Shown piece after piece: positions 1 to 64,000 of a DNA stretch of 64,000 nucleotides. The stretch is from Dryomyza anilis (Eukaryota; Arthropoda; Insecta; Diptera; Dryomyzidae). The translations under genes and the position numbers were made by a program. Where the stretch lies: positions 53,932,122 through 53,996,121 of the forward strand of contig OX638133.1 of NCBI GenBank assembly GCA_951804985.1, written 5' to 3'. Each line of letters opens with the position of its first letter. Positions within the stretch are counted from its first letter, which is position 1. The notes below the pieces were generated by a model. The model was given only the letters and a program-made list of their open reading frames with translations. It was not told the DNA's origin and made no database searches.

Positions 1-699
1 TGTATTTCAGAAAGCCTGCACATAACCAGTATGCACATAAAGTTCAAATCTAAAAGCACAATAACAGATGCATGTTAACTTAACATAACGTCTACGACGT
101 AACTGGAACAAATACATAATGTTTTTGAGTGCATACTTTCAGGATATAAAATTAAGTCCGCTTGAAAGCAACGAAAAATGCACTGGTTGCAATTGGATCC
201 GAGGCACACGCTAGCAAGTGTGCCGTCTGTTTAAAAGCAACAACAAAAGCATTGGTTGTAATTTAAGTCAAGACTAACGCCAGCATGGGAACCAATTAAG
301 AATTTAGCACATTGAAATTTTCTCAGTTAATGATTTCACAATATTAGTAAATATCTGATGTGGGGTTCATGAGGTTTTTAGTAGTACGTAGATTTAAGAA
401 TATGCTTGCTTGCATTTATGAGTTGTGTTTTAAGAAATAAGTATAAGCAAGGGGTTCGTGAGTCGCACGATACCGAGGTGATGAGTAGAGGTTAAGTTTA
501 GTTTTTAAGCATTATGATTTTAACTGCCTAGATTGCAGACGTGTTTTCAGTTTAAACTCAAGCTTGTAAAAATACTTAAAAATAATTAATAAAAGTATAA
601 AGCAAGTCTAAAATATCCTTGCGTTTTTATTTAATAATAAATGTTAGGAAAGAATTGTGGACTTCGAAGGAAAATTGTCACTGACGGTTTCATCAATAA
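1..699. other. AT-rich stretch without recognisable feature
   Basis: I see no coding frame, terminal repeat or RNA gene here. Two short similar phrases occur near 170-190 and 236-262 (a run like GCAAC..AAAA/GCANTGGTTG), suggesting an old local duplication. It may be the decayed continuation of the LTR-B material that starts near 700. Confidence 0.3.
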
Positions 700-1754
700 A
701 GGCAAGTACAAAAGAGTCCTGGAGCCCGCAACAGGTCTAAGCAAAGCTTTACCGCTTTGCCAAATTATTGCAAGCTTCTGTTAACTGAGCAAGCTAACTT
801 GAAAGAGGTGTGGTCTAAGCAAAGCCTTAACGCTTTGCCAAATTATTATCATTGTTGCCAACTTGAAGCTTTGGGACAATGCTATGAACATGTTGCTGTA
901 CCACATGAGTATAACATAATATAAACATGATGCGCTCAACTGTTGTAATGTTTTAGTGTTGAATTTTTGTTATCATTTAATTAATTAAAGAACACTTTTT
1001 AATTTTAGAGTTAAAAAAGAACACTTTTATTATTTTAACACTTTTATTAACTTTACTACCACAATTTGAGGCTGACTAAACTACAATCTTTTAAATTCCA
1101 ATGCAAGGTATTAACAATACCTTCATTGCAAGCTTAAATTATATTTTCATAATGTTCTAGTTAATTAATTAAAGAACACTTTTTAATTTTAGAGTTAAAA
1201 AAGAACACTTTTGTTATTTTAACACTTTTATTAACTTTACTACATCCATTAGAGACTGACTAAACTACAATCTTTTAAATTCCAATGCAAGGTATTAACA
1301 ATTCCTTCATTGCAAGCTTAAATTCTATTTTCATAATGTTTTCACTTTCACTCAATTTTGGTGTACGTGACTTTTGAAGAAAGTCGGACTTGCAGATTTT
1401 GGCTGACACCAATTACAAAATATGCAAAGCTTAGCGCTTTGCCAAATTATTATTACGAAATATGCAAAGCTTAGCGCTTTGCCAAATTATTATTATTGTT
1501 GCCAACGTGAACGTTGGGACAATGCTATGAACATGTTGCTGTACAACATGAGTTCAACATGATATGAAAAACATGATGCGCTCAACATGTGTACAGCAAC
1601 ATCCAAAACTGAAAGAATAGTGAAGAATCATAAAGAAAAGAAAAATGTTGTGAACTAATTCACAACACAACATATGTACAACAACATCTAAAATTGTGTG
1701 AATAGTGAATATCCATAAGAAAAAGAAAAAAATATGTAAGTCTAAATCAGAACA
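700..1754 (-). mobile_element. LTR fragment(s), errantivirus-like family B, copy 1
   Basis: This matches the copies at 16110-16571 and 24811-25541. On the minus strand the LTR starts TGTTCTGATTT at 1754. The adjacent internal sequence (1755-1772) is, on the minus strand, a purine-rich tract reading AAGTGGGGAAGAA, a plausible polypurine tract. That makes this the 3' LTR of a minus-strand element. It is not a clean copy: a 184-bp segment is duplicated in tandem (977-1160 and 1161-1344), and the module GCAAAGC...GCTTTGCC occurs repeatedly. Three short stem-loops typical of the family are present near 1420-1570. Confidence 0.7.
977..1344. repeat. 184-bp tandem duplication inside LTR-B
   Basis: The two units start with TTAATTAATTAAAG at 977 and 1161 and agree closely through the CATTGCAAGCTTAAATT segment. 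The duplication is absent from the copies at 16.1 and 24.8 kb. Confidence 0.85.
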
Positions 1755-1815
1755 TTCTTCCCCACTTATGGAAAAAAAATATTATTAATATTAGGGATAA
1801 TAATATATATATATA

Positions 1816-2010
1816 TACCGCGCTACCTCTCGTCAGTAAAAAAACCTACGAAAGTAAAACCATTGCCTATGAAAAGCTCTCACCCGCCGTTCGGATTCGG
1901 TAATATACTGTAGGTCCCACCACTTTGAGTACAAATATAACACGCACAGCTCAAAATGGTGAGAGAGCTCGGCCTAAGTTCTATACAGGACTGTTGCGCC
2001 AAACTATTAT
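1816..2010 (+). mobile_element. 5'-truncated tRNA-derived SINE, family 1
   Basis: It is closely similar to the 3' body of the complete SINE at 21409-21720 (shared blocks include ACCGCGCTACCTCTC and CACCCGCCGTTCGGATTCGG). The tRNA-like head with A and B boxes is missing. It ends in an ATTATTATT tail that runs into an (AT)n tract. It lies in the 3' internal region of the LTR-B element. Confidence 0.8.

Positions 2011-2068
<58 letters not shown>
2011..2068. repeat. (AT)n microsatellite
   Basis: Uninterrupted alternating AT immediately downstream of the SINE tail, probably expanded from that tail. Confidence 0.95.
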
Positions 2069-2072
<4 letters not shown>

Positions 2073-2083
2073 TATAAAGAGAA

Positions 2084-2377
2084 GAGGTTATAATTTAAAA
2101 ATTAGATCAAGATTAAATAGGATAAGAAATAAATTAGTCACATGCAACCAATTGCATTCATTTAAAGTTAAAATATAGTTAGTAATAAAATTGTCGATAA
2201 CGCAAAACAACATTTGCATTACTGACCTATATAAATATCGCAAGCCAATTGTTTCATGCTGAAGCACAAATACAATTTGTACGAACGTGTGTATTGTAAA
2301 GCGAGCGTTCATTGCTGACATATAAATGCAGATCTTGATACCATAAAAAATGCAAATAAATATCATATAATATATAT
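2084..2377. repeat. Interspersed repeat R1, copy 1
   Basis: About 290 bp repeated in the same orientation at 3957-4278, sharing blocks such as CACATGCAACCAATTGCATT and GCGAGCGTTCA. Copy 1 lacks two short segments present in copy 2. No terminal repeats or coding frame are seen, so the repeat class is unknown. Confidence 0.8.
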
Positions 2378-2394
2378 ATATATTTGCATAGGGT

Positions 2395-2810
2395 ATGCAG
2401 AATTATTCAAAATGCCAGGTAAACAAGAGTTCAAGGCTTACGAAGATGCCAATAGTTCTAACTGATACGCCAGTGAGACCCTTTGACAAAGTGTACATGG
2501 ACCTGGTGGGTATTCTGCCTGAAACCATTTCAGGGAATAAATACATCTTAACGTTTCAGGACGATTTTTCTAAATTTATGTGCTGTGGGGCTATACCGGA
2601 TGCGGAGGTCAACACAGTAGCAAAAGCATTCTTCAACGAAATAGTTACACGTCACAATATACCCAAGGTATTGGTAATAGACAATGGATGGAATTTCGGT
2701 TCCAGACTATTTTCGGATACATGTAAATTATTAGGAATTAAAAAATTACATGTAACACCCTACCATCCACAGGCTAATGGGAACGAAGTCATCGTCCACC
2801 AGCTGAATAT
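2395..2810 (+). pseudogene. Ty3/gypsy integrase core fragment
   Basis: The fragment encodes part of a gypsy-type integrase, the DDE enzyme that inserts retrotransposon cDNA into host DNA. It includes the block with YMDLVG (first catalytic Asp), the VIDNGWNF block (second Asp) and the YHPQANG block followed by Glu. Asp-to-Glu spacing looks one residue short of the usual D(35)E arrangement, consistent with decay. No zinc-binding N-terminus, RT or C-terminal domain is present. The reading frame leaves integrase similarity at about 2810, where the end of the palindrome-family repeat begins, so that repeat probably inserted into or recombined with this integrase. Family membership is firm; the parent element is not determined. 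Confidence 0.85.
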
Positions 2811-3145
2811 TTACGTATACGCTGCAAAAAAAAGGGCTCTCCCAAACATAAGTTTGCAGGCATTAACATGTATGTTTGGAATTTTATGTAAACATAATAT
2901 ATAATTGAATGATAAATCATTTGTAAACAGGTTTGTATTAACATTTGAACAGTGTTTTAATGAGCTCTGACTTGCATAATAATATCCCGGAAACATTTTA
3001 ATGTTGCCCCTTAAAATGGAGTATGTTCTAATGTAAACATAATAATTACTACATCCAAATAAACTAAATATTTGAACTGAAACATAAATATGTTCAAAAT
3101 AAAACATGATTTTGAACGACCTGAATATACAACTGCCGCCGGAAA
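2811..3145 (+). mobile_element. End fragment of the giant-palindrome repeat family
   Basis: Starting at ACGCTGCAAAAAAAAGGG, this roughly 330-bp sequence matches the outer end of both arms of the palindrome at 46390-55143. It includes the segment CTTAAAATGGAGTATGTTCT, which the left arm has lost but the right arm keeps. Minus-strand frames in the three copies are similar only because the DNA is; I do not regard them as coding. Confidence 0.8.
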
Positions 3146-3956
3146 CCATTATTTTCATGTATTTGAGCATGAGGCAATATATATTTGACCAAAAAAAAAA
3201 TTACCTAAGCACGTATACAGTAGACATACATCTGTAGACATACATTTTATATAAGGTATTTGAACATAAGTAGTCGATTCTCATGTCACAATAGACCGAT
3301 CATGCCCATTTTCTTGTTCAGACAGCTTAGATATATAAATAATCTAAACGTAAAGTTCATTGCCTTAGCTCTTCTACTTTTTCTGTAATCGTGATTTCAA
3401 CAGACGGACGGACGGACAGACAGACGCTAAATCGACTCAGGAGATCATGTATCAGGAGATCAATAATTTATTAATAAAAATAAAAAAATATATATATAAA
3501 ACCCTGCAGTGAAATCTAAACTAGTAGCATAAATATGTAGCATTTATATTAGTAACCATGTTTCTAGATTAGTAACTAGTTAAAATGGAGAGAACCAGTT
3601 AAAAAAATTGTTTCGTAGAGGAACGTGTCAACATTGCCAAAAACAAAATAAATTTTGAAATACAAATTATATTTCATTTATTTATTTTGTAGAAAACATC
3701 TGGTAAATAGTAACCAGTTTAAAGTAGGATTAAAAGAACTAGTTTATAGGCTGACTGTAAAAATTAGTCTATAGACTGGCTACAAGAAACTAGTTTAAAA
3801 ACTACTTAAATGTAATGCAAGAGGGGACAATTGACACATCGTAGGACATGAGCATTGAAAAAATTAGAGTTCATTGTATGAAATTTGGGTCGAATTCGGG
3901 CTAGTTGTGTGTCTACGGAGAACTAGACTAATACTAGTATACAACTAGCCCTTTAA
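3146..3956. other. Non-coding AT-rich stretch with CTAGTT motifs and a hairpin
   Basis: There is no gene. A short GACG/GACA tandem lies near 3402-3425. From about 3520 the hexamers CTAGTT/AACTAG recur many times, ending in an inverted repeat (GGGCTAGTTGT near 3898 and ACAACTAGCCC near 3942-3952). It could be an old MITE, but no target duplication was found. Confidence 0.4.
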
Positions 3957-4278
3957 TTTAAAAATTAGATAAAAATTTAATAGGAAAAAAAATAGTCACA
4001 TGCAACCAATTGCATTAATTTAAAGTTAAAATAAAGTTAGTAATAAAATTGTCGTATTCAATACAGATAATGCAAAACAACATGTGCATTACTGACCTAT
4101 ATTAATAGCGCAAACTGTCAAACCTTGAAAATGGTAATTGTTTCATGCTGAAGCACATATGCAATTTGTACTAACGAATGTGTCGTAAAGCGAGCGTTCA
4201 AAGCTGGCATATAAATGCAGATCTTGCAGTTTTGTTTTGATACCATAAACAATGCAAATAAATATCATATAATATGAC
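3957..4278. repeat. Interspersed repeat R1, copy 2
   Basis: Direct repeat of 2084-2377, slightly longer. The two copies bracket the integrase and palindrome-family fragments, so the intervening block may have been placed by recombination or by insertion into a duplicated region. Confidence 0.8.
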
Positions 4279-4642
4279 TTATATACATAAGTACACGAAA
4301 ATAATATAATAAAATATTAAACATGTTTAGAAAATAAAACGTAACTCTAATTATATTTATTTACATGCAGAGAAATCATAGGTACTTTTGTACATTAATA
4401 TAATTCATTTTGAATAAGTTTAAATATAACAAATACATTTTAAATGAATTTGAATAACTGACTTATAAAAATTTAAATTAATTAAAGAAGAAGAAAATAT
4501 CAGATAGTATTCAAATTTTAAAAAAAGAGAGATATATAAATATTCAGTACAGTTAAAATTTAAAAAAAAGGAGCAGGTAAATATATTGTTGAATTAATAA
4601 AATGAAAACAATAACAGGTATTAAATATTAAATTAAATATTA
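4279..4642. other. AT-rich stretch, nothing recognised
   Basis: A-rich low-complexity DNA. It resembles the sequence on the other side of element E (9059 onward), as expected if E inserted into one A-rich region. Confidence 0.4.
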
Positions 4643-4646
4643 GATA

Positions 4647-4884
4647 TGTGGGAAGGATGTGCTGACAGAATAAACAAGTAGACGGACTGAAAGATACTGT
4701 ACACAAAAACACTTACACAAACTTATTATAACTGTAACTTAGTATTTATGTATTGAATCGTTTGATATAAAATAAAATATTGTCAGTTGTGAAAAATATA
4801 TAAAGGAGAACACATATTACCAATAATTAATATTTTTTAAACATTCGTCAATTGTTTTATTGGAATACGGAATATATTCCTACA
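4647..4884 (+). repeat. Element E 5' LTR
   Basis: It begins TGTGGGAAGGATG and ends ATTCCTACA, and pairs with 8812-9054. A possible TATA-like stretch (ATATATAAAGG) lies near 4797. Differences from the 3' LTR are small substitutions and short indels. Confidence 0.9.
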
Positions 4885-4900
4885 TGGGGGCTCAACCGGT
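4885..4900 (+). promoter_or_regulatory. Element E primer-binding site
   Basis: TGGGGGCTCAACCGG directly abuts the LTR end, the position where a tRNA 3' end primes minus-strand synthesis. The tRNA was not identified. Confidence 0.7.
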
Positions 4901-5779
4901 CGCGAATTTAAATTGAGAGCATAGAGACAAAAACGCGAAAATAACTAAAAAACAAATTAACTTAAAATTAAAAATAAATAAAAATAAAAGAACTCCGTGA
5001 ACATTGACTGCATGCAGAGGACGCCTGTGGTTCTCTTCAAGCATCAATAGATCGGACGCCTGGCAATTGGTGCTGGTAGAGGACGTTTGTGTTTTTCTAC
5101 ACGGAACTAGTTGGTGGCGGAAATAAAGATAAACATCGAAGGGAAACCCGTGATACAAAATTATCTGTTTAGGACGTTTGTGGTTCTACTCAGGTATTAC
5201 GCAAACGGAATTTCCGACGACTAACAGAATACAAAATTAATTTCGCGTGTGTAAAAACAAAAATAAAATTAAAGTCAGCATAAAAAAAGGCGCAACAAAC
5301 CACCACCGAGTACACAAATGAGGACGATCGAGGCAACCTATCCAAACGATGAAAGCGCAGAATAAGTAGTAGTGATATGATGTAAAAAAAGGAGTTGAAG
5401 AAAACAGAAACTGAAAGAGGATAACAAAACAAAGGAGAAATAAGTATAACAGACATATAAGTAGCAGATAGCAGAGAAGAAACAGAGAAAGAGAAAAACC
5501 AAAGAGTGCAAATTATCAGTTCAAGAAAGTAGCCAAAATCAAAACTGCTGTGAAGTAAGGTTAGTGGGCAATACATTTAAGAAGAAGAATTACCTAAAGA
5601 TTCTCGTTATTTTAAATTGTGTAATAATTTTTACCTACCATAATACTTACCTTTTTAATATTTACCATTTAATAATATTGCATAATACTTACCATTTCCA
5701 CGAAATATAATAAATACATTTGTTTTATACTTGTTAAATATTGTAATTGTATTAAAAAATTGTTTATTACACAATCGCA
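4901..5779 (+). other. Element E leader, non-coding
   Basis: This is an 880-bp 5' untranslated leader between the primer-binding site and gag. Similar phrases around GGACGTTTGTG recur near 5082 and 5172. Open frames on the minus strand here have no family resemblance and are ignored. Confidence 0.6.
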
Positions 5780-6674
5780 ATGGACACACAGTCAATTTTA
5801 CAGATGACATGCGAGGCACTGAGGACCAGACTTAGTAGACTAGGGTTAGACACACGAGGACGGAAATCACAGTTACAGGACCAACTCATCGATCACTTTA
5901 GTCCAACTGAAATTGCAGACGATCGCGAATCCAGTGGATCCACTTATGAAGATGCTATGACTAGCATCAGACGTCAGGTGATCATCATAGAGGACAGCTT
6001 ATCGGAATTCACCGGTACTGATAAACCAGATGTCGAACAGTGGATTACTGAATTTAGGACAATGCCATCACTGTTAACTGGAATAACTTACAAAAGTTTG
6101 TCTACGCCAAGCAGCTGTTAAAAGGAACAGCAAAACTCTTTATTAGAAGCCAAGCTGGTATCCGAGACTGGGATACGTTGAAGGATGTACTAATAGATGA
6201 GTTCGGTGAAAAACATTCATCAGCGGAAGTACATCGCATCCTGAAGAATCGATACAAGAAAGCACATGAGACGTTCCGCGAGTACCTATATAGCCTAATG
6301 GAAATTGGAAAACCAATTAAGCTAGACGAGGAAAGCTTAATTGAGTATTTCATTGAAGGAATACCAAATTCAAATCCAACAAGACTACGTTTTACCAATC
6401 TTAGACCGTCACACAATTAAAGGAACAGATAAAAGTGTACGAAAAGGTTCGTGGTGCACATCGATCACCAAACAGATGGGCGAGATCAGAACCAGACACA
6501 AGATTTAACCAAAACAGGGACGCAACACATCAATACGAGAGTACACCGAAGAAATGCTTCAAATGCGGTAAGGACTCGCATTCATTTAAGGATTGCCGAG
6601 CAGTCAGATGCTTCAAGTGCAACGCAGTGGGACATCGCGCGTTTGAATGCAAAGCCACGCAGCATAATTCGTAA
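5780..6674 (+). pseudogene. Element E gag (frameshifted)
   Basis: Gag is the capsid/nucleocapsid protein that packages retrotransposon RNA. The start is ATG 5780. The first piece (to 6121) has a SAP-like N-terminal helical motif near residues 10-40. The second piece (about 6124-6420, another frame) resembles the retrotransposon gag capsid region. The third (6435-6674, a further frame) carries two CCHC zinc knuckles, CFKCGKDSHSFKDC and CFKCNAVGHRAFEC, in the nucleocapsid position. Two frameshifts separate the pieces, so no full product is made. The order is normal for gypsy gag and protease follows. Confidence 0.85.
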
Positions 6675-6775
6675 AGGCAGATTAAGGTGGAACAGAACTA
6701 CATCAACGTCGTTTATGGACCTTCAAGCTATGGACTAATATTCAAAGAAGTTGAGTACAATGACTCGCTGCCTTG

Positions 6776-7660
6776 ATAGATTCAGGATGTGATCTATGCT
6801 TAATAAGGAGCGACACGTTGCGCGAATGTGGAAATGTAAGGTTAGTTCAGGAGAAACTTACATTATTTGGCATCGCAAATAGTAAAATGGACACGTTAGG
6901 AAGCTTTACTGCATAAGTCAGTATTGACGACTTGTTGTATGTTAAAAGTCCTTCTACTAGGACTTTAACTTGATCCTATTTATACTTACTGAGTCCTTTT
7001 TACTTTCTTTATATTATTTAAAACAACCGGGTCTTTTTTACTTTAAGACACTTTATTTCGCTTTAAAAGTTGGTTACACTTATACTTAACACTTATTTGT
7101 AGACAGTTCAGCTTATCGAAAACAATTGATTCTTAGTCTATACTTAACTTCTACTTAACACCTCGTATTCTTATAATTTCACAATAAATTGAGTACTTTC
7201 ATCATTCTAAAATAACTAAGTCAGCATTTATTTGTGTGATCTGAGTGACCTATTTAACGTGGGCGTGTATACCTGTGCTATGTTAAGCGGTGTGCGCCAA
7301 GACAATTAAATGCTTGTGTTTGTGTTAAACATGCATAATGATTAACCCTAAAAGTATGCCATAAAGAAAAATATACTGGTTATGTTATATTGTGGATCAT
7401 AAGCACGTTGTAAGTTCCACGATTATGATACATAACAGTGGATCATATGTAAGTTGTGAACTCTACGATTATGATACACAACAGACTTACGAATGCCAGC
7501 AATTATAGGAAATAATATTTTAGAAGAAGTGGATATTGTGATGAGAACTGGAGATGCAGAGTTTAGGAAGAAGACGGAACGCCAATCAGATGGTGCATTG
7601 CAGGAATTAAAAGAGATGTGTTTTAATATAAAAGCAGAAACGCTAGCAGATGTACCGGAC
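6776..7660 (+). pseudogene. Element E aspartic protease, split by a solo LTR
   Basis: The retropepsin N-terminal half carries the active-site motif as DSG (variant of DTG) near 6789, followed by the expected beta-strand pattern, up to about 6932. The C-terminal half resumes at 7484 with the characteristic IIGNNILEEVDI block. The halves are separated by the family A LTR and its GACT duplication. Skipping the LTR and one GACT copy leaves the codon phase continuous, so the insertion is later than the element. An in-frame stop lies near 6914, just before the junction. The protease would have processed the Gag-Pol polyprotein. Confidence 0.85.
6929..7487 (-). mobile_element. Solo LTR, errantivirus-like family A, with GACT target duplication
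   Basis: The LTR proper is 6933-7483 (551 bp), running TGTTGTATG to ACACAACA on the plus strand, flanked on both sides by GACT. It matches 38104-38722, where a polypurine tract and an env gene show that the element reads on the minus strand. No internal sequence remains, as expected from LTR-LTR recombination. Confidence 0.95.
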
Positions 7661-7899
7661 ACCAATCTGGATTATCTTAGTAAAAAATATTCCGAAGAAA
7701 GAAAATCAGCGATTAACAATAATTTTTCAGAAAAAGAGCTGATGTTGCCTGTTAATGACATTCCGGGGGATCATAGACTAAGGCGCACATCATATGCAAT
7801 TGGGAAAGCGATGGGATTATACCAACAAGTGAATCCAAGTACGCTTCGCCAATTGTATTAGCCGCAAAGAAAGATGATACGAATAGACTCCGCTGCGAC
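7661..7899 (+). pseudogene. Element E start of reverse transcriptase
   Basis: After the protease, a frameshift near 7800 leads to a frame with the conserved opening of gypsy RT: an SPIVLAAKKD block near 7849 followed by RLRCD. In intact relatives this continues into the DYRKLN region; here it stops being RT at about 7900 and enters an unrelated sequence without a stop codon. No YxDD active site exists in this element. Confidence 0.7.
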
Positions 7900-8405
7900 A
7901 AGGCAGTAAAGGTTCAAAATTGCGAAATAGTCGTGTTGAATGCACCCGATCTCAACTGTTTGCGCAACTCCGATGCGCTCAGCGAGGATCCTTTGGTTTT
8001 TGAAGAGCTAGTGTTCCACCCAACTGCATCAAATAAAAGCGCGAATACCGCAGAGTCGCCGAAGCTTTGCGTGTCCGCCGACAATGACGTGCTTTGCCTA
8101 CAGTTCGATGATGATAATGATGTGGCCAAGAAGCCCACAGAGCAAGCAGCAGTAGAGGGAAACTCAAACAGCAACCACTCGGCATTTGCTGAAAAAGTTG
8201 AAAAAGAAGTAGAAGGAACAACAACGCACTTCAACAGTAATATAAACAATGTGAAAAATGCCGAAGAGCTGTGCATGTCCGTACGTTTTTCCGAGACGAC
8301 ATTGGGATCGTATAAAATAGACCACATGAGCCCAATGGATGTTATAAGCAAGTCATTCAAGTACAATAACGTTGTTGTGTTTGAATTTTTGAAATTCGTC
8401 TGTTT
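7900..8405 (+). CDS. Unidentified open segment fused in frame into element E pol
   Basis: From the last RT residues (RLRCD) the same frame stays open to a stop at 8521-8523. The middle part does not resemble any retroelement protein I know. It is rich in Ser, Asn, Asp and Glu, with acidic patches (FDDDNDVA; EKVEKEVEG) and little predicted order. It is visibly less AT-rich than its surroundings. It replaces the RT, RNase H and integrase core of the element. I infer either a captured host coding segment or sequence from another element joined by recombination. I do not recognise the product and assign no function. Confidence 0.45.
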
Positions 8406-8760
8406 GTATATAACAAGAAACACCAGTGCAGATACGGTTCTTGAGTTACTAATTCAAAAGGAAACCAAATACGAGTTTAAGATAGAACGAGAGATCACAA
8501 GACAAGAAGCAAGAAAAATATAAGAAGAACCCAAGGAAACAGAAAAAATTACAATAAGAAGAGAGTAAAGGAAAAACAGTGCGAGTTTAATGAGTTGGTC
8601 GCCATTAAGCATACTCAATATGGAATCGACATGAAATTAAAACCAAAATATTTCGGTCCATATAAAGTAGTCGAAATCCTAAGACATGGACGATACGCCG
8701 TCAAAAAATCGGTAATCACGAAGGTCCTGGGAAAACATTTACAGTTGCAGAATTTATGAA
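8406..8760 (+). pseudogene. Element E integrase C-terminal tail
   Basis: The frame passes into KETKYEFKIEREITRQEARK and then, after a stop at 8521 and a frameshift, into a block with KYFGPYKVVEILRHGRYAV. This is the typical gypsy integrase C-terminal region, which binds DNA without sequence preference. It ends shortly before the polypurine tract. The catalytic core of integrase is absent. Confidence 0.75.
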
Positions 8761-8797
8761 AAAATGGAATCCCACTTCATTCGGGTCGAATGCTGTT

Positions 8798-8811
8798 TCA
8801 GGAGGGCCGCA
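8798..8811 (+). promoter_or_regulatory. Element E polypurine tract
   Basis: CAGGAGGGCCGCA lies immediately before the 3' LTR, the position used to prime plus-strand DNA synthesis. Confidence 0.65.
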
Positions 8812-9054
8812 TGTGGGAATGATGTGCTGACAGACTAAACAAGTAGACGGCCCGAAAGATACTGTACACAAAAACACTTACATAAACTTATTATTACTGT
8901 AACTTAGTATTTATGTATTGAATCGTTTGATATAAAATAAAATATTGTCAGTTGTGAAAATTGTATAAAGGAGAACACATCTCACCAAATAAATATAATT
9001 AATATTGTTTAAACGTTCCAATTGTTTTATTGGAATACGGAATATATTCCTACA
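8812..9054 (+). repeat. Element E 3' LTR
   Basis: TGTGGGAATGATG to ATTCCTACA, matching the 5' LTR over its whole length with small differences and a short insertion (AAATAAATAT near 8985). The duplicated target GATA follows. Confidence 0.9.
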
Positions 9055-9058
9055 GATA

Positions 9059-9829
9059 TGAAAATACAAAAACAAAGAATATAAAATTTAAAAAAAAGTG
9101 ATTTATACGTTAAAATATGTAGTGCAGTTAAAATTAAAAAAGTTTTAAGAATTAAATATTAAATTTTTAATATGCATAAAAAATAGGGATAAATATTTAA
9201 AAAAATATATACAAAGGAATAAATATATAAAAAAACAGGTATTACTTGTTATGTTTTTAAAGAGAAAAAGGAGGTATTCAATATAAAATTTTAAAAGAGA
9301 TAAAAAAAAATAAATTTTTAACAAATAAAAAAAGAAGAAGAAATAAGAAGATATATATAAAAAAAATCAAAAAAGGGGGTATTAAAAAAAATAATAATAT
9401 AAAAAATATATATACATAAAAAAAGGGGAGGAAAAAAATAATTTTTTAGAGAAAAAAAAATAAGAAGAGATATAGAAAAAAAAATAAAAAAGGGGTATAA
9501 GCAAAATTAATGGATTAATATAAAAATATATATACATATAAAAACGAAAATTAAAAATAAAAAGAGATAAAAATATATGAAAAAATTTATTAAAATTTAA
9601 AACACAAAAGGAAATAAAAAAATGAGGGGTAAAAATTTTAATTTTGGTTTTCCTAACGTCATACTTTATATTAAATCATTCAACGGAAACATAAAAAATT
9701 GCATTTAAAATTACATCAATTTAAAAAAGAAAATAAAGTTAATCAAAAAAAATATATTAAATTCAATAAATTCTTGGAAAAATTTAAAATAATATATACG
9801 TACACATATGCAATATATTAAATGTACAA
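9059..9829. other. A-rich low-complexity stretch
   Basis: Runs of A with scattered GGGG and ATATAT; no coding frame. The complementary composition is found at 22546-23060, possibly a related low-complexity sequence. Confidence 0.5.
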
Positions 9830-11110
9830 TATATTCTATGTACATATATATTTATAAAAAAAATATTATATCAACATTTTTTTTTAATTTTGCGCATTGA
9901 AGGGGGGTTGAGTGCTCCGCATTGCGTTCCTCCGCATATATGAAGACGATCTTAGCCATTGGTCTAAGGACATAATACACTAAAATTGGTCTAAGGACAT
10001 AATACATTAAAATTCCACTAAAGCTAGTGCTGCACTAACTAACGTTAGGAAAATTAGTTAAACATTTATAAACATCATTTAATTTCAATGTTATTGCATA
10101 CATAAACAATTATACTTTACATAACAGTAAGTTTAGATAAACTAGTACCACACTAAATAATAATAGTTCAAATAATGTACCACACTAGTCAAGTAATGTA
10201 AAGATTTTAAAATCAATCTTTTAACACACAACATGTTAATTCTTGTGACTAATGTACATGTACATATTATCCGAAAATTATATTAAGTTTACATAAGTTA
10301 GTACCACACCACACATTTGGAATAGTTTAAAAACAAAATTAAAATTATTGTTTGTAAAAGATTCATGTAAATTTACAATATCCGAGTGCACAAAAACTGT
10401 TATTTAGAATGGCCAACCCTCTACAACGGTGGATACTCACGCAGAAGATGCATAGATGATCATTGGGGTCTTGGGACTTTAATGGGGGCATGTGGAAGGA
10501 GCTCTGGGTGTTATTAACAACAAGAAGTACACATTTGAAAACGTAGCAGGACACACTAAACGCAAACTTGTTGTTATACCAAATACAAGTACATTGCAAT
10601 GATTGAATTTTAACAATAAACCACAACTGCCAGATACAAGATGCAGATAACCAGATGCAAAATAGACCTTGAAAATGTATAAAAAAAAGCGAATTATTAT
10701 GTCTTCAATCTTACATAGAGAAAAAGCGATGCAATATCGAACCACGAGGTTTTCTGATATCACCAATTCAGATATCTATAATATTCACATAACGCGACAT
10801 GAGCACAAAGATATTTCAAACTTTAAGACAAGATCGCAGAAAAGAACACTTCTCGAACCACTCTTCAACCAAGTCAACGGGACCAAAGCTCTCTTGAACG
10901 ACTTAGAGTCCAACGTTTCAACATGACGACGTCCAACGTTTCAACATGAGATAGCACCATTTGCAAATTCCACAAGAACCATCGAAGCCCAACACACTAC
11001 ATACAACGAACCATTGAAGACGAATAAGGCAAACGCGATCCAACACACAGAAGAAAAAGAGAAGAAATCTGGTTCAACAGTAGGGCGTACAAAAGTCACA
11101 CACGCGTGCA
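9830..11110 (+). mobile_element. Repeat H, copy 1
   Basis: Sequence from the TTTTGCGCATTGAAGGGG block (about 9890) through CTGGTTCAACAGTAGGGCG (about 11090) recurs in reverse at 19566-20540. Within it, near 10950-11050, lies a degraded frame with the phrase CKFHKNHRSPT, reminiscent of the Cys/His C-terminal region of a retrotransposon gag, so H may be a gag-bearing LTR or other retroelement. A short tandem of TTGGTCTAAGGACATAATACA occurs at about 9959-10010. Ends and class are not resolved. Confidence 0.6.
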
Positions 11111-11469
11111 AACACTTCTTCCTATGCCATCATAAATGTTTAAGCAGTAGCTCGTGCGTGCAAAAAAATTCTAAAAATCGAGCTGCTGCCAATCGCCATA
11201 ACAGAAACTTCAGTCGTCGCACACGTGAAATATGAAAACAAACAAGCGTGTCGCACGTGCTAGGGTATATTTTTTGCTGTACAACTGCATGCTACAACAG
11301 AGACAACCTTCACATTTTTGACGATGCTTATTTTACAGCCCAAATGCTCTAAAATTGGGTGGAATTCAATCATGATCATGAAACCAAAAAATTTGAATTT
11401 AGATACATTTAATCAAATTCAGATTGATTTTTTTTACTATATTGAATTGAAGCGAGTAAAATCTGTGTG
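11111..11469. other. Unassigned stretch
   Basis: No recognisable feature. It lies between repeat H and a minus-strand pol remnant, and its right part may be decayed integrase. Confidence 0.3.
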
Positions 11470-11925
11470 TAGTTAATATCCGTTGGTGTCATTAATGTTT
11501 GGTGCTGTGCTCTTTACTGCTTAGATGACCGACAATTTTGTAACAGCTTCAACGATGACTAAAATATGATAATTGCGCATTTTGTTCTTCGGTGATCCAT
11601 GTGAACGGTATGAAACACCACTGCATTGACAGCGTCGTAGTGGTATTCACCTTCGAGTATTCCGCTTGAGGCCTTGTTGAATGCGCGTTGTATACAAGAT
11701 TTAATAAAGTATTATACAAAATTTCGCATTCGAGGAAATGTTACTGTATCATCTGAATTTACTTTTTCGATGATCTCGCAACTGCATGGAAAACCCCGTG
11801 GCTCGGTGTGTCTAGTTGGCGTGCCTCTTCATATGGCTTCTATGTGCTCCATGCATTGTCCTACACGATGCTCGATCTTTACGTCGAAGTCTTGGATCCT
11901 CAGCCACCATCTTATTTTTTGCGTT
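11470..11925 (-). pseudogene. Gypsy pol remnant: RNase H end to integrase start
   Basis: On the minus strand, from about 11913, a frame reads IRWWLRIQDFDVKIEHRVG, the conserved end of gypsy RNase H. A degraded ADALSR-type region follows, and then near 11580 FHTVHMDH, matching the start of the integrase core (first catalytic Asp in the MDH block). Several stops break the frame. No LTR is adjacent. Its parent family differs from elements D, E and F, judging by the MDH block. Confidence 0.7.
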
Positions 11926-12739
11926 TGACTTGAAAATCACACTATGATCGTTAATAAATACAAAATGACTATATTGTTACATATGTAGTCCTATAAAGGA
12001 ACTGAGAAGTATGATTGTTAAAGTCAATCTTAGCCAGAAAAATTTTGGTTGAAATTAATTGGTGTTGAAGGTCAGTGGCCGAAGAAACCTCTACTTGGCC
12101 GGACTTGGTTAGATATCTTATTTTCGTTTTTAAAATGCAAGTGTTAAAGTTGTAAATCATAGTAATTTAAATACTAAATTAAATAAAAATTTCCTCATTT
12201 TAGAAAAAAAGTTTAAAAGTGTTATTGACGGGCTTATCATCAGATTCTGAAATTGTTTCTTTCAAATAGATCATTTTGGGTAAGATATAAAGAAAATATC
12301 ACAGATGAAGTGGGTGAAGTGGAAGGTGAAATACTGGAAGTTGAAACACTAAAAAATTAGTTATTGCGGTAGTTGCCATCGTTCGGAAACGAATGGTACC
12401 AATTGGAGTGGTCCATGACCCCGAAAATAGGTCCAAAAACCATTTTTTCAAGAAAAATTTATCTTAAAAAATTATGGGTCATAAATGGAGTTTTTATCCC
12501 CTTTTGGAAGTCATGGACCAACGAATACTGTCACATCCCACGATATGTGCTGCCGATTTCTGCAATAAAAAAATGTCGGTCTGCCAACCCCATATTTTTA
12601 TTTTTGCAAACATCTACTAACTTTCTGCATATATGTCATATTTAAAAAAATACTAAGACTTTTCTTGCAAATTTATTTAAACTTATGAGGAATGAAACTT
12701 ATCAAAATAAATACACTATTTTGAAAAATGAGCACTTTT
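11926..12739. other. Unassigned AT-rich stretch
   Basis: No coding frame or repeat boundary recognised; the short open frames here have no family resemblance. Confidence 0.3.
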
Positions 12740-13340
12740 GTTCCTCCATGTCTTCATTCATACCATTTTTACATAATTTTAATGTGCTTATTCGAATTGA
12801 ATTTTTAGTTTTCCCCTATAAGTAACGTTTTTGAGAAAAAGGCAATTTATGGTTTTTTTTTGCATTTTATATTGCATTTTACAATATCTTTTTTTATGAA
12901 AACAGTGAACAGCCATTGAATAAATACTAAACTAATTATTGTCCATAAACAAATCAAGGAATGTTATCGCTTTAAGCGATTTTGAATTTCGTTTAAGATT
13001 TCCGATGCTTTTTCGATAATTTCATAAATTATCGTTATTTTCTAAAATTTTAAACGTTATTAGTTTATTTTAACCACACTTTAAACGATATTCAAGTTGA
13101 CTTAAAGCCATATCATTCCATGATTTATTTATGAGAAATAACCGTTTCAATTTTAAATCAATAGCTGTTTAGTCTTTTCATAAAAAATATTTTTTGTACA
13201 ATGCAGTGTAAAATGCAAAAAACATGATATGCGCTTTTTTCAAAATCGTTACGTATGGGGAACAATTTAAAAACTCAGTTCGAATCAACACATTAAAATT
13301 ATATAGAAATGATATGAATGAAGACAGGGAGAATTCTCAG
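12740..13340. mobile_element. Fold-back (inverted-repeat) element, about 600 bp
   Basis: The left arm (about 12740-12920) and right arm (about 13160-13340) are imperfect reverse complements, with paired blocks such as TCTTCATTCATA with its complement near 13325 and TTTGCATTTTA with TAAAATGCAAA near 13210. The loop is AT-rich. There is no coding capacity, so it is a non-autonomous DNA element or MITE. A target duplication was not resolved. Confidence 0.75.
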
Positions 13341-13418
13341 CCAAACAGTGTTATTGGACATACCTATTTAAAAACCCGTTAAAAATTAATGACTAAATAT
13401 ATGATGATATGAAAAAGA

Positions 13419-13760
13419 TTGTATAAATCCATGTCAGGACTGGATATTGTATCGCCACCAAAATTATTGTATAAATACAATAAATATTGTGTCGTTGGCA
13501 TCACTGGTTCTCACGAGTGTCATATTACGGCATCTACAACTTTTCAGGTGCACTTGAGACTTATAGAAAAGGGGTTGTCGAACTGGCGGATACAAATAAA
13601 TGAACAAAAGTGTAATCAAGTAAACTTCAAACTTAGAATAGGCACATGTTACTCTTAATAACATTCAAATTCCGCAATCTAATAAAGTCTCCTACCTTGG
13701 AATTCATCTATCCAACAATCATTGCGAAAATCCGCAAAGTACTCGCAGAATTATCTCAAA
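13419..13760 (+). pseudogene. Jockey-like non-LTR reverse transcriptase fragment
   Basis: The frame contains SNWRIQINEQKCNQVNF followed, after a stop and frameshift near 13656, by KVSYLGIHL. These are the landmark blocks downstream of the RT active site in Jockey-clade retrotransposons (W-K/R-I-x-N-x-x-K and YLG). The catalytic FADD block expected just upstream is too decayed to read. There is no endonuclease, ORF1 or poly(A) tail, so this is a short internal relic. Confidence 0.7.
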
Positions 13761-14327
13761 AAGTTGAGGTTAACGCAAAAAGTTATACAAAACGCAAAAA
13801 GTTAATCAGAAGTATACACTTAAGCTTAACTTTGTCACCAACGCAAAATTTGTCGCAAGTAGTCCTGGCGGTAATCGCAAGAAGTATGAAGCAAGTTTAA
13901 TTCTTAGTTGACTCAAATCTGAACTCAAGTAAACCTAGCAATTTTTATAAAATCATATAAAGGAAAATTCAAATTTATCGCAATTTTCTGATTTTTATTG
14001 GTATCAAACTTTTTTAAACATTTTAAAACCTTAATTTAGTAAAACTAAACATAGCAAAATATAATGAGAGGGTGTAACATAATTTAGCGGACCAAAAACA
14101 CTAATGGTGCGTTTAAATATAATTTTTTCAATACTCCAATAACAAATAACATTTTTACTGCAACAAATTCCATTTTATAAATAGAAAGATAATACGTTTT
14201 TCGGTCAGACTTTGCCCTTAAATGAAACTGACGAATTATGATTAGCACCAACCAGAGCTCAGAAGTCTTTCAGTGCGTTCGTCGCATAATTTGGACATGA
14301 TGTAATGTAAAAAATTTGCAGCAACAC
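13761..14327. other. Unassigned AT-rich stretch
   Basis: The phrase CGCAAAAAGTTA recurs near 13775-13810; otherwise nothing is recognised. Confidence 0.3.
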
Positions 14328-14592
14328 CCAACCGATAAGGCCCAGCACATAACATTCCATAAGAACAACACGTTTGACGATATGTTGCTGCTACAGTTCT
14401 TGTAGATAGTAAAACCCCATATATTTGTAGAAGCCGTGTACGAGATGTGACCGGTAGAATCCAACCGATGAGGCCCAGCACATAACATCCCATAAGAACA
14501 ACACGTTCGACGATATGTTGCTGCTACAGCTCTTATAGATAGGAAAAACCCATGTATTTGCAGAAGCCGTGACCGGTATAAATAAAGAGTGT
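14328..14592. repeat. Two tandem units of about 134 bp
   Basis: The units begin CCAACCGATAAGGCCCAGCAC (about 14328) and CCAACCGATGAGGCCCAGCAC (about 14461). They share TTGACGATATGTTGCTGCTAC-type and AGAAGCCGTG blocks with modest divergence. The second unit runs into TATAAATAAAGAG, which could be a promoter or poly(A) signal of an LTR-like element, but no matching LTR was found. Confidence 0.8.
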
Positions 14593-14939
14593 GGTACAGT
14601 TAATTGGTAACCGACGAGAGGAAATTGAAAGGTATCTTAATAAAAAATGTGCACACTTACACGAAATCACAAGCGTCGACTTCAGCTCCATACCGAGACG
14701 AGCCACTCAGTGATGAAAATGCGCGGTGGCTAAGAAGTGCGGCGTCACAAAGACCGCCACCATCATTGAGAACGATTGTAACAGAAGCGACATCATGCAT
14801 CCGTGAAACACACACTTTTCGCTAAGCGGCGCCACAATATGATTGCATATCTAGAGTATATTGCGCAGTGAGCCATTCCAAAGTAGGAGTAATTTGAAAA
14901 TTAGCTTTTAAATATATTTAAAATTAATTGTTTTTGTTT
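14593..14939. other. Unassigned stretch, less AT-rich
   Basis: A plus-strand open frame (14604-14825) contains a Ser/Arg/Pro-rich run but resembles no family I know. It may be part of the element that supplied the tandem units upstream. Confidence 0.3.
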
Positions 14940-14956
14940 TACGACCTCTTGATAAT

Positions 14957-15352
14957 TTTAAGATATTGTCTTAACGTGCTCAAGGTCCAGTCAGTACAAA
15001 TTGGGTGTTTTGTACCAACCAATAAAACAACAAACAATTGGCAAAATGCATTGAGTGGCAGATCGTACAGCTATTCCAGAGGCAGCCAAGCCCCTTCATC
15101 AATGCATTTTGCCAATTGTTTGTTGTTTTATTGGTTGGTACAAAACATCATTGGAAAAGGAAAACTTTAGCGACTTGAAATTTAGAATCTGCAGAGAAAG
15201 ATCGCTGATGAAGGGGCTTGGATGCCTCTGAAACAGCTGTACGATCTGCCACTCAATGCATTTTGCCAATTGTTTGTTGTTTTATTGGTTGGTACAAAAC
15301 ACCCAATTCGTACTGACTGGACCTTGAGCACGTTAAGACAATATTTTAAACA
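14957..15352. repeat. Inverted duplication of a retrozyme-like repeat
   Basis: The left arm (about 14957-15100) and right arm (about 15207-15352) are reverse complements, and a short third piece (15101-15155) also matches the left arm in reverse. The right arm reads in the same sense as the hammerhead-bearing tandem monomers at 16704-19011. Shared blocks are CTGATGA, GAAACAGCTGTACG, TTTTGCCAATTGTTTGTTG and CCTTGAGC. It is therefore a diverged member of that repeat family rearranged head to head. The right arm carries an intact-looking hammerhead fold; the left arm carries only a broken one. Confidence 0.8.
15199..15247 (+). ncRNA. Hammerhead ribozyme motif HHR3
   Basis: The full hammerhead layout is visible. 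Stem I is AGATCG (15199-15204) with CGATCT (15242-15247). The core CTGATGA is at 15205-15211. Stem II is AGGGGC/GCCTCT around a TTGGAT loop. GAA is at 15230-15232, and a minimal self-complementary stem III ACAGCTGT at 15233-15240. The cleavage triplet is GTA, with the predicted cut after 15241. Such a short stem III usually needs two ribozymes to dimerise, as in known satellite and retrozyme hammerheads. Stem I and II bases differ from HHR1/HHR2 but keep pairing. Confidence 0.85.
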
Positions 15353-16109
15353 TATATTTAAAATTTGCAAAACTTAAACAAACCTTAAAATAAGTACAGC
15401 GTATCATTCTGCATCTGTATACAGAGTAGACCGAGGAAGAGCAGCGCCACCAGTACGTAGAACACAACCGACGTCAACAGCCCCGGAAGGCGAAACTCGA
15501 GTAATCCCGCGAATGACACTTATGCCAGAGTTCAAATAGTTGTTGCTGTTTGGAATAGAATTTCTAAACATATTTTTAAAGACCGTATATTTTCTATTTA
15601 TAATTTAAAATTAACTCAATGCAGACATTGTGCAACTAATTTTCGAGCATTTTGTTTTTGGCAAATTCCTCATATTTTGTTTTATTAAAAATACCGTTGA
15701 GATAAAATCAAATACATATAAATAAGCATTTTATATAAAAATTAAAATTGATTCAAACAATTCAATTTGTATTAAAAAAAAACCAATTGTATAAAATATG
15801 TTTTTATTTTTTACGAAATTGTTCTAGGACATCTTTTGCAGTAGTACAACTCATATTTCCTCTTTACGTAAATTTTAAGAGTGCTCCAATGGCTATCCCT
15901 GCAATAACGTTAAATTATTGTCGCATGTTTACCCGCAAGATATACACAAGTAGGATTGCCGCAGGCGGGACTACCTGAGTGAAACAAATGTCAAACTTAA
16001 ATTGGAGTGTTCGCATTACGTATATTCTCAGTTTTGACTCAAATGGGACGATGGCTAAAATGTTTGTTAGGCTAGATAGAAGATTAAGACGGCGAAAACT
16101 GTTTAGCGT
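15353..16109. other. Unassigned stretch
   Basis: Around 15420-15539 a plus frame reads Arg/Pro/Thr-rich sequence without family resemblance and then stops. The rest is AT-rich with no feature recognised. Confidence 0.3.
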
Positions 16110-16571
16110 TGATTATTTTAGAATTTAATTTTAAAGTTGAAAAAACACTTTTATTACTTTATTAACTTTATTTCACTCAATTTTGGTGTACGTGACTTTT
16201 GAAGAAAGTCCGACTTGCAGTTTTTGGCTGACACCAATTACGAAATAGTATAATTGTTGGAGAACTGCTGCTTTGCTTATTTTAACATAGCCCCTTAACC
16301 ATGCAATGAAAAATTGTATTGCAAGCCTCTGTTAACTGTGTAAGCTAACTTAAAAGAGGTGTGACATAAACAAAGCTTTAGCGCTTTGCCAAATTATTAT
16401 CATTGTTGCCAGCGTGAAGCGTTGGAACAATGCTATGAACATGTTGCTGTACAACATAAGTACACATGCTAAACACATGATGCGCTCAACATATGTACAG
16501 CAATATCCAAAATTATATGAAATAGTGAATATCCATAAGGAAAAGAAAAATGTGTGAACTAATTCACAACA
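16110..16571 (-). mobile_element. LTR fragment, family B, copy 2
   Basis: On the minus strand it starts TGTTGTGAATT at 16571, immediately preceded (plus coordinates 16572-16586) by a purine-rich tract AAGTGGGGAGGAA. It is thus a 3' LTR of a minus-strand element truncated at its distal end near 16110. It shares CACTCAATTTTGGTGTACGT, GCAAAGC...GCTTTGC and CCAGCGTGAAGCGTTGG with copies 1 and 3. Confidence 0.8.
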
Positions 16572-17078
16572 TTCCTCCCCACTTATGGAAAAAAAATATT
16601 ATTAATATTTGGATTAATGCTAACTTTTTATTATATGTCTTAAATATATTGTTGAATATATACACATTATGTTTTCTTAGAATTAATTTTAATAATAATA
16701 ATGATGTTTCACTCCCCAGTACATAGCACTTTGTGTCTGGCAGAACCTTGAGCCCGCAAAAACAATATTTTTGCAATAACTCTATTTTAGGTCGAAAAAC
16801 AAACAGCAATTTATACATTCGCAGGGCACAGCGCATTAAAATATCATAAAATCGTGAGATTTTTATTTTTAATAAGCGTACAGTGGTCGTATTTGATTCT
16901 GTAGTGACACTACAGCCTATATGATGCTTGCTGCAATGCGACAACAACAATTGACAATCATAAAGTTAGTGCAGTTTTTGCATGTTTTGCCTGGTTGTTT
17001 TGTGCTTGTACTAAATTCGCATTTAGTTCATTGCACAAAATAATCTTATAGGCCTTGCTATGCAGAAGTTGTGCAGAA

Positions 17079-17125
17079 GACCGCTGATGAGGAAGCTTGG
17101 CAGCTTCCGAAACAGCGGTACGGTC
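17079..17125 (+). ncRNA. Hammerhead ribozyme motif HHR1
   Basis: Stem I is GACCG (17079-17083) with CGGTC (17121-17125). The core CTGATGA is at 17084-17090. Stem II is GGAAGCT/AGCTTCC with a TGGC loop, then GAA (17109-17111). Stem III ACAGCGGT has one mismatch compared with the self-complementary ACAGCTGT of the other copies. The cleavage triplet is GTA, with the predicted cut after 17120. The stem III substitution could weaken it. Confidence 0.85.
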
Positions 17126-17284
17126 AGCCAACAACTTTTTATTTTTGCCAATTGTTGTTTGTTTCACTCCCCAGTACATAGCACTTTGTATCTGGCAACA
17201 CCTTGAGCCCGCAAAAACAATATTTTTGCAATAACTCTATTTTAGGTCGAAAAACAAACAGCAATTTATACATTCGCAGGGCAC

Positions 17285-18566
17285 TTACTTACTTACTTAA
17301 ATGGCCTTTACAACCGTGGGTTCGGCCAGTCGGATCTGCTTTGCGCGCGCTGACGCCAATTAGAAATACCAAGCGTTGCCAGGTTGTCCTCAACTTGGTC
17401 TTTCCAACGCAGATTTGGACGCCCTCTTCTACGCTGTCCACCTTCGAGTTTCGATTCAAGCACCTTCTTGGCTGGAGTGTTTTCATCCATTCGTTCGACA
17501 TGACCTAGCCAGCGAAGCCGCTGGATCTTGATGCGCTTGACTATGTCAATGTCGTCGAATAACTCATACAGCTCGTGGTTCATCCTGATTCGATACTCGG
17601 ACTCTTTTTTGCTTGTTGACACAAGGAACTTCGTCTTGTCCTCGTTTACCGCTAGACCCATTCGACGCGACTCTTTCTCCAATCTGGAGAATGCTGCGCT
17701 GACTGCTCGTGTGCTCCTGCCAATGATATCAATATCGTCGGCATATGCGAGCAGCATGACACTTTTGTTGAGGATAGTGCCGCTTTGACGGAGTTCGGCA
17801 GCTCGAACTATTTTCTCCATCAATAAGTTAAAAAAGTCGCACGATAGGGAGTCACCCTGTCTGAAACCTCGTTCGGTATGAAATGGCTCGGAGAGGTCTT
17901 TTCCTATTCTCACTGAGCAACGTGTGTTGCTCAGGGTCATCCTGCAAAGCCTTATAAGTTTCGCAGGTATACCGAACTCAGACATTGCGGCGTATAATCG
18001 TTCCCTTATCGGAGTGTCGAAGGCGGCTTTATAGTCGACTAATAGGTGGTAGGTGTCAATCTGTTTTTCTAGGGTCTTTTCCTGGATTAGGCGCAATGTG
18101 AAAATCTGGTCTATGGTGGACTTTCCAGGTCTGAAGCCGCACTGATAAGGTCCAATCAGTCTGTTGACGATGGGCTTCAGTCTTTCACATAATACGCTCG
18201 ATAGAACCTTGTATGCGATATTTAGTAGGCTGATCCCACGGTAGTTGGCGCAGATAGTGGGATCCCCTTTCTTAAGGATTGGGCAGAGTACACTGAGGTT
18301 CCAGTCACTTGGCATGCTTTCATCCGACCATATTCTGCTTACGAGCTCGTGCATGCTCTCCATTAGCTCTTCGCCTCCGGTCTTAAACAATTCAGCAGGC
18401 AGGCCATCAGCACCTGCGGCTTTGTTGTTTTTCAGCCGAGCAATGGCTGTTCTGACCTCGTCATGGTCGGGTGGCGGAATCTCAACGTCGTCATCAAGTA
18501 CTGGGGTTGCCGGGTTTGCTTCTCTATCGGTGGAATTGAGGTCATCATCATGTGATGATGACCTCA
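17285..18566 (-). mobile_element. RTE-like non-LTR retrotransposon, 5'-truncated, with 13-bp target duplication
   Basis: Inserted into the second retrozyme monomer. The target duplication ATTCGCAGGGCAC lies at 17272-17284 and 18567-18579. The 3' end (left side, minus strand) is a (TAAG)n-type tandem, here read as TTACTTACTTACTTA, in place of poly(A). The 5' end is truncated and carries a 17-bp hairpin at the junction. The surviving sequence is a single RT frame. Confidence 0.9.
17308..18534 (-). pseudogene. RTE-like reverse transcriptase, internally deleted
   Basis: The frame runs open through RT blocks in order: KNNKAAGADGLPAELFK, LCPILKKGD, ANYRGISLLNIAYKV, QCGFRPGKSTIDQIF, a D-containing block (DYKAAFDT), GFRQGDSLS and the active site YADDID. 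After EDKTKFLVSTSKK it jumps to EYRIRMNHELYE and RLRWLGHVERM near the C-terminus. In related elements well over a hundred residues lie between, so an in-frame internal deletion is likely. The endonuclease domain is lost by 5' truncation. The frame itself is otherwise open, suggesting a fairly recent insertion. Confidence 0.85.
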
Positions 18567-18569
18567 ATT
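18534..18569. repeat. Hairpin at the 5' junction of the RTE insertion
   Basis: AATTGAGGTCATCATCA, a TG spacer, and its exact reverse complement. The outer AATT is partly target sequence. It looks like a snap-back product of reverse transcription at the truncated end. Confidence 0.8.
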
Positions 18570-18828
18570 CGCAGGGCACAGCGCATTAAAATATCATAAA
18601 ATCGTGAGATTTTTATTTTTAATAAGCGTACAGTGGTCGTATTTGATTCTGTAGTGACACTACAGCCTATATGATGCTTGCTGCAATGCGACAACAACAA
18701 CTGACAATCATAAAGTTAGTGCAGTTTTTGCATGTTTTGCCTGGTTGTTTTGTGCTTGTACTAAATTCGCATTTAGTTCATTGCACAAAATGATCTTATA
18801 GGCCTTGCTATGCAGAAGTTGTGCAGAA

Positions 18829-18875
18829 GACCGCTGATGAGGAAGCTTGGCAGCTTCCGAAACAGCTGTACGGTC
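18829..18875 (+). ncRNA. Hammerhead ribozyme motif HHR2
   Basis: Stem I is GACCG (18829-18833) with CGGTC (18871-18875). The core CTGATGA is at 18834-18840. Stem II is GGAAGCT/AGCTTCC with a TGGC loop, then GAA (18859-18861). Stem III is the self-complementary ACAGCTGT (18862-18869). The cleavage triplet is GTA, with the predicted cut after 18870. All required core bases are present. Confidence 0.9.
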
Positions 18876-19011
18876 AGCCAACAACTTTTTGTTTTTGTCA
18901 ATTGTTATTTGTTTCAATCCCCAGTACATAGCACTTTGTATCTGGCAAGACCTTGAGCCCGCAAAAACAATATTATTGCAATAACTCTATTTTAGGTCGA
19001 AAAACAAACAA

Positions 19012-19565
<554 letters not shown>

Positions 19566-20540
19566 TTAAGAAATTACATGACTTTTATACGCCCTACTTT
19601 TGGACCAGATTTCTCCTCTTGTTCTTCTGTGTGGTGGGACGGACTTGCCTTGTTCATCTTCAATGGTTCGTTGTAGGTAGTGCGTTGGGTCTGTTGGGCT
19701 TCGATGGTTCTTGTGGAATTTGCAAAGAGTGCTATCTCCAGTGGGCGTCGTCATGTTAATACTCTGGACTTTAAATCGTTCATGAGAGTTTTGTCCCGTT
19801 GACTTGGTTGTCGATATGTTCGAGATGAATTTTTTTTTTCTTTTCGATCTTGTCAAACAAATTTTTGAATCATCTTGGGGCTAATGTCGCGTTATGTAAG
19901 ATATTTTAGATTTCCGAATTGTTGATATCAGAAAACCTCGTGGTTCGATATTGCATCATTTCTTCTCTTTGTAAGATTGAATACACAATAATTTTTTTTT
20001 TATATACATATTTTCAAGGTCTATTTTGCATCTATCTGGAATTTTGGTTTGTTGTTAAAATTCAACCATTGCAATCTACTTGTATTTGGTATAATGACAA
20101 GTTTGCGTTTTAGTGTGTCCTGCTTCGTTTTCAAATATGCTGACACTCTGCTTCGTTTCTTCGTTATTCAAATCTGCTGGGCTTCTGCTTCACTACTCCT
20201 TCTTGTTGATAACACCAAGAGCTCCTTCCACATATCCTCATTAAAGTCTCAAGACTACAACGATCATCTATGTGTCTTCTGCGCCATTATCCCACGCTGT
20301 AGAGATTTGACCATTCTAAATAACAGTTTTTTGTACACTCGGATATTTTAAATTTACATGAACACAGTTATTTAGTGTAGCATTATCTTTAGTGTAATTT
20401 TTGTGTATTATGTCCTTAGACCAATGGCTAAGATCGTCGTCTTATATGCGGAGGGACTCAATACGGAGGACTCAATCCCCTTCAATGCGCAAAAAAAAAA
20501 CTTATTATTATTTTTTTTTTTATAAATATATACGTTCATG
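19566..20540 (-). mobile_element. Repeat H, copy 2
   Basis: Reverse-complement counterpart of 9830-11110, shorter in the middle. A minus-strand frame (19856-19566) stays open for 96 codons and includes NMTTPTGDSTLCKFHKNHRS and HYLQRTIEDEQGK, a gag-like Cys/His segment better preserved than in copy 1. The right end carries the GCGCATTGAAGGGG block (complement near 20470-20492). Confidence 0.6.
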
Positions 20541-20572
20541 GAATATATTTTATATATGTACATTAGAGTGAT

Positions 20573-22545
20573 TCAAATTTGAATGAAAAATCTAGAACTA
20601 TTTTTTCTTTCGCTCCGCGTCGACTTTCTGAAACTAGGACCTCTAAAACTGAGAAGAAGATTTTAAAACACAAAAAAAAGTGATCCTGTGATATTGCGCA
20701 AAGAGCTTAATGATAATTTTTGAGCTTTTAACGACTATTTTCAATAAAATTATTGTTACTCCAAGTATAAAAAATATACCACTCAATTTTATTTTTTTAT
20801 TAAATTTAAAATCACTTACTTAAATTATGATTTTCTAAACCATCAACTTTTAGTTAACCGTTAAAATTTCATGACTTGCCAAACACGAAAAATGTCGACT
20901 TTTATTTACTATAGTAATTTTAACGGTCGAAATTTTTCTAATTTTATTCTAACGAATTTGGGATAACATTTTTGTATTATCGCACATACAATTATCTTTA
21001 AAATGATGTGGTTCTTTTATATTTTTAGATATCGTTTTATTAGTACATAGTAAAATTCTGCACTCTTGCAAAACACTCTCAACCCAAAAGTTGATGCACA
21101 CCCCAAATTATTTAAGAAAATGTTTCGGATATCCCTCCCGAATATTTTAAGATCAATATAAATAAAAAGTCGTTGGCACATTTTATTAGATATCACTGTT
21201 TAATAATTTTTTGGTTTTTTTTTGATTTTTTTTTAATAATAAGTTGAATGTAATTTTTTTTTTTGCTTAAACTTATAATTTTTTCTACTAAAAAAAAATT
21301 TAAATAGTTTTACATAATTTGTCCACCGTTACGGTTCATAATATATAGTAACAAAAGCGGTAAAAGTGTTTATTCAAAAATAGTCCTTTAATGAGCATTA
21401 TATCCCTATATATGTAGCCGCGGTAGCGCAGTGGTTAGTGCGTTGGACTGCGAGCCGAAAGGTCCCCGGTTCATGCCTGGACTGGGGCTAACTACATCTT
21501 TTCATAGAAACAATTTTCTATACCGCGCTACCTCTCGGCAGCAAATGGCAAACCTACGAGAGTAAAACAATGCCTATGAAAAGCTCTCACCCGCCGTTCG
21601 GATTCGGCAATAAACTGTAGGTCCCACCACTTTGAGTACAAATATAACACGCACAGCTCAAAATGGTGAGAGAGCTCGGCCTAAGTTCTTATAGGACTGT
21701 AGTGCCAAACTATTATATTATTATATCCCTAAGTTGTCTTTACATAGATTAACTTGTATACAAATATTTAACAAACATAAAAAAAATCAATCAGCTAACT
21801 TCTAAGGTTGAAGAGATATTACAATTCAAAATCCAATTTTTATGAAAATTTAGTCTCACAAATTTTAAGAATTTAATAAACCATACATAATGTAGTTTAA
21901 ACTCATCAACATTCTTATTGACACTCTAAAAGTAGAGTTTATTAGCTACATTCTTGAAAAAAATCTAACTCCTGTCGTTGATCGTGGAAATTAACCCTTT
22001 ATATAATTTTCTTATTTGATTTCAATCAAAATATATTATTTTTTACCTTAGCGCTAGCACATACTTTTAGTATTTACTAATAATGCGATACCTAAAAATA
22101 TAAGAGTTACATAACACTTACAAATTTGCAATAATACAAAAATGTTATTTTAAACTCATTAGAATAAAATTAGAAAAATTTTGACCGTTCAAAAATTTTA
22201 ACCGTTAATAGTAAAAAAAGTCAACATTTTTCGTGTTTGCCAAGTCATGAAATTTTAATGGTTAACTAAAAAATTATAGTTTAAAAAATCATAACTTCAG
22301 TGAGTGATTTTAAATTAAATTAAAAAAATAAAATTGAGTGATATCTTTTTATACTTGGAGTAACAATAATTTTATTGAAAATAGTCGTTAAGAGCTCAAA
22401 AATAACCTTTAAGCTCTTTGCGCAATATCACAGGATCACTTTTTTTTGGGTTTTAAAAGCTTATTCTCAGTTTTAGAGGTCCTAGTTTCAGAAAGGCGAC
22501 GCGGAGCGAAACATTTTAAGATTTTCTGTTTTTGAATCAGTTTAT
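20573..22545. mobile_element. Fold-back element of about 2 kb with a SINE in its loop
   Basis: The left arm (20573 to about 21060) and right arm (about 22065-22545) are imperfect reverse complements. Paired blocks include GGACCTCTAAAACTGAGAA with its complement near 22480, GTGATCCTGTGATATTGCGC with its complement near 22432, and TTTCATGACTTGCCAAACAC with its complement near 22245. There is no transposase. Divergence of a few to ten or more percent between arms is visible by eye, so it is old. The SINE at 21409-21720 inserted later. Confidence 0.85.
21398..21731 (+). mobile_element. Complete tRNA-derived SINE, family 1, with 11-bp target duplication
   Basis: The SINE body is 21409-21720, bounded by TTATATCCCTA at 21398-21408 and 21721-21731. 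The head has an RNA polymerase III A box (TAGCGCAGTGG near 21425) and B box (GGTTCATGCC near 21469) in tRNA spacing. The body matches 1816-2010. The tail is ATTATATTATTA rather than poly(A). It is not a functional tRNA: the cloverleaf merges into the SINE body. Confidence 0.9.
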
Positions 22546-23060
22546 TATTTTAGATTTTCTCAAGAATTGTTGAATTTGTTATTATTATTTAAACTGATTA
22601 AATGTAGTTTAAAATGATTCTAATTTCAAATACAAATTTATATATTTCTTTTGAAAGTTTAAATAAATTAAAAAAAAGTAAAATTTGTACCCTTCATTTT
22701 TTTTATTCCCTTTTGTTTATTTTAAATTTTAATTCCCTTTTTCATTCATATTTTTTTATATCAGTTTATTATTTTTTTTACTCTTCTTTTTTTTTGTATA
22801 TATATATATTTGTTTATATTATTTTTTTTTTCTTTTTAAAAAACCCTTTTTTTAATTTAATTCCCCAACTTTTTTAATATGTATAATTTTTTATCTCTTT
22901 TCTTTTTCTTCTTTAAAAATTTAATAGTTCTTCTTTATTTTTCTATATTTTCTATGTAAAAATTTAATAGTTATTATCTTTTTTTCTCTATTTTGTTTTT
23001 CTATATGTATATTGAGAATGCCCTTGTCTTCCCATACAAATAAAATGGGTTATTAAATGT
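22546..23060. other. T-rich low-complexity stretch
   Basis: Runs of T with short ATAT; no feature. Its open frames encode only Phe/Tyr/Ile runs. Confidence 0.5.
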
Positions 23061-23068
23061 TCACTTAC

Positions 23069-24180
23069 CTATACTCTTCCTACCGACGGACCATATGATA
23101 ATTCCGATGCTGACTTTGTTTCTTCTTTACTTGATGTTGGCTCTGTTTCCTCTGTAATCTCCCGTATCAGGTCCACCCTTAACTCGCCCAGATTTATTGA
23201 GTCTGCTGTTAGTACCCTGGATATGTTCCGATGTATATGCTGACGTAATTTAAATATGCTCTGGCTTCTGATGTATGATGTCATATGAATTTGGTTAACC
23301 TCAGACTTAAGATCATCGAAGCTGCGTCCCCCTTCTGCAAAGGTTTCTTGAATGATCGGATATTCTAACGACCGTAGGCTCTTTTTCACTGGAGCTGTCG
23401 TTTAATTTTACTCGTGTAGTCCATTTTGTGACCAAATCCCCCAATAAAATTGTGTGATTATGCATCCGGAGAGTCAGGGTGCTCGTGTCTTTTTCCTCCG
23501 TTTTATATACAAGACTTACTTCCTTGTTGTTTATAACACACTTCTCTTTTACCATTAGCGATCCGAACCCGGCTAAAACCACCGTTTCTACGGATTCACC
23601 TCATGTCGCATCGAAAACCATTTCTTCACGAAACTTGAATACACTCTGATGATTCCCCTGGACTGTGTTGCAATAAGTAAACTTCACACTTATGACTGTC
23701 CTTGGTAAAGACCTCTCCAGGATATTTACAAAGTAATCGCTCGTTCTGCCGAGTTCCACTCAGTTTCTTGCAATTTCTAAATTCCTCAGTATGTAATCCT
23801 ATTATTTTCGCACGGCTTACAGATTCCGCTATATAGTCGAAATTAGTCATTGTTACGAGATCCTACTTTCTATTTAGAACTGTTGGTATTGGATAAATTT
23901 TGTAGGCATTGTACTCATTAGGAGATGGGAGTGGTATTTTGATTATTACCATTATTGCGTCTTTGAATGGGAAAAACCTCAACCTAGCCGTTTGATGAAT
24001 ATTGAAATTCTTTCAAAGGAGCCACCGGTGTTTATATGGCACCGCACTTTCGGCCATCAGGATGGCTGGATGATGATTTCCCTTGTATAGATCGTCTATT
24101 ATGGAAATTTCCTTCATCTGTTGCCCTTGAATCCTTATCAGGTTTGAATTTATAGCTCCTTGTAGTTCCAAATTTAATCA
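23069..24180 (-). pseudogene. Errantivirus-like envelope protein remnant, copy 2
   Basis: Reading leftward from about 24175, one frame contains INSNLIRIQGQQMKEISIID and IKIPLPSPNEYNAYKIYPIP. Both align with blocks of the env at 38937-41036 (NANLIEIQGQQLMEMAIIDD; IKTPLPDDLLFTLYRIYPIP). It continues through a Cys-rich region (CKYPGEVF...CEVYLLQHSP) that matches the disulfide-rich part of insect retroelement F-like fusion proteins. Stops and frameshifts break it near 24030, 23865 and 23385. The N-terminal half, with furin site and fusion peptide, and the transmembrane anchor are not seen. Such env proteins mediate membrane fusion in errantiviruses; this copy is non-functional. Confidence 0.8.
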
Positions 24181-24596
24181 AATAATTTAGTTTTTATTTG
24201 TTATACACTGGAGGGTCCGTAGTCTGGAATCTCAGTGTTATTTCAATTATTATATTGTCCTTTTCTTTCAGACAATTTGTAAAACTTTGATTTTTTAATA
24301 AAAATATGTTTAAATTAAAACTTATGTAATCGCTGTTACTATGTAATTATTATCATGGTACAGTAGACGTTTAAGAGAAATGTCAAGTGTAAATTTATTA
24401 TTTAGTATATTATAAAATATTAAAATTTCTTGAATATTTTTAAATGTTATTTCTGACAACACATTCGGAAAATATATTGTTTTTTTTTTGTTTTATCGCA
24501 TTTTATCGCATTTTATTTTTCATTTAATTTGATATAAAAATTAATTCTCTTTATCAACAGCCATCAGTGCTGCGAAAAACTGATACGTTTTGAATA
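24181..24596. repeat. Repeat C, copy 1
   Basis: TTTATTTGTTATACACTGGAG...TCTGGAATCTCAGTGTTATTT and the following AT-rich part resemble 28561-29377 in the same orientation. The piece lies between env and the leader of the LTR-B element, so it may be an insertion or the element's own 3'/5' non-coding DNA. Class unknown. Confidence 0.6.
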
Positions 24597-24810
24597 TAAA
24601 TATTGCCTCCCTATCTCTATAACAAAAACAAAAAGCAAAATATAATTAAATCTAGTTTTCAAAGCTCCCTTTTTTTAATTAAAAAACAAATAATTAAAAT
24701 TTTAACCACTTACCATTTTGGTTACTTTTCGTTCTCCTTCCATCGTCCTTCTTCCTCCTTCTCACTCTGGGTCCTTGAGAGGTTGGTACCGACGTACCGG
24801 CTGCGCCAAA
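24597..24810 (-). promoter_or_regulatory. Errantivirus primer-binding site and 5' leader
   Basis: On the minus strand, directly after the LTR-B end at 24811, comes TT followed by TGGCGCAGCCGGTAC, which fits a primer-binding site for a serine-type tRNA as used by 17.6/297-like elements. About 95 bases further the leader reads AAAATGGTAAGTGG: an ATG overlapping a consensus 5' splice site. In errantiviruses env is expressed from a spliced RNA using a leader splice donor, so this is a plausible env donor. Confidence 0.65.
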
Positions 24811-25541
24811 TGTTGTAAAGTACAAGTTGATTCTTTTAGAGATTCGAGATATTTCTATGTTCCTCCTCGATATTAGTGGAGAACTATAAATACTATTTAA
24901 TTAAAAACAATTTTTAGTTTAAAATGGAAAAACGTTTTTAATACCTCCACTTGAGGTTATTTAAACCACACCTTTTCAATTGCAACGAAAGGTCTTAACA
25001 ATGCCTTCATTGCATGTTTCACTTAAATTCTTTTTTCACTATGTTCTAGTGAGTTTTCACTTTCACTCAGTTTTGGTGTACGTGACTTTTGAAGAAAGTC
25101 CGACTTGCAGTTTTTGGCTGACACCAATTGCGAAATAGCAGAATTGTTGGCAAACGCTGCTCTGCTTATTTTAACATAGCCCCCCTAATCATGCAATGAT
25201 AAATTATATTGCAAGCCTCTGTAAACTGTGCAAGCTAACTTGAAAGAGGTGGGGTCTAAGCAAAGCTATACCGCTTTGCCAAATTATTGCAAGCCTCTGT
25301 AAACTGTGCAAGCTAACTTAAAAGAGGTGTGGTCTAAGCAAAGCTTTAGCGCTTTGCCAAATTATTATCATTGTTGCCAACGTGAAGCGTTGGGACAATG
25401 TTATGAACATGTTGCTGTACAACATGAGTACAACATGATATAAACATGATGCGCTCAATATATGTACAACAACATCCAAAATTGTGTGAATAGTAAATAT
25501 CCATAAGGAAAAGAAAAAATATGTGAGTTTAAATCAGAACA
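24811..25541 (-). mobile_element. LTR of family B, copy 3 (5' LTR, nearly complete)
   Basis: 731 bp. Minus-strand start is TGTTCTGATTTA at 25541 and end ACTTTACAACA at 24811, followed by the primer-binding site, so it is a 5' LTR of a minus-strand element. Its upstream edge cuts into the protease codons of an F-family fragment (25542 onward), showing insertion into that older element. It contains a 77-bp tandem duplication (about 25211-25364) and three consecutive stem-loops at 25338-25426. gag and pol are absent to its left, where only leader, repeat C and env remain. Confidence 0.85.
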
Positions 25542-26455
25542 CTTTCCTCTTCACCTGTAGCTGTTTGCAATATTATTCCTATAAGCGGCTCTACTTCGTC
25601 CTTGTCAAGATCACTTCTTATTATTGAGTGTGAAGCTCCTGTATTCAATGTTACCACGTATGCTTTATAATCAATGATTCCTTCGACAGTTAAGCTAATT
25701 GGCTTTCGTGAATGGAGATTCTGGGACAATCGGTTATGGGAGTCAGATCGTACCTCGCAGAACTGACTCGTTTTAGTTTAAAGCTTGTTTAAAATTGTTG
25801 TTATTTTCGACATGATCCTGTCGTTCTTCATATCTGGGTTCTTCTGTGGATTGATTTAATGAGCGCTTGCGTTTTTTACGGCAATCACGTCCATATGCAA
25901 CGCAGTTGTAGCATTTACCTGTAAATTGTGTGTTTAAATACGTCTAGTTTACGGAACTTTGGCACTCATCTGCACAATGTAGCTGAGTTAGCGCTGTGGT
26001 TACATTTGTGTGTATCACTTTCGGCATTGTCACTGTGGCACGTTTTGTTTGATGATCACGTACACCATCAACAAACACATCTATCTTGCACTTTCTATAA
26101 AATAACTCGATAAATCTGCATATGACAAATGCGCAAACCTTTCGACGTCCGTTCATGTGATCACTGACATATTTTAATGGCAGTGCAGCCATAACCGTTA
26201 AATAGCTATTGCTATCGGCCGCGCCTCCTTTTAGCCCCACGATAAGTGCGGCTACGCTGTTTTCATTGTTCCATCGATTACTTACAGCCGTGGTCTCAAA
26301 TTGCAGCGACTTCAGCTGATTTCAGCGATTACCACTGACAAAATGCTGTGTGGGTCCATTTAACTGCAATACATCGAAGTCCTTTTGAATTTTCTGCAGC
26401 TGTTTGTCGATTTCATGATATTTCTCATCAACGTTATTTTCCAATCTTTGTCTCA
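25542..26455 (-). pseudogene. Degenerate gag-protease fragment of element F family
   Basis: Minus-strand pieces match element F. At 26450-26340 is the QLQKIQKDFDVLQLNGP block. At 26240-25944 are capsid segments (VAALIVGLKGGAA; KCKIDVFVDGVRD). Near 25905 is a zinc knuckle missing the H-containing triplet (CYNCVAYGRDC). At 25729-25542 is the protease with TLNTGASHSIIRSDL, its DTG site changed to NTG. The frame is broken repeatedly. The protease ends abruptly at the LTR-B insertion point. It is an older copy of the family at 55494-61694 in opposite orientation. Confidence 0.85.
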
Positions 26456-27220
26456 ATCTCCTTTGAACTTACTAAGTCAAAAGCATCTCCCTATAAACAA
26501 ACCCTAACGCCTTTAATGAATTCCGTCTTTTGTTCAGGCTTCAGTTCTGCCCTCACCACTTCACATCGTTCAATAAAACAGCGATCATGAGTCTGCAAAA
26601 TATGGCACTGGCACTTTAGGGAATTTCGCGACTTCGTCCAATCTCATGTTGTCCTGTGTTGTGATGTCCTCACTCTCTACATTATCCTTGTGGTATAAGG
26701 ATGTTTCGGGATGTTTCGTGCGCTGTCTTAACCTCCTCGTTCAAATATCTAATACGCGCGTTCAACTCAATTTTGTTGTTCGCTTCCTCCAACGTCGCGT
26801 ACTCCTCCCTTGCCTGGCGCCTTACAGAATTATTTATTGATTCCTCAGAAATATTCCTTTCTTTCAATAAGTTTCTTAACCTAAAGTTTTTCTCTTCTAT
26901 ATTAGCTGATTGCTCTAACTCAACTGTACGTTTTAAACAACAAACGTTTCCTTAACCCGTTAACTAATCCCTCTAATTCACCATTTTCTGTTAAAAACTA
27001 TTTAATTTATAAATTCTTGAAATTTAATAACTCTTATTTTATCTGCCTCCTCTAATTTAGACAAATGCAGAATTCTAGATATATTATCTTTTAATAATGC
27101 TGTATTATATTTATTTAGTATTGTTGGTACAAATTGCGACCACAATTTTTCAACAAATCTGTCTAATTCGCTAGATTACTTTTGAATTTACGCATTTAAT
27201 TCATTAGCATTTGCCATTAA
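26456..27220 (-). pseudogene. Errantivirus-like gag remnant
   Basis: Starting near 27215 on the minus strand, a frame with several stops contains LDRFVEKLWSQFVP. Further on is a coiled-coil-like stretch (EEANNKIELNARIRYLNEEV near 26790), then FIERCEVVRAELKPEQKTEF and AFDLVSSKEIETKIG near 26570-26470. The last two blocks resemble the capsid part of 17.6/297-type errantivirus Gag. It abuts the F-family fragment at about 26455, so two unrelated elements are joined here. Confidence 0.6.
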
Positions 27221-27318
27221 ATATTTTCAATAAATTTAAAACGTTATCTTTATCTTTTAATTAAAAAAAAATAATTACATCAAGTTGTAATTGAAAATTC
27301 CAACGAAACAAAAATGTT

Positions 27319-28220
27319 ACCCAAACTAGACATCTGCACAAGTCCATTTGAAACCCACTTCAAGACATTCACTTCGTTTCAAAACATTTACTGTCGTCAA
27401 CTCTATGCTTGAAAATCAAATGAATGTCTTGCTCACAACAACAAAGAACCAAGTACTCTCAAAACAAAACATAAGCAAAACAAAACTGAAGTGAAGAGGT
27501 CTATGTTGATGTGCAATAAACATTCAAATACTGAAATGAACTGCTTATGACACCGAGTACTTAGTGCATTTTTCATTTTTTTATTTATCATTCTTACTAG
27601 AGTATGGAATAGAGTAAGAATTTTCATTAATATTGAAATATAGAAAAAAACAAATGTTATAAGAAAATCACATAATATTTTATATTAAGTTTTTTATTTA
27701 TCGAAAAACATTTTTTTCATTATTTAATTTTTTTCAATATTTAATTAAATTTTATTATTTTTTTTTTTTTGATATATTTTCGACCAAAGAATTGTTTTTG
27801 TCGTACAATTTTTTTTTAACATTTTTTTTTTTTTAAATGTTTGTTGTATTTTTTATTAACACATAAATTCCAATAACAACATTACTGCCGTCGAACGATC
27901 GTTAGATTTGTTGTTGTTTTCAATGTTCGTCTTCGTTACTCGTTGCGCTCACTCGCTGCACCTACTGTATTCGTTGCATGTTCAGCGACAGTGTTGTCGT
28001 TTGTTGTGTTTTTCAAAACATTGAATGTTTTGAATGGCTTGAAGTTTTGACAGTGCTTGACACCAATGAAACAAATACTGAAGTGAAGTGAAGTTGCTCA
28101 AAGAGATTTCACTATAATACTGTCGAGTGCCATTTGTGAAATGAATTCAAAACCGTAGTGCAGTAGTGCATATTTGCAGAGGAAACTTCAAAACCATTTG
28201 TGCAGATGTCTAACCCAAAC
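27319..28220. mobile_element. hAT-type MITE with perfect 8-bp target duplication
   Basis: The element is 27327-28212 (886 bp), with terminal inverted repeats TAGACATCTGCACAA at the left and its exact complement at the right, followed inward by similar CCATTTGAA/TTCAAAACC sequences. ACCCAAAC flanks it on both sides (27319-27326 and 28213-28220). The 8-bp duplication is the hallmark of hAT transposition. No transposase frame exists, so it is non-autonomous. The interior is rich in GAAGTGAAG-like phrases. Confidence 0.92.
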
Positions 28221-28560
28221 CACAACGAAATCAATTTTGGCATTCATGAAGTATAACTATAAACTATATATATATTTTTTCAAATTTATCGGCTTTCTAT
28301 AATATTGGTAAAGAAAATAATTTTATTTTTCCAAATAAAAATCCCCGAATTATCGAGAAAAAGTTATGTGTATATTGGGTTAATCAAGATTGTAAAAAAA
28401 AAATTTTAACATAAAATGAGTTAACAGAAAATGAAATCATATCCAATTTCCTCTATATTACTTGATTTTAATTTTAAGTTTATTTATTGCAACTCCCTAC
28501 GTTTCTAAAAACAACAAAAATAATATTAACAGAAATCAGTGCTGTGTTTACACGCTTTAA
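28221..28560. other. AT-rich stretch, nothing recognised
   Basis: It continues the sequence that the MITE interrupted; possibly errantivirus non-coding DNA. No coding frame. Confidence 0.3.
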
Positions 28561-29377
28561 AATTTAATCATTTCATTTAGTTTTTATTTGTTCTACACTG
28601 GAGTGTCCGTAGTTTGGAATCTCAGTGTTATTTTATTTATTTATTGTCATATTTCTATTATATTTTATTTTAACTTAGTACACTTTCTAAATTTATATTT
28701 CTATTTTTTTATTCAACATATTTTGTAATTCAATGAATATCGCATTTATCGTTATTAATGTATTTAAATTTATATATTAATAGTGTTATAATTGCCACTG
28801 TTATATTGGCAATATAATTATTAAAAACAATTATTTGTTTTATTTAAAAGAACGTTTATTCAATATCAAAGAAAATACTGCATTTATTAGAACGAGTTGA
28901 ACTGTTTGACAAGCACCTGATTGCTTATGTTTTTCAAAGTTCAATCGTATACGCCAAAGTAACCAGTATTTGAAAAAAATAAAATAATAAGTCTTTGGCG
29001 ATTCCAACAAATAGTTAGGTAATAATTTTCGTAATATGAAATTTCAGAAATTTGTAAAATTTTGATTTTTAATAAAAATAAGTTTAAATTATTATTTTCG
29101 TAGTACAGAAGACGTTGAATAGAAATGTTATGTGGAAATTTTAATTTTCAGAATAATACAAAATATTTATATTTCTTGAATATTTTCAAATGTTATTTCT
29201 GAAAATATATTTTTTTCCTTTTAATTTGTTTTAAAAATTAATTTTTTTATCAACCGCTATCGGTTCTGCCAAAACTGATACATTTTGATTATAAATATTT
29301 GTATTTTATAGTGTTATCGTTTTATTTTTAATGAAAATTATGAAATAGTATGAATTATTTAATTATACACTAGAGGG
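28561..29377. repeat. Repeat C, copy 2
   Basis: Longer relative of 24181-24596, sharing CACTGGAGTGTCCGTAGT and GGAATCTCAGTGTTATTT blocks at the left and CAACCGCTATCGGTTCTGCC-like sequence at the right. AT-rich, no frame, ends unresolved. It abuts the LTR of element D. Confidence 0.6.
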
Positions 29378-29716
29378 TGTGACGGTACCATTTGGGGGGC
29401 AAATGGTAACCAGACATTTACGCTACTTTACGGCGTTGAACGAGAATCGGCGTGGGAATCAACGCCGTCGACACAAGCCAGGCACAGGGACGAGGCACAA
29501 AAGTCACCAATACCACCAGTGAGCAAAGCTTTCGCTGGTGAAGCGAAGGAGAAACGGGTGTTTGACTAACACATACCCACCAGTGAACGAAGCGACAAAA
29601 GTGTCACTAACACACTCTCACTGGTGAGCGAGAAAGCTCACATGGATGGACGAAACTACAAAAGCGGCGGGCAACAAGACACCAACGCTCGGCCAACAAG
29701 TCACCAATCGCAGGCC

Positions 29717-29725
29717 TATAAAAGG
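29717..29725 (+). promoter_or_regulatory. Element D LTR TATA box
   Basis: TATAAAAGG in GC-rich context, followed about 30 bases downstream by a pyrimidine-rich TTCGCTCTCTCTG that could hold the start site. Confidence 0.65.
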
Positions 29726-29826
29726 CGCAGCACAGCGTTAATTCGCTCTCTCTGTTCCTGACTTCGACCTCGACAAGACCGATCGGTTACAACGCTTTCT
29801 GCAGGCGAGATCCGTAGGAGCGTTGT

Positions 29827-30820
29827 ACCATGACTAGGGAATACAATCCCGGGATGCCGATCGTTTTCAAGTCCCGAAAATCCCGGGATTAAAAAGTACT
29901 AATCCCGGGATTGGCAAAAAATCACTATTTTGTAATAGTACTGCAAACGACACGACATAAAATTCATTCCAGAGCTATATTATACTAAACATGATAGAAA
30001 ATTTAGTATAAAATCAATGAATTTAATTTATCGCAATTTTGAAAAGCTAAAACCAAAGTCTTATATACGAGATTAAAAAATTAGGTACTAGATACCAATA
30101 ATTACTTATAGAAATTTTGACATTGCATTATTATACGTTTTATTTGATTCGATTTATTATAATTTTTTAAAAATAAAAACTTTTAACCCATTTGTTATTT
30201 TACTGTGTAGACAAATTTTAATATGTACAGAAATGAAATATATACAGAAATTTTACATACATATTTGGAAATAAATTCGAAATTTTAGACCATTTTTGAA
30301 ATATTTTGCTTGTATTTAGGATATCATAAAATAAATAGTTTATGTAAATATGTAATTATTTTGTTTTTCGACGAAAAATGGTTTAGTTATTTTTATCGTT
30401 TAGACAATAGCTATTATCTTTAAACTAAGTTCCTGTTAATCATTAACTGTGTTCCCGTGGCGTGTGATCTAGAGCCAAAGCTCTATTTTCTACAAAAAAA
30501 AAAAACACCAAGAAACAACTAGAACCAGATCAAAAGCTAATTCTATCTAGTACAATCGAATGCTGTCAAGTTTTCTCAAAATAGAACCGTTGGCGTTCCA
30601 GTGGCGTTCCAGCTATTATATCTTAAATGCTTTAAAAATAACTAAAAAAAAAGTCAAATTATGGTTTAAGTATAGAGTAAAACAAATATTTTTCATTATT
30701 ACTTGTATTTTGAATTAATCTCGGGATCCCGGGATTGCAAAGTGTTCAATCCCGAAATCCCGGGATTACGAAAACAGGTGCAAATTGTATTCTAACCGAG
30801 GTTCAGTTTCCCGTCATGGT
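29827..30820. mobile_element. Palindromic repeat with CCCGGGATT motifs
   Basis: ACCATGAC (29827) and GTCATGGT (30813) bound a 994-bp insert in LTR-D. Just inside are GAATACAAT and ATTGTATTC. CCCGGGATT and its complement recur at both ends (about 29847-29925 and 30720-30770), so each end can also fold on itself. The centre is AT-rich and non-coding. It is a non-autonomous DNA element; a hAT relationship is possible from the TAGGGAATACAAT-like end, but no 8-bp duplication is clear. Confidence 0.75.
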
Positions 30821-31164
30821 TAAGGACCAAGGATAAGCGCAGTTCCAGAAAGGCGGCCTGGAGTAAGTCTGGTTGAAAGAATTTATATAACTTTTAGAAG
30901 CGGCGAGGGACCGGATGCAGCAGAGGCCCGTATGCAGCGGTGGCCCGTCCGCTGTACGGAGAGACAACGGCGGGGAATTTTGCTAAATATTTAATATACT
31001 AACTCACAATAAACGCGATGTATATCGCAAAAATTAAAGATTTGTGTCGGTGTGTTTATTTCTATAAGGGTTTCCCTGCGCAATAATAAATTTTGTGACG
31101 CGCGGACTCTTGGAGCCCGCTGAGAATATCCCAGCTCTACACCCGGAGAACCGGTCACGTTACA

Positions 31165-31181
31165 TGGTGACCGAGCAGGGA

Positions 31182-31184
<3 letters not shown>
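31165..31184 (+). promoter_or_regulatory. Element D primer-binding site
   Basis: TGGTGACCGAGCAGGGACCC directly follows the LTR end. The tRNA was not identified. A SINE inserted immediately downstream and duplicated GCAGGGACCC. Confidence 0.7.
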
Positions 31185-31213
<29 letters not shown>

Positions 31214-31409
31214 GGAATATCTACTAAGATCCACAGCACTCAGACAGACTATATCCATTGTACTGTGAAATCTATTCCCTACAATTTTGTGGTTAATATC
31301 ACCACGAGCGCCCATGCCCAAGCCGGGATTCGAACCCGAGACCTTCAGAATGCAAGTCCAGCGCGCTACCTCTGGACTGCTGAGGCCGACCTGAGGCAGG
31401 GACCCTGAG
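31185..31409 (-). mobile_element. tRNA-derived SINE, family 2, minus strand
   Basis: It starts on the minus strand near 31390 with GGTCGGCCTCAGCAG. It has an A box (GGTAGCGCGCTGG near 31365) and B box (GGTTCGAATCC near 31330) and ends in a run of about 30 A (T tract 31185-31214). The target duplication GCAGGGACCC lies at the left and is repeated twice at the right (31396-31405 and 31410-31419). It differs in sequence and tail from SINE family 1. Confidence 0.85.
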
Positions 31410-31832
31410 GCAGGGACCCTTAGTGCAAAACAAAAAGAATTATGTGGTTAAAAGAAAAAGGAGCGAGAGAAATAAATAAAGGAACAAAGTAAATTAATAA
31501 AACCCAAAAAGACACGAGTATAATAAGCATAGAAACAAATACATAAACAGGGCCGAGTGCGGTGTAAAGAAACTAAAGTAAAATAAAAGCACTGGTAGTC
31601 AGAGGAAAAGAAAATAAAGGGGCGAGAAGGCGTGAAATATACGAAAAGTCTGTGAAAAGAACGAAAACAAAGTCTGTGAAACAAACGAAAAACAAAAGTC
31701 TGTGAAACGCATAAAGGCCGGAGAAACGAAAAATCGGTGAAACGGAGAAGAAGAAACGAATAAGTCGGTGGAACGAACAAACCTGTGAAAAGAACGAAAG
31801 TCAGTGAAAAAAAAATAATAAAGAACATCGCC
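31410..31832 (+). other. Element D leader, non-coding
   Basis: 5' untranslated leader with repeated phrases like AAGTCTGTGAAA(C)GAACGAAA between 31640 and 31800; gag starts at 31833. Confidence 0.6.
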
Positions 31833-32690
31833 ATGGTGAAAGTAACCTGGGTATACGGTCTCCGCCGGGATGACCTCACCAAGTATGCCGCAGAGTTCGT
31901 TTTCGACGGAAGCGGTACCGTCAAAGAAGTGCGTAGGATTTTTGCCGCTTACGTAAATGACTGCAAGCGCACAGCTGAGGAGCTGGAGCGCCTAGAAAAA
32001 TTGGAGCTGAGACACGCCAAAGGGGCTTCGCCATTGCCGGTAACAGGTGACACAAGGATCCAGGAGCTCTTTAATCTGCCAGTCGCCCCATAAACCACAA
32101 ACACGATGCCAACGACGGACGGAACGCTACACCCTGGTGAGTCAAAATTTCAAATTTTTACTACAGGTGAGCAGGTTTGGACTCTGCCCACATTCAGCAC
32201 CAGGCCGTTGATGTCAGTGCGAACCACGTCACCGTACATTTTTCAACGGCTGGCACGCAACAGATGCGGTACACCACCCAAACAAGCGTTACAGGAATTA
32301 CAAGGAGCAGGCACAAGGAGCAGTTGCGAATTGCACAAGCGGCTCAGCAACAGGAGCAGTCAAGAATTTTGGAAATGGCGCAACAAATGGTGCAGCAAAT
32401 GGCGCTGCAGACTCATCAGGCGCAAGATGCGCAGCAGACACATCAGGCACAAGGGGCGCTGGAGCAACAAACGCATATGGCGCAACACGCGCATTTGGCA
32501 CAGGACGCATATGGCGCCGCTAAACAGAAGTGATACACCGGCGTATCGATCATCGGACAGACATACCAGGCCACCACTTGCAGACGCGGTGGCAACACAT
32601 CCCACATCGGCAGCTCGCTCAGGTGCGTCTGTGACACCTGAGGCCGCGATGGACTGCATCAGGAAGTGGCCAATAAAGTTTAATGGCACC
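31833..32690 (+). pseudogene. Element D gag, N-terminal part
   Basis: The start chosen is ATG 31833 in context GCCATGG. The first 87 codons begin MVKVTWVYGLRRDDL and resemble the short N-terminal domain of Osvaldo/Ulysses-like gags; it stops at 32091. A second frame (about 32177-32533) encodes a Gln/Ala/His-rich coiled-coil-like stretch (IAQAAQQQEQSRILEMAQ). A third frame then reaches AAMDCIRKWPIKFNGT, the conserved opening of the capsid domain, exactly where the BEL element inserts. At least two frameshifts are present. Gag continues beyond the insertion at 37269. Confidence 0.75.
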
Positions 32691-32887
32691 TGTTATTAAT
32701 TAAATACTTTATACATGATTTAGAATACTTGATTTTGTTGTTTGATTCTGTTGCCAAAATATTTTTTATGAAAAATTATTTCTTTTGTATATTTTCAACT
32801 GTTCAAGCCAGATTAAAATAATATTAATAAACGTTATCGAAATATTTAAATTTCGTGTGCTTATTTCGGAAAGCTTGAACAGTAACA
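32691..32887 (+). repeat. BEL 5' LTR
   Basis: TGTTATTAATTAAATACTT to GAACAGTAACA, 197 bp; short for the group. It contains AATAAA near 32825. Confidence 0.95.
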
Positions 32888-33036
32888 TTTTTATTAATAT
32901 TTTTAATTGAGTTTTTGGTGTCCGCGTTATTTCGTTATTTGGAGTCGGGGCTTCTTGGATCCTTTTGTCCCACCAAAGAACACATTTTATGGAACAAAGA
33001 AGAACTAGTCAGAGACTTAAGGGATAGCCTCCTACA

Positions 33037-36000
33037 ATGCCTGTGAACCGTACACCGCCGTCTTCACCGCTGATGTCCTTTACTGAAATGCCTTTCGACA
33101 CTGAAATGAATGCTGCCGCCAACACTACCGCTAACGCAGCCGCCAACGCTGCCGTCAATGCAGCCGCCAACGTAGCCGTCAACGTAGCTGCCAACGCTGT
33201 CGCCATTACTGCCACCACCAATCATGCCACCGGTGCTGAGTCCATCAATGTTTCAAGTCCTGCCGCATCTACAACTGTCGTCACCGCTACTACGCCTACT
33301 ACTGAAGAAATCGACAAGGTAACAAATATGTTTAATAATAAAATAGCGGATTTGCAAAATGCCTTAATGCAATCCATGCAATCTATGCAATCCATGCAAT
33401 CTCGTTTGGATTCGTTCATACAATCGGCTCAATCCATGCATCCGTCACCGAATATATCGTCCCAGTGTCAGCAAGCGTCTCTGCCTCAGCCTTTGTCGCT
33501 GTCTTTGCCTTTGTCCCAGCGCTTGCCTCATAGAACGCCTCAGGTGGCATCTCTGCCCGATCACGAATCCCAGCCAACATCGCAGGCTGCGTTCTTGCCT
33601 CCACATATTCGTGAATTCCAGCGATTGAATACATCGTATATACCAATGCCTCAGCACTTGCCTCATACATCGCCTCTGCTGACGTCTCTGCCCGAGCACG
33701 TATCTATGCCAACGTCTCAGTCTGCATTTCTGCCACAATCTATTCGTGAATCCCAACAAATGATTACGTCATCATCCTTGCTAATGCCTCAGCGCTTGCC
33801 TCATACATCTCATATGTCTCTGCCCGAGCACGTATCTCAGCCAACGTCTCAGTCTGCGTATCTGCCACAATCTTTTCGTGAATCCCAGAATTTTATTACG
33901 CCATCGTCTATGTCAATGCCTCATTCAATGTTAAATATACCTATGTCCGAATATAATCGCAGAAACTCTGCCATATATGCCATGCCCGAGGCTCGATCTA
34001 TATATAGGCCTCAATTCGAATCTCAAATGGCACTTCCGCCCATCTATGCATCATCTGAAAATGCTACTTTGTCTGCGCCTGCATATACGTCTACGCTTAC
34101 GCATTTGTCTTCACCTCAATATACATCTATGCAAACGCCTGTTCCAACGTATGTGCCAACTTCAACGTATTTAGCTCAGGCGACGTATCTGCCGCCGTCT
34201 ACGTCTCAATCGGCATCTCTGCCAACGTCTCATTGCATGCCATGTTACACAACATCGTCAACGTCTAACACGGCTCCTACAGTTACGCCCGTTGAACTCT
34301 GTCAGCAACACTCATTGAATTCTCTTCCGTACGCTCAACAGTATCAACGCCACACAAAAATCTATCCTTTGCCTAAATTTTCGGGTATTCCGGAAGAATG
34401 GCAAACATTTATTGAAGCCTTTGAGAGTACAACTAGAGAGTTTGGTTATTCACCTCTACATAATGTAATGCGCCTTAGAGAATCTCTGCACGGAAATGCG
34501 CGGGAGACTGTTGAATCACTTTTGAGTAATTCGTGTAATGTTGCGTTCATTCTCGCAACATTGGAGGAAACGTATGGTCGCCCAGAACAGCTTATTAGAT
34601 CACAGATTCAAAAGGTACGCGAGAATTCTGCAATTGCTGAAGGTGACCTTAGCTCATTAGTTAGTTTCGCAAACAAAATTTCAAACATGGCTACGTTTCT
34701 ACAATCAGCACGTGGTGATCATCACCTTACAAATCCAACATTGTTAAGCGAGCTTATTGCGAAACTACCAATTTCAAAACAACTTCAGTGGGCTGAGAGA
34801 TGCATAATGCTAGTACAAGCACCAACTGCCCTCGATTTAAGTGTATGGTTATGTAGCATAAGAAAAATCGTGAACTTGGTCACAGATTCTATGCCTGCAA
34901 ATTCACTGCCAAATATTGGAAATAAAATTAGTTTGGAAGGAAAAGCTCGGAAATTTGCTTGTGTTAGCGTACAAAAGAAGTGCTGTTTTTGCGATGGTGA
35001 CTGTTCATCGTTAGCGTCTTGTTCCCGATTCATAAATTTGAGTCTCGAAGAACGTTGGATAAAAGCAAAATCGATTCGTGTTTGTTTCTCCTGTTTGAAA
35101 TTTGGTCACCATGTTGCAAAATGCTTCTCTAAGCGCAAATGTGGAAAAAATGGTTGTACGCATTTCCACCATACACTCCTTCACTCTGAGCAAAAATCCG
35201 AAACATCAGAAAAATCATCAACATCGAATCCTGTCGATTCGCATGAACATAGGAACTGTCTTGCAAAATCAAATAGAGATGACGATTCAGTTCTTTTCCC
35301 AATCATTCCCGTAAAACTGTACGGCAAGCACAAAATCTTGACCGTTTACGCATTTGTTGATGATGGAGCAAATGTGACAATGATTGATGCAAACCTCGCA
35401 CGCGAGCTTGAAGTGCACGGACCAACTGATGTCCTGGAATTACAGTGGATAAATCAGCAAACAACGCGGGAGCCGACGGAGATAGTAGAATTTTTAATTA
35501 GCGGTGTTGAGGAAAATGCAGAATCATACCATATGTCGCGAGTTTTTGTGTCGTCTGCTTTAAAATTACCGATACAAACATTACAAGTGAGTAAACTTAA
35601 TAATATCATCGATGGATCTAATATAAAAAGTTACAATAAAGTTCAACCTAAGTTAATTATTAGTTTGACTCACGCCTTTTTAACGGTTCCAATTGAAACT
35701 CCAAGAACATCTATTAGTCCAGGACCAATAGTATCGAAAACCAGATTAGGATGGATGGTCTATGGCCCCGTAGAAGGCGATTATCAGCAACAAAAACGAA
35801 CATCTTGCCATGCAAGAAAAGTTCCAGACAATCCAATGCTATTGGAAGATCTAGCTACAATGATGAAGAACTATTTTGACGTCGAAACCTTTGGGGTAAA
35901 GCCAAATTTGGAACCATTACGATCGAAAGATGAAGAAAGAGCACTTTCTCTTTTAATGTGTACAACAAAACGCCAAGGAGAACGATTTGAAGCTGGTCTC

Positions 36001-36153
36001 TTATGGCGCGAGGATTTTATAGAGTTTCCAAACAGTTTTGAAATGGCTATGCGTCGTCTACAGGGAGTGGAAAAGCTAATGGCTAGAGATCCAGGATTAG
36101 CTAAAGAATATTGCGATAAAATCGAAGACACATTTCGCTGTAATAAATCCTAA
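33037..36153 (+). CDS. BEL/Pao Gag-protease polyprotein, 1038 codons open
   Basis: The ATG at 33037 is the first after the leader. Residues 1-65 are an Ala/Asn/Val-rich run. Near 108-120 there is a QSMQSMQSMQS repeat, and to about residue 430 a Pro/Ser/Gln-rich linker with repeats of the LPQSxRESQ type. The capsid-like DUF1759 region starts at YPLPKFSGIPEEWQTF (about 445). A zinc knuckle CFSCLKFGHHVAKC lies near residue 685. The retropepsin-like DUF1758 domain has FVDDGANVTMID (active site DDGA) near 775. The tail enters the region before RT (RLGWMVYGPVEG; FEAGLLWRED). The frame stays open although the element is deleted, consistent with recency. It would supply particle protein and protease. 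Confidence 0.9.
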   Translation: MPVNRTPPSSPLMSFTEMPFDTEMNAAANTTANAAANAAVNAAANVAVNVAANAVAITATTNHATGAESINVSSPAASTTVVTATTPTTEEIDKVTNMFNNKIADLQNALMQSMQSMQSMQSRLDSFIQSAQSMHPSPNISSQCQQASLPQPLSLSLPLSQRLPHRTPQVASLPDHESQPTSQAAFLPPHIREFQRLNTSYIPMPQHLPHTSPLLTSLPEHVSMPTSQSAFLPQSIRESQQMITSSSLLMPQRLPHTSHMSLPEHVSQPTSQSAYLPQSFRESQNFITPSSMSMPHSMLNIPMSEYNRRNSAIYAMPEARSIYRPQFESQMALPPIYASSENATLSAPAYTSTLTHLSSPQYTSMQTPVPTYVPTSTYLAQATYLPPSTSQSASLPTSHCMPCYTTSSTSNTAPTVTPVELCQQHSLNSLPYAQQYQRHTKIYPLPKFSGIPEEWQTFIEAFESTTREFGYSPLHNVMRLRESLHGNARETVESLLSNSCNVAFILATLEETYGRPEQLIRSQIQKVRENSAIAEGDLSSLVSFANKISNMATFLQSARGDHHLTNPTLLSELIAKLPISKQLQWAERCIMLVQAPTALDLSVWLCSIRKIVNLVTDSMPANSLPNIGNKISLEGKARKFACVSVQKKCCFCDGDCSSLASCSRFINLSLEERWIKAKSIRVCFSCLKFGHHVAKCFSKRKCGKNGCTHFHHTLLHSEQKSETSEKSSTSNPVDSHEHRNCLAKSNRDDDSVLFPIIPVKLYGKHKILTVYAFVDDGANVTMIDANLARELEVHGPTDVLELQWINQQTTREPTEIVEFLISGVEENAESYHMSRVFVSSALKLPIQTLQVSKLNNIIDGSNIKSYNKVQPKLIISLTHAFLTVPIETPRTSISPGPIVSKTRLGWMVYGPVEGDYQQQKRTSCHARKVPDNPMLLEDLATMMKNYFDVETFGVKPNLEPLRSKDEERALSLLMCTTKRQGERFEAGLLWREDFIEFPNSFEMAMRRLQGVEKLMARDPGLAKEYCDKIEDTFRCNKS

Positions 36154-36859
36154 TAAGAAAAAGATTCGATTGGTGTTTGATGCTGCAGCTGAAACAAGAA
36201 GCATGTCGCTGAATAAAGCTTTGTTATCAGGTCCTGATATCAATCAGCCACTGTTGTCTCTTCTTTTTAAATTCAGACAAGCACCTGTAGCAGTTTGTGG
36301 TGATCTCAAAGAAATGTTTCACCAGGTCAGTATCGTCAAAGAAGACCAAAACGCTCAAAGATTTCTGTGGCGAAACGGGGATCAAACAAAACCAGTGGAT
36401 ACGTACGTCATGGAAAGGATGATTTTCGGAGCTACATGTTCACCGACGATAGAGCAATTTGTTAAAAATAGAAACGCGCAAGATTTCAAAACCACTTATC
36501 CTAGAGCTGCAAAGGGTATTGTAGAAAAACACTATGTTGATGACTATGTCGACTGTTTTCAAACAGAAGAAGAAGCCATTCAAGTAATTAAAGATGTCAT
36601 GAAGATTCACAAGGCTGGTGGTTTCGAAATGCACAATATCTTGTCGAATTCCGAAAAACTTTTAAAAGCAGTGTGCAATACTGCTACAAACGATTCTCTT
36701 AGTATCGAGGGTGATAAAGTAGAACGAATTCTCGAAATGTACTGGCAGTCAAAGTCCGATAATTTTGTATTCCAATTAAAGTTTTACAAAATACCGTCCG
36801 AAATATTAAGTTTTACCAGCAGAACCTATACGTGTGGGATGTCTCGTTTTGGTGTGTGA
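36154..36859 (+). pseudogene. BEL/Pao reverse transcriptase, N-terminal half
   Basis: After stops at 36151-36156 a different frame opens with RT block sequence IRLVFDAAAETRSMSLNKAL, then CGDLKEMFHQV (first catalytic Asp), RFLWRNG, FGATCSP and the active site HYVDDYVD. The residues normally linking the protease tail to this block are missing, so a small deletion with frameshift occurred near 36140. Similarity fades after EKLLKAVCN, at about 36670-36730, where the large internal deletion begins. Confidence 0.9.
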
Positions 36860-37013
36860 CGATAAAAGTCCACGTTCGCAATGGAAGCGTGGTCGAGCAA
36901 TTGAATTATTGTATGGCAAGGATGGTGTAGCAAGAACAGCAATTGTTAAGACGAATGATGGAACGATCAAGAGGCCCGTATGCAAGCTAGCAATTCTTGA
37001 CGTCATATAGTTT
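36840..37013 (+). pseudogene. BEL/Pao pol C-terminal end (DUF5641-like)
   Basis: A short frame reading SQWKRGRAIELLYGKDGVAR and then GTIKRPVCKLAILDVI, ending in a stop at 37009. This is the typical terminal SH3-like segment of BEL integrase. It directly follows truncated RT, marking the loss of RNase H and the integrase catalytic core. Confidence 0.8.
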
Positions 37014-37059
37014 TTGATTGGTGGTGGCGGTGGTGAGTCTTCCCTCCCCGGTCATTTCA

Positions 37060-37071
37060 CGGGGGCGGGGA
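37060..37071 (+). promoter_or_regulatory. BEL polypurine tract
   Basis: GGGGGCGGGGA immediately before the 3' LTR. Confidence 0.75.
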
Positions 37072-37268
37072 TGTTATTAAGTAAATACTTTATACATGAT
37101 TTAGAATACTTGATTTTGTTGTTTGATTCTGTTGTCAAAATATTTTTTATGAAAAATTATTTCTTTTGTATATTTTCAACTGTTCAAGCCAGATTAAAAT
37201 AATATTAATAAACGTTATCGAAATATTTAAATTTCGTGTGTTTATTTCGGAAAGCTTGAACAGTAACA
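37072..37268 (+). repeat. BEL 3' LTR
   Basis: 197 bp, matching the 5' LTR except near positions 11, 49 and 165 of the repeat. Confidence 0.95.
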
Positions 37269-38089
37269 GCACCAGTGACCCGCTGGTATTTATAGAGCGC
37301 GTTGAGGAGTTAACGTGGGTCCATAACATTGACCCCGACTGCGTTCCACATGCGATACAGGAACTTCTGCTGGGAAAGGCACTAGTATAGCACCGGACCA
37401 ATTATGCACCATGGCACCAGTGGAGCGACTACAAACGGGGATCTCTACGGTTTTTCCTGGCGCCCCGATTCTTCGAGGATCTAGATGACGCCATACGCAA
37501 ACGGACACAGCGGCCGTGTGAGACATTTAAAGATTTTGTGATTAGTATGCGCGATATGATGCAACATACGCAGTACGAGTAGAAGGCGCAGATGGAGCGG
37601 ATATTCAAGAATTGTCGTCATGAGTACCAACTCTATATTCGGCGCCGCGACTTCACGACGATAACCGAACTGGTAGACTTGGCGGACGACTACGATGTGA
37701 TTCGAGGGAATGGCCAGACGCAGCCACAGCACACGGCACGGCCGTGAGAAGAACATAATCGGCGATTGGACGATGTTAAAAGGAGCGGTCATGTGCAACC
37801 ATACCACATGGCGCGGCCACGAGAGGAAAACTATAGGTGGTTGGACGACGTTGGTAGGAGCAGTCAGACGCAGCCACGGTACACGGAGCGATCGAACGAC
37901 ACCGTCGAGAGAGGACCTAATCAACGAGGGATCGATGTCAGCAGCAGGCGATGTGGGCGCGACGGCCATTATCAAGCAGGGTGCCGCAATGATGCGGTTA
38001 CGTTTTGCTGGGACTGCGGGCGCAGGGGCGTGCGTGCTTCTGATTGTTGCAGACTACTTTCGGGAAATGGCCGAGGGAGCCGCCAGTAG
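37269..38089 (+). pseudogene. Element D gag, C-terminal part
   Basis: It resumes directly after the BEL element with SDPLVFIERVEELTWVHNID, the capsid segment that continues KWPIKFNGT upstream of the insertion. In-frame stops occur at 37388 (where a Trp is usual) and 37579, and a frameshift near 37745. Two nucleocapsid zinc-knuckle-like motifs lie at 37945-38060 (RRCGRDGHYQAGC with its first Cys replaced, and CWDCGRRGVRASDC with an atypical centre). Gag ends at the stop 38087-38089; protease sequence of the same element appears only after the next insertion, at 41251. Confidence 0.8.
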
Positions 38090-38103
38090 CGAGGGCTGAT
38101 GGT

Positions 38104-38722
38104 TGTTGTATGTTAAAAGTCCTTCTACTAGGACTTTAACTTCCTTGAACCTTTTTATACTTACTGAGTCCTTTTTACTTTCTTTATATTATTTAAAACA
38201 ACCGGGTCTTTTTTACTTTAAGACACTATATTTCGCTTTAAAAGTTGGTTACACTTATACTTAACATTTATTTGTAGACACTTCAGCTTATCGGAAACAA
38301 TTTATTCTTAGTCTATACTTAACTATACTTAACTTACATAACACCTCGTATTCTTATAATTTCACAATAAATTGAGTAATTTCATCATGCTAAAATAACT
38401 TAGTCAGCGTATTTATAATTTCACAATAAATTGAGTACTTTCATTATTCTAAAATAACTAAGTCAGCATTTATTTGTGTGATCTGAGTGACCTATTTAAC
38501 GTGGACGTGTATACCTGTGCTAAGTTAAGCGGTGTGCGCCAAGACAATTAAATGCTGTTTGTGTTTAACATGCATAATGCTTAACCCTAAAAGTATGCCA
38601 TAAAGAAAAATATACTGGTTATGTTATGTTGTGGATCAGAAGCACGCTGTAAGTTCCACGATTATAATACACAACAGTGGATCATATGTAAGCTGTGAAC
38701 TCTACAATTATGATACACAACA
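38104..38722 (-). repeat. Family A 3' LTR (errantivirus-like)
   Basis: 619 bp, TGTTGTATG at left to ACACAACA at right. Read on the minus strand it starts TGTTGTGTATC directly after a polypurine tract. It matches the solo LTR at 6933-7483 but has an extra tandem copy of about 66 bp around 38345-38470 (TTATAATTTCACAATAAATT repeated). Confidence 0.95.
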
Positions 38723-38738
38723 TACCTCCCCCCTTATT
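38723..38738 (-). promoter_or_regulatory. Family A polypurine tract
   Basis: On the minus strand AATAAGGGGGGAGGTA abuts the LTR start. This fixes the orientation and the 3' identity of the LTR. Confidence 0.8.
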
Positions 38739-38936
38739 GAAAGAAAAAAATATATTATTATTAAGAAGAATAATAGTTTTTTTTCTTTTGTATTATTTTA
38801 ATTATTTCTGAAGAGAAAATTGTTATTAAAAAGAATAATAGTTTTTTCTTTTTACATTGTTTTATGTGGTATAAATTACGTTAAATTCTATTAGTTATGA
38901 AGTTATGATCTTTACTTATATAATATTTAATAGATA

Positions 38937-41036
38937 TTAGTAAATTAAGGGTTGTAATTTCCAGTTATATATAATAAAAACCTGGTCCTGTTTTTTTCGC
39001 TGCTGTTCTACGGTAGTAGTTCGATGCGTTGTTGTTGTTTCTGACGTATTGGCTTCTATTTCATGTGTCTTCGTTCGTTGACTTGCTATGGGTGTTGTGG
39101 TGTTTGGTTTCTGCGTTGTTGATTTCCGCAATGACCCGATTTTTTCGAGTGGCGATTTCTTGCTGGGAAATGTATTGGACACCATTTCAAGGTTTTCCTT
39201 AGCCGCTTCTACATCTATTGTTGCTATTGGTGATTTATTTGTATTAAATTCATCGGCTTTTATTGTTGCTTTATTTTTAATTGTCGAGTAGTAATGTATG
39301 TATAATACATATGCTGCTATTATTATTAATATCAGCATTAATATGCCGTAAGACATACCGGTTTTCGTTATTTCATTTTGACGATTAAGTAATTCTTTGC
39401 GTTGCTGGTTATCAGTTAATTGTAGTAATATTTCGTCGTAATCACGATGCCCATCTCTTAATGCTGATCTTATTTTGCTGTGATCTGACACCAAGATCGG
39501 TAACGATGTTTGTGATATATTTGAATATGGTTATGATGACCAATTGCCTTGTAAATTTTCTATCATAACCGTATGTTCTTCCTTCTTGTATGTTATATTC
39601 CAAAAGCTTTGATGTGTAAACTCATATGGCAGTATCATTTCTTTGTTGTGTATGTTGCAAGCTTCATTTATGGACATCCAACCCAGGCCGGATAGTGTCA
39701 ATGTGGCTATATTTGACCCACAAACTGCTTCGAAAAAGGCTGGTGTATTGAATTTATACAACCATGTGTTTGGTGTCCATAGTTTAACTACTAGGCCAGA
39801 ACTCCTTTTGATTGCAACATGTTCACAGGTATCTTTCATATCTATTCTGTGTTGAATCAGCGCGACTTCACATAGTGTGTTGCTAGTTGTTAGCATGGTT
39901 CCTGGACGTTTGCATAGTGTAATTTCTTAGTCCGTATGTTGGCTAACCGAAATGCATTTGCTGTGATCTTCATTCGTTAGACCTATGTATTTGCTCCGGT
40001 CTTCTGCTTCTGATATGTAGTCATATGTTGTTTTAACCAATGCATCAAATTCTTCATTAATATTTGTGGGTATTGGGTAAATTCTATATAATGTGAACAA
40101 CAAATCATCAGGTAGTGGTGTCTTGATGACTATTATTAGGCCGTCTGTGTCTGGGAAAACTCGTACTGTTGATGCACGGTGCATTTCGAATGATTTTTGT
40201 ATGAACCACTTCGCCTTTCCTCTTAACGTGAGGCTAGTCAGCATTTCATCTAACTCGCTCTGGTCTATAATTGTCGGGTGTAATCGTCCCTTGTATAGAT
40301 CATCTATGATTGCCATTTCCATCAGCTGTTGTCCTTGAATTTCGATTAGGTTTGCATTAATTGTAGATTGAATTTCCAAGGTATCCATCAAGAATAGTAA
40401 ATGACTAACTTGATGATTTATTTTTTCATTTATGTATTTTTGTGTTCTTATTGTTATGTTTAACACATTTTGCAGATTTTCGACTTCCTCCAATGAATTC
40501 AATAAAGGTTCTGCTATCTTGTCATAATTTGACGAAATCACCGTAATTTGTCTTTTCATAATTTCGTATGTTTTATGTTCGCTTTCATCAATATTATTCA
40601 GGTGTTTATAGATAGTTTCTCTTTCATTACTGTCCATCAGTCCAAAAGCCCAGTTGAGTCCTTCGCCAATGAAATTGAGTGATCTCTTTTGTCGGTTACT
40701 ATTTATTGTACGTTTAATTATTTCTTCATTTTTCTGTAGTGTGCCTATTATTGCCATGGTTTCCCGTGTTGCTGCTAAACACGATCTTTTTATGCTGGGT
40801 CCGTTTACATTGGAGCTCATTTGTTCGCACATTGTATTTGCCGTGATTATGTATTTGTTTGTCAGCTCCAGGAAATCGTTCAGTTGTAATTTAGCTATTA
40901 TCGTCCATTCATCGTTGTAGAACAAAGCATCAGTTGTCTTCTCAAAGAATAATCTGGTATCATTAATTGATGTCTATGTGGTGTTGACTGCTTCATTGGC
41001 TGCCAGCATCAGGATCAGTGTGACAATTCTAATCAT
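38937..41036 (-). pseudogene. env: Errantivirus-like envelope gene, full-length frame with three stops
   Basis: The minus-strand ATG at 41036 opens a signal-peptide-like segment (MIRIVTLILMLAA). One uninterrupted codon phase runs 699 codons to the stop at 38937-38939, broken only by in-frame stops at 40976-40974, 39929-39927 and 39533-39531. A furin-type site RQKR is followed by a fusion-peptide-like SLNFIGEGLNWAFGL near 40690. Then come a long helical region (LNNIDESEHKTYEIMKRQI), a Cys-rich domain and a transmembrane segment (YGILMLILIIIAAYVLYI) near 39345, ahead of a Thr/Ser/Lys-rich tail. This is the layout of baculovirus-F-like fusion proteins of insect errantiviruses. It lies between element D gag and protease and is followed by its 3' LTR; gag-pol and the 5' LTR of this element are missing. 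Confidence 0.88.
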
Positions 41037-41250
41037 TATATTGGTTTCGCTCTTTATTGCCTAATGTAAAAAGAAAGAGAGGAAATTCCATTTTTTTTTA
41101 CATATTTAATGGAATCCTTGATCATATCATATAGTTTTCTTATAAATATTTCTTATTTTACCTTAATACATCCTGTTAATTGATTATATGTTAATTGATT
41201 ATTATAGTTAATTTACATATGTGTCAACATGCACTATATGATATATGTTG
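41037..41250. other. AT-rich junction upstream of env
   Basis: Remaining sequence of the family A element 5' of env, perhaps holding the env splice acceptor region, then an abrupt switch to element D protease at about 41251. No LTR is present here, so this side was deleted. Confidence 0.45.
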
Positions 41251-41660
41251 TTAGATCACGCCTGCGGTATAGAGGCGGTCTCACACCGTAAACCATTCAA
41301 CTATAGAAGTACGGTTGTCCACGTACGCACGGCGGACGGCGCCACCAGACACATAAGCGAGTAGATTGGAGTAATGGGCAGGCTAGGCAACAAGGAGTGT
41401 CCCTTGACACTGTTGGTGTTACCCACCGTGGTCGAGCACATCATCCTGTGGATGGACTTTTTGCAGCAAGCAGGCGCCACATTGAGTTGGGTGGGCAGAG
41501 CATCTCGCTGAGGGAGACAGCGCGGCAGCCCGACCAGTCGCCAGTTTGCACAGTGGTGCGACCCGATACACGCAGCGAACAGTAGAGGATCGAACAATTT
41601 TTACAGGAGGAGCTGGGAAAATTTGTGAACGATGGAGGGACGACGGACAATATTTATCCA
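41251..41660 (+). pseudogene. Element D protease C-terminal half and start of pol linker
   Basis: The frame reads STVVHVRTADGATRHISE, a stop at 41371, then CPLTLLVLPTVVEHIILWMDFL, the C-terminal half of a retropepsin (the usual GMDFL block appears as WMDFL). Another phase continues EQFLQEELGKFVNDGG, which resembles the linker before RT in Osvaldo/Ulysses-type elements. The DTG active-site half is missing, evidently removed with the right side of the env insertion. This links 29378-38089 and 41251-41660 as one element. Confidence 0.75.
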
Positions 41661-42261
41661 GAATCGTTTTTATTATAGTTTCGAAAAAAACTGCGATATG
41701 TCGCTTTGAACTATTTTTGAAGTTTTAGTAAGATTTGTCATTCGATATTGGTACAAGATCTTTCGATATCGTACGATTTTGCCGACATAAAAAGTTGCAA
41801 TAAATTTTGGATGAATGTAAGGTGTCTTTTTTATAAAATGTACTCTAGTGTTTGAAATATAGGTACTTCACTGTAAATACCTCAAGCAAAATTTTTAGCA
41901 GGATCAAAGAAGTTCGGAAATTTTTTCAATTATTTCAAGCAGACAAAAATCGCCCCATTTTTTACAAAAAATTTTCGCTTGCGGCGCTTTTAACGAAGAT
42001 CAATGGAAAAATTTGATAATCGTAACATTGTATTTTTTAATAAATGTAAAAAACGAGCGATTTTTTTATTCTTATGGTACACAAATGCGGCCGTGATGCC
42101 AAATGAGTTTGACATGCCTGATCTAGACTTTTAATTGACATACAGTGTGCTGAGAATGTCAAGAGAAAAATTTTAAAATACAAGAATTAAGGTTTTAGCT
42201 TTTTTGCATTGCAAATTGGAGATTTTATTAAAATTTCACTACACACTTTCACTATTTGGCT
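41661..42261. other. Unassigned AT-rich stretch
   Basis: Element D pol similarity stops and nothing else is recognised. TTTCGATATCGTACGATTTT near 41760 is a short palindrome-rich run. Confidence 0.3.
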
Positions 42262-42533
42262 AAAGTTCACTTTACCGGCCGAAGTGAAATTAAAAAAAAA
42301 ATGTCACGTGCTTTATTTTCGCAAAAAAAATTTCAAAATTAAAAATAAGCGCCCCTCGGACCCCAGATTTGGAATCGTGAGGAAATTACATTTGAGTACT
42401 TTTAAGTGGGTACACCAGTTTTTGATTTTTCAAGGTCACCACGGGTCCGAGCGGCGATTATTTTTAATTTTGGTATTTTTTTTTGCAAAAATACAGTATA
42501 CAATTTTTTTTTTCGCTTCGGTAAAGTGAACTT
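42262..42533. mobile_element. Small fold-back element (MITE)
   Basis: The arms 42262-42366 and 42430-42533 are reverse complements with few mismatches. Outer ends are AAAGTTCACTTTACC and GGTAAAGTGAACTT; inner ends are GCGCCCCTCGGACC and GGTCCGAGCGGCG. It is 272 bp without coding capacity. CACTATTT occurs just outside both ends but is not cleanly a target duplication. Confidence 0.85.
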
Positions 42534-42626
42534 CTCCCCACTATTTCACTATTCACTTTTATCACTTTGGCAATCACAGTGGTTTCTTTTGGATGCTAAA
42601 GCATCTTGAAAGTTGGCAAAATGTTG

Positions 42627-43240
42627 AAATTGAAGCTTTGGGTGCAATAAGGGCGTTAGGCATCATAACGCACTTTTTGCAATATTCACAGCGAATGATC
42701 CCAGCAGTGCCTTTTACCATTCTGTGAAATTTAAGATCGATTGCATGAAGTTTTTTGTCGTTTTATGCAATAAGGGCGTTATCTCCATACAAAAAATATC
42801 ATTGTTTCATATATTTAATTTTTTTACAGAGTCAGTACAGAGGCAACTTAGTTTTGAGCCATTTTGACCGTTATTTAAATCTATATCCATTGATATCAAT
42901 AAATATATCTAGACTATGCACAATAATCTTTTTTTTTTTTTCATTTATATAACGATAATAGCTCTAAAACTCAATACGCCCAAATTTTGTTACTCGTTTT
43001 ATGCAATGAGGGCGTATACATTATTTATTTTAATTAATTATTTTGTATATTAATAGGAGATCTAAAAAAAGGTTTAAAAGTGCATAATAAAGCTAAAAGT
43101 TTAAATTTTAATGGAAAAATGTGAATCAATAATATCGGTTTATTCCTTTTTGAGAAACGGACATTCAAAAATTTTAAACGCAAATATCTCAAAACTTGCT
43201 TTTTCACATAACGCACTTATTGCACCCAACGCTTTAATTT
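42627..43240. mobile_element. Non-autonomous DNA transposon with 31-bp inverted repeats
   Basis: The ends align in inverted orientation over about 31 bp with four mismatches, core TTGGGTGCAATAAG.GCGTTA. The same GCAATAAGGGCGTTA core recurs internally at 42770 and as GCAATGAGGGCGTA at 42993. Such subterminal motifs often bind transposase. No transposase frame is present; the superfamily is undetermined. Confidence 0.8.
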
Positions 43241-43388
43241 ATTTAATTTAAAATTTAGAATATTATTTGTTTTTATGAAGTTGTAAACAATGCATTGATA
43301 TTTTGTTTTAAAATATTCGTAAACAAATGTTGAATCTTTAAAACAGTTTACAAAAAAAAAGGCACCTGAATTTGAAAAATGACTTAAC

Positions 43389-43513
43389 CTGTATATACTC
43401 AACCATGGTTTGCCCTTTTTGCAGCGTGTACGAACTCGCAAGCAAATTGTCCCTGAATTCTCCTCATATTCTTCTAAATTACTGGTATGCACAAAGCCCA
43501 TCATCGAAAACAT
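43389..43513 (-). CDS. Possible coding exon of a host gene or unidentified element
   Basis: On the minus strand an ATG (43513) opens 41 codons beginning MFSMMGFVHTSNLEEYEEN and continuing through a Cys/Arg/Lys-rich end (LRVRTRCKKGKPWLSIY). It is followed by CAG|GTTAAGT, a plausible splice donor at 43388. Its codon composition is more protein-like than the neighbouring AT-rich DNA. I do not recognise the protein and no second exon is identified, so this is tentative. Confidence 0.3.
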
Positions 43514-45477
43514 TTTGATAACTCCAAACTCAATTTGATATCTTCATAAATTGAAATAATTAAATTTTAAAATTTATGTTTTGACTTTTTGTGCGTTGCC
43601 ATCTACTAATACATGACAAAAACAAAATTTAGAAATGTTTATTAAAAAAAAAAGTTGGTAAAACAAAAATTGACGTCAGAAACGTTTGACGTAAAAACAA
43701 ACTTTGGACGTATTCAACAAACGAAACGTTTAAAATACGTTATAACATTTTGGACGAAGGGGACTGTAACCGAGGGATAGTCACACGATAATAAAATGAT
43801 ACATGATTAGGCCGTTAGAATAAATATGTATTTAAATGAAATTTCGAATAAATTATTGAACAATGTTTTTTTAAATAACGATTGAAAAACTTATGAATAA
43901 AATTTTTTTGAATTGTTATTTGATAATTTCCTACACTGAGTCAAATTATGACATGTAAGAGTTTCGGGCTACTTGTCTGAGGAGTATTCAAAGTTATAGA
44001 TAATATTCCTGCTACTACCTAGTAAATATAAAAAAAATCAATATACCATTCCAGCATAAAAAGTTCAGTTTAAGTAATAAATAAACGCGAATTTTAATTA
44101 TTAAGTTTAAATAATATCTCTTGGTTCATTATTTTAAGATATTAATAATAATGTTTAAGGTACAATGGTTCAAAAGTGAAGTAAGAGTGTTTCTAAATTA
44201 ATGATAATAAAACGAGTCAGTAGTTCCAAACAGTTGTATGTCTGCGCCTAATAAATAACAAAAAATAATTATTAGAAGAATTAATTATATCTAATAAAAT
44301 CTATCGAAAATTTAAATTCATATTTATACTCCAAACACAAATATGGCAATAAATTTTGAATTTGAAATAATTTAATGTTAATATTAATTAAAATTAATTT
44401 TGAATTCAAAATATTTTAATAAGACAACATGCACAAAGTAAACTTAACTAAAAGAATAAAGTGCTTCAAATACTTGGTATACAGTTATATTGTATTTCTT
44501 ACGGTACGTATAAATAAACTCAAATCTATGAATTTTAATTACACTGTTTAACATATTAAAAAAGTGTGTTTTGTTCCCCTAAGAATTGAGTAGTTTATAA
44601 GAATTGTAGTTATTGCGGGAGAAAAATTAAACTTTGTTGAAAACAAGATATTGTATGTATCTGGAAAAAAGAATTTTTTTAATATGATGCCTTCAAAATA
44701 AAATAATTTGGCGGTATAGCCCTACCCGTGGTGTTTTCTATTTTATAAAAAGCGCCGGCTCTTTTTTGGGCTCTTATTTGAAATTAAGAGGCTCCTTTAT
44801 TGAATTAAATTTATTTTTAAATTCGTCAAACCATGCGTTAGTATTGATTGACAGTCAATATTTTATTGAATTTTCATAAGTATCCTTTAAATGAGTTAAC
44901 AATAATAATTGTTTTGTGGACGCACGTATATTTTGAAATAAAGATCTATTCCATTCCACAACTTTTCAGAAGTGAAAATTATTTCCTAAAATGTTGATAA
45001 ATAAAAGAAAACTTTAATACTAACAAAATTTAAAACAATGAAAAATTATAATTAACTGAGTGTGTCTCCACAGTTTTTGTTTATTGTACTTTATTAATAC
45101 ACAAACGGTTTTCCGATTTTCGGTAAACGACAGCAGGGAAATAACACGTCAGTGTTGGTCAACTAAATACTTTTTTCATATAAATATTTTTATTAAGGTA
45201 CGAAACTAAATATATATGTACAGTATTTTTGATGGGAGTGGAATGTGAATGATAAAAGATCCATGCTTCACGTTATTTTTAAGCGAAACAATCGTTTTGA
45301 TACTATTAACTTTCTGCTAAAAATATATTTATTACTGAAATCGTATGTTTTGAAGCCTAAAATAATTTTTTAGTTAACATTTTTTTATATTTATTTATTT
45401 TTTATTACGATATTTGTCAGTTAACGCAAAACAAAAAATTCTATGAAAACGATACCTCAAGCGATGCCGAGCAGCTT
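43514..45477. other. AT-rich non-coding stretch
   Basis: No gene or element boundary identified. At 45151 CAGTGTTGGTCAACTA resembles a hAT terminal repeat, but no partner end was found. Confidence 0.35.
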
Positions 45478-45665
45478 CACGGATAGAAAAGATTTGTATA
45501 TATATGTTTGAATCTAATGCCGTTTTCGATATCTCGTATCAAATCTGGGATATATTTTCCAGCAGAATTTGTCAAACTTACCATAAACATGTTACAATAC
45601 ACACATACACATACAATACACACAATTTGTTTATTTGCATTTGAATAAACAATTTCTTAGTATTT
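45478..45665 (+). mobile_element. Fragment of the giant-palindrome family
   Basis: CACGGATAGAAAAGATTTGT, CCAGCAGAATTTGTCAAACT and TTTGAATAAACAATTTCTTAG match, in the same order, right-arm positions of about 53872-54106 in the palindrome, with internal shortening. It is a separate, older copy just outside the large element. Confidence 0.7.
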
Positions 45666-46389
45666 ATTTCTTATTTTCCAAACGTTCAAAAATTGGGTGA
45701 AATTCATTATCTGAACCACTCAATCGTTTATAAAAATTTTTAAATTTATTGAAAATTCAATTTCAAGTTATAATTGGAGAATTGAAATTATGGAGATAAA
45801 TCTAAGTAAAGTTGAAATCTTTGCTTATGAAAAATCTTTTAAAAATTATAAAATATCCAAAACTTATTAACAAACATTAACTTCTAATGAAAATATGCCC
45901 ACTCGAGATCAAATCGTGTTTAGTTTCAAAGATATATACATGATTACGAATTGTTTTATTTTTTTATTTTTGAAGAATTTACTTCACATTATGTTACTTA
46001 GATTATACATTTAGTCATGAAATAAAAGGTTTTGTATGTGATTTTTATAAACAATGAACCAGGGACGTAAATTCAGGTTTACCTTGCGGGGGCAAACATT
46101 TTTAAAAACTAAAATCAAAAATTGTATATAAGTGATAATATTTTATTATATGTATAATACAAATTTTAATAGATTAATAGATATTTATTTGTAAAGGGCG
46201 AGTTAAAGCAAAGGATAGCGCGTTTGCCTTAACCGACCAAAGCCATCTATAACTGAATCAATCAAAATTTTAAATTTTTCATGTAGGCACACCTTGGGGA
46301 GATTCTGGATCTACGTAATAATGATAATTATTACTTACCTTTTCACTGAACATATCCATTTTTTCACTTCACACAGATCGAAATGCGAT
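45666..46389. other. AT-rich non-coding stretch
   Basis: No feature recognised with confidence up to the palindrome edge. Confidence 0.3.
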
Positions 46390-46956
46390 ACTTATTCATA
46401 TGATGAAAACGTTATTATGTACACGTTGCAAAAAAAAGGGCACTCCCAAACATAATTTTGCAGGCATTAACATGTATGTTTGGAATTTTATGTAAACATA
46501 ATATATAATTGACTGATAAAGCATTTGTAAACAGGGTTGTATTGAGACTTGAACAATGTTGTAATGAGCTCTTTACTACATTAAAATACATTAAATTACT
46601 ACATCCAAATAAAATAAATATTTGAACCGAAACATAAATATGTTCAAAATAAAACATAATTTTGAACGACCTGAATATAAGTTATGTTTCCAGTGATACA
46701 TATCAGTTGTTTCAGTTCAAAAAGTAGTATGTTTGTCTTAGAAACATATTTAAATATTGTAAAAAACATGCCAAATTCTGTTTGAAAATCGAAACACATA
46801 TTTTTATTTGTGGTTTTTTCAAATTAGTTTCAGAAATTATATACTGCACTATATTATACTCTGTTACTATTTGTACTTTTTGTAACACAATTTATATAAT
46901 TATTTAATTTACAAATAACAAAATTATCACCGACGCGAACACGTTGTCTCAACGAA

Positions 46957-47330
46957 CAACAAAAAAAACGTACGTAGAAAATGCCGATCACCGAGTGTCA
47001 ACTTTGTATACAAGAAGAGAGCTGCAAGAATTCCTTTATTTACATTTGAATTAAAATTTTTGTTTGTTTTCAAACATCAGTATGTTTAAAATGACCCTAT
47101 ACATACTTCAAAAAAAACGGCAAAAAAAACGTAGGTAGAAAATTCTGCTAAACGAGTGCCAACTTCGTATACAAGAAGAATGTTGCAAGACTACACTTAT
47201 TTAAATACAATTTCTTTTTTGTTTGTTTTTAAACATCAATATGTTCAAACGATGGCAAAATATGGCGTAGGTAGAAAATACTGCACAACGTTACCAACTT
47301 CGTCAGTTGATAAATTATCGAATTATGACG
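46957..47330. repeat. Tandem units of about 136-161 bp in the left arm
   Basis: The landmark ACGTA(C/G)GTAGAAAAT recurs at 46968, 47129 and 47265. It is followed by CCAACTTCGTATACAAGAAGA-type sequence and an AAACATCA(A/G)TATGTT palindrome. The units are mirrored in the right arm at about 54180-54545. Confidence 0.8.
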
Positions 47331-47937
47331 AGCGTTGCGAGCGTACGTTGTATTTAGATTTGATTAGCATTTTCTGTGTTTCGAAACATAGTTTTAACCA
47401 AGTAAATTGCCAAGAAATAGTTTATTCAAACGCAATTAAAATTTTATGTTGGTATTGTAACATATTTATGGTAAATTTGACACATTCTGCTGGACAATAT
47501 AGTAATGTTTACACGTGAACAAAAATAAATTCAATTGCGATTATAATTTAATTACACTTCATTCCTAATACATGTATGGTAATTTCGTATTACTTTTTAA
47601 TTACATTCAAACATATTCAAACAAATATTTTCTATCCGTGTACTTAAGAAAATACAAAAATTAAAGTGCAAGTTCGGTTGTGGTCAAGATTGAAATTTTT
47701 TTTGGCGAAAGGTTTTAATGTTTTTTCGATGTACTCTTTTGGAAGAGAGCCGACATCTAATTGACTAAAGGCCAGATCGTGGCTTTACAATTAACATTGT
47801 CAACAATTAACATTGTCAATCACAAACATTGTTTAAATTACGTTTCCCAGTTTACCCCAATATCACAATTTGAACATAACTTAGCACCATATAAACAATG
47901 TTAAATTGTTTGAAAAATATTTAAATTGTATACAAAA

Positions 47938-48068
47938 ACCGAAATCAAAACCGAAACCGTAACTTGGAACTGGTATACCGAAACCGTTTCGTTATAAAAA
48001 CATAAAACCGAAACCGTTAATCGAAACCGATACGCGGAAAACCGAAATCGAAACCGTTATTCGGTTTC
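47938..48068. repeat. CCGAAACCG short-repeat block, left arm
   Basis: About ten variants of CCGAAACCGTT or CCGAAATC follow each other. Mirrored at 53444-53575. Confidence 0.85.
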
Positions 48069-48119
48069 AATCATTGGTGTAAATTATATATAAACAAAAA
48101 CATGTTCGAAATACGTCAA

Positions 48120-49010
48120 CGAACTCATCCAATAAACCAAAATGCACGTAAACGTGCCGTATACGTTCCGTATTTACGGGCATAAACACCTTATACGGCA
48201 GCCGTTTACGGAACGTAAAGCAACACGTTTTACATATGATATTAAATACAAAATACGGCATTCAAAAAAATTCCGTAAATAAAATTCCGGCAATAAAACG
48301 TGGAAGCGTGAATGTATTTAACGGCCGCAAACGGAATTTCTTTACGGTACTTAAACGCACTGAATGAACGTAAAAGGCACGTAAATACGGTCCGTAAAGG
48401 GAACGTAAATATTGCACGTAAACCGGACGTAAATACAGTGCCGTATTCGTGCCGTATGTAAGGATTTATGTAAAATAAAAATTTTATAATTATAGAAACA
48501 TACATTATCTGCGCATAACTGAAAGTATGTTTTCAGCATTCATTAGATGGCATCTTTAGCCATTCATTAACATTTTGCAACTAGAAAATTATATTCTTCA
48601 ATTATATTCTATACTTTTATTATTTCGAATGAAAAATATTTTTCAATCATGAGAATAAAAAATCTAGTCATAAAAATATTTATTTAAATTAAGTAAAGTC
48701 GTAAAGTTACCGTTTTTCACACGTAAAAGTGGTTGTGCATATTATTTGCCGTATTTACGGTAGCTGCCGTTTTTGAGCCGTAATTACGTGCACGTAACGT
48801 TGTCGTATTTTGCTTGTAAAAATGTTTTTTTGTATATTCAATCCAATTTACGGTAACAGGCGTTTTTGTACCGTAATTACGTGGCAAGTAGAAATTAATA
48901 TCCGTATGTATTACCGTATTTACGGCTAGACCCGTATTTACCAAGTAATATTGTGCCGTATTGTCACCGTAATAACGGGCATACCCGTTTTCCAAACCGT
49001 TTTTACGTTT
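48120..49010. repeat. CGTAAATACGG-type palindromic motif block, left arm
   Basis: Dozens of variants of CCGTATTTACGG/CGTAAATACGG occur with irregular spacing, in places every 15-30 bases. The motif is itself nearly palindromic. Open frames here are only a by-product of the motif. Mirrored at 52500-53395. Confidence 0.9.
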
Positions 49011-49641
49011 CAGTCCGTATATATGTTTATTGGGCAGTCATTGTTTTTATTTTTTGAATACATATTTTTCGACATCAAAAATAATAAAAAAAAAAACAAA
49101 CAAACGGAATGCACACTACGTTTTAAAGTTTATTTTAAATAAAATAAAGTGAAATAAAACCAAATATAATTTCAAATCAATTGCATAAATGTAGTTCAAA
49201 TTATTACAATATTTTCTACAGGCCATAACTGTTGCTTTAAGTTCCTGTCAAGATGTATATTAATAATAATGTTAAATAACACTGTGCGCACATTTGACAA
49301 CAATTTTCGACACCTGAAATGTAAATTACATATTCTTTAGGATTTGGACATTCTAAGAACAATGGCGTTTTCAATTTTTTCCCTACACTTCCAGTTTCAA
49401 GGATATTTGAGATAAACGAAAAACCACGTTTTTGAGGATTCTTTAGGTTGGTAAGCGTTGATTATAATGTCAGAATTATAACAGAACACAAATTATATGT
49501 ACATTTCAATTTTCAAAATTCCTTTAACAGGACCTGAGATATGATGCAAAGAGGACTCAATTTTAGACTAAAAATAAACCAGTTTTTGAGCATTTGTTTA
49601 TCAATACTCAGTTGTGCAGCATTCTTGTGCTATGCATTACA

Positions 49642-50150
49642 ACTTAACAAATCTCATAGATTTCAATCCTGTTTTATTCAAAAAAATCGTAAACGTCAAA
49701 ATTGGGTATATGAATTAAAAAAAGTTAAAAGTATTAAAAAATAAAATGAAAATTATTAATCATAATAAATTCGTAGAAATATTAGTAACTCGTACGTTTT
49801 TTACTCTTTTACAATATTATTGTGGTAAGGGAGATAGTTGGGTAAAATATATCAATTCATCATACCGGTTATGGGTTTCCGTATTTGTAAAATATTATTA
49901 TGAATCAGGATTTATATCTGGTATTAAGAGGTCCAATGAATTGATAAATTAGACTTAAATATCTCCCAGACCAAAAGATTATTATAAAGGAGGCAAAAAA
50001 TACGAGCTAATAATATTTCTACAAATTTATTATGCTTAATAGTTTTATTTTTTTAACTTTTCGCTTTATTTAATTTGTATGCCCAATTTTGACGTTAACA
50101 ATTTTTTTTTGAATAAAACAGGATTGATATATTTGAGATTTGCTAACTTA
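49642..50150. repeat. Nested inverted repeat within the left arm
   Basis: 49642-49870 and 49920-50150 are imperfect reverse complements. Both contain ATTTCAATCCTG or its relative, CGTCAAAATTGGG.ATA and AGTAACTCGTACG/AGCTCGTATTTT. The loop is about 50 bp. The mirror image lies at 51363-51871, so each arm carries its own hairpin. Two open frames of 67-68 codons (49541-49744, 49746-49952) overlap this structure and are intact in both arms, but resemble nothing known. Confidence 0.8.
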
Positions 50151-50549
50151 TCTTCACGTCTTCATCCCGGGCCAGTTTCGACTAGATCTCGAGGTCGACT
50201 GCCTAACCACAACCGGGGTTTTTGCTTCAAGGATCGCTACCGCTGCCGAAGTGTTGCAGTTTAGACCAGGCTTGGTAGCCAATGTTTGTTGTCTTGTAGC
50301 CGCTTGAACCAGGTTTAGAAACCACTGTCCCTGCGGCCTTACTGCTGGAAGCGTGCTCAGAGGCCGAACTTCCTATCGGCTTTTTAGGAGAGCAGTACTC
50401 TTTGTGTCCTGTTCGTTGTCGTCATTTTTGCTTGGTTGAGTTTTTTTCTTTTTATTGTTCATGTTTGGTCTCACGAGTATCGGAAAAGAGGAAGGTCCAC
50501 CCGCACAGAGATCCATATAAGCGGATAAAGCTAGTTATTCCGGAGAAGC

Positions 50550-50965
50550 CAGGTATCCGGATATGCCGCCTAGCAGATTATCGACACGCTATCTTAATCC
50601 AGCCCAGGGGAGAGAAAGCCTTAGGGATCGGGAAAAGAGGGGCGTGGTACCTCAAGCATATGATCAAGTGTCATTGCCTGGTGCTGTACTATTGAGTGGT
50701 AACAAACACGAGGGACTGACACCTGACCTTAGCTAATCTTCGTCACCAATACAGACCATTGGTGACAACTGTGGTGATTATTACCAGTCGGCATACACTA
50801 AAAGGGTTTGGTAAGAGGATTTCTGCCAACCGATGGAAAAAAGTAATTAAATATAAGATGTGTAATAAAATAAATAATAGTTTAAGTTTATAGTTATATT
50901 AATTAAATAAAAATAAAATATAGTTTAAAAAAGGAAAAAATGAATATTTTGTAAACAAATTTTTA
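50550..50965. other. Palindrome spacer (loop)
   Basis: 416 bp of unique sequence between the arms. Its left part is GC-richer and continues an open frame from the arm (to 50695); its right part is AT-rich with AATAAA (50865). No recognised domain. Confidence 0.6.
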
Positions 50966-53900
50966 GCTTCTCCGGAATAACTAGCTTTATTCGCTTATAT
51001 GGATCTCTGTGCGGGTGGACCTTCCTCTTTTCCGATACTCGTGAGACCAAGCATGAACAATAAAAAGAAAAAAACTCAACCAAGCAAAAATGACGACAAC
51101 GAACAGGACACAAAGAGTACTGCTCTCCTAAAAAGCCGATAGGAAGTTCGGCCTCTGAGCACGCTTCCAGCAGTAAGGCCGCAGGGACAGTGGTTTCTAA
51201 ACCTGGTTCAAGCGGCTACAAGACAACAAACATTGGCTACCAAGCCTGGTCTAAACTGCAACACTTCGGTAGCGGTAGCGATCCTTGAAGCAAAAACACC
51301 GGATGTGGTTAGGCAGTCGTCCTCGAGATCTAGTCGAAACTGGCCCGGGATGAAGACGTGAAGATAAGTTAGCAAATCTCAAATATTTCAATCCTGTTTT
51401 ATTAAAAAAAATTGTAAACGTCAAAATTGGGCATACAAATTAAATAAAGCGAAAAGTTAAAAAAATAAAACTATTAAGCATAATAAATTTGTAGAAATAT
51501 TATTAGCTCGTATTTTTTGCCTCCTTTATAATAATCTTTTGGTCTGGGAGATATTTAAGTCTAATTTATCAATTCATTGGACCTCTTAATACCAGATATA
51601 AATCCTGATTCATAATAATATTTTACAAATACGGAAACCCATAACCGGTATGATGAATTGATATATTTTACCCAACTATCTCCCTTACCACAATAATATT
51701 GTAAAAGAGTAAAAAACGTACGAGTTACTAATATTTCTACGAATTTATTATGATTAATAATTTTCATTTTATTTTTTAATACTTTTAACTTTTTTTAATT
51801 CATATACCCAATTTTGACGTTTACGATTTTTTTGAATAAAACAGGATTGAAATCTATGAGATTTGTTAAGTTGTAATGCATAGCACAAAAATGCTGCACA
51901 ACTGAGTATTGATAAACAAATGCTCAAAAATTGGTTTATTTTTAGTCTAAAATTGAGTCCTCTTTGCATCATATCTCAGGTCCTGTTAAAGGAATTTTGA
52001 AAATTGAAATGTACATATAATTTGTGTTCTGTTATAATTCTGACATTATAATCAACGCTTACCAACCTAAAGAATCCTCAAAAACGTGGTTTTTCGTTTA
52101 TCTCAAATATCCTTGAAACTGGAAGTGTAGGGAAAAAATTGAAAACGCCATTGTTCTTAGAATGTCCAAATCCTAAAGAATATGTAATTTACATTTCAGG
52201 TGTCGAAAATTGTTGTCAAATGTGCGCACAGTGTTATTTAACATTATTATTAATATACATCTTGACAGGAACTTAAAGCAACAGTTATGGCCTGTAGAAA
52301 ATATAGTAATAATTTGAACTACATTTATGCAATTGATTTGAAATTATATTTGGTTTTATTTCACTTTATTTTATTTAAAATAAACTTTAAAACGTAGTGT
52401 GCATTCCGTTTGTTTGTTTTTTTTTATTATTTTTGATGTCGAATAATATGTATTCAAAAAATAAAAACAATGACTGCCCAATAAACATATATACGGACTG
52501 AAACGTAAAAACGGTTTGGAAAACGGGTATGCCCGTTATTACGGTGACAATACGGCACAATATTACTTGGTAAATACGGGTCTAGCCGTAAATACGGTAA
52601 TACATACGGATATTAATTTCTACTTGCCACGTAATTACGGTACAAAAACGCCTGTTACCGTAAATTGGATTGAATATACAAAAAAACATTTTTACAAGCA
52701 AAATACGACAACGTTACGTGCACGTAATTACGGCTCAAAAACGGCAGCTACCGTAAATACGGCAAATAATATGCACAACCACTTTTACGTGTGAAAAACG
52801 GTAACTTTACGACTTTACTTAATTTAAATAAATATTTTTATGACTAGATTTTTTATTCTTCATGATTGAAAAATATTTTTCATTCGAAATAATAAAAGTA
52901 TAGAATATAATTGAAGAATATAATTTTCTAGTTGCAAAATGTTAATGAATGGCTAAAGATGCCATCTAATGAATGCTGAAAACATACTTTCAGTTATGCG
53001 CAGATAATGTATGTTTCTATAATTATAAAATTTTTATTTTACATAAATCCTTACATACGGCACGAATACGGCACTATATTTACGTCCGGTTTACGTGCAA
53101 TATTTACGTTCCCTTTACGGGCCGTATTTACGTGCCTTTTACGTTCATTCAGTGCGTTTAAGTACCGTAAAGAAATTCCGTTTGCGGCCGTTAAATACAT
53201 TCACGCTTCCACGTTTTATTGCCGGAATTTTATTTACGGAATTTTTTTGAATGCCGTATTTTGTATTTAATATCATATGTAAAACGTGTTGCTTTACGTT
53301 CCGTAAACGGCTGCCGTATAAGGTGTTTATGCCCGTAAATACGGAACGTATACGGCACGTTTACGTGCATTTTGGTTTATTGGATGAGTTCGTTGACGTA
53401 TTTCGAACATGTTTTTGTTTATATATAATTTACACCAATGATTGAAACCGAATAACGGTTTCGATTTCGGTTTTCCGCGTATCGGTTTCGATTAACGGTT
53501 TCGGTTTTATGTTTTTATAACGAAACGGTTTCGGTATACCAGTTCCAAGTTACGGTTTCGGTTTTGATTTCGGTTTTTGTATACAATTTAAATATTTTTC
53601 AAACAATTTAACATTGTTTATATGGTGCTAAGTTATGTTCAAATTGTGATATTGGGGTAAACTGGGAAACGTAATTTAAACAATGTTTGTGATTGACAAT
53701 GTTAATTGTTGACAATGTTAATTGTAAAGCCACGATCTGGCCTTTAGTCAATTAGATGTCGGCTCTCTTCCAAAAGAGTACATCGAAAAAACATTAAAAC
53801 CTTTCGCCAAAAAAAATTTCAATCGTGATCACAACCGAACTTACACTTTAATTTTTGTATTTTCTTAAGTACACGGATAGAAAATATTTGTTTGAATATG

Positions 53901-55143
53901 TTTGAATGTAATTAAAAAGTAATACGAAATTACCATACATGTGTTAGGAATGAAGTGTAATTAAATTATAATCGGAATTGAATTTATTTTTGTTTACGTG
54001 TAAACATTACTGTATTGTCCAGCAGAATCTGTCAAATTTACCATAAATATGTTACAATACCAACATAAAATTTTAATTGCGTTTGAATAAACAATTTCTT
54101 GGCACTTTACTTGGTTAAAACTATGTTTCGAAACACAGAAAATGCTAATCAAATCTAAATATTACGTACGCTCGTCATAATTCGATAATTTATCAACTGA
54201 CGAAGTTGGTAACGTTGTGCAGCATTTTCTACCTACGCCATATTTTGCCATCGTTTGAACATATTGATGTTTAAAAACAAACAAAAAAGAAATTGTATTT
54301 AAATAAGTGTAGTCTTGCAACACTCTTCTTGTATACGAAGTGGGCACTCGTTTAGCAGAATTTTCTACGTACTTTTTTTTTGCCGTATTTTGTATAGGGT
54401 AAACATACTGATGTTTGAAAACAAACAAAAAAATTAATTCAAATGTAAATAAAGGAATTCTTGCAGCTCTCTTCTTGTATACAAAGTTGACACTCGGTGA
54501 TCCGCATTTTCTGCGTACGTTTTTTTTGTTGTTCGTTGAGACAAAGTGTTCGCGTCGGTGATAATTTGTAAATTAAATAAATATATAAATTGTGTTACAA
54601 AAAGTACAAATAGTAACAGAGTATAATATAGTGCAGTATGTAATTTCTGAAACTAATTTGAAAAAACCACAAATAAAAATATGTGTTTCGATTTTCAAAG
54701 AGAACTTGGCATGTTTTTTACAATATTTAAATATGTTTCTAAGACAAACATACTACTTTTTGAACTGAAACAACTGATATGTATCACTGGAAACATAACT
54801 TATATTCAGGTCGTTTAAAATCATGTTTTATTTTGAACATATTTATGTTTCGGTTCAAATATTTATTTTATTTGGATATAGTAATTATTATGTTTCCATT
54901 AGAACATACTCCATTTTAAGGGGCAACATTAAAATGATTCCGGGATATTATAATGTAAGTCAGAGCTCATTACAACATTGTTCAAGTCTCAAAACAACCC
55001 TGTTTACAAATGCTTTATCAGTCAATTATATATTATGTTTACATAAAATTCCAAACATACATGTTAATGCCTGCAAAATTATGTTTGGGAGTGCCCTTTT
55101 TTTGCAGCGTGTACATAATAAAGTTTACATCATATGAATAAGT
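50966..55143 (-). repeat. Giant palindrome, right arm
   Basis: 4178 bp, the reverse complement of 46390-50549 with scattered substitutions and small indels. It keeps the outer-end segment deleted from the left arm (near 54930-54980). All internal modules are present in mirror order. Confidence 0.92.
51053..51288 (+). pseudogene. Protein-like stretch in the inner arm (unknown)
   Basis: In the right arm ATG 51053 opens a Lys/Asn/Gln-rich run (MNNKKKKTQPSKNDDN). Near 51130 another phase continues as a Ser/Gly/Lys-rich sequence (ASEHASSSKAAGTVVSKPGSSG) up to a stop at 51286. The mirror lies at 50227-50461 on the minus strand. The composition resembles the basic heads of non-LTR ORF1/gag proteins, but no domain is identifiable. 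A frameshift or an intron must separate the two parts if they ever formed one protein. Confidence 0.3.
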
Positions 55144-55493
<350 letters not shown>

Positions 55494-56019
55494 TGTTACG
55501 AATGCCCCATAGTGCAACAATAATTAATGAGACGAAAGACAATTCGGCATTTAAGCATGTGTTAGAAAGAGACGGAAGATCATTCAGCGCACTGAGGCAG
55601 TGTGCGAGAAAGAGATGGAAGATCAGCGCATTAAAACACATGAGTGCGAATGAGATGCCAATAGCATGCGTCGTTCACGAAACAAGTAGAAGGTTCTCGA
55701 AACAAGTCGAAGCTTGTCGAAACGTGTCGAACTGATGCATGCAGTATATAAGGGAGCCGCATCAGAGGTACAGCACTTCAGTTGTGATTTAATAGTGAAC
55801 TAGTGCGTCTCGTGAGTGAACATTGTAAAGATAAATTGAAGTAATTCAGCAGTTGATATAAGTGATTATTTTTTGGGTTGTTATTTAAATTAATAAAGTT
55901 AATTAATACTAGTTGAAATAATACTAGTTAAAACCAAATATAAGTGCGTTTTTATTTTGTACACAATCCAGCGATACGAACTCGTAGAACAGTTTTCCGT
56001 AGACTGAATTTTCGTAACA
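55494..56019 (+). repeat. Element F 5' LTR
   Basis: TGTTACGAATGCC to TTTTCGTAACA, 526 bp. It has TATATAAGG at 55744 and an arthropod-style initiator TTCAGTTG at 55776, about 33 bases downstream; AATAAA is at 55892. Compared with the 3' LTR it lacks two short pieces near its start. Confidence 0.92.
55744..55783 (+). promoter_or_regulatory. Element F core promoter
   Basis: TATATAAGG (55744-55752) followed by the initiator-like TCAGTT (55777). The same pair is present in the 3' LTR near 61421 and 61454. Its U3/R position fits the start of genomic RNA. Confidence 0.7.
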
Positions 56020-56038
56020 TTGGTGTCAGAAGTGGGAT
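56020..56038 (+). promoter_or_regulatory. Element F primer-binding site
   Basis: T followed by TGGTGTCAGAAGTGGGAT directly after the LTR. Element G has a similar TCAGAAGTGGGAT after its LTR, suggesting related primer use. Confidence 0.75.
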
Positions 56039-56050
56039 TGTGATACAAAA

Positions 56051-57542
56051 TGGTTAAATTCGAACCACTTAAAGTCGACTTAAAGTCGAGCTAAAGAAGG
56101 AGCTGGCGATTCATAATCTTCCAACTGTAGCTACAAAAATAGAGCTACAAAAACGTCTAATGGAAAAATTAGAGAACCAAGGCATTGCCTTGCAGAGCAC
56201 GAGTTTGAAGTGGAAGCTGCAACAGCGACATCGATAAGTGTGGACACGGAGCAAAAAGAACAGTCCCAAAGTTTTGATATGAGCCAGTTGCTCGGAGCAA
56301 TACAACAACAGCTCCAAGAAAATTCCAACAAAATGGAACATAAGCTTCATGAAAATTCCAACAAATTAGATAAAAAATGTCTGTAAAATTCAAAACAGCT
56401 TCAAGAAAATTCAAATCAGCTTCAAGCTAAAATGGAACAGAAACTTCTAGAAAATTCAAAACAGCTACAAGAAAATTCGACCAGAATGGAACAGAAACTT
56501 CAAGAAAATTCAAATCGACTTGAGGTGAAATTGCTAGAAAATTCCAACCAACATCAAGAAAAAATGGAGTTACAGATGCATGAACAGTCTAAGCAGCTTC
56601 TAGAAGTTTCTAATACACTCAATGGCAAAGTAAAAGATCTTGAGGGATATGGAAGTTAGCGTTGATGATAAAATTAATGGAATCGACCAGAAGCTCCAGA
56701 AAATGCAAAAAGATTTCGAAGTGTTGCAAATAAATGGACCCTCACAACATGTTGTCAGTGGTACAAGGTTTAAGTCGTCGATTTATGATGGAACCACAGC
56801 GTTCAACATTTTCAAGGTGCACTTTGAGACCACGGCTGTAAGTAATCGATGGAGCAATGAGGACAGCGTAGCCGCACTTATCGTGGCGCTTAAAGGAGGC
56901 GCAGCCAAAGAAGTGCAGACTGTTCCAGATAGTGATCGAAACATTTATTTAGCGGTTATGTCTGCACTGCAACGAAAATACGGCAGTGATCACATGAAGC
57001 AAATCTACAGAATGGAACTAAACTGCCGAATGCAAAGAAATGGTGAAACATTGCAGGCGTATGCAGCGGACGTCGAGAGGCTTGCACATTTGTCGTATGC
57101 AGATTCAACGAATGATTTCATAGAAAAAAGCAAGATCGAAGTCTTCGTTGACGGTATACGTGATCCGGAAACAAGACGTGCCACATTAACAATGCCGAAA
57201 GTGACATTTACGGAAACTGTAACCACAGCGCTAACACAGGAGACAGCAACTACGTTGTGCCGCCCAGCGCCAAAGGTCTGTAAACTTGATGTGGAGAATG
57301 AAGATCTACTTCTGGTAATTTGCCAAGCGTTTAAAAGTGAAGCTAAACCAGATTACACTGCTGTCAACCGAGACACCCAATTTAAAGGTAAATGTTACAA
57401 CTGTGATACATATGGGCATTTGGCCCGTGATTGTCGTAAAAAACGCAAGCGCTCAATGAATCCATTTGCAAATGAACCCCGACATGAAGAAACCCAGGAT
57501 CATGTCCAAAATAACGTAAATTTTAATCAATCTTTAAACTAA
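56051..57542 (+). pseudogene. Element F gag
   Basis: ATG 56051 begins MVKFEPLKVDLKS, but frameshifts and stops interrupt the first 350 bp, where other phases show a SAP-like segment (ELAIHNLPTVATKIELQKRL). Between about 56290 and 56640 comes a striking coiled-coil of short repeats (LQENSNKMEQKL-type). From 56640 the frame is open to 57542: YDGTTAFNIFKVHFET and VAALIVALKGGAAKEV mark the capsid domain, KIEVFVDGIRDPETRRATL its C-terminal part, and CYNCDTYGHLARDC (near 57394) is the single nucleocapsid zinc knuckle, followed by basic KKRKR. Confidence 0.88.
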
Positions 57543-58233
57543 AACGAGTCAGTTCGGCGGGGCACGATCTGACTCCCTTAACCGATTGCCCAGAATCCCC
57601 ATTTCACAAATTGCTCGAAAGCCAAATAGCTTAACTGTCGAAGGACTCATTGATTGTACAGCATATATGGTAACATTGGATACGGGAGCTTCACACTCGA
57701 TAATAAGAAGTAACCTTGTTAAGGATAAAGTAGAGCCACTTGTAGGAATAAGATTACAAACAGCTACAGGTGAAGAGGCCCCTATCAGAGGAAAGATTAC
57801 CAAGAAAATAACGATTGGTACTACGACAGTTAAGCATGATTTTATTGTGGCAGAAATAGTAGACGAAATAATACTTGGCATGGACTTCATGATAAAGAAC
57901 GGTTTCTCACTTGATTTAACAAGAAAAATTTTGAATTATGCCAACACAGAGATCCAACTAAATATTGATTGTGACCAGAGCCCGAAAATGAAACAAGTTA
58001 CTGCTTACAAAAATAGAAAAATTCCACCTAATTCAGAAGCAATTGTTTGGGCGAAGTTAAATGGAGATTGTGGGATAAGCAAGTTGTGGGTTATTGAAGC
58101 AAACGAAGAGCTGTATAAAAGTAACATAGTGGTAGGAAGAACACTTGTTGAGGCGGAGAAAGACAGAATTGTAGCTATAAGAGTTCTTAATTTGGAAAAA
58201 TCGTCAAAATTAATCAAAAAGGAACAGTGGTAG
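57543..58233 (+). pseudogene. Element F aspartic protease
   Basis: The frame is shifted +1 relative to gag and open to 58233. The retropepsin active site TLDTGASHSIIRS is near 57675, the flap region follows, and DEIILGMDFMIKNG near 57865 supplies the second conserved block. The enzyme would cut Gag-Pol. The frame ends in a stop instead of running into RT, so another shift is needed near 58230. Confidence 0.88.
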
Positions 58234-60084
58234 GCCAGTGTCAAGAGGCATCAGCGATTATAAATTGCGAGTCAAATACATCAAAGGACTATGTCACACC
58301 GCAAATAAACAAACAATCTACTCACAAGTTTATAAATGAGTGGACGAAGGATTTGGCTGCCAATGAAAAGAATCAAGTTGAAAAGCTAATTAATAAATAT
58401 CGATGTATATTTGCTGAAAAGGGTCAAAAGGATGGCAGAACTGCCATTGTAAAACATCGAATAGACACTGGTGATTCTAACCCAATTCGTCAAGCACCAA
58501 GAAGAGTACCACTTGCCAAACGGGATGAAGTGTCACATTTAGTCTAAGAGATGGACAAAAATGGTGTCGTGGAACCATCAGAAAGCCCATGGAGCTCACC
58601 AGTGGTGTTGGTTAAAAAGAAGGATGGTAGTACACGGTCTTGCGTTGATTACTAAAAGTTAAATGATGTAACCAAGAAGGATAGCTATCCATTGCCTAGA
58701 ATCGACGATACCTTGGATACACTCTCTAATGCAAAATGGTTTTCTACGTTAGACTTGCAAAGCGGTTACTGGCAAGTAGAAATCGATAAGAACGATCGAG
58801 AGAAGACTGCATTCAGTACTGGCGATGGACTATGGAAATTTCTGGTAATGCCATTTGGACTGTGCAATGCCCCAGCTACATTCGAGCGGTTAATGGAGCA
58901 CGTATTAAAATGTTTACACTGGAAAACAAGCCTTACCTTACCTTGATGACATAATTGTTATGGGCAAGGATTTCAACGAATATCTAAGAAATCGAGAGGA
59001 AGTATTCCTTCGATTGACAAATGCGGGTCTACAACTTAGCCCAAAGAAATGCTCACTTTTCAAGAAAGAAGTCAAGTATCTGGGTCATCAAGTTACCACG
59101 GAAGGAGTGCATACCGATGAGGATAAAATAGTTGCAGTCAAGGAGTGGCCCAGACCGCAAAATCTACATGACCTACGAAGTTTCTTGGGGCTATGTACAT
59201 ACTACAGACGATTTGTTCTAGGTTTTGCCAATGTTGCAAGCAGTCTTCATGATTTGACAAGAAAGAACCGCGCATTTCAATGGAGCGATGATCAAGAAAG
59301 GGCATTTTTGAAATTAAAAGATCTACTGTGCTCGGCACCAATTCTTGCGTATCCAATTCCAAGTGAGAAATTTATACTTGATACGGATGCAAGTGGATAC
59401 GGAATAGGCGGAGTTCTCTCTCATGTGATCAATGGGCAAGAAAAAGTGATCGCATTCTACAGTAAAACATTGTCCAAGCCCGAGCGAAATTACTGTGTCA
59501 CCAGGAGGGAGCTTCTTGCTCTAATTGAAAGTGTGAAAAATTTCCATAAGTATCTGTACGGACAAGAGTTTCACTTGAGAACCGATCACGCAGCACTACG
59601 ATGGTTACTTCAGTTCAAAGATCTGGAAGGCCAAATTGCGCGTTGGATAGAACGATTACAGAGCTACGATTTCTCAATCGAACATCGTAAAGAAGGAAAT
59701 CATGGAAATGCAGATGCTCTGTCACGACGCCCATGTAAACTAGAATGCAGACATTGTTCAAGAGCGGAAGGGAAAGAAAACATAATTGACATTCGTTTGC
59801 TAAATGTTTTGCCCGATGAAAAATGGACTTCGGAACAAATTCAAATTGATCAAAAGAGTGATCCCGATCTCAGAAAAATCATGAAGTTCAAGGCACAGCA
59901 AAGAAAACCATCATGGGAAGATATAGCTGCCGATAGTCCAATAACTAAAGCTTACTGGGCACAGTGGCTGAGCTTAAAACTGCAAAATGGTTGCTTATAT
60001 CGCTCCTGGGAAAGCGAAGATTTTGATCGTTGTTCCCAAGTCAAAAGTAAAAGAGATATTAGCGGAATACCATGGTGGATCTAG
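58227..60084 (+). pseudogene. Element F reverse transcriptase and RNase H
   Basis: One phase runs from 58227 to about 58935 with RT blocks: [28 protein letters not shown] (first Asp); FLVMPFGLCNAPATF. It is broken by in-frame stops at 58545 and 58653. A duplicated TTACC near 58930 shifts the frame just before the catalytic LDD. From 58960 a long frame covers the RT connection (HLGH-type KYLGHQVTTEGV; LRSFLGLCTYYRRF) and RNase H (LDTDASGYGIGGVLSH; the RTDHAALRWLL and NADALSRRP blocks). Catalytic Asp residues of RNase H are visible in DTDAS and RTDHA. Confidence 0.92.
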
Positions 60085-61138
60085 TGGAGGTCATTTAGGT
60101 ATAAATAAAACGGTCGAAAAAGTAAAGAAACGTTTTTATTGGGTTGGATGCCAAGAGTCAGTCGCCGATTGGATTCGCAGTTGTCCACAATGTGTACCAG
60201 CAAAAGGACCAACAGTCAGAAGTCGCGGCAGAATGCATCAGTACAACGTGGGAGCACCATTCGAGCGTATTGCAATGGATGTAGCCGGACCGTTTCTAAT
60301 CAGTGACGCGGGTAATAAGTATGTCCTTGTCGTAATTGACTACTTCAGCAAATGACCTGAAGTGTATCCCATGCCGAATCAAGAAGCCACAACAGTTACG
60401 GATGCATTAGTTAACAACTGGGTAAGCCGTTTTGGAGTACCGTTGGAATTGCATTCAGATCAAGGAAGAAATTTTGAGTCTGCAGTGTTTAAGGAAGTAT
60501 GCAAAGTCCTCAACATACACAAAACACGAACAACGCCTTTGCACCCGCAATCAGACGACATGGTGGAGAGATTCAATCGGACTTTGGAAGAGTATCTGAG
60601 AAAAGTGGTTGATAAAAATCAAAAAGATTGGGATACACACATACCACTATTTCTCATGGCTTATCGAACGGCGGTTCATGATACCACAGTAGCTTCACCA
60701 TCTAAAGTTGTTTTTGGAACAGACTTAAGATTACCTGCGGATTTAAAGTTTGAAGCGAGTCCTTCAGATGAAATTCTTATACACAATTATGTTTCCAGAA
60801 AAAGTGTAGAAATGAACGAAGTGCATCAATTTTTAAGACAGCGTACACAATTTGCGAGTGATAAGATGAAGACCAGATACGACTTGCGCACAAATTCAGA
60901 GGGATTTACGGAAGGTGAGCTTGTTTTTCTCTATAACCCACAAAGGAAGAAAGGCTTATCCCCTAAGCTACAAACACACTGGGAAGGACCATATAAGATA
61001 ATTAAAAGAATTAACGATGTCGTGTATCGGATTCAGAATACTGCAGGTGTTAGAGGAAAAATGAAAGTAGTACATTTAGAAAGGTTGGCGCCATTCAGAG
61101 AGAGAGGATTAACATCTGTTCGGGACGAACAGATTTAG
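59987..61138 (+). pseudogene. Element F integrase
   Basis: A further phase holds the HHCC zinc-binding region (HLGINKTVEKVKKRFYW...CPQC). Next is the catalytic core with MDVAGPF (first Asp), HSDQGRNFES (second Asp) and VERFNRTLEEYL (Glu), then FLMAYRTAVHDTT and a C-terminal GELVFLYNPQRKKGLSPKL...WEGPYKI domain. An in-frame TGA lies at 60353-60355 in the core, and the link from RNase H needs a frameshift near 60030. The rest is open to 61138, with all three DDE residues retained. Confidence 0.92.
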
Positions 61139-61149
61139 GTGGAGGGCAG
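61136..61149 (+). promoter_or_regulatory. Element F polypurine tract
   Basis: AGGTGGAGGGCAG directly precedes the 3' LTR; the pol stop codon overlaps its start. Confidence 0.8.
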
Positions 61150-61691
61150 TGTTACGAAATGATGTAATTTGCCCCATAGTGCAAGCAATCAACAATAATT
61201 AATGAGACGAAAGACAATTCAGCGCACTAAGCATGTATTAGAAAGAGTCGGAAGATCATTCAGCGCACTGAGGCAGTGTGCGAGAAAGAGATGGAAGATC
61301 AGCGCATTAAAACACATGAGTGCGAATGAGATGCCAATAGCATGCGTCATTCACGAAACGAGTAGAAGGTTCTCGAAACAAGTCGAAGCTTGTCGAAACG
61401 TGTCGAACTGATGCATGCAGTATATAAGGGAGCCGCATCAGAGGTACAGCACTTCAGTTGTGATTTAATAGTGAACTAGTGCGTCTCGTGAGTGAACATT
61501 GTAAAGATAAATTGAAGTAATTCAGCAGTTGATATAAGTGATTATTCTTTGGGTTGTTATTTAAATTAATAAAGTTAATTAATACTAGTTGAAATAATAC
61601 TAGTTGAAACCAAATATAAGTGCGTTTTATTTTGTACACAATCCAGCGATACGAACTCGTAGAACAGTTTTCCGTAGACTGAATTTTTGAC

Positions 61692-61694
<3 letters not shown>
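61150..61694 (+). repeat. Element F 3' LTR
   Basis: Closely matches 55494-56019 with small indels. Its last bases (TTTTTGACACA) differ from the 5' LTR end (TTTTCGTAACA), then (AT)n follows, so the final few bases are eroded or were copied differently. Confidence 0.9.

Positions 61695-61749
<55 letters not shown>
61695..61749. repeat. (AT)n microsatellite between elements F and G
   Basis: Pure alternating AT of about 55 bp separating two LTR elements. Confidence 0.95.
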
Positions 61750-61753
<4 letters not shown>

Positions 61754-61970
61754 AGCGTCGCGGCGTAAGCAGCGCACGAACACGAAGCGCTTGGCTTCGT
61801 CAAAGCCAATCGCCAGTTGTTGACTACCGCTAACCAGTGCAGACGTGCATAGCGCGCTTCGCTATTACATTTATATTCCTATTTTACTTTTCTAATAAAA
61901 AACTTTAATTATATTTTAAATAACCTGACAAAGCAGTGTTTTAATTATCTATATTTCGGACATTCTTACA
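61750..61970 (+). repeat. Element G 5' LTR
   Basis: TGTAAGCGTCGCGGCG to ACATTCTTACA, 221 bp, with a GC-rich first third and AATAAA-like AATAAAAAAC near 61900. Assigned from its TG...CA ends and the primer-binding-like sequence that follows; the partner LTR is outside the window. Confidence 0.7.
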
Positions 61971-62610
61971 ATTCAGAAGTGGGATGCAAATACAAAAGCA
62001 TTCATCGAAAGTTACGCAACGAAAATTTATGCAACGAACATAAATGCATACATACGAAAACGAACGCGAAAAGTAGAAACGTCGTGAATATTCTATAAGC
62101 GAAAAACGGAATCGATAGCGTCTCTACATAGCAACCTACTTTCGGTAGGCAACAACTCAAAACGTAAGGAAACGAAAACACAACGCCTGTGTTAAACGAA
62201 CGATATACATTGCACTTTCTCTAACGTTCAGAACAGCAGCGAATGTAAAACGAAAAGAAAATACGAAACACAACGCATGTGCATGTGTTAAACAAAACGA
62301 TAGAACACAGCGTATGTGTTGAACGAAAATATACATTGCGCTTGCTCCAACGTGTGGAACAGCCAATGCGAAACGTAAGAAAATAAACGAAACGATAACA
62401 ACAGCGCAAGTGTCAAACGGCTATGAAGTAAAATAGAAAAACAATAAATGAAACGCATTGCGCTGGTGTACGCGAATAATTGAACACTTCAGTGTTAATT
62501 TGCAAGCGTAGCAAACGTGTTGACTCTCAAACGAATATTAATTTAATTTGAAAACGAAATTAACGTGTCGATTTTCACAACAAAACAAACGTAAAATAAA
62601 TATAAAAAAA
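61971..62610 (+). promoter_or_regulatory. Element G primer-binding region and leader
   Basis: ATTCAGAAGTGGGATGC follows the LTR, resembling the TCAGAAGTGGGAT of element F but lacking its TGGTG start. The 600-bp leader has many AACGAAAACG and ATGTGTTAAACGA-like repeats and no coding frame. Confidence 0.55.
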
Positions 62611-63700
62611 ATGACGGCGATAAATTCACTCCGTGTCGAACAGTTGAAGGAACTGTTGCGCGAACGCAATTTGTCTGTGGCTGGTTTAAAGCCAGAACTG
62701 GTGTTGCGTCTTTGTGACGCCGTAGGCGGTGACGAGGTTGAATTTGATGGAGGTGCATCAGTTCAGGCGCAAATAAATGAGCTGAAAGACATGATGGAAA
62801 AGGTGATGACGCTATCGAACACAGCGCAGTAGCTGCAGTTGCGTCGAGTGTGCAGCATTCTGAACGGGAGCGTAATGCGACACCATGCGCTGCATCACAA
62901 CCTTTGTCCGTCGGTCGCGCGCATTTTTCAGTGATAGAGATTGCCGAATCCTTTCCAGATTTCGATCCTACGAATTCAAGGTCGCTGTCGGTTGAACAAT
63001 TCGTGGCCCGCGTAAACGTTACAATCAGTGGGAAGAAAAATGTCTTCTGCTAGCGGTGTAAAGTCGACTCAAGGGTACCGCGAAATTATGGCTCGATGCT
63101 TCGCCGCGTCTGTTTACAAATTGGCGAGACTTTGCAAATAGCTTGACTGCAGAATTCGGGTGTGTTTTAGACGAAGCGAACATTCATTACAAAATGAGTC
63201 AAACCACGCGCAATTTAAACGAACTCATAACCGACTGTTGTTTTCGTATGAGCGCTCATGGTCGACGGTACCAATTAAGTGAAAAGGCAATAATTAAGTA
63301 CACACGTGACGGTTTAAAGTATCGCGAGTTGCAAATGGTAACGGCAGCAACACGTTTCGAAACGATGAAAGATATGCGCGAGTGCTGTGACGAATACCTT
63401 AAAAATTTACCAAGTGCGAAATTTGTAAAACAAGACTACGGTGCACAATCAAAAAGTAGTGATGGTGACGATCTCGATGCGAAAAATTATGTGACACCTG
63501 AACAGGTCATAAAGACATTACGTGCTACAATTGTGGTGGCGTCGGACATATATCAAGCCAATGTTCTATACGTTGCAGCGATTGTGGTAAAGTACACGCG
63601 CGTAATGAACCAGAAAACTGTGGCAAACAAAATATGTTCGTACGTAAAGCAAGCTTTAAATGGAATGAAGCTTTCGAAAAAACAATTAATATCGGTGGCT
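62611..63700 (+). pseudogene. Element G gag
   Basis: ATG 62611 begins MTAINSLRVEQLKELLRERN, a SAP-type helix-loop motif, then a short coiled-coil-like stretch, and stops at 62830. Other phases continue the protein. 62850-63053 contains FPDFDPTNSRSLSVEQFVARV, the start of the capsid domain. 63143-63500 holds DEANIHYKMSQTTRNLNELI and RRYQLSEKAIIKYTRDGL, the rest of the capsid. Then, in a shifted phase, two zinc knuckles appear near 63513-63620 (CYNCGGVGHISSQC and a second CSDCGKVHARNEPENC). At least three breaks occur. Confidence 0.82.
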
Positions 63701-64000
63701 TGAAATGAACTGCTTTCTTAGATACTGGTAGTCAGTGCAGTATGATTCGTAGATCGGTCGCGGATATGTTGGTCGAAAAAAGAATGAAATGTTCTATCAA
63801 AATTAGTGGCATGTGTGGCGGTGTACGTTTTGCGAAGGAAAAAATATTCACAATGATAGCCGTCGACGACGTAACGATTAATTCTGAACTATATATCGTT
63901 GACAACGACCTGTTAACTTCGGACGTATTGCTTGGGCAGAATGTGTTGCAGGATCAACAAATGTGTACATTAATTAGCAGTGGAAAAATCGAATTTAAAG
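63700..64000 (+). pseudogene. Element G aspartic protease, partial
   Basis: After a stop near 63703 the phase reads TAFLDTGSQCSMIRRSV, the retropepsin active site (DTG). Near 63925 comes SDVLLGQNVLQDQ, the second conserved block with the usual L-G-x-x-x-L pattern. It is open to the window edge; RT is expected beyond. Confidence 0.85.

Follow-up and report, generated by a model that had tools for sequence, protein, structure and literature searches.

Two families of hammerhead-bearing repeats lie in a 64-kb stretch of the Dryomyza anilis genome (64,000 nucleotides of contig OX638133.1, hereafter the window), family 1 with a unit of 455 nt and family 2 with a unit of 473 nt. We consider it likely that both are non-autonomous metazoan-type retrozymes, moved by an enzyme of the type found in Penelope-like elements (PLEs) through a multi-step mode of insertion. 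Their copies displayed two fixed 3' ends, variable 5' ends, a head-to-head polarity, target duplications, laps that run past the predicted cut site and rare variants shared within arms. The template RNA was probably circular or multimeric, and the likeness of these insertions to those of PLEs suggests that the mobilizing enzyme is of the PLE type.

The repeat that we call family 1 had been described in an initial annotation as showing all hammerhead elements in order at 17079-17125 and 18829-18875, and both motifs were indeed found at these places. The predicted cuts were exactly 455 nt apart, as had been claimed, once we removed the LINE fragment (17285-18566) together with one of the two copies of its 13-bp target duplication. 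In addition to these two motifs, we found a diverged third hammerhead and, inverted beside it, a decayed fourth. The four motifs are as follows.

17079 to 17125, plus strand: hammerhead copy 1, family 1; stem I 17079-17083/17121-17125, core 17084-17090, stem II 17091-17108, GAA 17109-17111, stem III 17112-17113/17118-17119, predicted cut after 17120
18829 to 18875, plus strand: hammerhead copy 2, family 1; predicted cut after 18870
15200 to 15246, plus strand: family-2 hammerhead; predicted cut after 15241
15061 to 15105, minus strand: decayed family-2 hammerhead; 39.1 bits with model R1, whose scores in the window are no independent evidence because its training copies include three from the window itself

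A descriptor with all three helices detected 3 sites in the 64-kb window, versus a mean of 0.02 and a maximum of 1 in 100 first-order Markov shuffles; a loose hammerhead pattern without helices matched 8 times in the window versus 9.0 expected, which is chance level and uninformative. The hammerheads of the window are real as sequence and predicted structure. Copy 1 has a G in the stem III loop, where most copies have a T.

The initial annotation had also proposed a covariance search with Rfam models. No significant match was obtained and nothing reached the gathering score, an outcome that speaks against the annotation on this point; the best match, at a relaxed threshold, was to RF00008, with 12.5 bits (cut-off 48.5; E 4.2) and in one of the two copies. 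Matches to nos_TCE, miRNA, snoRNA and CRISPR models were far under their cut-offs and were taken as chance. The dominant haplotypes of the two families differed at 8 of the 47 hammerhead bases. Two-sided changes affected three of the helix pairs concerned, one in stem I and the others in stem II; a further two pairs had changed on a single side, and in one of these the pairing at the loop end of stem II is lost. In an alignment of 14 sequences, hand-picked out of 98 motifs, 93.9% of the cells were paired, versus at most 44.4% in any slid version. Three of five measures lay beyond all 500 shuffles of this alignment, while two were not above chance, the number of pairs with two-sided changes being reached in 371 of 500 shuffles and that of further pair types in all 500. 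Since the changes mostly separate the two families, the covariation amounts to about three events.

The core was intact in 49 of 70 family-1 and 21 of 28 family-2 motifs, many motifs being decayed. In most copies, the sequence of stem III with its loop is the palindrome ACAGCTGT, which would permit the ribozyme to act as a dimer, and predicted folds of the monomers favored pairing in competition with the hammerhead core. We infer that the RNA cleaves itself at the hammerhead.

Mapping of the repeats to their units, with phase denoting the position counted from the predicted cut, gave the following layout in the window.

14912 to 14925 (left) and 15352 to 15365 (right): target duplication of the family-2 insertion, 14 bp by eye, of which the script reported only 7 bp
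14926 to 15351, both strands: head-to-head insertion of family 2, a minus arm followed by a plus arm, the inverted arms being mapped to the 473-nt unit
16705 to 17284, plus strand: first part of the family-1 array, phase 40 to 455, then 1 to 164, from repeat families and mapping to the 455-nt unit
17285 to 18566, minus strand: 5'-truncated LINE fragment inside the family-1 array, with an RVT_1 ORF at 17308-18585
17272 to 17284, identical to 18567 to 18579: 13-bp target duplication of the LINE, read from the sequence
18567 to 19010, plus strand: second part of the family-1 array, phase 152 to 455, then 1 to 140, stopping near site B

The best named relatives of the LINE reverse transcriptase (Pfam RVT_1) were from Zeugodacus, Bactrocera and Drosophila. 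The initial annotation had suggested a genome-wide copy search for tandem arrays, and the 455 spacing recurs elsewhere in the genome. The annotation was right in describing tandem units, but this is no plain satellite array; it is rather one of many insertions, which are short and dispersed over several contigs. Family-1 matches were mostly 90 to 97% identical to the window copy (80 listed) and family-2 matches mostly 94 to 98% identical (68 listed). A first look yielded 1,771 candidates for family 1 and 1,683 for family 2, which are not copy counts because only 40 of each were scored. An exact pattern for the module common to both families (see below) occurred 1,103 times (585 forward, 518 reverse) in 656.6 Mb, and its reversed control 0 times.

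As initially annotated, the repeats have no protein of their own: the longest sense ORF starting from ATG spans 48 codons in family 1, where it traverses the hammerhead, and 23 in family 2, and the longest antisense ORFs from ATG span 73 and 52 codons, respectively. The GC content of the units is 38.2% for family 1 and 34.9% for family 2. The absence of an ORF bears on an alternative that we hold to be unlikely, namely, that we are dealing not with independent retrozymes but with pLTRs, solo or in tandem, belonging to an autonomous Penelope element, the copies read lacking its ORF. Hammerheads, tails and a head-to-head order occur in the pLTRs of PLEs, according to the available portions of two reports (PMC11167929, PMC3846280), and the family-1 sense ORF passes through the hammerhead, which is where PLE ORFs begin. 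However, in the best-scoring copies each lap closes on itself after 455 or 473 nt and no ORF intervenes, family 2 offers no sense ORF beyond 23 codons, and the hammerhead described here has a stem III, whereas PLE variants lack it, as stated in the accessible part of PMC7761336. The fetched loci contained 48 ORFs of at least 140 amino acids, and none of the first 40 listed looked PLE-like by eye, an inspection that does not amount to a test. Because they have no ORF, the repeats are not PLEs; their mode of insertion is nevertheless PLE-like, in keeping with our preferred reading of retrozymes moved by a PLE-type enzyme.

The ends of the copies were determined in 37 family-1 loci, which were the best scoring, and in 20 family-2 pieces, most of them picked for the presence of both strands; L038 and L062 were left out as near-duplicates of L031 and L050. 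Three features of the window serve as reference.

17234, plus strand: site A, phase 114, the 3' end of part of the insertions elsewhere
17269, plus strand: site B, phase 149, the other 3' end
17200 to 17249, plus strand: putative start-site module, with outer stem ACCT/AGGT and an AC-rich hairpin at 17211-17229 with loop CAATA

Single-direction family-1 copies ended at phase 98-121 (site A, 9 copies) or 138-155 (site B, 19 copies) in 28 of 29 cases, near 114 and 149, respectively; the 29 ends take in the window array and near-duplicate pairs in L026 and L019. The sole misplaced 3' end (L030) was at phase 149 in an earlier mapping. The 5' ends scattered, with only 1 of 28 falling in either the A or the B window. 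The three single-direction 3' ends of family 2 were at A, A and B. No A-tail or simple-repeat tail was found at the 3' ends of the fetched loci, which ran straight into differing flanks. In L018, L025 and L043, the 5' end coincides with the cut site; a run-off origin was considered and rejected because hammerhead-like letters go on upstream.

Site A lies at the 3' foot of the module hairpin and site B beyond the outer stem. The module is kept in both families (7 sequences) as ACCTTGAGC.CG, the AC-rich hairpin and AGGTCG.AAAACAAA; of the 7 hairpin pairs, 3 have changed on both sides from one family to the other, and family 2 has lost one. In predicted folds of representative stretches, both families took the same two-tier module shape. 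The family-1 module hairpin of the window was recovered in the fold (z -1.95), and the family-2 stretch at 15315-15355, folded alone, gave another hairpin (z -0.12).

Both strands of one family were adjacent in 24 arrays, all of which were ordered minus then plus, with the 5' sides joined, the tail-to-tail order being found in 0 of 24. In 18 of the 19 arrays where both outer ends could be placed, one was at A and the other at B (family 1, 8/8; family 2, 10/11), a result with a probability of about 4e-6 if the ends chose their sites independently. The exception was the family-2 insertion of the window, B/B by script because the script ran into the target duplication, and A and B by eye. Five arrays, three of the 11 from family 1 and two of the 13 from family 2, had an unplaceable end (L019, L023, L040, L052x and L053x). 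L010, in which a plus family-2-like piece precedes a minus family-1 array by 115 bp, was rejected as a further both-strand array and taken as two insertions. At the inner junctions, the arms overlapped by 1 to 11 bases in 18 of 24 cases and by 74 in one and were separated by a gap in five, as raw counts without a chance control; none of the 24 junctions was palindromic. The overlaps suit two separate cDNAs joined by microhomology.

Target duplications of at least 10 bp, with a range of 10 to 18 bp, flanked 9 of 11 distinct family-1 arrays (exceptions L023 with 7 bp and L040 with 2 bp) and 11 of 13 distinct family-2 arrays (exceptions L053x, where the sequence was cut off, and that of the window, 7 bp by script), lengths that may contain a few bases matching the element end by chance. 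In a chance control with mismatched flanks, which covers family 1 only, 9 bp was reached in 2.9% of pairs. The duplications were 93.3% AT (n = 20), compared with 65.5% in the window. A preference of A versus B ends for one target strand was not significant among 20 duplications (p 0.055). Among single-direction family-1 copies, 0 of 27 rows had a duplication of at least 10 bp (L030 has 9), and a single-direction family-2 copy, L057, had one of 15 bp. We then searched 26 single-direction copies for a duplication displaced upstream: L011, with 16 nt at a distance of 80 bp, and L034, with 20 nt at 63 bp, exceeded all of their controls, and the remaining 24 failed to do so. These possible target duplications concern L011 around 2006-3410 and L034 at 2077-2611, and L034 may hold one unusually long duplication.

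Fixed 3' ends, variable 5' ends and target duplications of such size occur with LINEs too, and a LINE fragment is present inside the array. It seems nonetheless quite improbable that a LINE moves the repeats by ordinary target-primed reverse transcription, the inversions being due to twin priming, since the 3' ends have no A-tail or simple-repeat tail. In twin priming, moreover, the outer end of the inverted part is expected to vary, whereas here both outer ends are fixed, one at each site. Finally, a satellite DNA whose hammerhead is a fossil and which spread through unequal exchange without retrotransposition would account for the tandem copies and the many decayed motifs but is scarcely tenable for short insertions dispersed on several contigs with fixed ends and with target duplications, which largely contradict it.

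The laps bear on the form of the RNA template. Arrays crossed the predicted cut site, repeatedly so in L009, thus indicating that the template was a circle or an uncut multimer and excluding a cleaved linear monomer. Rare family-1 variants were shared by the laps of an insertion (Jaccard 0.118 within versus 0.011 between insertions; 0 of 2000 permutations) in a test that omits near-duplicate and foreign pieces in L010, L011, L019, L026 and L038, while family 2 showed no excess of sharing within insertions (0.010 versus 0.013). Without L009, family-1 sharing was 0.080 within arms and 0.018 between arms, so that the two arms may usually stem from two RNAs. Variants shared between arms numbered 27 of 58 in L009, compared with 3 of 164 in the other family-1 arrays (0.018, with a background of 0.011). 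One circle serving both DNA ends is therefore supported in L009, the other family-1 arrays being near background and family 2 giving nothing. In L009, the two laps beside the head-to-head junction do not carry a phase-415 variant that is common to the full outer laps of both arms. The units were predicted to fold as circles more stably than 100 shuffles (z -4.6 and -5.6), on the basis of a single copy per family with a core that is not error-free. We infer that circular RNAs of 455 and 473 nt are formed.

We propose the following course of insertion. Tandem transcripts would undergo self-cleavage at the hammerhead and then circularize, giving circles of 455 or 473 nt. A Penelope-type enzyme, with reverse transcriptase and GIY-YIG nuclease, would bind the folded module roughly 80 to 150 nt past the cut and cut both strands of an AT-rich target about 10 to 18 bp apart. 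Both DNA 3' ends would then prime reverse transcription inside the RNA at sites 30 to 35 nt apart, one DNA end per site, and each cDNA would continue beyond the hammerhead junction, in some cases over several laps. Head-to-head joining of both cDNAs, often at a short microhomology, would leave a target duplication, and single-direction copies would represent events resolved another way. A broader proposition is that metazoan retrozymes parasitize the Penelope enzyme, as circular RNAs that contain a ribozyme and the enzyme's start-site module. Every full insertion would then comprise two coupled target-primed reverse transcriptions, which must use different start sites, one for each DNA end, before their products are linked head to head. 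We judge the chances of this proposition to be evenly balanced.

The retrozyme-like reading of the initial annotation is supported by the type I hammerhead with a 2-bp stem III and a tetraloop, the tandem units, the lack of a long ORF, a GC content under 50% and target duplications of more than 4 bp, all of which are features of metazoan non-LTR retrozymes in the available text of PMC7229834. That text gives repeats of 150 to 450 bp and circles of about 170 to 400 nt, a range that the units described here slightly exceed, and contains no mention of head-to-head insertions or of two fixed 3' ends. The mobilization of metazoan retrozymes by PLEs is a published proposal, based in the portions available on co-occurrence, tandem copies and shared hammerheads (PMC7229834, PMC7761336). 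Plant LTR retrozymes, in the same portions, are characterized by type III hammerheads, LTRs, a PBS, a PPT and 4-bp duplications (PMC7229834, PMC7761336). Like the repeats studied here, they are non-coding retroelements with hammerheads and presumed circular RNA. The pDo500 satellite of Dolichopoda cave crickets is reportedly a hammerhead-bearing insect repeat some 500 bp long; likened by description only, it resembles our repeats in host class, size and hammerhead and differs in being satellite DNA.

For the Anolis PLE, the accessible part of PMC11167929 reports that an AC-rich stem loop holds two adjacent internal start sites of reverse transcription, that the stretch between the start sites constitutes an optional tail of 30 to 40 bp, and that the enzyme acts on both strands, cutting and extending them, with a preference for AT-rich DNA. 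Its authors observed the strands to be alike in their start sites in vitro (PMC11167929), unlike the one-of-each rule found here. For rotifer Penelope, an excerpt of PMC3846280 describes a pLTR in inverted orientation, with one of the inverted pLTRs bearing a 31-bp tail, duplications of 8 to 10 bp and a mostly head-to-head order. Taken from these excerpts, the likeness of our repeats to Penelope/Poseidon PLEs extends to two adjacent internal start sites of reverse transcription at an AC-rich stem loop, a tail of 30 to 40 nt on one end (PMC11167929, PMC3846280), head-to-head inverted copies, short target duplications, AT-rich targets and a hammerhead upstream of the start sites. In contrast to PLEs, the repeats have no reverse transcriptase or GIY-YIG nuclease ORF, the whole unit is a few hundred nucleotides long and the hammerhead has a stem III. 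Self-priming was deduced from palindromes in rotifer Penelope, as far as the excerpt goes (PMC3846280), unlike here, where the inner junctions are not palindromic.

In the open-access literature, we found no description of a retrozyme that inserts head to head or has two start sites and no report joining PLE insertion anatomy with metazoan retrozymes. The end pattern and the head-to-head, one-of-each anatomy are thus new here for retrozymes. This end-and-junction signature provides a sequence test of PLE mobilization that is usable on any animal genome. It also bears on the completion of PLE insertion, a step left open in the available text of PMC11167929, which would here consist of two primed cDNAs, one per start site, joined head to head. 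If the broader proposition above is true, retrozymes would be a clean genomic record of insertion completion by this third class of eukaryotic retroelements.

Looking at the remainder of the window, a near-perfect palindrome of 8.7 kb was found at 46431-55103, with arms of about 4.1 kb, main pieces that are 92 to 100% complementary and a center of about 416 nt; it is either a foldback element or an assembly artifact. Five retrotransposon ORFs (39927-40973, minus strand; 33028-36153, 36101-36859, 58909-60084 and 2392-2904, plus strand) carry between them a Baculo_F-like envelope, DUF1759, two RVT_1 pieces, one of them with RNase H, and an integrase core. A further repeat, containing GCAAAGCTT..GCGCTTTGCC-like stretches and partly in tandem, recurs at 1412-1495, 16313-16400 and 25207-25366.
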